Below are positions 1-64,000 of a DNA stretch of 64,000 nt, piece by piece; position 1 is the first letter of the stretch; the number at the start of each line of letters is the position of its first letter. Origin of the DNA: Bryum argenteum (lineage: Eukaryota > Streptophyta > Bryopsida > Bryales > Bryaceae); assembly GCA_037043015.1 (NCBI GenBank), contig CM073328.1:18139495-18203494 (forward strand), in the 5' to 3' direction. Below the pieces are notes generated by a model. It was given only the letters and a program-made list of their open reading frames with translations. It was not told the DNA's origin and ran no database searches. The translations under genes were made by a program, and so were the position numbers.

Positions 1-3000
1 GGAGGTCTTGGAATGCTCTCTATGGGTCATATTTTGATCCCTCAGAGTGATTTGAGATACAGTCAGCAGACAGATGTTGGAGTAACGCACTTCCGAAGTG
101 GTATGAGTCATGAAGATGAGCAGCTGATTCCTAATCTTTACCGTTACATTCAGCCGTGGGAGAGTGAGTTCATTGATTCGCAGCGTGTTTGGGCGGAGTA
201 TGCTTTGAAGAGGCAGGAAGCTCAGGCTCAGAATAGGAGATTGACTTTGGAGGATCTTGAGGATTCCTGGGACAGGGGTATACCACGTATCAACACGTTG
301 TTTCAGAAGGATCGCCACACACTGGCTTACGACAAAGGGTGGCGTGTGCGTACTGATTTCAAGCAGTACCAAGTTTTGAAGCAGAATCCTTTTTGGTGGA
401 CACATCAACGGCACGACGGGAAGTTGTGGAACTTAAACAACTACCGAACTGACGTTATCCAGGCTCTTGGTGGTGTGGAGGGTATTTTGGAGCATACCTT
501 ATTCAAGGGGACATACTTCCCTACATGGGAAGGTCTTTTCTGGGAAAAAGCGTCAGGTTTTGAGGAGTCCATGAAGTACAAGAAACTTACGAATGCGCAA
601 CGGTCTGGTTTGAATCAAATTCCGAACCGGCGGTTTACGCTGTGGTGGTCTCCGACTATCAACAGAGCTAATGTGTATGTCGGTTTCCAAGTGCAACTTG
701 ATTTGACAGGCATATTCATGCACGGAAAGATTCCCACGTTGAAGATTTCCCTCATTCAAATCTTCAGGGCACATTTGTGGCAGAAGGTGCATGAGAGTGT
801 GGTTATGGATCTTTGCCAGGTCCTTGACCAGGAGCTGGATGCTTTGGAAATCGAAACAGTGCAGAAGGAAACCATACATCCGCGTAAGAGTTACAAAATG
901 AACAGCTCTTGTGCAGACATCCTTCTGTTCGCTGCGTACAAATGGCCTATGAGCAAGCCAAGTCTAGTTGCTGAGTCGAAGGACGTCTTCGATCAGAAGG
1001 CCAGCAACAAGTATTGGATCGATGTTCAGTTGCGGTGGGGTGACTACGATTCTCATGATATTGAACGGTATACTCGAGCCAAATTCTTGGATTATACCAC
1101 TGACAACATGTCTATCTACCCAGCACCTACTGGGGTGATGATTGGGTTGGATTTAGCTTACAATCTTCATGCTGCCTTCGGCAACTGGTTCCCTGGTTCC
1201 AAACCGCTTTTTGCACAGGCTATCAACAAGATTATGAAGGCTAACCCGGCGCTATATGTTCTGAGGGAGCGTGTAAGGAAGGGGCTGCAGTTGTATTCCT
1301 CTGAACCTACTGAGCCTTACCTGTCATCCCAAAATTACGGAGAGCTTTTTAGCAACCAGATCATCTGGTTCGTTGACGATACTAACGTTTACCGTGTGAC
1401 CATTCACAAGACATTTGAAGGAAATTTGACCACCAAGCCTATCAATGGTGCAATTTTCATCTTCAACCCAAGGACTGGGCAGCTTTTCTTGAAGGTCATT
1501 CATACCAGCGTGTGGGCAGGACAGAAACGTCTGGGACAGTTAGCCAAATGGAAAACAGCCGAGGAAGTGGCTGCCTTGGTACGTTCTCTTCCAGTCGAAG
1601 AGCAACCTAAGCAGATTATCGTGACACGAAAGGGAATGCTTGATCCCTTGGAGGTACATCTTCTGGATTTCCCCAACATTGTCATCAAGGGTAGTGAACT
1701 ACAGTTGCCATTCCAAGCTTGTCTGAAGATTGAGAAGTTCGGCGATTTGATCCTGAAGGCGACGGAGCCACAAATGGTCCTGTTCAATATCTACGACGAT
1801 TGGCTGAAGACGATCTCGTCATACACTGCGTTCTCTAGGCTTATCCTCATTCTTAGAGCTCTTCATGTCAATAATGAGAAGGCTAAGATGTTGTTGAAGC
1901 CTGACAAGACCGTGGTCACTGAGCCCCACCATATCTGGCCCAACCTCAGTGACGATCAGTGGATGAAGGTCGAAGTTGCTTTGAGAGACTTGATACTCTC
2001 AGACTATGCGAAGAAAAACAATGTGAACACATCTGCATTGACGCAGTCAGAGATTCGGGACATTATCCTCGGTGCAGAGATTACTCCTCCATCGCAGCAA
2101 CGGCAGCAGATTGCTGAGATTGAAAAACAGGTTAGTGTTATAATCCTTTGTGCATTTATTGTTGTTTGTTTTCGCCGATCTAGAATGTGAGACTTGGTGC
2201 TGTGTTCTTCTTATTGATCGGCTCTAAGTAGAAACTAAAGAATTCTACGCTGTAACTCACTCTTTGGCAATTGCTCTGTTCCAGGCGAAGGAGGCTAGTC
2301 AGCTTACTGCGGTCACAACCAAGACAACGAATGTTCATGGAGATGAATTGATTGTAACCACATCGAGTCCTTATGAGCAAGCAGCGTTCGGTTCCAAAAC
2401 AGATTGGCGAGTGCGGGCTATTTCTGCCACCAATCTCCATCTTCGCGTTAACCACATCTACGTCAACTCAGATGACATCAAGGTTGTTATTCTGCTATTC
2501 TTTATTGATGTATTTATAGTCATCCTATCAATATGTGCTTGCTATTTTCTGTGGAGTCTTTATGTCCCTATACTGAGTATTGCGGTTGTTATTTGGTATG
2601 CAGGAGTCAGGATACACTTACATTATGCCCAAGAACGTTCTGAAGAAGTTCATTTGTATTGCGGATCTGAGGACCCAGATTGCTGGTTACTTGTATGGAG
2701 TGAGTCCTCCTGATAATCCTCAAGTGAAGGAGATTCGGTGCATAGTAATGCCTCCTCAGTGGGGCACACATCAGCAGGTCCATCTTCCTGCTGGTCTACC
2801 AGAGCATGAGTTCTTGAATGAGCTGGAACCTCTCGGTTGGCTTCATACTCAACCGAATGAGCTACCGCAACTCTCACCTCAAGATTTGACTACTCATGCT
2901 CGTGTGTTGGAGAACAACAAGCAGTGGGATGGAGAAAAGTGCATCATCTTGACCTGCAGTTTTACGCCAGGATCTTGCTCGTTGACAGCTTACAAGCTGA

Positions 3001-3452
3001 CACCGACTGGGTATGAATGGGGTCGGGCTAACAAGGACAGCGGCAGTAATCCCCACGGTTACTTGCCCACGCACTACGAGAAAGTGCAGATGCTTCTGAG
3101 TGACCGGTTCCTCGGATTTTACATGGTAAGCTTCGCGTCCTTTGCGCTTCTTAAGACCGTTTATTTTGACACTAAATTTGTTCATACCGAACTGTGCGGT
3201 AGTGACAGTTTCCTTCTCTTTCGGAGGGATTGCTAACTTCTCTTTCTGCTGATTAATCAGGTTCCGGATAACGGTCCATGGAATTACAATTTCATGGGTG
3301 TGAAGCACTCCGTTGGAATGAAGTACGGTATCAAGCTCTCAATTCCGAGGGAATTTTATCATGAAGATCATAGGCCGACACACTTTTTGGAGTTCAGTAA
3401 CCTGGAAGAGAAGGACGCTGCAGAGGGCGATCGGGAAGATGTGTTCACTTAG
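1..3452 (+). CDS. PRP8: Pre-mRNA-processing-splicing factor 8 (PRP8), C-terminal part, 4 exons
   Basis: PRP8 is the core scaffold of the spliceosome (U5 snRNP) in the nucleus and cradles the catalytic RNA. The reading frame is already open at base 1, so the 5' part lies outside the window. Exons read as 1-2130, 2285-2482, 2604-3125 and 3261-3452. All are phase 0 with GT-AG borders and give about 1,013 codons ending at TAG 3450-3452, against roughly 2,300-2,400 for the whole family protein. Visible parts are the linker region after the RT-like domain ([10 protein letters not shown] start), the endonuclease-like region, the RNase H-like domain (around [19 protein letters not shown]), and the Jab1/MPN-like tail in exon 3 ([34 protein letters not shown]). 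Conservation to animal PRP8 is near line-by-line and there is no damage. A single constitutive housekeeping gene. Confidence 0.97.
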
Positions 3453-4537
3453 TGAGTTGCAGTTACAAACGTAATCCTGCACGCTCTTATCATCTACACG
3501 TAAGGTGGCACAAGGAGCAACGAATACGGTGCTTCTTCGCATCTTATCATGCTCTCAAGCTTAATGAAAGCAGCACAACTTGTATATTACGGTGCATGCC
3601 TGCTCTCCTGGTTTAATTAACCTCGCAGCTTTTATGCCTGTTCTTCTCTGCTGCTTTTTTCTTTGGGAAAAGGTCACCTTCAAGATTTCGGAATTTTCTT
3701 GGAGCACATATTTTGATTGGTTGCGTCCCCGAAGTATGAGAAGAAATTCTCAGCACTAGGAAGGTCAAATGTTCACGTGAAACCACACATCTGCAGCGTA
3801 GCGAGCTGCTGTTCTCATGCTATCAAGAGGGAAGTGGTAGAGGAGCTCGAGGGTGAGCGTGCACATGGTCTGCACCAAATATTATGTTGCTGATGGTTTT
3901 ATTTCTAGCTCTAGCGTAGTTCGCAAATACATGTTATGACTCTAGTTCAGTGCTCTGTGGGGTACAAGCAGAATCTTAGTAGATTGCATGAGACTTTCGC
4001 TCTCCTCAACTGGATTTTTCGGATCGTAAGCATGTTCGAAGTTTCGATGTTAAAACACAGCAAGGATTTTGGCCAATCGGCGGATGATGATGGATTTCGA
4101 TACTTTTGTTGTCCGAGTCAGAGCTAGCACACATGGTCGGGTATTTCACTGATAATCCGTATAGGCCCAAGTAACCATTTTATATTTTTCAGTCGCTGCC
4201 TAACTTCAAGGGCTGCCTAGAACCAAGAGAAGTACTTATTTCGAGATTTTTGTGAAAACATGTTTCTCACTTTTCTGTAGCTGAAAAGAACTCTTGTTGT
4301 GGACAGGAACTCTGGCTTGGGTGATTTGTTCAAAGACACCTCAGGAATTGCACACCGAATTTTTTGGGAAAACCAGTCAATGGCCTTCCCATATAGAGTA
4401 ATAGACTCTTGATTAAGGTTGGGTCTTTGTACATGCACATGTTGCACTAACAGTCCGATTTTAAGGCCTTGATATTTTAGGGGTTAAGTTGAGAGACGAT
4501 GTGATATACTGTATGTCCAGATTAGGCCCCTTCCATA
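3453..4537. other. PRP8 3' UTR and downstream intergenic DNA
   Basis: The first few hundred bases after the PRP8 stop are probably 3' UTR, although no clear AATAAA-type signal decides the end. The rest has no recognisable gene; short open frames such as that at 3936-4127 have no family features. Confidence 0.4.
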
Positions 4538-6164
4538 CAGTGTGTGGCAAAACTGAGTCAACCTTGTTGAAAGAGATTATTTGGCCGTCAATTCCTAACA
4601 ACTCAATAAATGAAATGACCATTTTTAACATGGAGGACATATAATATGGAGTGTATTATTTGACATAGCATCCATGGTGACATATAAAAAAGTTATAAGG
4701 AGATACATGTCTTCCAACACATACACTTGGCTTGACTCAGTTTTGCATGGCATGCCATAATAAATGCAATGAAGTGGTAAAAAATGGATGGAAGACTTTT
4801 ATGACCAGATTGGCATGGGCACAAGAAGTGTCTATCTTGACATACTCCATGTCAACTTAGTACACATTGTAAGCAGAGTGTGAGGACAGACCATGGTGCA
4901 CTTAGATGAGCTTTGTGGTAGTACTCGAAAAGACCTTGATAACTCCATTTTGGTGATGTTGCAAGCTGGTAGGACTACAAGAGATGTAGCACATGAGTTG
5001 CAGGTGTGTCTCGAGCCATGTTGCAAGACTTAGAAAGAAGAGATTATGTGATTTGTCAGCTAGTAGTGGTGGTAGACCACAAGTGCTAAGTGATGCACAG
5101 AAGAGAGCATGTGTTCGTGCTGTCACATCAGGAGGTTTTGAAAATGCTACACAAGTTGCCCAACATGTACGCAAGGAATGCCATGTTACTTGTGAGAGTG
5201 TTGATACAATCACGAAGGACTTTACGTGCGGGAGCTTGAGATCAAAAGTGAAGCGAAGAAACCAAAATTGAACCGAAACACATTAAGGATCGACTTGAAT
5301 TTGCTAGGCGCCATCAACATTGGACCGTTGGTGATCGGGAAGCATGTCATCTTTTCCGATGAGACCAAGGTAAATCGATTTTGCTCGGATGGTCGTAGTT
5401 GGTGTTGGATTCGCAATGAACAATCTTGTGATTCAAGACAAGTGCAAGAAGAGACTGTGAAGTTTGGCGGTGGTTCGAAGAATGGTATGGGGTTGCATGA
5501 CATTCCATGGCCCTGGTATGTTATGTAGAATCGAAGGAAGAATAGATCAACATCAATATAAAGAAATCTTGCAAAGAGATTTATTGTATACCACCACGCA
5601 TATGATCTTGATCCTTCAAATTTGATTTTTCAAAGATGACAATGATCCCAAACATACAACAAAAAGTGTTCGGCAATGGTTGAGATCACAAAATTTTGAT
5701 GTTCTTAAGTGGCCCGCACAATCTCCCGACTTGAATCCAATTGAGCATCTTTGGGTGGGATCAAACGTCGTCTTAACTTAGATGAAAGGGCTCCAACAGA
5801 ATTTTAGAATTGTGGGAGCGTATTGAGGAGTGTTGGGCTTCTTTAGCAATAGAGGAGTGTAGGAGGTTGTATGAAAGCATGCCAAGGCGGATCCAAGCAG
5901 TTTTAGCCGCTAAAGGCAAGTGGACAAAATATTGAGTTGCTTTTTGATAGTGGATGCAAAAGTGAGTCAAGGAACATGGTTTCCTTTAAATGTAATTTTC
6001 TTGTACATTTCAATGTAAGAAGGAACTTCTTCTCCATCAAATTGTAGCCCATTCAAATTGCTATATTGCACAATTTACACATTCTAAAAATCTATTGCCA
6101 AGTTTTCCACATTGCTAATCAAATTACGAATTTCAAGAGTTTGACTCGGTTTTGCCACACACTG
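4538..6164 (+). mobile_element. Tc1-like (DD34E) DNA transposon, degenerate
   Basis: The left terminal inverted repeat starts CAGTGTGTGGCAAAACTGAG at 4538. The right end at 6164 reads the same in reverse complement with a single early mismatch over about 24 bp. Both ends are flanked by TA (4536-4537 and 6165-6166), the Tc1/mariner target duplication. Total length is 1,627 bp, typical of Tc1. A second copy of the inner TIR core in opposite orientation lies near 4734-4748 (GACTCAGTTTTGC). Confidence 0.9.
4894..5940 (+). pseudogene. Tc1-like transposase remnant
   Basis: This is the cut-and-paste transposase of the surrounding Tc1-like element. Frames in order show an N-terminal helix-turn-helix (LQAGRTTRDVAHELQ), a second DNA-binding segment (SSGGRPQVLSDAQKRACVRA), the first catalytic aspartate in HVIFSDETKVNRF with a downstream W of the DGR.WCW pattern, and a C-terminal block with [12 protein letters not shown]...[15 protein letters not shown]. 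Counting from the aspartate of DNDPKH to the glutamate of NPIE gives 34 intervening residues, so it is DD34E. The frame shifts several times between blocks and carries stops near the C-terminus, so it cannot make an active protein. Tc1-type DD34E elements are unusual in land plants, where DD39D mariners dominate, so lateral acquisition is possible. Confidence 0.85.
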
Positions 6165-6166
6165 TA

Positions 6167-6766
6167 TGACTATATGCACTTTCCTCAGTCTAGCCCCAGA
6201 GAGCCCTCGAAACTGCCAATTCTCCTCAAAACCACCCTCTTTCTCGATACCACCATGATAGTTTGAAGCAATTAATGATCATGAAAATGGATTAGGGAGC
6301 TTTAGCAACAAGGATGCGTTTCTCCTTTCAGAAGACATAGAAATAGAACACATTTCAATGGTGTATCACAATTAGGGCGCATCACATTCATTGATTGAGA
6401 TTGTAGTACAAATACTTAACTATCAAGATCAAATTTGTTCGGAGAAGTTAGTCTGGAGAAGTGTTTGGTCATTGGACATATGTCATTGTTGTTATGTCCC
6501 ATGGACATATCATCAAGGGTAGGTCAAACGGGCATTTTTTTCACGCCATGCCTACAAGGGTTTGGTGTTCTTATTTATTTATTCATTGGACTTGTTTAAT
6601 AAATAATATATACACTATGATAGAGTTATTATTGTATAGAATGTAAATTGAATTCGGAATCACCAGAACCAATGTATATTTTGATTGTCATTCTTAGTAT
6701 ATTCAACATGCAACATTGGCAATCAATCACATGTAGGAAAAAAGAATGTTCGTGAAAATACGAACT
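6167..6766. other. AT-rich spacer with a short repeat relic
   Basis: No gene is seen. The block near 6195-6240 (CTCCTCAAAACCACCCTCTT) recurs at 31591-31611 inside the piggyBac-like element there, so a fragment of that family is probably present. Confidence 0.35.
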
Positions 6767-6769
6767 TAA

Positions 6770-7168
6770 GAGCATCCTCAGTCCTGAGAGATTAGCTCCC
6801 TGTATCGGCAAAAGGCGGGCGCAGGAGCTTGTGGCGCGGGTCAACGCCCTCTCTATGCCTCCCGTCACTGTGCGGGTCTCGTCAAAAGACCTCCCGCTCT
6901 TTGTAAATTTTCCTCATTTGCCGTGAGGGAAAGTCCTCCCGCTAGCAGTCCTGACTGCTGCGAGCGATGCTAATTACAGCTAGATCCAAAATCTCAAAGC
7001 GCACAGGTAATGAACGCGAACCACTACAGGGAGCCACGTCTGCAAAGGGAATCGACTTTCCCAGGAGCGCACTGGGTGCACAACCCGGCAAGTCCTCCCG
7101 GTACTCAAGCCACGACCCGTCAAGTTCCGTTGGAGGGAGTTGATGGCGGGCTTCGACTGAGGATGCTC
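6770..7168. mobile_element. PIF/Harbinger (Tourist-like) MITE
   Basis: GAGCATCCTCAGTC at 6770 and its exact inverse GACTGAGGATGCTC ending at 7168 form the terminal inverted repeats. Both ends are flanked by TAA (6767-6769 and 7169-7171), the PIF/Harbinger target duplication. The body is 399 bp, GC-richer than its surroundings and non-coding. GAGCAT-type ends are common among plant Tourist-like MITEs. It sits just upstream of the eL14 gene. Confidence 0.75.
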
Positions 7169-7223
7169 TAATATGACAAATATGGCACTTTTGCTTTGCC
7201 TAAACATACAGCATATAGGATAT

Positions 7224-7291
7224 CACGTGCGATTATATTTGAGGACCTGGACTTGAGGATGTGGAACTAGGGTTCACGGGTTGCCCTAAAC
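7224..7291 (+). promoter_or_regulatory. Putative eL14 promoter elements: G-box and telo-box-like motifs
   Basis: A perfect CACGTG G-box lies at 7224-7229. Telo-box-like motifs follow: TAGGGTT at 7268-7274 (inverse AACCCTA) and CCCTAAAC at 7284-7291. Telo-boxes are typical of plant ribosomal-protein promoters and 5' leaders, which fits the gene starting at 7385. Function is inferred only. Confidence 0.45.
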
Positions 7292-7384
7292 AGAGTCACG
7301 GAACTGCAATTGCTCTTTTCCTCGCAGCAAGGCCCATCACCATCTCCGCCCCAGCTACGCGCGTCACCTGCCTCGCCAGCAGAG

Positions 7385-7789
7385 ATGGTGTTCCGAAGGT
7401 TCGTAGAGATCGGGAGAGTGGCCCTCATCAACTACGGCCCCGACTATGGAAAGTTGGTGGTGATCGTGGACGTGATCGACCAGAACAGGGCCCTCATTGA
7501 CTCCCCGGACATGGTTCGCACGCAGATCAACTTCAAGCGTTTGTCGCTCACAGACATCACCATCCCCGACCTCACCCGCACGCCCCCCAAGAAGGTGCTC
7601 AAGCAGGCATACTTGGACGCCGAGGTGGACGAGAAGTGGGCCAACAGCGCATGGGGCCGCAAGCTGGCAGTGCGCACTAGGCGTGCTGCCATGACGGACT
7701 TCGACCGGTTCAAGGTCATGGTGGCGCGCGTGAAGAGGGGTTCCATTATCCGACGGGAGCTGGGCAAGATGAGGAAGGTGAAGGCTTAG
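7385..7789 (+). CDS. RPL14: 60S ribosomal protein L14 (eL14)
   Basis: Cytosolic large-subunit ribosomal protein. The 134-residue product (ATG 7385, TAG 7787-7789) begins [18 protein letters not shown], the KOW-like start of eL14, continues with [18 protein letters not shown], and ends in a basic tail ([21 protein letters not shown]). Length equals that of typical plant eL14. The start is fixed by family alignment; an upstream AG (CGCCAGCAG) just before the ATG allows a 5' UTR intron. The coding part is uninterrupted and GC-rich at third positions. Other plant eL14 genes usually have introns in the CDS, so this copy could have lost them or be an expressed retrocopy, but no poly(A) tail or target duplication is obvious. 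Confidence 0.95.
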
Positions 7790-10365
7790 GTACGATAGTG
7801 TAGGATTAGTGAATTTGGCTTTTCTATGGCAAAGCTGTACGAGTAACAGTCCACTAACATGCCGGCATTTTTTTCTCACGGCCAATGCTGAACACGAATC
7901 TTGCACATGCTCGTAACCCTAATGAGTGGGTTTTGTTTTTGTCGGTTGTGCATTTGATGTGAGGGTGTCTATGGAATGCTGATTCGAATGAAGAGTGCTG
8001 ACTGGTTATGAGGAATTTATAGGTTTGCGGGGCCCCTTTTTGTACAGGCGGGTGACGCGAGTTGATAAACAGGCAGGTGTGTCTAGCAGGATTGTTGAGT
8101 AGAACCGTGTTTGCACTTTTCATGAACTCGAACTTCATTGAACTGCATGATTTAGGGTTACTTATAATTCGAGAGATGGAATATCGATGCAATGGATGGT
8201 TGCTCAATCTTTCTCTCAAGTTTCCCTTTCCGTTATTCCCATTGGCTACTTGGCGGAGTGTGGTTACGGGGAGAGCGTCCAATTCTGGTTAAAGCCTCTG
8301 AAGTGAAATATATCCCATCGTTTTTTTGCACTAAGAAGGGATGTGTTCTCACCAAGTTATTCTGGTCGTGTTTGACTATTTTGGTGTGTAAGGTGCCCCT
8401 GGTACTCCTCATCTCAATGTTCTTGGGCACCTTTTCGATTCATGTGTTTAGGATCTGTATGTGTGGGATGCAATTCGCATTATCGCGTGTTTGACCTTTC
8501 ATTCGTTACCAGGATTGTGAAGGATTTTTGAAGATAGGAACTGGGACACGAGTACACTTTGGATCACTTGCACACACAACCACTACTTTGTCTTAGAGGA
8601 GTACGGTGCTCATCTGTATTAAATTGATTGGTTCTGTACTGTGGTGCTCTTCTCTATTGAATTGATTGGTGTTCTGTACTCTGGTACTCAAATTGTTGCG
8701 CAAGGTTCAAGGCTTTTTGAACTTTGTGGCCACGTACGCCGACTGCTCTTGCCCAGTGCACCTCCTTGTTAGTACGATTTGTGTCAGTGATACAGTGTAC
8801 AATATGTTTCTCTGCTCAGGATTGCATTGTCCCATGCGGGTTTAGTTTTCTGTTCCAGAATGATCATGCAACAACCCATGTGGTCCATCCCCGGCATTGT
8901 GTGTTTGAGTAAAATTGAACGAGAGTTATTCTACAGAAGTAATCAAAATAAGTCCTGTTATTTTGACTATTCAAAACTCATCATTTAAGTAAGCAAGTGA
9001 AACACGAAGCCTTGTTGGGTTGGCAACAGTGGTGTAGCGGTGCAGGACTATGAATCACTCTTAGGGCCGCCTTACAAGAGGTATGGGGGCACTGAAAAAC
9101 GCTTGTAGCAGTGAAATACAAAAGTTGGGGATACAAGAATGGAAGGCCAATTCATGGCCTAGAAGTTGTTGCTTGATTTTAATACAAAATCATTATCTCA
9201 CTAAAATATATTAATGTGAACAAATCAAAAGCATGGAATGTAAATATTACAAATTTACCCCATGGCCTTTTTTTTCCTTCCACAAATCGGCCCCAGAGGC
9301 TTTACACATGGGAAAATTAGCCCCCACTTTGTTAATTGTTTAATGTGTTCTCCAAGTGGCCCATGGAGCCAATTAGGCTCAAAATGTGAGTGAAGTGACT
9401 TGGAGATTTGTAGGCCTTGACTCCCCATGTAAAGTGCCCTTTAGTATGACCATATAAATCATACAAGTATGGGAAACATTGGTAAAGCATTGTATGGGTA
9501 TGTGCTCTAGCATCACATTCATCATTAAGTATACAAAATTGTAAGTAACATTGCATATTTTGCGTGATGATGTTGCTAAAGCAAGTACGAGGATGTTGCT
9601 TCACTTGACAACCTTTGGTGAAAGGACATTGAGAACCCCTCCACATGTTCTAACACTTTTGTTATGCCTTTTTTTGTTGTTACTATTCCCTATATTTGGT
9701 TCTTCAATGCTGGAAATCTCAAATCTTCCTGAGCAATTATGGTGGCTTGCATGGAATCTTGCAAGTGAATGGTGACAATGAACTCATGCAACTATTACCA
9801 TTCTATCAAATATTCAAGTTGTGATTCAATTGCATCAAAAACTATAATTATCACAATTGCGATCTCAACTCTATAATGTTCTGCAATTTCTTACTTAAGC
9901 GTTGACCGGGCGGAATGTCAAAAAACAACATTTTGGATGACTACAACAACTTTGAAGAGTCAAAACTTTCTCATTCACGGTCCTTTTTGGTTGAAATCAT
10001 CTCGGTTGAGTCCCAAATCAAGTTTAATTTGTGTATGTAAAATTTGCAAACCCATAAATGAAGTATAAAGAAATGACATGCAATTTAATGAAGGCAACTC
10101 TGCTTTCAAGGATGGGGCATGTTTTACCATTGTTAGGCAATTATGGGAAATCAAGAAGATGTTTCCATGAATTTTTTAATATAGTCATAATCTTAAGATA
10201 CAAGCTACTAACTTTCAAGTTAAAAAAATATTTTTGTTCCAGGTATTTTTGGCATTGGATTTGCTACAATGTTTCTTTCTTGAAAAAAAGTGAATAAATG
10301 GATGAATTTTGAGAAGCTATTATCACCCAATCAAGCACTTGGGAAAGTGCACTATTGGCGTGCAA
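7790..10365. other. eL14 3' region and intergenic DNA
   Basis: No further gene is supported. The first part probably holds the eL14 3' UTR. A weak two-copy tandem repeat (ATTGATTGG..TTCTGTACT..GGT.CTC) lies around 8620-8690. The remainder is AT-rich single-copy-looking sequence with only short random frames. Confidence 0.4.
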
Positions 10366-10369
10366 TTAA

Positions 10370-10628
10370 CCCCTAACTCTCCTTGTTGCAAAATGGTCTA
10401 AGTCACAAAATTTGACCTCCTTTAGATTAAGCTCAAAAATTCTCAATCCAAGCATTATATAAAAGATTCAACCGTAAGATCTCTAAGTTCACTTGAAATT
10501 CTTCTCACATATCAAATTTGAACTGTTCATTCGTCCTCATTTGTGAGATTATAATGGTCAAAGTTGGCTGAGTTTTTCTCCTGCGAAAACCTCCAAAACC
10601 CGTTTCGGGTTTTAAGGAGAGTTAGGGG
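10370..10628. mobile_element. piggyBac-like MITE with TTAA duplication
   Basis: TTAACCCCTAACTCTCCTT at 10366-10384 and AAGGAGAGTTAGGGGTTAA at 10614-10632 are perfect 19-bp inverses. Read as TTAA target sites (10366-10369, 10629-10632) around ends beginning CCCC, this matches the piggyBac rule of TTAA duplications and CCC-type termini. The 259-bp interior is non-coding. Confidence 0.75.
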
Positions 10629-11180
10629 TTAAAACAACATAATCATCCAATTTATTTTTTAAATCTTCTAAATTAAAATATGCAAATGACTGTATATCGT
10701 GGTTATACTGTAATACTTATAATATGGAAACCTGACTTCTTTGACTTTTTGTGACTAATGGAAAACTATTTGGATATAATATATCCAATGAACATACATG
10801 ATCACTTTAATTCCAGTACCTTTTGGTCTACATAACTACAATATTCATTATGTATTGTTTGTGCGTATTTGCACTCATGTATATACAATGTTTATTTCGA
10901 ACTTTTATTCAATTATCTCGGTTTGAGGTGACAACATGATTTGTTTATTATCCATCAACAGTATTTAAAGTATACCACCTCTCGATGCACAAAAAAATTG
11001 ACGAGAAACGTAGACATCAACAAAACATAAAAATTATATAATAATCTAAATGTTGTAAATAAAACCAACGCCAATCACTCTACTCTATTCAACCGTGCCA
11101 AACAAACGCACATCTCTTACACATTGATACGAATCATAATCTACATGGATGACAGGCCAATCGCGTGGCTCATTACGTTC

Positions 11181-14100
11181 TCAAGATACCATATCATTTA
11201 CCACATCATCAAGCACTGATCCTTCTAGTCTGTCAACAGATGTGTGTTCTTCATATGTATAGTTGCCAGACTCTCCTCTCTTTACTTGTCTTATTCCATC
11301 TGCATCGAAGTATAAGCCATCTTTGAATGAATATCCTGAACCAAAAGTCTCATGGAATGAGGCAACTAACTTGACTAAGTACCGCCATGTTTTCCCTGCA
11401 TCATGGAACCTTGCTCCACTGGATCTCTCCAGAAACCTTCCAACCAATCTCTGCATGACTTGAAATTGATCAACAATATAATCTCCGGCTTCCATCCCAA
11501 TAGAAAGACTATCTTCTTGGGTCTGTGAAACTCTATCGTTGTGCTCTATAGTCTCTTCGCCATCCGTCTTCATCCGTAGTATTGTCTTAGTCGCTGCAAC
11601 TTCAAATTGAGGTGTTGATGGAATAACGGTCAATGTATAAGTTCAGTCGACAGTCCTTCAGATTCTGGTTCCAGTACTGAATCGTATTTCAATATCGTAA
11701 AATCGGTCCCTCCTTCTCCCTCTTCTGTTGCAACTTCTTCATCATCTTCATAACCGCCACTTGCTTCGGGAGACTCATTATGTTTAGAAGTGGAGATTGT
11801 TGGTGTTCGGTCTCGTGGCCTTCTTGTATGAAAACTTAAGCGTTCGTACTCGGCTTCCGTATTGTCATACGTTAGAGTTATTGGAGCACCCTCACTTGTT
11901 GTCCCATTGCCGACCCAATTTCCCGAAGTCATTGTAACTCTTATTGGCATTACAACTTGGTCTCCTAACTTTTATGATAATTCATCATGGATAAAGGAAT
12001 CCTCCTTCCTACAATCTTCAATGACAATGACGACGTTCCCTTTGAACGTTGAGATCAATATTATTGAGACGGCAGTTCCGATGTTACATGCTACTAGAAA
12101 CCAACCACGAGACATGTATGCTCCGACCAAGCTTTTAACTTTATTAGAGATCTCTCGAAAAGATTGGCTTCAACTAGTCTTCTCGGATTTCTACGGCGGT
12201 CGTGGAACATTAAAGGAAGTGGTACGGTCGAAGCTACAATATACAAGTTGGCTGTTGAATTGGTGGGATGATGTAGGTAAATAAGAACATTGCGAGTAGC
12301 TTCCACCGCCTGAATAAAAGAGCCAACATCTTGGATACTTTGTGGATAATCCTTTGAAGTATATCGGAATATTGAACATCCGCGTAAATAAGAAAAATCC
12401 ATTGGAAGCTTCAACTTCACCAACATATTCGTTGTGTATAATACTCTAGGCGGAAGTAAAAACACAACATTCCATCGTTCAACATTTGACATCCATAACT
12501 TCAACTCCTCAATGATTTTTACGTACTAAACTACTAATCATTTGTCCAGACATTGTCTCCTTATGGACCTCCACCCCGGCGACAATCTACAACCCATAGG
12601 TATTTATGCTTGAACAAGATAGTATATCAACGGAATAGCCGTCTCTTATATCGAACAAGAAGAGTGTCTTGTACATTATTATCGCCTGGTAACTTCACAT
12701 TCATTTTCCACTCCCAAGTCCGTGCGCTTAGTAGATCTTCAAATCCAGGCAGAGTATAGTAGCCGACTCCCCCTTGTGCAACATCCTCAAAATGGTTGCT
12801 GATGATTGTATGGATGAGGTTACGTATATCGTCGAGTTCAGATACATTCTTCACCTCAAGAGCGGCCCATGTAGTCTTTGTAATCGGATTCAGTAACGTG
12901 CCAAAATCTTAGAGTTGCTCTAGCCCCCGGGAAAAAAACTTTGATACACGTAAAACCAAGAACTCATCCGTAGATCTTGGTGACGCCGCCTTATTCTCCT
13001 CCATCTAATCATATTCTTAACCGCTTCTTTGCCTATAATGCACTCTACCGCACCGGAAAGAGTTTGCAGTTTTGGATCCTTTACTTCAACTCCATCAAAA
13101 TAATATTTTTAAGGGGATATTATACTATCCGGACTACGGCTTTTGTTGCGTAGGACTTTATAACAATAGTTAAATATATGGAATCTTGAATCCTACTTAA
13201 TGACTTAAACCATTCGCGAGTCATCCGCAATCGATTTGGCCGCGTATCCACAGTAATATCAAGATCCTTTTTGTGAGCTAACTCGTTCTATTTAGTCTCA
13301 TCACCGTTGCTATGAAACAAGTGCCCATTCTTATAGTCCTTGCATACTTGAAGAATCGCTTCAAAGCATTTGTCACTTGGATTCTAAGCCTAATGCGTCA
13401 AGTTCACCAATCTAGATGCCAACGTCTTTGTGGTGATAATTCCATCATCTTTAGGTTTTTTCTGGACAACAACAAGTGCAGTCATCAAAGCTCGTGCTTT
13501 GCAAACGTCGTCCGCGCGGATCAAACTATTTGGCTTGTTATAGTATTCCTATATTCTTTCGAAGCTTTATCAGATCCTAGCAAATTGTGGAAAGGTGTTT
13601 CTTCATATGAGCCGCCATGTTGAGCCTTAGTGACTTCAAGATGTACATAATCAGATCATAAAAAACCACAAAAGAGGACCTCCGCTTCATGAAAGTAGAC
13701 TCATACTCAAATCAGTTGAGCACCTATGTTCCGTAATGCTGATGTGCGAGCTTACAGGCAGCTACGACATGTTGACCATCAACAAACCTCCAAATTATGT
13801 GTTGCTGCAGCTACGTGTTCTTAGAAGCATGACTGTTGTGTTCAAAGGTCGAAGCGTACTAGTTATATATTTGTGTGAAATCTTATGAAGTACCTTCGGC
13901 TGGAAATGACACCCGCTCTATGTGAACTTGACCATCATCGGATGTCGTACGGAAAATGTACTTCACTAGACAAAGTACTAGCTTCTTGACTTCGTTCCTC
14001 TTGAGATGATCGTGTAGCATATTGTAAACTTCCGCCACCGTCTTCTCCAATAACAAACGGTAGTCTGTTTGTATAGGATTCCTTGGCGCAATAATTTAAT

Positions 14101-15226
14101 CAATATAGGCATTGAACTTAATCGCTCACAATAATGATCCTTTTGCAATCTCCGCTCTCGTAGATACAGGCCCATTTACAAATCGAAGTGGTGCAACACG
14201 ATAGACAATAGCTCAATCTTTATTTTGTCCATTAACATCCTCATTCGAATAGCATAGTGACTCATCATCCACTTGTGATATGTGCACTGAAGCTCCTGTT
14301 ATTGATGTTGAAGGTCTCTCATGACTTTGAAACGATCTTCGACCCGTACAAGAGACTTGATGTACACCGGTCGTTGATCTGCTTCTGACCGAATCTTCAA
14401 TGATTGCATCCGGTATAACCACGGATTGAGGCGTTTTACCTTCAACAACAGTCTCGCCACGGCGTGTTATTTAGCTGCTTTGTCCGCGCAATGATGGATT
14501 CTTTCCATATGACCTGTCAATAGCGGCATTAGAGGCAGTTAGCTGATTGTGGAAAGTAGACGCTATATTTTGAGAGGCGCTCCTAGTCTGCTTTGAAAGG
14601 CGACCACGTCTTTCAGCATAAGTAAGACCACAACTTAACATTAGTAGCCCGTGCCACCGGATGTTCTTGAGACGCTTCCTAAAAAATTGTTGCAAGAATA
14701 CTTGAATGTAATAATGGCTTACAATTCAAGACGTGCAGTTTTGCAAATACTCTGAAAATAGGGTTGTCTTCGATTGACACTGCTGGAGCTCTCTGGCTGG
14801 CTGCTTGGACCTGGTTTGCGGCTTTCAATGCCTCAAACTCTGTATGATCCTTTACGAGCCTCGTAAGATGCATTCTCTACTTTTGTCATAGTCCCATATA
14901 TGCATCAACATTCTTCCGCCAAACAACATGCACGTCCAGATGTGTAGATGTCCAACCCCTCTTGACCGCATCGATGTGATTCAGCAATCGTGTGGTCTTC
15001 GATAGTATTGTCGGAACTGGTTTAAAACCAACTTCTTCGAGAGTAATATCGGCTCCAATTCACAACCGGGTTCTGATTTGCACGTGATGTATATCTTGTG
15101 TGAAGGAAGAGTTTGCATTTTAATGATCCTGCCACACCTCTTCCATAATGCGGTTGCGTAATGTCCCTCGACGATAGGATAAATTGTAATCCATAATACG
15201 ACTAAGTTGGTATCTTCCGCAGTCAA
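11181..15226 (-). pseudogene. Degenerate partner gene with ParB-like motif and possible methyltransferase-like C-terminus
   Basis: Reading the minus strand from 15226 down, coding-like segments alternate with stops, frameshifts and possible introns. At about 13755-13790 a frame reads WRFVDGQHVVAACKLA, like the DGxH(R)..A core of ParB/sulfiredoxin-fold domains. Another segment near 15.1 kb (YPIVEGHYATALW) is similar but weaker. At 12.1-12.5 kb a longer stretch reads KLKLPMDFSYLRGCSIFRY and FIQAVEATRNVLIYLHHPTN, recalling the LHDNAMLLVVHPND segment of the MULE partner gene at 36.4 kb. Next comes KGNVVIVIEDCRKEDSF, resembling a methyltransferase VxxE.D strand. The C-terminus is acidic (GGYEDDEEVATEEGEGG) and ends at 11181. 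The overall identification is tentative; a profile search is needed. The gene is clearly non-functional in this copy. Confidence 0.35.
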
Positions 15227-15597
15227 TCACCAATCGCGCTCAATCCACGACATTTGAGGAATAGTCTCTTTCATATTGCAGTCTTCGAAACTCAAATGTG
15301 AATTTGAATATGCAACAATTAAAACAATAAAAACCTTCACTTTTATTATACGTAAATGTTTATTTTTAGAGATGGAGATTAGGTGTAGCATATTGAAAAA
15401 AATAATGCAAACATACGAAGTCAAAAATTCTCAATTTATGTTTTATTGTTTTGTGAACTTTACATGTTCTAAAATCTTTGGACAAATAGTAAAGAACTTG
15501 GAGGATTAAATCACATCTTGTAGTAGAAAAAATTGAAAAGCGAAAAATTTTAAGATCTTTAAGTTTTAGGTGGAGTAAAACAAGTGTTAATGGTACC

Positions 15598-15859
15598 TTG
15601 CCAAAAGATGATTTACCCCAAGTCTACACATTTTGACACCTTTTTGGGCAATCTACAAAACAACCTCTTATTTTCTCTATATATCTTTAATAATCCAGAT
15701 TTCTCAATTTTTATTCTTTCCGCTCCAAGATATGATGTAAACTTTGCATTGTAAATATGCTACACCATTGTAACATCCAAAACACCGAAAAACATCAAAA
15801 AATTGACCAAAAGATGTCTCTAAAAAAATATCGCCCCATTATCCCACGTCTTTTGGCAA
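15598..15859. repeat. Possible small inverted-repeat element
   Basis: TTGCCAAAAGATG at 15598-15610 and CGTCTTTTGGCAA at 15847-15859 are inverses with one mismatch and enclose about 236 bp of AT-rich DNA. No clear target duplication. Could be a worn MITE or chance. Confidence 0.3.
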
Positions 15860-16027
15860 TTCCTAATCCAATTTGAATATTTTAAAGGCCTCAATGGGCG
15901 GAGGAGGGCTTGGGAGACAATCTACACACTCACCGCAAGCGCCGCAGCGATAATCTTCAGACACTCACAACGAGCACCTGTGCAGCATTGCAATTTCGGA
16001 GAAGGGAGAGGACGCTCTGCGCAACAT

Positions 16028-16140
16028 CGGTGATACTCGTTGATCGATACTGGGATACTGTCAACGCTGTCGATACTCTCGACGCTCTTGATACTGTCAC
16101 TACTGGGATACCGTCGATACTGTCGACGCTGGCTGGTCGA
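16028..16140. repeat. Degenerate GTCGATACTG minisatellite
   Basis: Repeated short units built on GATACTGTCGACGCT and GTCGATACT run through this stretch, between the two divergent genes of the decayed element. Several units contain GTCGA...TCGAC half-palindromes. Confidence 0.6.
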
Positions 16141-16399
16141 TATGCAACGCTTCTACAAGAAGCTCGCTGGTCGTGAACGGCACCTACTTCGTTGACCCCC
16201 TAACTCTAACCCTGAGGTTGACAGCTTACGTGCTCATCACTCCCGGCAAGTGCCGCAATAGCCACCCTGGCTGGTACGTGAACGGCTGGTTGGTGCGGAC
16301 GAATGCTCCTACAACCTCGACAATACCTACCTCTTTAATATAGAACAACATTTTCACACATTGTCGGACAAGGTGACAAAATGAAGACTTATTTGATAA

Positions 16400-17400
16400 A
16401 ACTCAAAGATCTTCAATTCTTTCTTAATTTTTCTTTCAGTACAGGGTGATGGTCTCGTTGGGGTACCCAAAAAGGTTGTCCCATGAACAATTGCACTCTA
16501 TGCTGGTGTGACAAACATATCCATTTTTAAACTGTAATACAATAAGACTTCATTAGATGTGGTTTTAGTTGTCTAAACTTATAATGTATCAAGAAAAAAA
16601 ATTAAAAATTAAAAAAAATATTTTGAAGTAATTTTATTTAATTTTTTAGTTGAAAAAGTAAGTCATGTCCCAATAACCTAAAATCCATAGAATCAAGCAA
16701 ATGGAATATCAACCATTTTTATTTTAATATGATTTTTGAATATGACCTACATCTTCTTGTATGGAATACAAAATAATTTATTTAATAATAAAAAAATTAA
16801 TTCATTGTGCACTATAATGCCTGCAAATCCCCAAATTCAACACTTTTTCCCTCATCTATGAATGGATCCAAAAAAAATTAAAAATCTAAAAGAAAATCTA
16901 TAGGCATATATACTTTGATTTCAGTGAGGTGCATGTTATTTTATTTTCTATTTTAGGGTCTTTTTACTTGATTAAAATGACTAAATTAGACAAACTTTGG
17001 AGGCTTTCAATAAAAATAACCTAATTAGTGTGTCCAAAAAGTGATACCCCAAGCTTACCATTGCCCTACAAGATGAAGTGTAAAACTTCTATTTGTTTGT
17101 TTAGGGGTTCAAGAGAACCAAAAGTATAGGTTATGACATATATGTAACCTTTGTACAAAATTCAACGGCCGGTAGTGAGATAGATGTGATTTGGGTATAC
17201 CCTAATAATACGTAGGAATATGTACATTTATATCTTTCTAATGTCCATACATTGTGACAATCATATAAATTTAACTCTGAATTGTAGTAGAAGGTGAACA
17301 CATGGCACTCTGTCCAACATCAAGTTTGTCACAAGATTTATATCCCTCACATTAGCCAATTCTTACTCTTTTATTACTATTTCTGAATATCAGGTTGATA
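16400..17400. other. AT-rich spacer between divergent element genes
   Basis: Very AT-rich sequence with A and T runs and no coding signal. It probably held the divergent promoters of the element. Confidence 0.4.
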
Positions 17401-17417
17401 ATCAAGCGATAGCAACT

Positions 17418-20245
17418 ATGATGAAAATTGATACAATAGGAACCCATGTCGTAATTAGAGACATCCGAGGAGGTGATATCTTGTTCAACAGCTCAATAGG
17501 TTCACGATTACTACGGGCAACACGAGCAAGACAACTACGTGATGGATTAGTTGAGATATGTATCTCTCAACAAAATAGTACTAGGGTAGAATTGCTTTTT
17601 GATACCGGAGTGGTAGTTGGCATGGCGATCATGGACAGTGCATTCAAAGTGGCATGGAATTGAACGGAATGAGATTGTTTCTCTCCGAGGTGGCCGTACG
17701 TGTCACTGATGTAGATGATGAATTATATTGGACCAGAGATTTAGTTGGAGAACGTTTAGGATTGTCTAGGGGACTGAGGATTTGTTGGGACCGCTCTTTG
17801 GTATATGCAGAGGCTTTGGAATCCAATATTATGGATGCATGAAGGGAAGAGGGATCTCAAACGCCACATGTACCAATGATGACTTCGATATTTGATTTCC
17901 ATGAGGAGTTTCACACACCGGGCTCCAATGAGACATCACAAAGAAGTAGTCAAGCTTCAAAACCCTTGAAATCCCGTACGTGAAAATTCACCATTTATTC
18001 TACCTCCTTCTAACAACATCGAAAATCTACCACATGGTGATGGGTTGGCATTTTTAAGACAAATGCGCCGACGATATTTAATGCAGGATAGGACAAGGCG
18101 AGTCGCAAGGAAGACAAGACGAGCTGATGGTGCACAAATAAAAGTAACATTGATAAGGGTGCAAGATGCAATAGCAAAAGGATGACGCAAGAGATATTGT
18201 TTAATAGATGTTCCGACAAGGTATATCTTCGATGTGCGATATAATGTATGGGGTCTAAATATCCAATCTGGAGTACATGGGTGAAGCAATTGTTGGTTTT
18301 GTTCTATACACAAATTGATGGAAATCATAGAGATAAGTTTGTGACAAAGTTGGAAGGCAAAGAGGTTTGCAATGCGTGCTATGCTGCTCTAGCAGTTGGA
18401 TATTCACAACAACATTTCAAAGACTTCGAAAAGAACTGTTTGATATATGACAGGGTGACGGCTATTCACGGTAATACTCTTTGAGATCCAGTTAGAGAGA
18501 GTACTAGAATGTCTGCTGCTACTGAGACATGCTTTTAGTGCTTCGTGGATGAATTCAGTTGTCCTCAACCCCACCGATCCATTTGTCGCAAGAGTGACAT
18601 CGAGGTCCTGGTGCTTTTTCTTCCTTCGATGAATACAGTAAAATCTAATGTAGTCAACTCCGCGAACGAGGAGGTGAAGAGAATTTGCAGTGGCGAAACC
18701 ATATCCATGAGCTCATTCCAAAAGATGTGGCTTTTGAGGTATCCTCATGTCCAAGTATTCCCGCTCTCTAGGTTCACAAAATGTTATCATTGTTGGGAGG
18801 ACAAATTTGTTATGGAAGAGAAAACCAATGCCGATGCCAAGATAAGGATCACAAAGGTGTTCATGTTACATGTGCTCAACCAAATGGAAGAACGTAGACA
18901 TTATTGGATATTCAAGAGGTCTTGTTATATCAACCCTGAGATGTTCATGCGTATTATAGTAGATGGCCTGGATCAGAGTACAACTATGATACCCCAAATA
19001 CGTCAGACCATGAAGAAAATCGAGCACCGGTTCGTGAGGACCCATCTATACGGGGCCTTGGTGCATGGAATTGGATTGTACAGTGATGTGTGGTTCGGAG
19101 CTCATTACAAGCATGATAGCAACCAAGTCGTGAGCACATTATTACATGTGATAGGGGACGTATTAACGAGGAAGAGATTCTTGCCACCGACATTACGCAT
19201 CCAAGCAGACAACTGCACACCCTAGAACAAAAATATTTATATGTTCGCAATGTGTGCAACTTTGGTTGGATTAGAGTTCTTCCAGGAAGCAGAACTGTCG
19301 TTCCTCATTGTGCGTCATATGTACGAAGATATTGATCAACGATTTAGTTGTATCTCAAACACTGAAACACCTTGAAGAGGTCAGATGTGAACTCTTTAAA
19401 GGAAATGTTTACTCTTATTGAATGGGGAACTTCCCACATAGAGGCAATTGTAAGCGTACGACTTTTAGAGAATGTGTGGAATTGTAAAATGTTTGTAACC
19501 CCGCACCTATTGACATAATCGGATTCATTGGTTGGCATCACATTTCCACACCACATGAGATTCTATTGATCTATTCTAGCAATCGAGAGGATGCTTGTAA
19601 GCTCAAGGTCCAACATAAGCACTATTGCAAGGATGCTTGAAGACAAGGGATCAGATTTTGAGATCCATTCCAAATAAGTTCGAACTACCCGATTTTGCGA
19701 CCTTATATGCGGCGGATGAGCGGGAGCTGAAGACGTAAGACGATTTTATTGCGTATAAGGATATATGTATTCAAAGATTGCAATACGTGAAAGTCAACGG
19801 TGATGCAAATTATAAGGCACAGAGGTTGAAACAATATATAGCAGAGTTTCCAAAAAAAGACGGCAACGCCGATCATGAGTCATCACCGTTTTGGCCATCC
19901 TATGAGTCCAACGCCCAACCTTCAGGATGCTTCTCTTCGATACCGAGGGAGAATACTATTGCTGAAACTCACGAGATAACCGTTGTCGATCAAATTGTGC
20001 GCATGCTCTTGAGTCCAGAGGCTCGTAGATACTTTGGTCCACAATACAACGCTATGCGAATTGCATGGAGTCCTTGTGGAAGCCATCCGATGAGAGGCAT
20101 AGTTGGGTATCAAAGGAGGCGTGTATCTTTTCATGGTTTGACCAACTACCCGTATTGGTGAATGTCGTTTAACCATCAAAGAAGCGCATAGTACACAGAG
20201 TGCAGGTAGAGAGGAGAGTTTGTATTCCTCAATCCACAAATGCAC
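17418..20245 (+). pseudogene. DDE-type transposase relic with HTHEDID-like motif (DUF7869-like)
   Basis: The longest intact piece (18545-19225) reads IIVDGLDQSTTMIPQ, then a VRTHLYGALVHG segment and PPTLRIQADNCTP. Just past a stop it continues NKNIYMFAMCATLVGLEFF, then LSFLIVRHMYEDIDQRFS. This series (DGxDQSxxxxP, QxDNCxxxNKN, FLxVxHxxEDIDxxFS) is that of a widespread transposase-like family annotated as DUF7869 in plants, animals and protists, with acidic residues in DDE-like order. Upstream, GKEVCNACYAALAVGYS (18359-18409) matches the cysteine-containing N-terminal segment of such proteins. The family and function are inferred from motif memory. There are at least one internal stop and several frame changes, so it is inactive. 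Confidence 0.55.
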
Positions 20246-20299
20246 ACATTCTGGAATATATAGCCATGCAAACGGAAGCTATTGACGATGAACACTTAC

Positions 20300-22731
20300 A
20301 GGCAGCCTAAAATATGAAATACCATTGGGGAGTAGATTAAAATGATAGTACATTTACCTTGCTTTGTGTGGTAATTGATATGAAGTGTTTATGTATGAAC
20401 GAGTTAAATGTACCCGGTGAAGGTACAGTAAGAGACGTATAGTTAGAAATGATTACAAGGATTGGAGTAATAACAATATTTGTATCTACAAGTATACTTA
20501 CAAATCTATCATGTTTATTATTTTCCGGGTACTATGTGTCCCGTCACAAGTAGGTCTTCTCCATATCTATTGACAAATATTACAAATGATTCTTGAGGAC
20601 ACTAGGTAAAACTACTTATTCTCTAACATGTATTATTGTACAAAAACTATATGATTTTCAACTAGTGGAATTTTTTATCAAAGAGCCCACTCACCAAGCC
20701 ATATATTTGGTTTTTGAAGTGCACATTGGAGATTATTTAGAGAAGTGCACTTTTATACGTACAAGTGCACAATTGCTTAATTGAGTGTTTATATCTCCTT
20801 TATCCACCGTTGGATTTTACTCTATTTTTTGGGAGAGATTCCAATTAGATTTCAGTTTTAGTGGTAGGAACCTTGACAAATCGAAGATGTATTGAAGATA
20901 AGGCATAGATTTAAGTGCAAAGGGTCAAGTTTTGGACTATGTTTCCTTTGTAAAAAAATTGGCACTTTTTACCATTGCAAGGTTATTATTTGCACATTAA
21001 AAATTTTCTCATGGATTTTCTTTGTTCAAGAGTGTTATTAAGATGAAGGTAAACATCTTTGTAGTTGGTGAATTTTTGATTGCAATAAGTATATTGGTAG
21101 CATTTTCACTTCAAAGTGAAAATGTTGAGATTTTGTGATGTTCTTTGAGTACTAATATGTTGTGATCATGCAATCAAGGTCTCATGACTCAAAATTTAAC
21201 CCACATGATGAACAAGATGTTTATTACAAGATTATACGGTTGAGATTGAAATAACTTACCTTCGTTTCCATCAATGACTCTTATATAAGAATGTGTTCTT
21301 TTTTTCTACCAATGAGTCGAACCATTTAGGGATTAAGTATTTCATAAAAGGTAGTAACACTTATGAGCCATTGAGGGGTACTCATACCTTCCAAGGGATT
21401 GAGAAGGTTATCAAGGAAACATCATCTTTATGAAAAAGAAATATTCCTATTATTTACAATAAGAGAACTCGAAGTGGTTGTATTCTTCACGTGTACTTTT
21501 TAGAAAGGAAGTCCTCAAACAGCAAAGACATGATATGAAGGGGATAGGGAAATATTCTCTTTGCTCATAAGCATAAAAATTTATGTGTAGAAAATATAAT
21601 TCTTTGACCTCATTCATGTATTGAACAATATGACTATTATAGAGTTAAAAGCAGCAATTGGATATTTTGGAACTTGGAACTGTACACTGATCATCCACCT
21701 GGTGGATTGTTGAGCATTTACGAGCCAGATGGCCCGATTGTCGCTATTCACCTGCTAGTCACACAAAATTGTCACATGCTGAAACTCATTCACACACGTG
21801 AACAAGTCAAGCATATGACCTTTTCACACTGGATATAGAGCTACTGTAAGATGTTGTTTAGCAGTTTTATTTCCTCACATCTAATTACAGTCTGAGAGAA
21901 CTGGTTTTTCACTTTAGAAAAAGTTGGTCGGTTGGGTCTCGATCCGTGCCTATCCTCATTTTTAATTTTGTGCTTCACAAAGATTCGTATACCTACGGGG
22001 CACCCATCATGATACTTTAAAATGCATGAAATTTCACCAATTTTAGCAAGAAAGCTTAACAACAAAATCCGTTCGGTTATCGAGGAGGACACCTTACTTG
22101 TCAAATCTGCATGCTGAAATACCCTGTTATGGATGATGTCAGATACCGAATGCATGTTGATGCAATGAAGGACATCACCCAAATGGGTTGGATTGAGCTG
22201 ATACGATGGTTTGTGGTCGATCCTGTTTCTACTTTTGCCGCATTGCTGCACATGTTTCATTCTCCTGAGTTTGGGTCTTTCTCAAGTTCTGGTCCAATTG
22301 CAGATTCAGGAGCAAGTGAAGATAGTTTGAAGCTCTGGGGGAAAGGACAAAGGCTCGAGCCCACAGTCTGCACCCTTCTCCGGGATCCACCACTTCTTAG
22401 ATTGGATTCCTTCCACATGCTTACATCTCACTATCCTCCCAGATTCTTGTCAAGACACGTGCCTCCCTCTCAAGTTACTTGCAAACCATTTAGCACATTA
22501 ATTTGGGGAGAGTAGCACCACATGCAGCTGTTGTGGGCGCTTATCGTATCCATCTCCGTTGCCACGACACACACACTTTGGACTCTTTTCTAGCCTACCT
22601 CATTGCATGTCATCGTAAAGACTCCTGTTACTTGAATCATAACTTACCATGTCGCACTCTTTCAACTCGTCGAGAATTCAGTCAACCATGAACCAGGTCC
22701 CTCTAGTGTTGATACCTACCTCTGAAAATAC
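20300..22731. other. Intergenic DNA without supported genes
   Basis: AT-rich, with scattered short frames. Overlapping frames of 130-140 codons on both strands at 21841-22515 show no family motif and no codon pattern I trust, so I do not call them. Confidence 0.4.
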
Positions 22732-22733
22732 TA

Positions 22734-22835
22734 CTCCCTCTGTCCCATTATGATTTTCTGGTAGGTTCTCTCAAATCTACCTTTGGAGGTAGATTTGAGA
22801 GAACCTACCGGAAAATCATAATGGGACAGAGGGAG
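22734..22835. mobile_element. Stowaway-like MITE (foldback)
   Basis: The termini CTCCCTCTGTCCCATTATG and the inverse CATAATGGGACAGAGGGAG form 49-bp arms with one mismatch around a 4-bp loop (102 bp total). Both ends are flanked by TA (22732-22733, 22836-22837). TA duplication plus CTCCCTC-type ends is the Stowaway (Tc1/mariner) signature. The near-identity of the arms suggests recent insertion or arm homogenisation. Confidence 0.85.
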
Positions 22836-22837
22836 TA

Positions 22838-25800
22838 CTTCATGATGAGTTTCCTCACAGACTTTTCAAGCACCAGAAGAGCTTAGTTTGTAACATTCCC
22901 TCGTACGCTAAAATCAGGTGAGCTACGCATCTATAATATATCATAACGGCTTCGGAGAAGTTAGCATCCTAATTATGCTCTAGGTTCGTGAAAACCTAAT
23001 AATTATTCTATAAAATTGTTAAAATTCAAAAAAATTCACAGCTTAGATCGAATATTACTGGCAGCAACTTCATCGGAGATCGAAAGTGTGATTCAAACGT
23101 CTGTTGATTGACCGGCATTCTAAAATATTATGGAAGCAAGTAGAATAATGAATGGCAATACAAAGTAGTCAATTATCCAAACCTACAATAGGACAGGACT
23201 ACAGTTCTGTGTAAAACGCTCATCACTCTGCTAGCTGCAAAATACCAGAAAGGAAGACAACACAAACCAGTGATTGGACCGCCTAGCAACAGACTCAGAA
23301 AGGTATCCCTTTCACGATTTATTTCTATTCATGATGAAGATTTTTTCTCAAGGATGTTGACTGTTACTGTGGAACAGTTGATGCATTGGTAAAAGTAGAA
23401 CTGTACTAGAGGACTGCATTCTGAGGATCTTCCATTTTTCGCGAAACCCAGAATTGTAAACAGCCACGCAAGGAACTGTTCGTTGAATTGAAAAGTGCAT
23501 CGATGGTTGCCAGGAAACAAACAATTAAAGTTTCATTTCATGAATCTGTTCCTGCCAGTGACCACTTGTCCATAAAACTCCCAAGAACGTGACATACTGA
23601 ATGTTCGATCATGTACTCCTGCCTCTGAACTGTACTGTAATGTACAATTCAAGTCAGGTCATGCCATGGCCACACCAGCCTTGAAGCCACAAAGGTCAAC
23701 TCTATAACTCAGAATTGGGGGACAACCCCACTAACTTAGTACCATGTACAGTATAGCAAGGTTCTCTCTCAGTGATTCTTACACGACAACATTTCGAGTT
23801 CCAAAGAAGGAAGTTAAAACTAAAAGTATTGGTTTTAAACTGGTGGGTCAGATTTCAACTATGCGTACTTCTGACCATGTAAGGGAGAGTGATCAAAACT
23901 AGAGCCGTACCAATAATGGAGCATTAGGTGTCTTGACCCAAAGATACTAATACTTCTCCACTCAACAGTAGCATGTACTCACAACAAACATTGTAGGGTG
24001 CAAAAGTAGGGCACCATTTTAAAAACACCTATAAAACTCTCTTCAGAAATTAATAGCAAATTGTAGAAGAGTCCAAAATTCATGAATTCACTATGTTTGT
24101 CATTCCACTTACATTCCCCATGCATAAAATTTATCTCCATTATTATCTTTCATTTGAGCAAGTTTTTTAGCACTCTCCCTTTGACATGTAACGCCAGATG
24201 GCCAGACAGTGATTGGATAAGGCCATGGCAGGGGGTGCATTCGAGAATCTTCCAGCTTGTCCTCCACGTGTCAGGCACTGCAATAAGAAGTTTATTGATT
24301 GAATTGTAAATTCAGTGGTGAGCAAACGGCGTGGAAGAGCATCAAAACTTGTCAATGCTCGCCTAAAAGGTGATCGCACTTGAGAATGCATTCGAAGAGG
24401 TGCATACCAGTCCTTGGAAAATTGGCTGTATAATATTCCACCCATCCCCACTTTCACAACTACCTTTAAGTTATTGTATGTCAAAAAGTATACTACCTGC
24501 CTCACACAAAAATCTCCTCTACTGCCCACATGTGTGGTTTAGCGGTTTAGCCCCTGTGTGCAGGAAGGGTGCTTGTTCCAAATGTGCATGAAAATTGCCC
24601 TTCATGTGAAACAATATTTACGGAGTTGGTTTACACATCTTTTTATTCCATTGGACCTATGAAACTTAGAGAAAAGCCTCATTCAGGTTCTACATCAATT
24701 GCGTATGTTGAAATTCAAATACAAAGGCTAGAATTAAACGAATAAGCTTGGAAGTTGGCGTGTTTGAGAATCCAAACAACAGGAACACACCTTGGTACCT
24801 CTTCAACTCATGGAAAAAAGAAAAAACATAAATAGGTATTTTACATTTTTTTGTGCAGATTTTGAGAATAAATAAGAAAATATTATTACTCATTTGATCA
24901 CTTTCATCCATAAGAGAAGACATGCAACTTTTAGTTTAAAGAGAATCGAATTGTTGGTTTTATGATTGGTTCCATGTGCATGATCCTGAGCCCAATAACG
25001 AAATGTAGGCATTTTGAGAGATATAGGAGTGGTGAGTGCGATGCTTGAAAGTCAAAATGAAGGCCATAAAAGTTGGATGGGGACTTAAAGATGCACGGCT
25101 CCTTGCTATCAACACGCATAGGTACACCTTTGCTTTCCGGCCATCAAACAAGTCATCCATATGCACCTCAAAGTGGCAGGAGCCACCCTCATGCAAAATC
25201 AACCAAACGGCTCTACACTCCACTTGTGCAGGTCCCATACCGACATCTTCCTCAGGTGTACATTTCAGCTGAGGTAATTGGCACCAGAAATGCCCCCCCG
25301 TCCACTTTCCAAGCGCACAAGCTGAAGTGGCAACGACTATTACTCCTGGATGAAGACATCAAAAAACAGACTAAGAAAGTACCCGGGTTGAAAATATTTG
25401 TTGGATATGACCTGGCAGTGCACTGAATATTGTCTCCTTTCTAGGCTCGAGGGTTTTCTCCAGGACGTACGTATACTTTTCCTCGAAAACAACTAGTACT
25501 ACCATGCTGGAGGGCTACGTAATTGTAAGCTTCCCAACATTCAAAGGTTGCTGAAGTGGGTATTACAATGACAGGTGCGTCAAATAATGTTGAATCATGT
25601 AAAACTTTTTTTTGTCCAGATTGTGGACTTTAATTCTTGGTTCTAAAGAGTTTGGTCATGGTTATCTACCTCAACTGCAATCCTATCCAACTGTCTCCTT
25701 CTTGAGTTGGTGAGGATTCTAATCCAAAATTCCAGAATACTTTAATCGTATGTGTCGCTGCCAAGAGTGTGAGTAATATGTGCACACAACTTCTTGAATG

Positions 25801-25976
25801 TGTGTTCTGTCATCTGAGCTGGTTGTAGGATAAGGTAGAAGCTCACTTCTTTCTCATCCAAGAAGATTTACAGTGACGCGTGATCCAACAGAGCTTGATG
25901 CAAAATTGAAGTTGGCCATAGTGAAGTGACGTAACTTGAAAAGTTGAGGCATAATTTTATCATGTTTGATCACTGG
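22838..25976. other. Intergenic DNA without supported genes
   Basis: No recognised coding region. A minus-strand frame at 24960-25238 has some protein-like composition but no family I can name. Nothing else stands out. Confidence 0.35.
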
Positions 25977-26906
25977 CTCCTAAAAATCCAGGAAAATTGA
26001 TTCGGCTTTCTGAGATTTCGGGCAGCTCATTTTAAGGATTTAAATTGATATTATTGCCTAAGATTTTTACTGGATGCTCCCCATACTGTAATGTGTATGT
26101 GGTAAAATTTGCAAAGCCAAATTTTAATTTTATAACCTTCAGCTAGAAATTGTAGGTTTCAAGTCCAAAATGGGCAATTTAAAATAATTTTTTTAAAAGT
26201 TTTTTTTTGGAAATATGTTCATTACCAAATTACTATTCAAATTCCAAAGTATCCAAAGTCAAAAATTTTACTAATTTTTACAAGGGCAGCCTCCAAAACT
26301 TTCAAAAACAGTCTTCACAATTTCTAGTAATTTTACAATTTTTTCTTTCAAAAATTTCCAAAATTTGAGATTTTGGATTTTTTCCAAGATTTTTTTTTTT
26401 TCGAAATTCACATTCTCATAAATGCACCTACTCACCGTCCAGATTTTTCTCATACTAAATATATCATATGTGGTGCTTGTTTTACTATATGGTTGTTTTT
26501 AGACCTTCTTTCATAAAATAATTTACATTAAGGTCAAAAAGTGGAATTGGTCTCTAAAAATTTGCATGAGCGTACCCAACTTGATTAACTACATGAAAAA
26601 AAATGACGGAAAAATGTTCGGAGTAACAATCATCAAGTTGCCCCTGGCACCATTTAGACAATGCCTCTCACGCAGCGGCAAAAAAAAGTGTTGGTCAAAC
26701 TTTGATTGCTATGATCTCACAAATGACAAACATCCAAAGGTTGAAATATTGACCAGTTCTTCGTATACAAGTTAGGTACAAGATCTTACGGTTCAAAGTC
26801 CAAAATTAGAAGAAAAAAAGTTTCTCCATTTCTGCATTTCCCAACGAAGGTGAAAAATGGCAGTTTTTGGTTTTGGAGGTCGAGGAAATGCTTGGATTTT
26901 TAGGGG
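25977..26906. mobile_element. Non-autonomous piggyBac-like element, diverged (copy A)
   Basis: The ends CTCCTAAAAATCC (25977) and GGATTTTTAGGGG (to 26906) are near-perfect inverses. The interior is non-coding and shares blocks with the copy at 59222-60143: AAGATTTTTACT, GTAACAATCATCAA and AAGATCTTACGGT, in the same order. Flanks are CTGG and CTAG rather than TTAA, presumably mutated. Confidence 0.6.
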
Positions 26907-26909
26907 CTA

Positions 26910-28587
26910 GATACACAATTTTTTTTGGTAGAAAGAAGTAGGATCTCTTGAAAATTCAGATATTTCATTTACTAGATAGTTGTTCTGACTTCAAAAACTT
27001 CAGTAGACAATTCATACATTGGAAATGATGACATGGAATGTGAGTACACTCTTACTACTATTTTGTTAAAGGAGAAGCAGGGTTGAAAACAGTCCGATGC
27101 ACACGTGTACACATTCATCCAACCGGACATACATACAGCAGAAGATCTGGTGGAAATGTGATAATAAGGAGGAGGCACATGCTTTGGACTATTCAACGTA
27201 GTCAAACAGCGGCCGCTGACACGAAACGGTGGCAGTGGCAGCGGTAAGCAGAATGCGAAAATCTCCGGGCAGGCCAGTTTCCCATCGTCGTACATTTGCA
27301 GCATTGCTTTTTTCTATGAAAATATGAAATTGATACTTTCAGGCCTGCCATGCCAGTTACCAATTGCAACACGCACTGCAGTCTCAGAGCTTCGAGTGCG
27401 GCCACGTAAATGGAAGAGGGCGTATCAAGGTCACCCAACGCACCCTGCAGCACGCCTCTACAGTCTATCAGCCAATCGCCCGTTGCCATTCACGTCCCGC
27501 CCCAGTCATTCTAACATGCAGCACTTCCTCCCCATCACAATTTCACATCATTTTATATTTACCCTTTCCTCAGCGAGGGATTGCCCACATTTCTATATAA
27601 TGTATTGTAATAGTATCCTCTAATATTGAACTCACACAACTACCCCCAAACACTACAGTACTCACAACTACCCCTAATCGCTACAGTAGTTGTAGAATGT
27701 GATTTCAAGAATAATTTGTCTTATTGATCATATATTATGATCAACTCTGAAAGGCAAACATTGTTAGAATTCCCTCATGATTAGTTAAATGATGAATGGA
27801 TTCTTTGTGTTGCACATTGTAGAAGATCTCTTTAAATTCATGTCACATGTAGAAAAGTGGCCTAAATATACTATGCACTATACCAGCTATTACATTCTTT
27901 GTGGTGATTTACATCCAAGGTGAGATTATATCGCCATTGTGGGGTGTACTCGTGTGGTATACTCAACCACTTTTATGCTAGTGTTGTGAATTTGAAAAAC
28001 CCTTCTTGACTGGTGTTCTAAACATGCAGTCGTATAAAATGGTGTTCTCGATTTGGAAGTGAGAACCGATAATACCTTTCATTGACTTTCACAAGATTTG
28101 CAGATTGTGTATGTACATCACACACAAATGAGAGGGGTTGCAAAGTAAATGATGAATGAAGGGATTTTCGGTAGAGTCAGTCTAAATAATCCCCGTTCCT
28201 AGTCCTTTTTCGAGTGAAAGACAGGCTAGACTTGTGTGTGTGGGAAAATAGACCAAGTTAAGGAATTGCAGCAGTAAGAATGAAGGAAGGATTATGCACA
28301 TTCTTACAGGGTTTCCCCGAAGGAAGGGGCGAGGCTTTTGAAGTGGGGCCCAGGATTGGTTCTTATAAGAAGAATCGTGAGCTCATGATTCCTGTCAGAG
28401 CGCTTGGAAAAGCTGCACGCCTGCACCGGTGCCTCAGTGAGACCTCCTCGGTGGCAGCTCACAACATTGCTTGCTTGGGTGCTCTTTACCTTTGAGTCTG
28501 CTGCACTTTCGTTTCCAAGCAGGTTTGGACTGCGAATTGGAATTGCAGCCAGGGAGCTCAACTGAGAGTTGGAAGTTTTGGGACGCA
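26910..28587. other. Upstream region of the sugar transporter gene
   Basis: No gene is supported. The last few hundred bases before 28588 are GC-richer and probably carry the promoter and 5' UTR of the transporter gene. Short frames at 27.2-27.5 kb and 28.3-28.6 kb have no family features. Confidence 0.4.
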
Positions 28588-30684
28588 ATGGCGGGAGGAG
28601 GGGTGGTGACGGCAGGGGAGATTAAACACTACCCCGGGCGCACGACGTTCTTCGTGTGCATGGTGTGTGTGGTGGCTGCGTCTGGTGGCCTCATGTTCGG
28701 TTATGATGTGGGAATTTCAGGTGTGAACCTCGCTGCTTCGCTTCTGCTTCTGCACTTTCATTCTCATACTATCATACTACTTGGACTTTATGCCTGCAGT
28801 ATCGCGAAATGTCTTAGATGCTCCATGCCATCTGAGTTTTGAGCTAGAAATTCTGTTGAACGATGGGATTGGGAACGAGGTGTCGTAATTGTGAGCCCCG
28901 GACTTGCGTTGGTTCTACTGTAGAGGACTCTGCAGCTTTTTAATTTGGATGCTGGACGTCGATTTGTGACTGACATGGCGTGGGTGCAGGTGGTGTCACG
29001 TCCATGGACGAGTTCCTGGAGAAATTTTTCCCCAAAGTGTTAGCGCAGAAGCGAGCTGCAGCAGCGTCGGAGAGCGCGTACTGTAAATACGATGACCAGA
29101 AGCTGCAGGCTTTCACGTCATCGCTCTACATCTCGGCGCTGGTGTCCACCTTCTTCTCGTCTTATACCACTCGCAACTGGGGCCGCAAGGCCACCATGCT
29201 GATTGCCGGTATCGCCTTCTGCCTCGGCGTGGTGTTCACGGCCGCGGCTCAGGAGATCATCATGCTCATCATCGGGCGCGTGTTGCTGGGTTGGGGCGTG
29301 GGGTTCGCCAATCAGGCCGTGCCGCTTTACTTGTCGGAGATGGCGCCATCCAAGTGGCGAGGCGCCCTCAACATTCTGTTCCAGCTCGCGGTCACTATTG
29401 GAATCCTGTTCGCCAACCTGGTGAACTACGGCACTGAGAAGATGGCCCACAATGGCTGGCGCGTCTCGCTCGCCATCGCCGGCCTCCCAGCAGCCTTTAT
29501 CACGCTGGGCGGCATCTTGCTGCCAGACACTCCCAACTCGCTGGTACAGCGCGGCAAGCTGGAGCGCGGGCGGAAGGTATTGCAGAAGATCCGCGGCGTG
29601 GAGAATGTGGACACTGAGTTCGGCGACATCCTCATTGCCAGCAATGAAGCGGCGGCCGTGAAGGACCCGTTCCGCAACATCCTGCGACGCCGCAGCCGCC
29701 CGCAACTCATCATCAGCATGATCATGCAGGTTTTCCAGCAATTCACGGGCATCAACGCCATCATGTTTTACGCGCCTGTGCTGTTCCAAACACTGGGCTT
29801 CAAGAGCAGCGCGTCGCTCTACTCCGCTGTCATCGTCGGAGCTGTTAATGTGCTCGCGACAGTCGTCGCCATCCTCGTGGTCGATCGCGTGGGTCGACGC
29901 GCGCTCCTCCTGGAGGCCTGCGTTCAGATGTTCCTGGCTCAGGTAAACATGGTTAAATTACACTACACATGCACCGCCTCTTTGAACCTTCTATTCTGAA
30001 CGTTCGCTCCGTACTCAGTATTCTGTATAATAAGCGTTGGAGCTGAAATTCCCCCACAACTTTCACAAAAATTACCTCAAATGACAGCATGGATGGTTTC
30101 TGGCATGGGATCGTGACTGGGGGAGCTAAAATTTGAGCGAAGGTGAGTGTGCTGCAAGACGTGGGGCTATAACTGGGGTGGGTTGACCATGGGTGCAGGT
30201 GGCAGTGGCCATCATTCTAGCGGTAGGGTTGCACGGGAATTACATGGAGCCGTACTTGGGGTGGATTGCAGTGGTGTTGATCTGCGTGTACGTGTCGTCG
30301 TTCGCGTGGTCGTGGGGGCCGCTGGGATGGCTGATTCCCAGTGAGATTTTCCCCTTGGAGACGCGCTCGGCAGGGCAGGCCATCACGGTGTCCACCAACA
30401 TGCTCTTCACGTTCCTCATCGCGCAGGTGTTCCTCTCCATGCTGTGCACCTTCAAGTGGGGCATCTTCCTCTTCTTCGCGGCCTGGGTGGTGGTCATGTT
30501 CCTCTTCACCTTCTTCTTCATCCCTGAGACCAAGGGGGTGCCCATCGAAGAAATGGACCTGGTGTGGACCAAACATTGGTTCTGGAAGCGTTACGTGCCG
30601 TACCCCGAGACTCTGGCTCACGGCGCCGTGCCTATGGGCGACCTCAAGGCCAGCAAATTGGAGAACGGCCACAAACCTGCTTAA
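28588..30684 (+). CDS. STP/MST-type monosaccharide (hexose)/H+ symporter, 3 exons
   Basis: Plasma-membrane proton-coupled hexose importer of the major facilitator superfamily with 12 membrane helices. Exons 28588-28720, 28990-29942 and 30199-30684 (GT-AG) give 523 codons, the usual STP length. Exon 1 encodes the N-terminus and helix 1 ([25 protein letters not shown]). Exon 2 has the extracellular loop with a cysteine (SAYCKYDDQ), [29 protein letters not shown] with EMAPSKWRG (sugar transporter signature 2), [14 protein letters not shown], and [10 protein letters not shown]. Exon 3 has [20 protein letters not shown] and [11 protein letters not shown] before the cytosolic tail. All hallmark residues are present and there is no sign of damage. 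Coding exons are GC-rich relative to the introns. Confidence 0.95.
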
Positions 30685-31553
30685 TAAGTTCTTTTTTTGT
30701 ACAGTGAGAATTAGCACGATTTTTCAATCCTGGATTATTGCTCTATCATCCGGCAGGAATCAGAGCTCTAATTTTGAACACACTGAACGCACGATAGTAT
30801 TGCATGTTTCTTCACTCCCTCCCTCCGCTCCGCTCCTATCGAAGGGTAGCGCAAAGGGATGTATACCGCCCTGTTGCACAAAATGAGTGCCGGTAGGACC
30901 CTCAAATGTAACCTCTCAATGCAGAGTTGTACCACTTAATTACGACACAACATTTTTGCAAGATTGACAGACCAGCGCGTGCGTACTCTTACTCTCTTTC
31001 ATTAATGATACCTTTCGTTAACAAGCATGCTGATCTGAGAGTGAAGATATTGTTGCATGTGTGATCACACTGGTGACTGGAATGTTGTTACGTATGGTGC
31101 AGAGCTTGAGTTAGTTTCATCTACTTCGCTTTTAGTCATATGGGGGTGAAGATGACGGTATGGTTTGTACAGAAATATTCTACATAACACATTAAATATT
31201 GTTTGTGTGAGTGGGGGTTATCTAGAGCATGATGGATTGGGAGGGCATACGAAGACTATGCGTCTCGTAGACCCCTGAACGAGGGCTCAGGGTACAAGTA
31301 GCAGTCAAACAAGTACTTTATAAGAAGCATATACATATCGTGGATATTTTTGAGGTGGAGTCCATGGCTGTACACAGCGTACCACCCATAATGTACACTC
31401 CATTATGGGTGGTGGCAACTTTTGGGAGTAGGGGCTGTAAGTTTCCCTTGGATGTGGACCAAATATGATGTTGCATGTTGGAGTTTTCGGCTTCCTCTTC
31501 CCACAGATCTTAAAGAAGATTCATTGCCCCAAAAGCCTGAAATCTCAATTTCG
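30685..31553. other. Transporter 3' region with a short perfect hairpin
   Basis: Probable 3' UTR followed by intergenic DNA. At 31381-31413, ACCACCCATAATG and CATTATGGGTGGT form a perfect 13-bp stem with a 7-base loop. No gene is seen. Confidence 0.45.
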
Positions 31554-31557
31554 TTAA

Positions 31558-32398
31558 CCCCTAAAGTCGAAAGCCCCCAAAACAGTCAGAATTCCTCAAA
31601 ACCACCCTCTTTCAATGCAGGATGAAAATTTTCAACTTTTGACGTAATCTCAATTATATAACCGTAAGATGTTACACCTAACTTGTCCATGTATGTGTGT
31701 ACCAAAACTTAGTTCCAAATTCCTTACCAACTGTGAGATCATAACATTCAAAGTTGAAAAAAAGTTTTTTTCCCTTGTTGCAAAATGGGTCCGAAGTTTT
31801 TTGTGAGCCCAAAAAACCAGTTTTAGGAGTAAATTTGAACTAAGGCTCTTCAAATTTTTGTTCCTAAGTGAGTTAGGAACATGCCTATGCAATTTTTACC
31901 CTCATGCAACTTATAAAACTTAATGATATGCTTGAACTTTCACATGGAGGTATGGTAAAATTCAACTTCAAAGGCTCCTCTTTGGTAATAGAAATAGCAT
32001 GTAAAGAATAATTGGAAGAAAGATCCAAGCGATGAAATCATGCCTTACAACCTTATTTCCAAGTACAAAAAACAAAAATTGAAAAAAGTAAAATCTCATT
32101 TTTTGGTGAATTTTTGAAGTTCCAGCGATCTTATTTATTTTGGGCAGATTATGAGAATAAACAAGCATATACCACAGATTGGGCAATTTAGGGCAGATTT
32201 CAAACAGTGTTTTCAAACTTTGACTGTCAATATCTCATAAAGTATGAGGAATTTCGCCGCATGAAATGACTTTTCGGAAAGCTATGGAAAAACACTTCAA
32301 CCTGCGAAGAGTTTCATTTTTGTACAAAATAAATGTAGTAAGTACGGGGCTGACCCGACCCAAAACGACCCGATTCGGGCTCTTTTCGACTTCAGGCG
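31558..32398. mobile_element. Non-autonomous piggyBac-like element, diverged (copy B)
   Basis: TTAA at 31554-31557 is followed by CCCCTAAAGTCGAAAG. The other end reads CTTTTCGACTTCAGGCG before TTAA at 32399-32402, so the termini are imperfect inverses bracketed by TTAA. The interior is non-coding, AT-rich and about 841 bp. It contains the CTCAAAACCACCCTCTTT block also present near 6214. Confidence 0.55.
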
Positions 32399-32809
32399 TT
32401 AAAATGGCATTATGTGATACCAAATCTTACATATGTGTTCACATGGAATGGTGTATTTTGTAATATCACAATTTTAAAAATACTATCACTCTTTTATATA
32501 CATTGTCACTCATTTTCCATAAAGTCACCTTCAAATTACGTTATATCACATGGTTTTTGAATTGCAGTTCAGAAAGTTCTGAAAGTTGAGGTGTGCCATT
32601 TTACAGGGATTATGTCATTTTAATGGAATTGGCGTTCTAACTAAAATTTCTGAACCCCTCAAGTTTTCTCTAAAACTTGAGTTGCGTGTTTGTGCCAAAT
32701 CATTTGTTCTCCTTAGTATACTACAATACTAGTACAAGAGTAAAAATGACTTTTCATTTACTGGTGATTTAAAATACAATGTGGGAGGGAGAGTAACCCG
32801 GGTCGTGAT

Positions 32810-33153
32810 CAGGGATGTGACGGCGTCCAGACGTCCTGACGTTCAATGGACGTCCGTCGGACATCCGCAGGGGGTTATGGGAGCGTCCGTGACTTAGAGA
32901 TTTTGGACTTTTTACTTAAAGTAAATGGGGCGACCGGCCTCTGGGATGGCCGTCGGCCCGAGCAACCGGCTCCCAGAATGATCGTCAGCCTGGGCGACCG
33001 GTCTTCCGCCTGTGAGACCGTTCTTTGGCCCGGGACCGGTAGCGTAGTGGTCGTCCGATCGATCGCCGCAGCCTCCCACCGTTGGATCGATCGCGGCCGA
33101 CCGATCGGTCAGCGGTCGACCGGTCAGACGGCCCGACCGGAATTTAAGGGAAG

Positions 33154-33193
<40 letters not shown>

Positions 33194-33387
33194 TGATGGC
33201 CTGGCCGTCTGAGCGGTCGGCGGTCAACCGAAATTCAAGGATAAAAAAAAGAAAAAAGATAAAAATAAAAAAAATAAAAAAATGGCTGATGGCTTGGCCG
33301 TCAGAGGCCGCCCTAGTGGCAGTCTACCAATCAGACGGTGCGACCGGATTCCTATTTTTTTATTTTTTTATTTTTTTTATTTTTTTT

Positions 33388-33423
<36 letters not shown>

Positions 33424-33480
33424 TTTTTTATTACGACGGTCTGGGCGTCCGAAGCCGCCTTGGTGGGGAGCTAAGGATGA
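32810..33480. repeat. CGGTCGACC-rich island with long poly(A) and poly(T) tracts
   Basis: GC-rich segments made of GACGTCC, CGACCGG, CGGTCGACC and GATCGATCG motifs are interrupted by a pure A run of about 39 (around 33152-33190), mixed A-rich DNA, and long T-rich runs (33354-33432). The block GGCTGATGGC.TGGCCGTC occurs twice (33191, 33284). The open frames here are low-complexity artefacts. Confidence 0.6.
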
Positions 33481-34662
33481 CGGCCACTCCTCTTAACCCT
33501 AACCCTATTCTAATTTATTCCAACAACCATTTTGAATTTCTTCAGAACTCCCCCCTAAAGTTTTTCAAGATCCAGATTACACTATTTGGGATTTCCGCGC
33601 AAATAAGATTCTCCTTGCTTTGAGCATCACGATCTCACTAATGGAAAAAAATCGACGGTTTAAATTTTACAAGTAACTAAAAACTCAAGTTAACTTTAAG
33701 ATCCTACGGTTGGATCTTCTGATCATTGCTTCAAATGAGGCTTTACAAGCATGGAGAATTTAGGCAATTTCGCATCAAGGATATTTAGGGATTAAGATCT
33801 CTTTATTTCATCTAAAATTTAACCAACTTAAGTTACTTTTGCGAATTGATTGATGATTCATTTAATCTTATTATCATGGTCCGGAAGATGTTACTTACTT
33901 CGTACTACTTATGGCATGTACTACCTAGTTTGGAATCATGTATTTTTCACACCAACCCTTTTAATCACAAACATGACAAGGTTTGCATAATATTGAATAA
34001 CTTATTATAAAAGGAAACTAGTAGTATTCTTCATAGATAAGTATTGGCCTTTATCATATAAGATAAAATTTAAGGAAACTATACAAATAAATAAGTACTA
34101 AGAAGAGAAATGAGAATTTTATTTTCCTATTGAAAGTTTTGATGTCTTTCATCTATTACAAGATAATTATTAATTATTATGAGGATTTCAATTATAACAA
34201 TTTAATCTAAGCATTAAGGTTTTTATATTGTCTTTGGAAAGAAAGTTCACAAGAGTTAGGAAACTCACATTTCTTAACACATTTATTTTTCCTTCAAACC
34301 CCCCCCCCCCTAGCCTTAAGGGGTTAAATAAACAACCACCCATTTGGATTCATATAAAATTTGCTTAGATACTTAGATCCGTAAATAGTTAGCAACTATA
34401 ATATTTTTCATTATCTTAAGTCAATGTGAATATATTGCAAATTCTACCAAAGCATGACATTGTACCCGTAAAGAATTCCAAGTGATTCATGGATAGTTAA
34501 GATTCATATGAACAATAAGGGGTTAGGCATAATAAGTTCTATTTTTCATGTGTCTAAGCCCATAAGATCTTTTGAGTAAAACATTCTCTTCTATGATAAG
34601 AAGATCTTCCCGACATTCCCCTGACAAAATCGGCATGAAGATTAATGCCTTGAATTAGCCTG
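33481..34662. other. AT-rich spacer left of MULE element 1
   Basis: Starts with a short telomere-like run (AACCCTAACCCTA near 33497) and contains a run of about ten C's (around 34300-34310). No gene. Confidence 0.4.
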
Positions 34663-37600
34663 TAGGTACAATGTCGCGCAGGGTTGCTAGTAGGTGAGCC
34701 TAGGAGTGTGAGCTTGTGAGCTTGCGAGCATATGAACCCAAATATTTACTAGGAAATAAAAGGTGGATTGGACCTATAACCGTGGGTGGCAAATCATAAA
34801 GTTTATAAGTTGTAACTAATTTTTTTGAAATACACGTTGAATATTTTTATATGGGTACCCTAAATCCGTGGAAATCATGTTAGAAATTTTGTGCATGAAA
34901 GAAAAAAAGTGTCCTAAGACCGTGGTTTGGTTACTATTTAGTACTCATGTATTACAATAACAAAGAATACAACCATATGATTAAGTTATGTATTATGGTT
35001 TCAAAAAAGATTATAAAATTTTGTTGTTGTATTAGACAAGGCCAATTAAATTAGGGCTGACAGCACTCTATGCAAGAAAAACAGAAATATTTAAGTGCAA
35101 ATCAATTCATGAACTAACAAGTGAATGACAATGTTAAAGAAAATATTTCATACAAATAAGACCAATACAAAGAGAAAAATATTTGATACGGACCTACTAA
35201 ACTCAGAAGAAAATAACAAATCAACCTAATAGTATGAATAATTAATATTAAATACCAAAAAACCAAACTAAACATGAGAGTGATTGAGAATGTAGCCTGC
35301 TTCTCTAATCACAAAATCAAATCCAAAACATTTCAAATACTTGGACTAGAACTACCTTCACTTCCTGAACCTCCTATTATCTTCTTCCACCTCTAAATCA
35401 ATAAACGTCTCAACAATAGGATTGAAACGTTTACGATAGGAAAGAACTGGAGAAGGTGCGTTTACAAATTCTTGTGCAAGATTCTCAGCGTAAGAAGGTA
35501 GGTAAAAATCTTTTGGAGGACTAATAAACATGTCCTTTGTAAGTATCCGTTTCTTTCTTAAAGATGAACCTCTGCAGAAAATACAAGATATTATGTAAGT
35601 TTAATATTCAAGAATAAAAATGTATCATATAAATAATAAGTTAACATCATTAACATTGATTATCAAACTTACGCACAAAGAGCAATACGCTTCTGCTTCT
35701 TTTGTGGAGGAGGTTCCTGAAAAGAAAGGCGTGTTGGCATAGAAACAGATGGGAGGATTTCTTGTTTTTCAAATCCCTTGAGAAGGCCATTGAAGATTTT
35801 AATGTCTTTTTCCAGAGCAATGATATGACGACCAGTGTCATGACACGCTAAAACTGAGGCACCTGTATAAAATGAACATCAAGATATAAATTAAAGTGTT
35901 AAAAGAAAAAGAAGAAAATCAACATATAAAAAATTATTAGTTGGGAAAAAAAAGCAATACCTGTATTGGTTTGCCAGTCAAGAACAATGTCTCCTTCTTT
36001 TGTAAGAGACTCAATAAGAATCTGCATGAACTTAGGATGCTTCTCACGGGCCCCTCTCCACGGAATTGTATCATTCATGAGTTGACACTTTGAGTTTGTG
36101 AAGTTCTGAAGGTAGCCATCATTTTCGAGAGAAAACCCCAAGTCCAACCAAAAACTTGCTTCTTGAATAGAGGCTTTGGAACCAGTGCGAGTATAAACCT
36201 TGATGAAAAATCGCAAAGTCTACAAAACAAAAAATTGTAAGTATTAGAAATACAAATATTGAAGTAAAATGACATAAGAATAATAGAAGTTTATGGAATG
36301 AATTTTGCACCTTTTGTGAACGATCAACCGAAGAAAAAAAATGGAGGTTATTTAGACCCCACCAATCGCGTAGCAGCTCAAACTCAAAAGTATAAGCCCA
36401 ATTTCGCAAATCAAGTAACAAAGTAGGATCATTTGGATGAACTACAAGCAACATTGCATTGTCATGCAAGTTTGCAGCAGCAAATGAAAATAAGTACTCA
36501 AAGTAACCTTCTGAGCGCTTGTTCCATTCAGGTACCGTAGTGCTTGAGACAAGTGGCACTGGCAGGTTTTCTGGTACATCCGCTATAATGAGGTCAAGTC
36601 CGGAATGATTTGCGGTCATGTTTGATGTACCATGACGTCGCGATGTACGAACCTAAAAAGACAACAATTATTAGCCACAATTTCTAAATAATGTAGATTG
36701 CAATACATAAAGTACAAAGAGGTGATAAGTAACTCACATCCGATATAAATTTCTGGATGCGCTCGTAAATAGGATCATGAACACCGTTCATTTGCTTGAA
36801 CTCAATAAGTTCCTCCAAGTCTGCATTTTCAAGAAGAGTGGAAGAACGAATTGTACTAGAAGAAGTAAGAGTTGTAGTGGGTACAGTCACTTTGCGCTTG
36901 GATACCTCAGAGCCTAAAGTAGGTTGTAAAGGTACTGAAACAATGGCTAACTGACCAGCTGTTGAGCATCCTACCGTAGCACTTGCTGGAGAGTCTCGTG
37001 AGGTTGCCTTTGTTGTAGAGCGAGTTGCAACGGCAGGAGATGTGTTGGTTGTCTTCTTGGATCGTTTTCATTTAGGTTGCTCCTCGAAATCTTCATTCTC
37101 CACATCACATAGAATAGTGTTCAAGTTCTCCAAATGAAGATCCGGAATTTCGTCAAAAGATTGAACAAGGCTTTCCTCGCCAAGAGGAATAAATCCGTCC
37201 ACACAATCAAGATACCACCCTCCTGCTCGTAGATGAGAAACAGGAAATTTCCGAGATTGAAAAGGTGTATACATGAATTCTTCGGATGTAGAATCCAAGA
37301 AAGTTTGAAGAATGGGTGGGACGAATTCTGCTGAAAGAGCATTCTTTGTCACGATTTCACGATAAAAATACCTGAATTAATATCGACATGAAACACTTAG
37401 AATTTTAAAATAAAAGAAAAAGAAAAATTAATTGTTTCTTAAGGTGATGCCATATCATACCGGTACATCACACGATTGATAGCCATGTCTCCACCCTAAA
37501 ATGTCGTAAGAACTGTAGACTTTGCAAACTTTGCAATCAATGGCAAAAAAGCTTTGTCCCACAGAATAATATGCCACCGATCAACAAATTCAGCAGGGCT

Positions 37601-39321
37601 AAAAAGACCTCCAGAAACGTCATTCTGAATGGGACGAACACAACTTTTTTCCTTCTCGACAAACCCAGTTACAATCGCCTCTTCCAACTGCAATAAATCA
37701 AAACTTTATTAAAAACCAAAGTATTATAAGTGACAAAATAATCGAACATAAAAATTAAATAAAAACTCACTTGTGCCCAAAAGGATGCTTTGATAAGCCA
37801 TGTATCAAGAGTTGTATCCTTAAGAGATTTTGTATCAGGAAATTTGAAACTTCTTCCGAGCATCCTTAGAAGAGTTCCACCACTTCAACCATCGTGTCTT
37901 ATATTTTGGTTCAACTCGAGTGGTTACTATCTTCTGTAACTTCTCAATAGTCATTTCCGGATTGGTCATGTGTGCAAAATGATAATTTATCTACACAAAT
38001 AACACATTCAGAAAACACTAAGTTAGAACTATATATATATATAACCAAGTACATATAAATCAGAGAATTGCAAATGAATAAACAAATACCTCATCAAAGA
38101 AGGCGTCTCCGTTGTCTTTGTTAGCCACCGCTAGGTATTTGTCAAAAGCTTTTGATCGCAGATTTTTCACCTTTAACTTGGAAGCATCTGTCATTGCTGT
38201 CCAAACTCCAGGGGTTGTTCTTTCATTCACAGGTGTATTCTCCCGATACTTTGCAGCAGCTTCATCAGCAGCTGCAGAAATCTCTCTCTGCAACAGTAGT
38301 ACATGACTTATAGTATCAAAAAATGAAAAAATACAATTATAGTCATGAAAGAAAGAGGAAATGAATGGAAAAATTGTACCTTGTAAAGAAATGCAACAAA
38401 AATATCAATTGTCAATGGATACCATGTTGGGTTTTTTTCTTTTTCTTTTTTACAAATGGCGTACTCTTCTTTTGAAATAAGGTCTTTAAAGTCCTCAAGC
38501 TTCAAATTACCAAACGTACGAATACGTTGTAATCTGGATGTTAAGTCGGCCTTCACATGATCGTTTTCGGTAGACCTTCACAAACAATACAAAAAATTAT
38601 TAAACAATAACCACGTGAATAATAATTCAATTAGATTTATAATACATAAACAAGTACAAAATCATACCAATTGATATCGCTCATGGCATTGAGAAGAATG
38701 CCACTTTGTTTCCGTGCATCTAGAACGATGCAATCAACACTTATATGCCATGCAGGATCGCCCCCATGATGTTTGTTGATGTGGCAAAACCATGCAGACA
38801 GTCGATGGTTTCCCTCATACACAAAAAACATTTTGTTGCTGAAAACCTTGAGATCTTCATCTGCAGCTAGAAAGTTTTCGAATGCATCGTTTGCTGCTTT
38901 CCAATGGGCACTCCAAGATGCACGAATTTCTTCTGTAACCGTCAACTCGGCATCTCCACCATTGTATATGGATACATAGAGGACTCGATCTCCATCTCGA
39001 TATCCCATAACGAAATCGTTCTCCAAGCGCTGCACGTTAACTTCGCTAATAGGACGTACAAGAGGAAGACACCGCAAACGACATAATGGAATAACAAATT
39101 GTGATTTAGATGAAGGCTTGATTCGCAACCGATTGATTACATTGATCGAATCCACCTTCTGTATATTGCGGAGGGCAATCTCACTCGCATCAGGGTCATT
39201 TTCTGTGTCTGGGCACTTGGGTATATGAAGGATTGGACCTCCATCCTAACAAAACATAACAAAACACCACAACATAAGGATAATTAGTACTAAAAATTAG
39301 AATGATCAAATCATGAGAAGA

Positions 39322-39657
39322 GGCTTTCGTCAACGAAAGGCTCTACGACATGTAAAATAAAATTGGCACAAATCCCATAAAAAAATAACTCATCAAAAAC
39401 CAACTTCAAACAAACCTCACATAGATAGCCTTTCGTTGACGAAAGGCTCTACGACATGTAAAATAAAATTGGCACAAATGCCATAAAAAAATAACTCATT
39501 AAAAACCAACTTCAAACAAACCTCACATAGATAGCCTTTCGTTAACGAAAGGCTCTACAACATGTAATTCAATCAACCCAATGACTTACACATTCATTTA
39601 CCTCAAATTAAAATGCCACAAAACACACAGAAAGTATTGCATTTCGTCAACGAAAGC
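39322..39657. repeat. Palindrome array GCCTTTCGT-N2-ACGAAAGGC, cluster 1, with 106-bp tandem units
   Basis: Four sites start at 39322, 39428, 39534 and 39639. The arms are GCCTTTCGT/ACGAAAGGC around CA, TG or TA; the copy at 39534 (GCCTTTCGTTAACGAAAGGC) is a perfect 20-bp palindrome. The first three are spaced exactly 106 bp apart as part of a tandem repeat whose inter-palindrome sequence is nearly identical. The fourth is a partial match. Confidence 0.85.
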
Positions 39658-40169
39658 ACATATGCATAAGAATGAAACAATGTTGATGTTACAAAATTTG
39701 ACAACTAAATGGAAGTCACGAAAGGAAAGAGAGTAGCGAGATAGATGTGCTGTCGAACAGTCTCGGTCGAAGTTCCAAGGAAAGAAAGTTCGCTGCGTCT
39801 TGTTCGCTGGGAGATGTCAGTTGGAAGGGGTGAAGGGATAATTGTAACTGCTCTTGCGAAAGCCAGCTGAACCAGCTGATGTCCTAGACAAACTCTCGCA
39901 CGCTCTGGATGATATCCCCTGTTCGATTGACACCATCGCTCATGCTCTTACTGTAGCCTAACTTCGATCGAGACTTGGACTGAGATCCTACGGGCGCAGT
40001 GACGGAAGCTATTAGGACCTTGACAAAAAAGTGGACATGCACTTGGCGTGCACTTGGCCATCCAATTGCTAAACGAAGCGAGTCTCGTCGGAAAGCTTTG
40101 TCACTGCGACTTCTTCATTTCTCTCTGAGCACTGGAGCATCCCGTCGAGTTTCAGGTAATGTCTTTACT

Positions 40170-40950
40170 ATATATCTGGTCGATCTTCGCAGCATGCAAT
40201 CGCTCTGCTTCGGAAGTAGACATCTCATTCAAGTGATTCTGTTCATGCAGGAGCTAGGTGCTCATCTTTGGATGCAGTCACCTATTTCTCGCATCCAATG
40301 AACTTGTGATTGTTTGGGATCCTCAAGTAGGCAAACGAGAATCCTTCAAAACAAGCAACTCAAACTTGCCCGTAGTGTGACAAGAGGTCTAATTGATCGT
40401 GAGTGAAGCCAAGCTCTAATGAGAAGAAGTACATGCCCTCCTAACCTTCTTTGAATGTCTTTTTATTTTGGAACTTTACCTGACCGATCTGAATCGCAAG
40501 CATTGCCAACTCAAGCACGAGTTCTAAAGATACGATCCATTGCCGTGCGAGGAGATAGATCTCGTTTTGAAGTATCCTCCAACACGAACTTTGAGTGGGG
40601 AGGAAAAAGACGACTTCTATAGAAACTCGGGTTTTATTTAATGTCCGAAAACCGAGTTCTTACCAAGTTCCTACGATGTGTCGACCGGAGTGATGCCCAG
40701 TCGGTTTTAGATCTAAGCGAAGAGCAACTCGGGTTTACGTAGAAGGCGGGTAGCTCTTGAGTAATTAAACTTTCTAATACTACAACTAATCCAAATTGTA
40801 ATCACGTGTTCGTTTCTCGATATAGCGAGCTCTTTGTTTCTATCGGGAAGCCAAGCGGTGTGGATTTGATGAGACGATGGGCTCTCATAGATATTGCAGA
40901 TGCCTTAGAGCTTCTATCCCCTGTTTTTGAGAGCGAAGAGGTACACTACT
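40170..40950 (+). pseudogene. VPS34: Captured fragment of host VPS34 (class III PI3-kinase)
   Basis: Plus-strand pieces match the C2/helical region of plant VPS34 in correct order. FMQELGAHLWMQSP and ELVIVWDPQVGK lie around 40240-40335, NKQLKLARSVTRGLIDRE near 40350-40405, LKYPPTRTLSGEEKD near 40566-40612, LMSENRVLTKFLRCVDRSDA near 40640-40698, and LMRRWALIDIADALELLSPV near 40865-40926. Pieces are separated by non-coding stretches where introns would lie (about 40420-40535 and 40700-40830), so the capture was from genomic DNA. Frame changes and a stop make it non-coding. It lies antisense in intron 1 of the partner gene, between the two palindrome clusters. Confidence 0.75.
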
Positions 40951-41035
40951 CCTCCAAGAACTGCATTTCACGATGTACTTTTCCTTCTTCATATCGCAGA
41001 GGAGCTTTGCAAATCACCCAGCACACATTGAAAGA

Positions 41036-41179
41036 GCCTTTCGTCAACGAAAGGCTCCAGATTCGACCAGCATTTCGATTCGACCAGCATTTCCATTCGA
41101 CCAGCCTTTCGTCAACGAAAGGCTCCAGATTCGACCATCCTTTCGACCAGATTCGACCAGCCTTTTGTCAACGAAAGGC
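41036..41179. repeat. Palindrome array GCCTTTCGTCAACGAAAGGC, cluster 2
   Basis: Three sites at 41036-41055, 41104-41123 and 41160-41179 (the last with one change, GCCTTTTGT). They are joined by repeats of CCAGATTCGACCAGC and related units. The core is the same as in cluster 1, 1.4 kb away, on the other side of the VPS34 fragment. Confidence 0.85.
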
Positions 41180-41358
41180 TCGAGATTCGACCATCTTGTA
41201 CTAGAAATTTGTTCATGACTACTAACCTTGGGTGCTGCAGCTTCTCTCTCCACTTCATGCTCCTCTTGAGTCTCACTCGGTGTCATAACTACGCTTGCCA
41301 TAACCACGCTATCTTCACCTTCCATCTCTTTCCTCTCCTTCAATAAGCACACACTCAA

Positions 41359-41490
41359 ATCTCAAATCTCAAAACTCAAAACTCAAAACTAGAAACTCAA
41401 AACCCAAAACAAGATCAAGAAGTGAACAAGCTTCACCTCACTTTCAATCCCTAAACCCTAAATTCCTAAACCCTAAAGCCGCCAAGCCGC
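41359..41490 (-). promoter_or_regulatory. Putative leader/promoter of the ParB/methyltransferase-like gene
   Basis: Contains a run of CTCAAAA-type repeats (41358-41415) and three telo-box-like CCTAAACCCTAAA units (about 41450-41480), typical of plant leaders. The equivalent position of element 2 (near 53118-53130) also has TTAAACCCTAA. Confidence 0.4.
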
Positions 41491-41870
41491 CAATCCTAGA
41501 TCTAATATGAAAATTAGGTTAATTGAGAAAGTATGGTTGGTGGATGGGGTTTGGGAGGTGCTTAGGAAAGTGGATGAGTACGTAAGTGCGTTAATGGAAT
41601 ATCATCTAATTGAGCCAATTCTTTTTATTTTATTTTTTAATTCATTAGAATACAAGAATATAACACATGAGCATTTTGTAGAATATTTACTAAGATAATA
41701 ATTTGCTTTGACTTTCCAATGCAAGCAGTACTTACAAACTAAACAATAGTGATATTACATTTCAATGAAATAAAATCTCAATCCATAAATAAAATGTATC
41801 ATACTTTTCCATACTTTAAGCCAACTTCAAGTATCATCGCTTTAAATTTTTAGAAAACTTTGATTATTTA

Positions 41871-42598
41871 TTTAACACTTAATAAATAAAGTCTCTTCTA
41901 CCTTTGCGTGTGACAGATGAGCCCTTTTCTGGCAAGGCAATAACTTCGTTGTTGTTGCTTCGTTAGTCTTGAACTGTTCATCCTTATTCACCTCGTCATT
42001 ATCCGACTCTTCCATATCGTACTCTTGGGCGCATATAATTCCGCCACCTCCCTTTACAAAAGTAAAGGTGCAGTACAAAATACACAGAAACTTTAATAAT
42101 TTTCATAAAGCTACCATTTCTTTGAAAACAATCACTTCACTAAATGTTTCACTTCATGTACACAAGATCTAAGAATACATTGTCAATATGACATGCAATT
42201 TACTGAATAAGAAGACTAATTACAGTAGCTATGGACCCGCCTGCCGTCTCGTCATCAGAATCACTCTCTTCTACAAAGCTCTGTGGCGCACGTTCGATTT
42301 CCGAACTCATTGTTGACAATCTTTTAAATCGCACTCCCTTCTCCTCCTCTTCACTTTCCTCAACAACCGCGATATCTAGTGTACCACTCTTAAAATTTCT
42401 ACTTGATCTAATCCTCTTGTCGTCAATCTCACATACCGTTCTTATAGTCTTCCCACAAATCTCACTCAAAACTGCCTTCTTCCTAAACTCCCTACGCCTC
42501 CTCTCATTAGAGCCACTAAAACTAGTGCCACCTCTTCGTTTCTTCCGCTTCTGTGTTGCTTCCGTCGATTGATTAACAATATGACTACCCTCTTTCAT
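41871..42598 (-). CDS. Small basic/acidic protein of MULE element 1
   Basis: Unrecognised. ATG at 42598; the first exon encodes a lysine/arginine-rich start (TQKRKKRRGGTSFSG, NERRRREFRKKAVL) and a glutamate/aspartate-rich end (VVEESEEEEKGV, FVEESDSDDETAGGS). It can stop at 42200 or splice near 42226 to an acidic segment at about 42046-41875 (YDMEESDNDEVNKDEQF). The charge pattern suggests a nuclear DNA-binding accessory protein. A counterpart with similar charge order lies at the same place in element 2. The exon structure is unsure. Confidence 0.4.
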
Positions 42599-43207
42599 GT
42601 GTCCACAATAGCTTTCACAACGACGGCTAAGGCTGCGCTAAGTGGTGCCTGCAAGAAGCATTTGAGAATGAGTGAAACTCCAAGCTCCAATACATTCTAC
42701 CACATTCGCAATTGAACACCGTTACTCAGATATTGTCATCCGCGTTAATTGTCAGAAAACGAGTACGGAATTTCCGCGGAACAACATGCGGCTATGTAAT
42801 TTGAATTTCAAAAAATTAATTCTATATCTAGATATTGTCAGTAACTTGACGGCTACTCTAAAATCGTATTGGCGTCTTACCAAAAATATATTTTTGGCGT
42901 TATATTCTTTGTTTATAATATGATTGTTGTCATCTCACATGTTACCACAGATACGCATGCCTACTTCTAATTCTCCTTACTTTATTTAATGATAAACAAC
43001 CATTATTAATAACATATACTTCACCTAAGGTTTGGTTTGCGCCGCTTTCTATTTTTGTTAGAATCTAATAAAATACCACTCACTTTTTTAAAGTGCATGC
43101 AATAATTCCGATATTTTTCCTACTTAACTTCCATTGTTGATAGTTGTTTCTTAAGCTTATGTTATGCTCTCTTTCCGCCTGTTTACAACATCTGTTCGGT
43201 TTACAAT

Positions 43208-46200
43208 ATGGCTTTTGTTCGAGCATTTGGTCACCCAATCCCCCTTGTTTTCCAAGTTGGAGAACAAGGTCGTGCTAGAGTGTCTGCCCAAATCCTACAC
43301 GTGCGCTTCGGATTACAACTCTCTTCAATTTTTATTGAAGAATAGGTGTTCTCTGAATCTGGTGTTGTAGATAGAATTATTTTGCAACTGAGTTGTCATG
43401 ACGAAGATGAACAATACTGGCTTCTTCCAAGCGGAAGATATAGGGCGTTTGGTCTAAGTGTATCAAGAGTGAAACAAGAGTATTATGGTGATGCAGTGGA
43501 ATTGTCAAGTGACTCATCACAAGGTCAAATTCCTAACGATGTAGTTCATTCTCGCGATGTCCCTTTACCTACAACTATACGTTCTGTTAGTGATCAGTCT
43601 AATTCTGTTCATACTCTGGGCCAGTCTTCAGGTTATTCTAACATTTCTCGGCCTCCATGTCATCCTAATACTCGAGAACCCCCGAGTATTATGCAATACT
43701 TGAGACGTCTCTCTTCTCTTCCAGGTTCTAGAACTGAACTTGCGTCTATTGACTATGACAAGATTACGTATCATAAAGTCCAATTTCTCCCTCCAGTATA
43801 CAATGGAGATGTCATCTTTGAGTTGCCTCCAAGTCATTCTTCCATACCTGGTTCAAGGAATCAAATGGATGGTATGGATAAGCGATATGATGGTCATGCG
43901 TGGTGTCGAACTATAACAACTAATATTCACAACAAAGAAGGACTAACTTTTAGAAAGTCTTCTTGTGTCGGTCATTTGGTCTGTGAGAATGATGCATGCG
44001 ATTTCTTATCAAGAGCGGGAAAGAAGAATGAAACAGAGTGGTCCGCCAAACCAACACTCCTTTTAAAAAGTCGATCAACGCGTCCTCTTACATCTACTTT
44101 AGTTTGCAAAGTTTGCAAAGTTCCTCCAACATGTCTTAGTTTACGTGACGACGGTCGTATATACTACGTCCTTAGTACAAACGATATGACGAGGGCGTGC
44201 ATCCATTTAGGGGTGCATCTCCATCCGGTGTCTACCGGTATTTGTCGTGAGTCTGTGAAAGACAATATCCAGTCTAATTGCTAAAGAAGTCGCAAAAACA
44301 CCAATCTGCGAAGAATTCGATATAGCTATGGGCGCAAGTAAAAGTTCTTAGATAAGTACCTCATTCACAGTGGATCTGGAGCAAAAGAGATGCTTCAAGG
44401 GAAAGACTTGGAGAATGTGTTGGATAAGTTTGAGTACCTCAGTTCCCCAAATTTGAGAAACACGATTTCAATGAATAGAGGCGGGGGCAAGGGCAGTGCA
44501 TTTGATAACATTCTTGCAATGAAGAGGTACAGTACACTTGAGTACATACAAAGTAGTGTATTCCCGGGCCAAGGGAAGGACAAGGTTTACTTATTCAAAA
44601 TGTTGGAAGATGGTCCGGGCAGTGGTGTCAACCTTGTTGAATGCATGCAACCAGGAGGTGATCTTCAGAACACTTGGCTCATGTTTGACCATGTCAAACG
44701 TGTTCAGGACTGGACTACAATGGCGTGTCATGTGTATGACACAAAATATTGCAAAGTTATGACGATTGCTGTTTGTGACATGCAATCGAAAGACACTAAG
44801 GTTCAATGTATCATGTGGAGGGAGCTCAATGAAGTTATGCAACGTCACGGTGTGAAGAAAACCAATTTCAAGGGATTCATGGCGGACAGTGCACAAGCTA
44901 ATTGGAACGCAGTCCGCATTATTTACGGGAGTGGCGATCCAAAGATACCTATGGAGGGCAGAGAGCGAACATGCCTTTTGCATTGGACCACGTCGCTTAT
45001 TCGGCATACTCAAAAGTACATCAAGCCCAACATGCAGGAGCAACACAACCGCCTTTGTAAGCAATATAAGAATTCGAAGACACTTGACGATGCAGAGTCA
45101 AAGTACCTAGCTATTCGGGCGTGGTAGCTTTCATCAGGAGCTGCATCTGAAGAATCTATCCGAGATTTAAATCTTTGGCCAGCATTCTGGCACTTTCGTT
45201 ACCGTCAATGGGGAGGCTTTATGCAAATGGTACAATCTTCATCTTTTGTTTAGATATTCATATGGTTGCATAATTGCATATATATACAGTGATATGCAAT
45301 ATTCATGTTAAATTTTTGTGTATGTGTTGATGCAGGGACGTAGCCTTGAAGAATTGGCAGACATGCCCTCCTGTAACTTGTCAGAAACTGTTCACAACAA
45401 GTGGTTGCAACAGTCAGGGAATCGTGGCAATGACCTCTATGTGGCCACTTGCGACGATATGATCTGAGCAGTAATGCAAATGACCAACTACAGGGCGTAC
45501 CAGAAGAAGGGCAATCTGTCAGGTACGGGTCCATCGAAGCAGGAACTAAAGTTACGTGCAGCAACACGTTTTGGTGACCCAAAAAAAATTGCTGAAGCAG
45601 TTGGCCAACTTCCGGGTGCTGAGGTTGCCAATACTCGGGTTCCTCATCTGGAGGGGGAAGAAATCTTTGGTAGCACAAAAAGGAAACTAGATCTTCCGCC
45701 CGGTAATGATGGACACTCACATAGACCTGACAAGGTAAACTTTTCACAACCCCGGATACAAACTAGGTCTGCAGCATCTCATAGAGAATTGAGAGAAGGG
45801 TCTACACTTCTTACAATACACGAAGATAATCCTCATGTGACGACAGCATTAGAGTCTGATTGTGATGTGTCACAGTGGCATATAGCTAGGATCTCTCACA
45901 AATCGAGCTGTAAATGTCATGCCCAACAAGCATCGACAAATATTAAGTGTAGTGCTCGTATTGCAAAGGGTTCAAAGGGAACCCCTGCACCAACATACAG
46001 AGGTAGAAAAACTCAGTACGGTGGAAACAAGGAGATTGTTACCGATTTTTGGTTCTGTCCAGACGATATTGAGCGTTGTGTAAAGGGTAGTAAACGACCT
46101 TGGGTTCTAGATTGGCCTCATGTTCCGGAAGTATGGCCTGTTTTGAGTGGCACTCACTTGACGCGCCATGAAACTCTTCTTCTACAAGAGGCAGGGTTTA

Positions 46201-46727
46201 CACTTCAAGATCACAAAGAGATGTCACCTCGACGTATGTTCTCATTGGCCAACTGTATTGACGCACATGTCTTTAATCATCCAAGCCCGGTAAATCCGGA
46301 CATTTTTCCAACAACTCGGAATAGTAAGTCCATTCGCCGCAACGGACGCGCTCCAACTGCTGAACACCGGAATAAGTGGGAAAGCGCACGCAACATCAAA
46401 GGTACCATCACAAGTGTGACACTTCTTCCATTTCCAGGTCTTGGTGCAATGATCTCGTTGGAATCTGAATGAGATCCAAACAAAAAGGTTTATCGAATCT
46501 CTATCAGCCACTTCCCAGAGTGTACGTGTCCAGATTTCCAAAACATGGCTGTGTCATCGATTGGAAAACGTGGGCAATATGTTAATTGTAAACATATTTA
46601 TTACATTTTTCGCTATTTTTGCAAGATGAATTGTGAGGATGACACATTCATCCACTACCCAAGCTTGAGTTTCAACGAAGTGAAGCAACTCCTTCTACGC
46701 GCCCAAATCATCATAGAGAATATTTAG
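43208..46727 (+). pseudogene. Mutator-like (MULE) transposase with SWIM zinc finger, element 1
   Basis: Cut-and-paste transposase relic. Start MAFVRAFGHPIPLVF at 43208, chosen by alignment to copy 2. In order: a Cys/His-rich DNA-binding region (SSCVGHLVCENDACDF, CKVCKVPPTCLS, RACIHLGVHLHP), the DDE core with FKGFMADSAQANWNAVR and the MULE C-x2-H signature in RTCLLHWTT, an intron of about 105 bp (45231-45335), then a long C-terminal part. It ends in a SWIM finger: ECTCPDFQ...GQYVNCKHIYY (C-x-C...C-x-H). Damage: stops at 43343, 45125, 45465 and 46469 and a frame change around 44.27-44.36 kb. Closely related in layout to copy 2 but well diverged in sequence, so the two are separate lineages. Confidence 0.8.
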
Positions 46728-47308
46728 ATTTATTTCATAGGCTTGAAATTGTAGCCTTATTTCTTGTATTGCAGCTATAGCCTTAGAGTCATAGCCTTAC
46801 CTCTTATATACTTAGCAACTAAATGCTTAGATTTTATTATTACATGTTGAGGAGATCTACTCCTTGATTTTTTTCTATAAGTATGAGTATGTGATATTCT
46901 CTTTAATATTGACATAGCAAGTATGTCACTTGTCTCCTACATTATCCTTGTATTTCCACGGTTTTAGGTACTACATTTGAGGTGAGTGGATCTGTAAAAT
47001 GAAGCATTTAGCAAATTATTACAATCATTACAATCAGTTATCTTATTTTATTTCTACAAAATTTGTCTACTTCCACGGTTATAGGTACAACCATGACCCA
47101 CGGTTTTAGGGTATATTTCTACTTAAAATAATAAATTTATCTATTGTCAACATAATAAATTTATCTAATCATGATATACATTTTTATTCACTATAAATAT
47201 AATTATAAAAACATATTTTTTCCCTCAAGCTCACAAAGTCATGCTCATTGCTCGCAAGCTCGCATTTCTAGGCTCACTTTCTAGCGTCGTTGCAATGTCG
47301 CGTACCTA

Positions 47309-47981
47309 AAAATAGACAATTCGTAAATGCATGCATTAGGAAGAAGAAGAGGGAAGTGGAGAGAAGAGGGAGTGTTGGTGAGTGAGAGAGGAAGAGAGGA
47401 GCGCAAGACGCCGACCGGGATGTCGACTGATGTCGATCGGTCGATCCGTCGATCTATAGGTCGCTCAAATCGTGGACCAAACGACCGATCGACCGCGCGA
47501 CCGACCGAGCGACATCAATCGGTCGGTCGCTCGGTCGGTCCATATCAAATCGTGGGAGTTCAAAATGATTTGTCTTTTCATGGTATTAGCATTAGAGGTA
47601 TATAGAATGATCAATGAGGCTTATAATGGATAGATATACACAAAAACTCAATGTTTTATAAAATTATTGAAAAGTATGATAATAAAATGAGCAACTTTGA
47701 TATAAAGGGCCGGTGAGAGAGACCTTTCTTTTGACTTGCACTTCAAAAAAATGAACTAAAGTGATAATTATAATACGGGGCAATTGTTGTGACTTTTTAA
47801 AAAATCATGGTAGTTACAACTACACAAGTATTCCCAAGTCTATTGTGACCATTGATAACTTCTCATCTTTTTCCCTCCCATATTGACATATAAATATAGA
47901 TAATGATAACTTTTTGTTGATTGGAATTAAGCAAGTAAATATGGGTGACACTCTCACCCTCATTGTTACAAAATTTTGATG
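47309..47981. repeat. Spacer between the two MULE elements, with CGGTCGGT-rich inverted repeats
   Basis: From 47415 to 47545 the sequence is built from GATCGGTCGA, CGACCGACCG and GTCGATC units. ACCGACCGAGCGAC is followed about a dozen bases later by its exact inverse GTCGCTCGGTCGGT. A purine-rich block (GAAGAAGAGGGAAGTGGAGA) lies just before. The rest is AT-rich. Confidence 0.55.
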
Positions 47982-48378
47982 GTGGGCACTTCGATGAGCT
48001 AAGCGAGAGGGGTGCTAAGTCTTAAGCCATAAGCAATGAGCAATGAGCAATAAACTCTTGAGCAGTAACGCATAGTATTGTAACCAACTATGGACCTATG
48101 ACCGTGTAAAATGATTATATTACAAAATGATGTCCTAGTGTAAGAGCCAAAAATTTCATATAGAAATACATTCAAGACAGTAATTATTTGAGAAGGTAGC
48201 CTATAACCGTGGTTTGGTATATGGGTTCAATTTTTTAATAAGATTGATCAAAATTTGAATTTACATACATTAGTATCACTGTGTATATATGCAATCATAT
48301 ATCTATGAAAATCGTGATAAACATAAACATATACTGAAATTAATAAGAAATCAAAGCAAAATGTGCACATATGAAATA

Positions 48379-51300
48379 CTACATAGATATGTTGGAGTCA
48401 GAACTACCCTCAACTGAAGAGGTAGTGAAGGTATTGTCCTCCTCAGCATGTATGTCTATGTAACTATGCACTTTAGGATTATAAGTACGTCACTTCCAAA
48501 CTAAAGGAGGTGAGGGGGCTTCTGCTAAAGCCATAGCCATATCTTGTGCATAACAAGGTAAAGTAAAGGTATCATGGGGACTGGTTGAGAGGGCCTCCGA
48601 GAGGGCCTCCGATGAAGCTCTGAAACACAATGTGACGTCCAATATTGTAACAAGCACGTACCAAAGCTCTTGAAAACGAAAACCAAAAGCATATATAAGA
48701 AGATAAAGAAACTGGTTCACTATAAGTAAATAAAAACTGAAGATAAAATAAAGAATGACCTGTAGATGCAAACCAATCTAGAATAATATCTCCAGGCTTT
48801 GAAAGTACTTCAATCAAGCCTTGCATGAATGATAAATCTTTCTCCCGAGGACCTCTCCATGGAACTAATCCATTCATAAGCTGAGATTTTTCAGATGTGA
48901 AGTTGAGAATGCAATCACATTTCTCAAGCCTTGTAACAGTTGCAGAGAAATCAGAACTCTCTTGGAATGAAAATCGTGATAAAATCGGTCCACCACGGAT
49001 GTATAGCTTGATGCAGAATCAATTGGTCTAAAAAAAAATTGGAAGTTGAATAAAGTTTTAGTCCTAAATAGAAGAAGATTGGAAAAAAATGTATCGTGAA
49101 AGATATACAATATAATACCTCACTTGTCTTGTCCGTTAGAGAAGTAAAGCGAAGATCTTGGACACCCCACCATTCTTTCTTCAAAACAAAGTTGAACTCC
49201 GAGGTCCACTCAAGAATATCAGCAGACATGGTGGAATCAAAGCAATGAAATTGAAGTAGGACAGCATCATCGTGAAGAAATGCATCTGCAAATGCAAAGA
49301 TTGACCCTACACAATTCTTGTCTATGTTGTTCCAAGACGGGATAATTGAGGGCGGTGAAGAGATAGAAGGGACTGGTAAGCCTTCAGGTATGTCTGCTAT
49401 GAGTAAGTCAATTCCCTTATGAGGGCAAACTTTAGAGCACACTCGACGTGTGCGGCCTGCTCCAACCTGTTATTCAAAAGAATAAAGTCATATATTTCTA
49501 CAAAGTAGGAGAAATACTGAAAAATAAATGAAGTACAACAAGCACAAGGTAGAAGCTTACCACATCTATAAATCTATGAAGTGCTATCCAACGAGGATCT
49601 CTCCCTTCAACTCCGTTAGCTCCCTGCAAAGTGAGATCCAACATAGACACGTTATGAATGAAGTTGTATACGGAAGTAGATGAAGTATTTGTAGAAGTAC
49701 TTGCACCATGAGGTTGCAAGTGTTTCTTCATCTTTTGCAGATGCAGCTGAATGACCTGCGTCAAAATATGAGCACTGTATTGCGTGCCATCAAAATCGTG
49801 AGTAGCAGGACCAGACACCTCAAATGGTGTTGGACGAGGAATTGAAGACAGTAGGACATTTGCGGAGGAAGCTCTCTTCCTGGTAGGCCATGTCTTTCTC
49901 TCTTTTGATGGTGCTTGAGCAACTAGATCCGTATCTTCATCTTCGGCTTCCTCTTTCGTAAGAGGCATGAGAACTCCACCATTGATGTTTGTCCTCTCAT
50001 TAACCTCCTCAAGAGGTGTAAATGTGGGAGAACAATCCAGGTACCAACAACGGGCAACCAGATCATTGTCGTTGAACTTCTTCTGTTGGGCAAGTGTGTA
50101 AAAGCAAATGGAGGAGGTCTTATTTAGAAATGATGAGAAGTACGCAGGCATGGAATTCTTGCTAATGGCTTTCTTTCCAATGAGCTCCCTTTTGATGTAT
50201 CTGAAGAAATTAAAGAAAATACTGAAGTCAATGTACATAGAGAAATAGTAAGATCATTAATTTTGAAATGGATAGAAAAGATAGTATAGAGCAATAGAAT
50301 TTATCTTACCTGCATAAAACTTGCTCAACAACCGAAGCTGTGCCTGGATATTTTGTAAACTTGATTTCTTTCTTGTACACAGGTTCTGCTCTTGGATAAA
50401 AAAAAGGCAAAAATGCCTTATCCCATAGTAGTATCCGGTAGGTCTCAACATATTGAGATGGAGTTTTGATTCCACTGGAGGCTTTCCAGTCAATCGGTTC
50501 CAACTTCTCACGAATTTTTTCAAATTCTTGAAGAAGTTGATCTTCAAGCTGCAATTACAAAAGTACATGTTTGAGTATAAAAGTAAGACAATAAAACTAT
50601 AATGAATTAAAGTTGAATGTAAAAATTACCTCGGCCTAAAAAGATGCCTTGATTATCCACGTTGCAAGTGGAATTTTGGAATCTCGTGTTGGAAACTTGT
50701 ACGCTGCAGGTATTGTCGGGGGAGCATTCCACCATGTCAACCAGAGTGCTTTGAATCATAGTTGGACAGGTGTTGTTGCAATTAATCGCAGTTTGTCAAT
50801 AGTCATTTCTGGCTTAGAATACAAACTGTAATGTTTTTTAATCTGCAAAAGTAAGAAAATATATGAGATTTATATTAGGAAATGAAGTTGATTGTCAAAA
50901 AAACGTGGGAAACAAACCTTTGTGAATAAAGCTTCTTCATTATTTGGATTAGCTACTACAAGGTACTTATCAAAGTCCTTGTTTTGAATGGAATCAACAA
51001 GGTCGGTTGCAGCTTTTGTCATCATGTCCCAAACTCCGTGAGGATTTTGTTGATCCTTGGAAGTCTTCTCGTAATATTCACAGGAAGCTGCATCCGATGC
51101 ACCTGCGATCTCTCTCTGCACAGCAGAATTAAATAGTCATGAAATAAAAACTCAAATTTAAGAATTTGAATAAATCTCATGAAATAGGAGAAAGTAAGAA
51201 ACTTACACGATAAAGAAAAGCGATGAAGACTTTCTGAGTCAATGGATACCAAGTTGGGACCGTGACATTTCGGTTTTTCGATTTCTCACAGGATTTGTAC

Positions 51301-53041
51301 TCCTCTTCTGTAAGTAGATTTTTGAAATCAGTAAGCTTGAGTCCTCCAAAGGATCGGATCCGTTGAACTCTTGTTGGAAGGCTGGTCTTTACATGGTCAC
51401 TTTCAGTGGACCTGCACAAATAAAATGATAATTGATGAAGTGAAAGATACAAAATACTTGTAAGAAAAAAACAATTACAAAGTAGAAATAAACTTACCAA
51501 TTGATGTCATTCATTGCATTCAAAACATCTCGAGCATTCTCTCTTGGATCGATAATAAACGTATCAACAGAATAGTGTCAATTCTGTTCATGTGCATGGT
51601 GCATGTTGATGTGCCTCCACCAAGCTCTGTGGCGGTGATTGTCATCCCATACTTACAACATCTTACAGTGAAGATCTTGCTGATGCACTTGCCTAGAGAG
51701 GAGCTCTTCAAACCTCTCATTTGCCTCGATCCAGTATGGATCCCATGTCTCCATTTACTCCTCCGTAATGGCTTTCGATTTACCTCTGTAATCATACGCA
51801 GAAACAAAGAGAACACGGTTGCCCATACGATAACCATGCACAAACTCATTCTCGAATTTCTGAATCTCGACCTTACTAACCGGGCGTACTTTTGGCATGG
51901 AAATCATGCGACAGAGAGGTACCGGAATTCGAGCTAAAGTTAAGCTCGAAAGAAGAGCACGATTATCCTTCTTTTGTGTTTTTCGGAGAAGTAACTCTCC
52001 CTCAAGTACGTTGTCAATTCCATCGGGAACTTCTGGTTGAGGAAGGACCTCCGTAGTTTCAACACATTTGGCAGGGGTAATGGCGTGAAGTGTTGATAAT
52101 GGCCTATGAGTTGAACTCACCTGCAAATATAAAGTACAGTCAGAAATTGCTCACATAATGAAAGTCGTACTTGTAAAAAAAATAATTATATAAATGATAT
52201 TAACATATCAAAGAATGAACATATATAGCGCACGACAATTGACCCCTCAACTAACAGAAGTTTTTTTGCAATTATAGGTGGGATCAAGAAAAGCTTGCTA
52301 TCCGAAGCAAGCTCTGCTTGCGGCCGCTAGACCGCTGCAGAACTTGTAAGTTGCAGAGCTTGTGAGCATGTTAGTTGAGGGCCGCTTACAAGCGGACCAA
52401 GAACTAATTCTGCAAAACAACATTACTTCGTTACAAAAAGGTTTGAATCCCTATTACGTGGACAAGCCGCGTGCACGCGGACCGTCTCAAAAACCAGAAT
52501 GATCGCAATTTGGATAGTCCGCGTGCACGCGGACCGTCCCGACATCCGTCTCAAAAACCAGAATGTTCGCAATTTCGACAGTCCGCGTTCACGCGGACCA
52601 TCCCGACGTCAATTCCACAAACTAAACAACATTTCCCGGTGCAAAACGAACATCACTTAAAACGCAGAATTACACTAAACCCCCAAAATCGTGAGGAATG
52701 GAGGAAGCCGAACTACTGTCCGCGCACACGCGGACAAGAAACAAGATTTCTAAATACCCCATTTCTACTAAGTTCAGAAATGCTAAACAAGCTGTAATCC
52801 AGAAATCTCACCGCTTATGGTGTTGGAGAGATGATCTCCAGGTCGTCATTGCTTTCTTGGACCGTTTCTTCTGCCCCATCATGAGCTCCTCGACCTCCTC
52901 GTCCTCGACTATCTCGCGCAGCCCTTCCGCGGCCACCTCGTCCTCTAAGTCTTTCGCCGCCACCATCAGCAACTCCTCCACTGATTGCTTTAATCGCCAT
53001 CTCCAGGTTGTTCTCCATTTACAACGAATGCAAACCAGCAA
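48379..53041 (-). pseudogene. ParB-like / methyltransferase-like protein gene, element 2
   Basis: Homologue of the gene at 35358-41358 with the same exon order. Clear exons: 51498-52120 (ParB-like; LCRMISMPKVRPVSKVEIQ then DDNHRHRAWWRHI), 51207-51411, 50918-51115, about 50632-50845, 50311-50550, 49561-50200, 49121-49470 (LLIADIPEGLPVP), about 48765-49027 (WRGPREKDLSFM, GDIILDWFASTG), and 48379 to about 48690 (ACYNIGRHIVFQ). Exon 1 probably lies within 52808-53041, where one frame is acidic then basic (REIVEDEEVEELMMGQKKRS). The DIPE motif again lacks the aromatic of DPPY. There are three in-frame stops in the ParB exon, further stops in exon 5, a deletion with a duplicated GAGGGCCTCC in the last exon, and a stop before the conserved tail. 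Not functional here. Confidence 0.55.
52465..52735. repeat. Palindrome array GTCCGCGTGCACGCGGAC in intron 1
   Basis: Sites at 52465-52482 (first two bases differ), 52517-52534 (perfect 18-bp palindrome), 52581-52598 and 52718-52735. The first three sit in near-tandem units sharing TCTCAAAAACCAGAATG and TCGCAATTT. A related CCGCTTACAAGCGG lies at about 52382-52395. The array is in the same place as the GCCTTTCGT palindromes of element 1 but with unrelated sequence. Confidence 0.85.
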
Positions 53042-53226
53042 AATAAGAGCTCAACACACGTAAACCAACAAAAAAAAAAAGCCCCAAACAAAACTAACAA
53101 CTTGCTTGGACAAAAACCTTAAACCCTAATGCCATGACGGCTACTACCCCTTTCAATCCTAAATGTTATTTACTTTACTAACTCCTGAAATTCTCCACTT
53201 TCCTATTTCTTCAAACTAATTCAGAT

Positions 53227-53540
53227 TCAAGTTACTAATACCTTTGATTCACTCTCGCCATCGCTCTCACCAAGTGACGGTTGATCATCTAAACTCCGCA
53301 TTCTAAGAAGTCGATACAGCTGCAATGCAGGCGCAACTGATAGAACTTGGGTTTCTTTGAAAAGTTCTACAACGCAATCTTCAAATGTTAAAGCACGAAC
53401 ACTCTCTACTACATTCTCGTCTCTACGACTTCTAACCCTTCTTAGCCGTGATTTCAAAAGCTCTCTTCTACTACTAAAGCGGCGTGCACTCCGCTTTTTT
53501 TTTCTACTCCCGTCTCTCGGTGCCGACAGAGGTGTTCAAA
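53227..53540 (-). CDS. Small basic/acidic protein of MULE element 2 (partial)
   Basis: Unrecognised. The minus-strand frame reads a basic stretch (SRKKKRSARRFSSRRELLKS, LRRVRSRRDENVVE), a middle VRALTFEDCVVELFKETQVL, and an acidic end (SLGESDGESESK) before a stop at 53227 or a GT donor just before it. No convincing ATG at the left of the basic part. Position and charge order match the small gene of element 1. Confidence 0.35.
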
Positions 53541-54061
53541 TGTCTAGCATTTGGACTGGTTGGCGTCTAGTTTAAACTTCCAGACATGTTCTGTTCGAAC
53601 TTCTCTTCTAATACAAATACTTAAATTTTTTTCATTGCCACAACATTTTCATCAATGCGCACGCCACCTCTACCCTTTTAATTTCAAACATCCATAAACG
53701 CCTTAATTGCATTTACGAAACCATATCTTCCATTTTGTATAGTATATACCCTTTTGTAATAAAACCAAATATTTTTTATTTGATCTTCTTATTACATGAT
53801 TATTATTCAAATACTTTGTCCGTGCCGTCAATACAACTACCAAGATATGTAAGGCATTAATTCTTGGCAACTCTAAAAACGACTACAATATAATGTCCAC
53901 TACGTTATTTTAAAAAACTCACCTACTTTAAGTACGTTAAGATTATTCTTAATCTTTTTGAATTCTTTCTACTCATGCAACTCCGAGTGATAAACAATCT
54001 ATTAATACTCAAACTACCTTCTCTCATCATTCTCTTCTAACCCTTTCATGGTCTTCTCAAA

Positions 54062-57000
54062 ATGGCTTCCTTCTGTCTTCGTGGTGTAGGACTATCTTTT
54101 ACAGTCCCTTTAGGTGTAGATGGAAAGGTTATTGTTCATGAACACATGCTTGAGGCAAAATTTAATTTGCTTCCTGGATCTTTGTTCGTAGAAAAGATCT
54201 TGTTTAATGAGTCCGGTGTTTCGATAGGAACTTTGCTCGAAAACAAAACTACTGATTCCACTGGAGGATTTTGGATTGTTTCATCTGGCATGTACTTTGT
54301 CTTCGGTAGGGAGTTTGAGACTCCAATGTTACATTCAACAACTTCCTCTGTCCACTTACCGACTTCGGTTTCTGTGAGAATAGAACCTTCGGACAATATC
54401 ATCACTTTGCTCAGCCACTCCAATGACGAATCATTTCCTACAGTGCATTTTTCTGTACCTACTAACAATCCTTCTTCCAGTAGAATTCCTACAATACAAC
54501 TCCCATCGAAGCCTACTTCTTCTCATCCTTCTTCTTTGTCTAGTGGGCGTCCACACTTACATCATGTTCTCTCCTCAAGTGCAATCACTATGATGGAAGC
54601 GTTGGTTCTAACCTCCAAAAGGAGACGATCCAAATTTGAACTTAGTGGTGTAGATTTCACTAACATTCGAGTCGAAGAAGTTAGTTATTTGCCACAACGT
54701 TATGATGGGAACATAGTCTTTATCCTACCCTCATTGCCTCAAGGAGTTCCACAAACATATGGTAAAGGTTTAGATGGGATGGACAAGCAACACGACGGAC
54801 ATGCATGATGCACAACAAGGATAACTCACATTCAAAATGATTACAACATATCGTTTCGTCGATCCTCCTGCGTTGGTCAGCTACAGTGCTCTAATAAAGC
54901 TTGTGAGTACATGATGCGAAACTCGGGGCAATGCAATACTACGCAATGGACTGGCCAGACACCAACACGATTTGAAGCTGGACAAAATCTGCTTCCAAAA
55001 TCAACGTTGCAATGCAAGGTCTGCCATACTCCTCATGTTTGCCTTCAGACATGCAATGCTGTAATCTTCTATGTGACATCACCTACAATAGAGAGTCGCG
55101 CATGTATCCACTTAGGCGAGCATAAGCACCCTGTGGCTGATGGAATTTGTAGGGAGACAATAGATTTAGTATATCAGTGCATGGCAAAAGAGGTCTCTAG
55201 AACGCCCAACACTACGAACTCTGCTATAATGATTGGTGCAAGTCGAGCGTTTTTAGAAAACTTTCTTTTCAAAAGATTCACACCTGGAGAAAAGCGACCA
55301 TCTTTAGAAAGTATTGTGGATAAGTATGAAACACTAGCCTCTCCCAATTGCAGAAATTATATTGTAGGTGCAAAGAGACTCGTTCGAAGTGATCGTGTGC
55401 CTATTGATAGCATACAAGCTTTGAAGGTGAATAATCCTTTCATTTTTGTTCACGAGAATAGATTCCCTGGCCAAACAAAAAACAAAGTTTTCATCTTTAA
55501 GATGTCCGTTCAACTTGAAGGTAGTGGTTTTGACCTTATAAAGCGCATGCAACATGGAAGAGACTTACAAGATTCGTGGGTCATGTTTGATCGTGTTAAG
55601 CGACTAAATGATTGGACGACTATGGGTTGCCATGTCTATGACAACAAATATTGCAAGGTCATGACAATTGCATGTTGTGACATGTAATCAGAAGATGCTA
55701 GTGCTCAAATTCTATTTTGGCAGAATTTAAACTTTGTGATGCAAGAGCACGGTGTTTTGAGTATCAACTTCAAAGGCTTTATGGCAAATAGTGCTCAAAC
55801 TAATTGGATTGCAGTGAGGAAGGTTGATGGAAGAGGGGACGGCAATACTCTTATGAAAGACAAGGAGCAAACCTGTCTTTATCATTGGTCTGCTAACTTG
55901 GATAAGTATACGCAGAAGTATATCAAACCGTCCATGCAAGCTCATCATAAGCAACTATGTCAAGCCTACAAGAATGCAAAGAGTTTCGAGGAAGCTGAAA
56001 CTCAATTCCACGTCATCAAAAATTGGTGGTTATTATTTGGTGCAGCTATTGAAGATGGTGTGGCACACTTACAAGAGTGGTTTGGATTCTGGCACTTTCG
56101 ATACAAGCAATGGAGTGGCAAATTTCAAATGGTGAGTTTAGTATATCAGATGGTAATGAAATTATAGTTCTTGATTCATACAATTATATTATTTTTTCTT
56201 GAATGAAGTGTTCCCATTTGAATAACAAAACACTTTTTTTTTGGAGGACCTAACTTTGGAAGAGATAGCAAAGGTTCCTACATGCAACCTTGCAGAGACT
56301 GTCCATAGTACAATGGAGAGGGCATCAGGAAACAAGATGACTTGTCCTTATGAGGCCACCATACACGATATTATTCGTGCTTTCATGCAGATAACAAACT
56401 ACAGATCGTGGGTGAAGGGTGGAAAAGGAGGGACTGGACCAAGCGACACAGCCCTAAAATTCAAAGCAGCAATGCGAAGTGGTGATCCCAATCTTTTGGC
56501 TGAAGTAATGAAGACTATTCCAGGTGCCGAAGACTTGCCCCTTACAAACTTTGGCTTGGAAGGAGCAGAGATATTTGGCTCTACAAAGAGGAAATCTGAC
56601 TTACCTCGTGGATCAGAGTTTGACTCTCATCGTCCGGATAAGGTAAATTACTCGGTACCTCGTCCTTCTTCACGGGCAACACGAGCACGTATTGAAGAGT
56701 CTCTGAATACACCGTTATATGAGGTGACCCATGTGACGGGTGTCCATGAGAGTGACTGTGATCCTAATCAATGGCACATAGCTCGCACCAATCCAAAATC
56801 CCAGGTGAAATGTCAAGCTATGCAGGCTGCTTCTGGACAGGCATGTGAGGCACAAATCAACAAGGGCCGCCAAGCAACTTGCGCTCCAACTTATCGTGGC
56901 CTGAAGAAAGCTTACGGAAAAGACACCTTGGAGCTTACGGAGTTTGGGTTCTGTCCCGATAATATTAAGCGATGCATTATGGGAAAAAATAATTTTTTTG

Positions 57001-57617
57001 TAAAAGACTGGCCGCCGGTACCTATGGTGTGGCCTATCCAGATTGGTACTAACTTATCCCGGGAGGAACTTCTTGCACTAGAGGATGCTGGATTCCAACT
57101 AGAGCAGCGAAAAGCCTTGTCATCAAGGAATCTTTTCAAAACCATTCCTAATCTTCCGCTTCCTTTCTCTGGGATTCATATTCCCGAGAATCTTGATAGT
57201 CATGCGCCAACTAGGTATGGAAAACTTGTTCGTCGAAGTTCTCAGGCTCCTGATGCTCATCACAGAAACAAGTGGGAGAGTTCGGCTCTCATGGATGGAT
57301 ATAGCATTGTTGGAGTGACAGTTGTCCCTCACCCTGGATATGGAGCGGTTATTTCTCTTGCGGCTCCAACAGATAATATCTACCGTGTCTCCATCAGCAA
57401 TTTTCCATATTGTACTTGTCTTAACTTCACTAGGATGAGTACAACTTCTCTCGGAAAGAAAGGGAAATGGGTGAATTGCAAGCATTTGTATTATTTCTTA
57501 GGTACTACTGCAAACTCGACTACACAAAGGATATCTTCATGCATGCACCAACTTGGAGCTATCGGGAGGTCATCCACCTACTACAATCAGCTCAGATAGT
57601 TCATTCTACCAGTTGAT
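54062..57617 (+). pseudogene. Mutator-like (MULE) transposase with SWIM zinc finger, element 2
   Basis: Starts MASFCLRGVGLSFTVPLG at 54062. In order: a Cys/His-rich region (SSCVGQLQCSNKACEY, CKVCHTPHVCLQTC, RACIHLGEHKHP), then MFDRVKRLNDW, FKGFMANSAQTNWIAVR (the motif aspartate is Asn here), the C-x2-H motif in TCLYHWSAN, an intron at 56132-56246 (GTGAGT to GGAG), and a 450-codon C-terminal exon. That exon has the SWIM finger PYCTCLNF...KWVNCKHLYY. Better preserved than element 1: stops at 54806 and 55685, plus a 1-base frame change near 57500 before the tail (RYYCKLDYTKDIF) that ends at 57617. The D-to-N change would by itself abolish DDE catalysis if the residue is catalytic. Confidence 0.8.
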
Positions 57618-57681
57618 TTTATTTTCATACATAGTGTTACTTTAATATATGTATCGTTTATAGAATATAAATATTCAAATA

Positions 57682-57789
57682 TCACATGTTTTTGTCAACT
57701 ACAGTATTCTATTTTATTCACATGTTTTTGTCAACTACAGTATTCTATTTTATTCACATGTTTTTGTCAACTACAGTATTCTATTTGAT
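57682..57789. repeat. Three 36-bp tandem repeats
   Basis: The unit starting TCACATGTTTTTGTCAACTA and ending in a T-rich half is repeated three times almost perfectly, just past the transposase gene of element 2. The short frame with MFLSTTVFYFIH repeats comes from it and is not a gene. Confidence 0.9.
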
Positions 57790-58240
57790 TGAGAGACTTG
57801 TTTTACGACTCCTATGCTTCATAAATAATAGTCAATACTACTTACTCATGTTTGAAGAAATGAAACATATATGTATAGTCGTACCTTAAGGTCCTCTTTT
57901 ATTGACTTTGAATCTACAATTTCTTTACACGGGTTTTTTTTTTCTTGAGGCTCTTTATGTTGAATCTCTATAACATGGCACCTCTATAATATGGCACGTG
58001 AACCCGTGACATGACTTGTACATGATGCATTGGTTCACGGTTTTAGGCTACTATTCCCACGGTAATAGGCTTTAACAACCACACATGATATTTTGGAAAG
58101 TAGCCATAAAACCTATTTCATTTCCGAATATTTCGTAAATTTTGTCTTATACTAAGCTCACCGCTCAAGAGTTTCTGCTAACCGCTCAATGCTCATTGCT
58201 CATGGCTCATGACCTAGCTTCACTCGCTAAGCGATACCCA

Positions 58241-59221
58241 AACTTCATTGATCTAAATATTGACCTCCAAGATACCCATGTTTATATATATTCTATGTTT
58301 GTGTTTGGAGGCATATAAAATTTGAATTATACATCCATAAAAAAAAAGATTTAAAGTGAATGCAATAGCTAAATCAATTAGTATATTTCGGAGCATATTT
58401 TTTCAACAATCTTTATAGTTTAGATGCGGTGAGGCTTTAAAGTTTCCGAATGGACCAAAAATGTCCATGAGGCATACTCAAAATGTCTAATCGATACCGT
58501 CTTTTCATTTTGTCCGAAATGTTTAACCGGTTCCAATAAGTACACACATAACATCTTTATTAAGCACCTTGATCACCACATTGCATCATATTGAGTCCTT
58601 TGATCACCTCATAGTACTCGGATCACAATCGGAAAAGAAATCAAAAGTGAAATCTCAATACCAACCGGCAACACATGACATGACATGCCTTGAAGAGTTT
58701 GCATCATTCTACTCATATTTCTTTTCCGCATCATTGTCAAAAGCTTGTCATTGCTCATTGTTGAGAACAACATGTTTTTTATGCTTGAGAAACTTCTTCA
58801 CTCATTGCACCTATGGTTAACAAAAGTTGAGCATAAGGCAGGTGATTCTTGGTTGCCCAAGTTTTGCCCAACTTTGGCACACCAAAACTCTACAATGACT
58901 AGACCGAATGCTATCATATCACATATCCTTGCAAAGTGCTTGCTGAGAGCTCTCTACTCATAATCCTTATACCTCTCATAATCATCATTCGAGGTTGAGT
59001 TGGGTAATTCTTGATTGGTCAAGTTTTTCCCTTTGGCTCGCCAAAACTTTATCATTACTCAAACAAATGTTATCAAATCATATGTCAATATGAAGCAATA
59101 TGAAGCTAAAATTGTGCTTAATCCTACCACTTTTGTAATATCAATCGGACATTCTAGAACAAAGGCATCCTTAAGCAACCTAATTTGAGTCACATGTATA
59201 TTTGGTCAAGTTCATATCAAC
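58241..59221. other. Intergenic DNA without supported genes
   Basis: AT-rich, no coding signal. Two loosely similar blocks (around 58830-58880 and 59010-59060, both with TGGTTGCC/GGTCAAG and CACCAAAACT/GCCAAAACTT) hint at an old local duplication. Confidence 0.35.
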
Positions 59222-59225
59222 TTAA

Positions 59226-60139
59226 CCCCTAAGTATCCTTGAAGACGAAAATGGTCTTTTGCTAGTTCGGGCAGCCTAGGTTTTTGGATCAAAGTTTGTA
59301 TTTTTTACTAAGATTTTTACTAGTTGTTTTTTATACTACAATGTCTGTGTGCAACAAATTGCAATGTGAAATTCCAATTCTTTGATCTTCTAGGGCAATT
59401 CTCAGAATGCAATCCAAGAGGGGCAGTTTAATTTAATATTTCAATTTACTTCAAATCAATAACCAATTTTCAAAGTGACCCAAGTCAAAAGGTTGACCAA
59501 TCCACAAGTGCAACCTCCAAAAATTACAATAACAATCTTCCTAGATTCTAGTAATTTTTATGATTAATTCCTTTCAAACATTGTCAAAATTTGATTCTCT
59601 GGAAATTTCTAAAAATGAATTTTTCTTGAAAATCACAAATTCATGAAGGCCATCTAATTTTTTCTAATCTAAATTTGTTATTACACAATGTTAAGTTTTG
59701 CCTATTTTGTACATCTAGGATGATATTTGACAGCCCTGTAAATAATAGTTTTAGTTCTTCCTTGGAAACATGGGGGAACTCCAAGATTTGCATGTGCATA
59801 CTCAAATTACTTACCTACATGGAAAAACATACAAGAAAAATGTTTGAGGTAACAATCATCAACATGCCCTTTGCACTATTGGGAACACACATCTTGTGCA
59901 ATGCCAAAAAAAACCTTTGCAACAACTTCGAACGTTATAATATCACAGACGACAAACATCCAACTGTCAATTTTGGAAAAGTACCTAAAAATAGGACTAG
60001 GTACAAGATCTTACGGTAGGAATTCTAAAAGAAGTAAAAATAAATAAATTTACATACCCCCGAGTCCATAGAGGTTGAAAAGTGTAGTATTGAGGTTTCA
60101 AGCTCCCAAAAACACCACGAAATTTGAGGTATAAAGGTC
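59226..60139. mobile_element. Non-autonomous piggyBac-like element (copy C)
   Basis: TTAA at 59222-59225 followed by CCCCTAAGTATCC. The far end reads GAGGTATAAAGGTC before TTAA at 60140-60143, a loose inverse. The interior shares ordered blocks with the copy at 25977-26906. Non-coding. Confidence 0.5.
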
Positions 60140-60143
60140 TTAA

Positions 60144-61748
60144 TTTTCATATTTTATGAATGCAAACCTCTTAAGCAAAAGAATTTTCACCAAATCTTCA
60201 TATATACGAGTGAAAAAGAGAAATGGGGCTTTCTCCCCTATACATCTATAACTAGTTTTAGCCTAGGAGCACGAAGTTTCAAGAAGCGTCATATATGAAA
60301 ATTAAGGTGAGCCTTTTAGATCTTAGTCATACACATTTTCCCGTTATTGTAGGATATGTGAAGCAAAATGTGAGTCATGAGGCCATAGATTGGGATTGGA
60401 GTTATTCCAATCGAGTAGATATGTATTTCGAAATTGGAGAAGGATTCAAACTTGTTCTCGTTCTACAAGCAAGATTTCCTTATTTCTTTTCTGAGATCCA
60501 AAAGTGAAAGGCAACAATTGAGCTGAACTCAATTTTACTTTGCTTGTGAAATTCTATTGACATGGGGATATTCGGAGCTATTATTACATCAGTTAGTCTT
60601 GTCATGAATAAGTAAAGGAGGAGGGGGCACTTTTTTAGCAAGGGGTTTGTGAGTGTGTGATACTGGACAGTGGGACTCAGAGGAGGGCAGGCAGGCAGGG
60701 AGGCAGGCACGCACGCTCTCATCACCCTTCCTTTCGTCCTGTTCTCCTTCCTTTCGTTGCGGAGTACTGTCGTAGGTCTCTTCAACGGTGATGCTGCTCC
60801 TGCTGCTGTTTTCTCGTATCATTATCATTTCTGTAGCAGCATTGTCTCGTCTTGCTCTCCATCTTGCTGCCAATTGTCAGCCCTAACGTCAATTTGCTTC
60901 TGATCGTCTACCTGCTCTCCCAATTTCTTTCGCTCCCAGCGCCCGTCCCCTCCCTCCCTCCCTCCCTCCCTCCCTCCTGCTTCGCTCCTCCCCTCCCTCC
61001 TTTCTTTGCCCCCGCCCGCGCTGTCGGTATCCTCTCAGATTCCAACTTTGCTCATAACCGAATCTCCTGTTCTTTCTATACCCCGCGGCGTCATTCCAAG
61101 TTCCGCCACAATTCTCTCGTGTTGCTGGTATGAGTGCCGAGCCTTGGCACCGGTAGCGTGCGCAGCTTGTTTCTGTCTGCATTCGGAACTTTCCTGCGCA
61201 GGTGCGTCCTCTTTCTTGGTGATTTGCCTTGTTTAGGGCAGGTTGTTTCTTGAATTTGGTTTTTGTTGGATTGTACGTGACTGCAATTTTGATCTTTGTT
61301 CAGTGCAATCAATGCCACTGGAACTCGGATCTTCTCGAACGTATTGGATTTGTGGAATTCCAAGTTTCTTAGTGAGCCCGCGGAGACCCCGAGACGCTCT
61401 TTCATTTGCACATGCATTCAAAATTCTGTCGCAGGAGCTCCTACAGGGCAATGTACGTAATCTTTTCAATGAATCAAGACAGAGTGATTATTTTTTGGTT
61501 TTAGAGGATCAGGTATCTGGGAATACAGTCAACTCTCTTGGTTTGGGCTTCTTTATGGAAGTCTACTCGCAGAGCATGACTAGGGTTTGGTGGGAATCGT
61601 TGCTGCAGGTTTGACAGGCAATTTTCAATGACCTATCAATCCCACGCACAAGACACCGTGCCTCGAAAGAACCGCCTTCTGTCACAGTATATCCCATTTC
61701 AGCTAGTTTGCGCATGCACTGGTCCTTTGCTATTGGAGGAGCACATAT
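60144..61748. other. Promoter and 5' leader region of the ATXR7-like gene
   Basis: From about 60.6 kb the sequence becomes GC- and pyrimidine-rich, with a CCCT microsatellite at about 60950-60976. It probably contains the promoter, 5' UTR and one or more leader introns. Frames at 61243-61614 are open but show no family motif; I treat them as leader. Confidence 0.4.
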
Positions 61749-64000
61749 ATGGCCACTGGGGATGCTTCCGTTGTTGCTGCACTAGATCAAACTCATGATT
61801 TCTCCCGGTCCTCCCGTAAAGGCAACCATGGTTGGACGACGAAGTCCACACCAACTGGAGCTTTAAAGCGAAGAAGGCACGGTTGGTCTGTGGAGGACGT
61901 TGCATGTGATCGCTCTCCGAGTATGGAATGCGCAAGAAAGGAGAGAGGAGCTCCCCACAGATCGGGGTCCCTTAGTTTGGATTATGACCCGTTTTGTCCC
62001 AGTGCAGCTGAAGGGCAACTTGCTGAGAACAGATCCACAAGACCTGATTTACAAGATGATTATGGTAATAAAGTCAGGGGTAATGAAAAATTTGAGTCTC
62101 GGATTTGTTCTGGTGAAGGTCGTCGCAGTGAAGATCTCCGAATTGGAAGTAATAGAACTCAATTGCAGCGGCTTGGCCCTCCAGGGGATGGCCCTCGAGG
62201 CGTTTCGAGTTCTCCGGTGGAACAGGTTACTTCAGATGTAAAAATTGCTCCGAGAATACCTATTCATTCAGGAAGGCCGGACCACATTTCGCAAGGTTCA
62301 CATTCCAAGAATGTATCCCCTTTAGCAGCGCCGGCAAATTTAGCACCTTGTAAAGAGGCAGTTGGTGCTGAGCGGGATGTGAATGATGCAGGAGCAGCAG
62401 GTGACAACCATGAGGACGGTTGGTTTTATCATAACGCATATAGTTATCTCAGCGGTCCTTTCACCCTCGAGGTTCTTCGTGAAGGCTTCAATGTCAGATT
62501 TTTACCGGGTGATTTGGTAGTGTATCATCGTCAAGACGGTGCCTATTCTGCACCTCAGGAACTGAAGATGCTTATTGGTGCGCCAACTGCTTCATTGCAA
62601 CTTCTCCATTCCAGACCCCGTGATTATATGCTTGAGCAGGTAAAGGTTTTCTGCAAGTTCTCTGTGGTTTTCTTCGAAATTCTTAGGCTGCTGGAGGAAT
62701 TCTAATGCCCGCTTCAGCATATAAATTGCATGACACAATTTTGCTTCGTTGCAGTCTTTCTCTTGTTCTTGTTTCGGCTGATATAGAAGTCTCTACCTGG
62801 TAGTCGCCAGGGCGCTAGCTATGTTTTGGCTACAGCGTCTCACGTTTGCAAATTTGCCTTCATATACTGCAAATTATCAATACCACAGAGGTATGTTAGT
62901 TGAATAATGTCGTCATCTGCTTTAGTTCGTTCTTGTGTTGCGGTTCATTACTTGACTCAGACACTTACTTCTACAATTTTTCTCTTACTTTTTTTTGGTT
63001 AAGGCATGCACTTCCTAGAAACACTTGATTTTTTCAAGTGTTTTTAGGAAGTTTGTGCCCTTTTATGAAGACGCGTTGTTGTCCATGTGGGAAGGGGTTG
63101 TCTTCCACATTTCTTTGTACAGAAGTTGTTCTATTTCTGGCGTTGTAACAAACCTTCGCAAATGAATATTATGGTTTGAGATGTCACTTTGGAAATGACA
63201 TCGTTTCGTGAAGTGTCCAATAATAATCTTAAATGTGTTCTGTATCATGGAACGCTTCACTGATGTTATATTCTGTGTTTATCAGGTTTGGACTGAGCAG
63301 TGCTGGGAGTACAAAGGGGCGGACGGTTCTATGCAAGGACTCTTTTCTCTATGGCAACTAGGACGATGGCTTACATCAAAGCACCTTTACGATACTCTTG
63401 AGGTTTTATATTCACTACATTCCTCTAAGTCCATCCCAATATCTTAGTTAATAGAATGGTACCATAAGCTATTGTCTTTAACTTTGAATATCGCCCTATT
63501 ATGCAGGATGGCCGTTATCGTGTTGACAATTTAGTACAATTTAAATGCTATTGAAGCCGATCGTGTGCTTGAAGTGATTACCTCGTCCATTCCGTCCTCG
63601 TCCATTCTTAATGTTCACATCTTAGTTCAATACTATGAGTCTGATATCGAAAGCATTCAAGTATGATGTGATTGATTAAGGTGGATCTGACGTTCCCAAT
63701 GTTATACATGTAGATCTGTCATTATGGAAAGCTCGTAGCACCTATGCCCCTTGGCCAATTACTAGAAGTAGCGAATAAGGGAGACCTTTTTTCGAGCTTA
63801 TCCGCAAAGGATCGGACAACCACCCTGCAAGATGGCGGGCCAAGCCTCCCGATATCTAATTCTAATTCAAACTTGCGATCCAGTACACTAGACTCTGCCA
63901 GAAAAGCAGTTCATGCTCTTGTTGTAAAGGCGGCACAAAGAAGCTTGGTTGATGGGGCTATTGCTGAGTTGTTGCAAGAATGGATGAACGCTTCCAAGAT
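61749..64000 (+). CDS. ATXR7: ATXR7/SDG25-like histone H3K4 methyltransferase, 5' part (GYF-like region)
   Basis: Chromatin enzyme of the Set1 type; only the N-terminal part is in the window and the SET domain would lie to the right. Exons read as 61749-62639, 63286-63402, 63507-63533 (27 nt) and 63714 to the edge, all phase 0. Exon 1 encodes a disordered basic N-terminus (about 220 residues), then a GYF-like domain: DGWFYHNAYSYLSGPFTLEV, RFLPGDLVVYHRQDGAYSAP. Exon 2 adds a second GYF-like unit (CWEYKGADGSMQGLFSLWQL). Exon 4 continues with YGKLVAPMPLGQLLEV and ARKAVHALVVKAAQRSLVD, which resembles the KAARRVLLDE helix of ATXR7. The identification rests on these resemblances, not a search. The start at 61749 is the first ATG of the long frame; upstream leader exons are possible. 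Confidence 0.6.
63003..63059. repeat. Short foldback in ATXR7-like intron 1
   Basis: GGCATGCACTTCCTAGAAAC and the inverse strand GGCACAAACTTCCTAAAAAC form arms of about 26 bp matching at about 22 positions, around a T-rich loop. Likely a tiny MITE or a fold-back relic; no target duplication is clear. Confidence 0.5.

Follow-up and report, generated by a model that had tools for sequence, protein, structure and literature searches.

Many elements in the genome of Bryum argenteum carry, next to the transposase gene, a second one that resembles a bacterial DNA methyltransferase with an altered active site; on sequence grounds, our analysis suggests that its product recognises element DNA and does not methylate it in the standard manner. 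Two such elements, A and B, are adjacent DNA transposons within the window (the 64,000-nucleotide stretch of DNA that we analysed), and in each the transposase is divergent from the accessory gene. The gene is intron-rich and the predicted protein is roughly 900–1130 residues long (hand-joined exon models give 896 residues, without the C-terminal exon, and 1134 residues), with a ParB-like box in its N-terminal part and a β-class DNA-methyltransferase fold near its C-terminus. Searches for full-length homologues, one starting from the hand-spliced protein A and another from an alignment of two full-length rows, gave zero matches.

Two adjacent elements and their divergent genes

The borders of the elements, the flanking duplications, the end motifs and the transposases lie as follows.

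34679..47292: element A, 12,614 bp long, with its accessory gene on the minus strand and its transposase on the plus strand; ends CAACGACGCTAG... and CAGGGTTGCTAG..., common to the sister copies L025+L026 and L027+L028
34669..34678: left copy of the 10-bp target-site duplication that flanks element A (CGCGACATTG on the minus strand)
47293..47302: right copy of the same 10-bp duplication
34680..34730: cluster of GTGAGC-type subterminal motifs at the left end of element A, with cores at 34694, 34708 and 34716
47229..47292: cluster of GTGAGC-type subterminal motifs at the right end of element A, with cores at 47229 and 47272
43346..46727, plus strand: element A transposase, split into several open pieces, with a FMADSAQANWNAVR...CLLHW core, a SWIM-like end and stops inside
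48007..58225: element B, 10,219 bp long, its terminal bases identical at 23 of 30 positions as inverted repeats
47998..48006: 9-bp direct repeat that flanks element B on the left, GCTAAGCGA
58226..58234: 9-bp direct repeat that flanks element B on the right, GCTAAGCGA
54041..57599, plus strand: transposase of element B

Are these elements MULEs, as the sequence-only reading held? MULE target duplications are typically 8–11 bp long. At elements A and B and at sister copies they measure 9–10 bp (10 bp at L027+L028, 9 bp at L023+L024 and 9 bp, or up to 12 bp with shared end bases, at L025+L026). By eye, the transposase has the pattern D...D...C-x2-H and a terminal SWIM-like CxC...CxH, which is compatible with a MULE. 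On the other hand, the transposase matched neither the Pfam MULE nor the DBD_Tnp_Mut models, SWIM alone appearing below the cut-off (E 0.12 and 0.43), and its comparison with Pfam and one PDB profile yielded no MULE or other convincing match. The duplications, the residue pattern and the SWIM-like end fit the assignment, but the Pfam MULE models do not. Two TAA stops interrupt the transposase of element A.

GTGAGC occurs five times in 600 bp of end sequence of element A versus none in its interior; six other copies have 3–9 end motifs versus 0.05–0.38 expected. These motifs may be sites for the transposase only. The seven elements compared for ends and duplications were chosen as carriers of the ParB-like exon (for two of them, nearness to element A also counted), so that the frequency of exon-less elements is not deducible from them or from the ten loci chosen for the same exon.

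Gene A spans 41325..35361 on the minus strand, where its exon peptides and their flanks were located:

41227..41325, minus strand: exon 1, MEGEDSVV...AAAPK, donor AAG|gttagt
38668..39245, minus strand: ParB-like exon, box EGNHRLSAW
38380..38571, minus strand: exon 3 (RTFGNLKLEDFKDLIS...), approximate start
38090..38287, minus strand: exon 4
37499..37687, minus strand: middle exon (LEEAIVTGF...), decayed end, approximate
36738..37355, minus strand: linker exon, in-frame TGA inside, approximate start
36311..36652, minus strand: methyltransferase exon M1, motif IV position IIADVPENL
35959..36219, minus strand: methyltransferase exon M2 (IPWRGAREK...GDIVLDW...TG)
35672..35863, minus strand: methyltransferase exon M3 (GASVLAC...GRHIIALEKD)
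35361..35570, minus strand: C-terminal exon

Gene B, located in the same manner, spans 53018..about 48614 on the minus strand:

52818..53018, minus strand: possible first exon
51497..52054, minus strand: ParB-like exon (VWDDNHRHRAW), three internal stops
51207..51407, minus strand: exon 3
50918..51115, minus strand: exon 4
49561..50187, minus strand: linker exon
49119..49457, minus strand: methyltransferase exon M1 (LIADIPEGL)
48758..49018, minus strand: methyltransferase exon M2 (VPWRGPREK...GDIILDWFASTG)
48614..48667, minus strand: remnant of M3 (ALVRACYNIGRHIVFQSF)

The two homologous minus-strand genes of the sequence-only reading are therefore present where it had placed them, and its motifs are seen: RPISEVNVQRLENDF/RPVSKVEIQKFENEF, GNHRLSAW, IIADVPE/LIADIPE, IPWRG/VPWRG.REK, GDIVLDW/GDIILDW...TG and GRHI. 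Both copies in the window are pseudogenes: an in-frame TGA interrupts gene A at about 37068–37070, between ...EEQPK and KRSKK, and the DNHRHRAW exon of gene B is readable only across the stops TAA, TAA and TGA.

Each searched exon recurs at at least 150 scored places in the genome. Among the matches listed, a methyltransferase exon lies 2–6 kb downstream on the same strand at 93 of 187 distinct ParB-like places and upstream at none, and the module is divergent upstream at 84 of 132 sampled transposase loci (other geometries 4, 3 and 3); both counts draw on part of the listed matches, including 38 of 150 for one exon (most of the others overlap a second list, some do not), which could only have lowered the linkage. 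An earlier comparison of linkage geometry used 143 of the 150 matches listed for one exon, and at L225 the check covered the transposase end only. The recurrence of the exons, together with the pairing at 93 places downstream versus 0 upstream, places the module beyond chance, and chance open reading frames were rejected as an explanation. That the module is transposon-borne, as had been claimed, is borne out by its linkage to transposases in one geometry; a host gene was rejected for the same reason.

Has the module been under selection? The ParB-like exon has median dN/dS of 0.15, 0.43, 0.09 and 0.07 in bins of rising dS from 0.05 to 1.5. In rising bins the medians are 0.34, 0.24 and 0.46 for exon M1 and 0.76, 0.38 and 0.46 for exon M2, and single recent pairs of methyltransferase exons stand at 0.89, 1.04 and 1.51. 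We read in these values signs of purifying selection between copies, clearest in the ParB-like exon and less clear in the methyltransferase exons. The past selection that the sequence-only reading had supposed is supported to this extent for copies in this genome, and capture without function was rejected on the same dN/dS.

The methyltransferase fold and its motif IV

The C-terminal domain is, by profile comparison, a β-class (CcrM/DpnA-like) methyltransferase fold. At E≤10, PF01555 was listed for nine of nine members, with a best E of 3.5e-7; gene A itself had E 7.5e-5 and, at 23.2 bits, stayed under the cut-off of 26.7. PHROG 3008 was matched by all nine (best E 4.9e-11), and methyltransferase PDB profiles matched at E 2e-7 and 2.8e-6. 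CcrM and DpnA are β-class N6-adenine methyltransferases, and the β class has a permuted order, with motif IV ahead of motifs X and I. The profile alignment spans the whole domain (CcrM 22–251), shows this permuted order in the module, and sets ADPPYNL of CcrM opposite ADVPENL.

The catalytic motif is defined as [DNS]PP[YFW]. It is absent from the sampled amplified lineages: position 4 of motif IV is E at 17 and D at three of the 20 loci covering it, in a sample of 22 M1 loci drawn from acidic-type queries with close copies included (two of the 22 lack motif IV coverage). Exact matches in the genome to the motif with E or D number 419 (backward control 1), versus 1 with F or Y in the same context (control 0), a count that is patterned on acidic copies and blind to aromatic copies in other contexts, such as the D-T-P-F lineage described below. 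Of 100 listed places with the E/D motif, 44 fall inside known M1 matches and three more near ParB-like matches.

One low-copy lineage of the same genome, found at three places, keeps D-T-P-F; a divergent transposase adjoins it at one of these. A viral relative carries ADIPYNL at motif IV and, taken with the D-T-P-F lineage, makes the aromatic residue look ancestral. The SAM loop, DPFxGxG in the active enzymes, is here DWxxxTG or similar: D and TG are retained, the first G at four of 14 complete-motif loci. The E and D that follow GRHI.A are invariant in nine aligned rows. Binding of SAM may persist in the domain, and the acidic residue of motif IV might support a different chemistry.

The ParB-like part

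Box II of ParB/Srx proteins is of the GERR/DGxHR..A type. The N-terminal part of the module resembles it at the motif level, in a V-x-[ED]GNHR-x2-AW box of which G-N-H-R and W are invariant across 38 aligned sequences. PHROG 1033, 'ParB-like partition protein', recurs weakly (four of eight members at E≤10, best 0.0018; five of 38 at E≤0.1, best 0.014). Pfam and PDB profile searches of the exon matched neither ParBc nor a solved ParB/Srx, and a PF02195 search of the genome gave zero matches. When compared by profile with viral V-x-DGNHR proteins, the exon reached about 95%, a score discounted because those proteins were picked by the same motif; masking the EGNHR box brought the score down to 0.2%, which was equalled or bettered by 16 of 60 column shuffles. 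Comparison with canonical GERRWRAA ParB gave 0.1%. From 1339 candidates the exon profile retrieved 615 proteins at E≤10, and none of the best 120 of these 615 had a Pfam domain or a name other than 'hypothetical protein'.

Searched against viral contigs, the ParB-like exon profile found no related loci, and one ParB-like representative had no match in phage records. The methyltransferase profile found 11 loci in viral contigs and no related loci in genome contigs. Motif IV is covered in ten of the 11 viral loci (two identical), all ten keeping the aromatic residue, and a motif scan of the open reading frames of these loci found no ParB box.

The ParB identity of the N-terminal part, which rests on the EGNHR..AW motif and weak matches, is thus unproven. 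Of the fusion of ParB to an N6/N4 methyltransferase proposed from sequence, the methyltransferase stands (PF01555, PHROG 3008, PDB profiles and CcrM), while ParB goes without a Pfam or PDB profile match. That the domain is instead an unrelated DNA- or protein-binding one with a chance EGNHR box, a view compatible with any reading of function below, seems to us rather unlikely. The unmatched profiles and the masked test at shuffle level speak for it; the invariant box, the weak recurrence of PHROG 1033 and the similar two-domain layout described for an algal transposon (PMC12477816) speak against it.

Possible functions and known relatives

What might such a protein do? We lean, at somewhat less than even confidence, towards a self-recognition factor without standard catalysis. 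The methyltransferase fold would serve chiefly as a platform for binding DNA and would lack standard N6-adenine or N4-cytosine catalysis, the ParB-like part would aid loading or spreading of the protein, and the protein would bind the short GTGAGC-type repeats clustered at element ends. So placed, it would either shield the element from host silencing, as VANC does, or help the transposase to pair the ends. More tentatively still, a phage-type methyltransferase and a ParB-like loader could have given rise, in a plant transposon lineage, to a conserved module for self-recognition that does not methylate; the aromatic residue would have become acidic before the spread to some 400 motif copies, the active-looking D-T-P-F form surviving at three places.

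The sequence-only reading supposed that the transposon marks or recognises its own DNA. As to marking, an active methyltransferase, bound to the element and adding 6mA or 4mC to it, would fit the match of fold and motif order to CcrM and DpnA, the selection between copies and the retained portions of the SAM loop; activity is conceivable in the D-T-P-F lineage, and the Ectocarpus authors predict such a modification for a protein with this layout (PMC12477816). Against it stand the replacement of the aromatic by E or D at 20 of 20 loci, the motif count of 419 versus 1 and the loss of the first glycine of motif I at 10 of 14 complete-motif loci, and we consider it unlikely. A little less unlikely is a transposition cofactor that binds the subterminal repeats and aids synapsis, excision or targeting, with no silencing role: the fixed divergent pairing with the transposase and the GTGAGC-type clusters at both ends agree with this, but the repeats could be the transposase's own sites. 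It is improbable that the acidic-motif protein is a pseudo-methyltransferase subunit whose catalysis depends on a partner from the host or from the D-T-P-F lineage, as METTL14 depends on METTL3; that precedent and the D-T-P-F lineage in the same genome favour such a heterodimer, but the lineage was found at only three places.

The self-recognition reading has its nearest functional analogue in VANC21 of the Arabidopsis VANDAL elements, which binds a short motif repeated in the non-coding parts of its own element (PMC5735166). Both are accessory genes of plant DNA transposons; VANC has DUF1985/DUF287, whereas neither was found in the scanned parts of the module, which lie between its first and last exons. 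The module is a possible counterpart of the VANC anti-silencing systems in another plant. In phages, a ParB-CTPase fold is fused to an N6_N4 methyltransferase, and such fusions are enriched in prophages (PMC12704722). The domain pairing is the same, but here no viral relative of the ParB-like exon was found, and the viral motif IV is aromatic. Compared with CcrM and DpnA, the module shares a whole-domain profile match and differs in having D-x-P-E/D for DPPY and DWxxxTG or similar for DPFxGxG. METTL14, with EPPL instead of the DPPW of METTL3, keeps an inactive fold for substrate binding (PMC5023411); it too is a methyltransferase fold without the catalytic aromatic, but it acts on RNA, whereas the fold here is β-class, CcrM/DpnA-like, with E or D.

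Closest of all, by description, is Sola1-1_Ec32 of Ectocarpus, in which ParB-like and N4/N6 DNA methyltransferase domains share one 1104-residue protein encoded on the strand opposite the transposase; its authors predict N4-methylcytosine or N6-methyladenine and propose that the protein may bind and modify its own transposon, and comparable genes are reported from transposons of brown, green and red algae (PMC12477816). The two domains (ParB at motif level here), the opposite strand and the location inside a DNA transposon are common to both, so that the kind of gene is already known from these algae. What differs, and looks new beside that description, is the plant host, the transposon type (9–10-bp duplications, not Sola) and the acidic D-x-P-E/D motif in hundreds of motif copies. 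The same layout is thus found in a high-copy plant family with a consistent alteration of the catalytic motif, beside a low-copy lineage that keeps the aromatic residue, and this pair makes the choice between writing and reading directly testable.

Two neighbouring transposons and their surroundings

What does the window contain? The genome searched comprises 258.8 Mb in 25 contigs, and the window, on contig C8, holds two neighbouring DNA transposons, A and B, in both of which the transposase gene (plus strand) is divergent from the accessory gene (minus strand).

34679–47292: element A, flanked by the 10-bp duplication CGCGACATTG
48007–58225: element B, between 9-bp repeats, its terminal inverted repeats identical at 23 of 30 bases
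7271–7789: eL14 gene, whose seven strongest PDB matches range from E 3e-55 to 2e-51, one of them wheat germ and others bearing plant-style names, the next match falling to 8e-37, which marks the genome as a plant's

The ends of element B were chosen over a runner-up candidate pair at 16 of 30 bases. Two sister copies of element A elsewhere in the genome have the same ends as A, each with its own perfect duplication: AGTAGTTAGA (10 bp) in one and TAGCCACAC (9 bp, or up to 12 with shared end bases counted) in the other. The duplication of a main-subfamily copy (L023+L024) is 9 bp long, and two more copies have the 10-bp repeats GAGCTAAGGG and TCCTTCGCAT, read by eye from short aligned ends. In the joined locus L009+L010 (about 15292–16295) the first element is directly followed by another methyltransferase module in opposite orientation, so that transposons of this kind cluster or nest.

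The hexamer GTGAGC is clustered at both ends and rare in the interior. Element A has 5 per 600 bp of ends versus 0 in its interior, and the ends of six other copies have 3–9 against 0.05–0.38 expected. The end repeats differ by subfamily: GAGCTTG (A), GAGCGGT (main group) and AATGAGC (B).

Gene A's exons were located together with flanking sequence. An intron following a conserved INW is common to A and B, with the codon split TG|G and GTATGA or GTAAGT next. Both window copies of the accessory gene are dead, each interrupted by in-frame stops, as is transposase A. Elsewhere in the genome many exon copies are without an internal stop.

By eye, the window also has long open reading frames that resemble a transposase or integrase, decayed and from a different family (18539–20161), and a sugar-transporter-like gene, apparently an ordinary host gene (28441–30684). 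The genome has 90 light-harvesting domain matches, as fits a plant, among them tandem PF00504 series at 8.16–8.41 and 14.73–14.76 Mb of contig C5, 25.06–25.09 Mb of C2 and 19.59 Mb of C3. The tandem matches span only profile positions 31–161, and we take them from this position to be ELIP-like. Desiccation tolerance is associated with large ELIP expansions.

Copy number, linkage and selection

Exon searches gave 865–1181 first-look candidates per exon, up to 150 of which were scored. Among the matches listed, a ParB-like or methyltransferase exon lay divergently upstream, within 3–20 kb, at no fewer than 84 of 132 distinct transposase loci; the other three geometries occurred 4, 3 and 3 times. 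Same-strand ParB-to-M1 spacing was 2400–2800 bp in 88 of the 95 pairs listed.

With rising dS, median dN/dS of the ParB-like exon was 0.57 (dS < 0.05), 0.15, 0.43, 0.09 and 0.07 (dS 0.8–1.5), in a set that includes pseudogenes and in which pairs with dS > 1.5 are saturated. The corresponding medians were 0.60, 0.34, 0.24 and then 0.46 (dS 0.8–1.5) for methyltransferase exon M1, and 0.76, 0.38 and 0.46 for M2. Named pairs gave 0.05, 0.07, 0.08, 0.13, 0.14, 0.27, 0.28, 0.28, 0.36 and 0.54 (ParB-like exon), 0.08, 0.10, 0.14, 0.14, 0.19, 0.23, 0.42, 0.59, 0.89 and 1.51 (M1), and 0.11–0.33 plus one pair at 1.04 (M2). The ParB-like exon points firmly, and the methyltransferase exons less firmly, to a transposing lineage under selection whose copies decay afterwards.

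The ParB-like and methyltransferase parts

The sequence-only reading had joined a ParB-like domain to an N6/N4 methyltransferase-like domain. The methyltransferase half was borne out by profile search. M1, M2 and M3 can be aligned across nine representatives, the other members being 40–47% identical to gene A. Each of the nine has a PF01555 (N6_N4_Mtase) match at E ≤ 10, the strongest at 3.5e-7 and that of gene A at 7.5e-5, its 23.2 bits below the 26.7 cut-off; each also matches PHROG 3008 (best 4.9e-11). Against PDB, the profile of the nine finds DpnA (2e-7) and CcrM (2.8e-6, CcrM residues 22–251), with motif IV followed by X and I. As judged from these alignments, the likeness is not due to chance. 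The ParB half fared less well. Its evidence is one suitably placed box, V-x-[ED]GNHR-x2-AW; Pfam and PDB profile searches gave no ParB support beyond the EGNHR box, PHROG 1033 matched the exon weakly, and the likeness failed in profile comparison with the box masked. The N-terminal part is nonetheless probably ParB. Three relatives of this exon (P0067, P0083, P0085), 64% identical and on contigs of 123–675 kb, have no Pfam domain.

What has become of the active site? CcrM's ADPPYNL aligns opposite ADVPENL. In the 20 loci covering motif IV, of 22 with M1, position 4 carries E 17 times and D three times, and position 1 carries D 19 times and N once. Written as a DNA pattern, A-D-x-P-[E/D]-x-L-x-V-P had 419 exact genome matches (backward control 1); with F or Y in place of E/D there was 1 (control 0), the pattern being modelled on acidic copies with W left out, so that aromatic copies in another context are possible. 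Of 11 viral relatives, the 10 that cover the motif all keep the aromatic: nine DPPY (two identical sequences) and one ADIPYNL. Because the latter still has its aromatic, the P-to-I/V exchange next to it is not by itself what matters. One viral contig (L048, 3748–5320) carries two tandem methyltransferase genes, with ADIPYNL and TSPPYN. Part of motif I survives: 4 of the 14 loci with the complete motif retain its first glycine, so SAM may still be bound.

A low-copy paralogue occurs at three places in the same genome (M1 98–100% identical among them), with motif IV IDTPFDS.

G000:C4:20498341–20511299: low-copy D-T-P-F paralogue with divergent transposase (L041, L223, L224, L225)

At one place its ParB-like exon reads WDGNHRLVAW and is 47% identical to gene A's, and the divergent transposase there is 58% identical in the core. 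The hand-joined methyltransferase domain scores 31.9 bits against PF01555, above cut-off. Two of the places, on C4, lie about 18 kb apart and are transcribed in diverging directions. The simplest history would be an aromatic ancestor whose stacking residue became acidic in the lineage that spread.

Possible role and known systems

What role might the accessory protein play? By analogy with known factors we favour DNA-binding self-recognition without standard methylation: the protein would recognise its own element, and the methyltransferase fold would be retained for DNA binding. It may instead be an active writer that methylates element DNA, a transposition cofactor, or one subunit of a heterodimer. 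The end repeats may be bound by the transposase, by the accessory protein, or by both.

The kind of system is already known: similar genes are reported from transposons of brown, green and red algae (PMC12477816), and ParB–N6_N4 fusions from phages (PMC12704722). A full-text literature search, judged by the titles and abstracts it listed and with subscription papers mostly outside it, brought no other report of this combination to our notice; within that scope, no earlier description covers the plant host, the transposon type or the acidic motif. For the favoured self-recognition role the comparisons are analogies and not homologies. METTL14 has EPPL for DPPW and keeps the fold for substrate binding (PMC5023411), while VANC proteins are plant-transposon factors that bind their own repeated motifs and lift silencing (PMC5735166).
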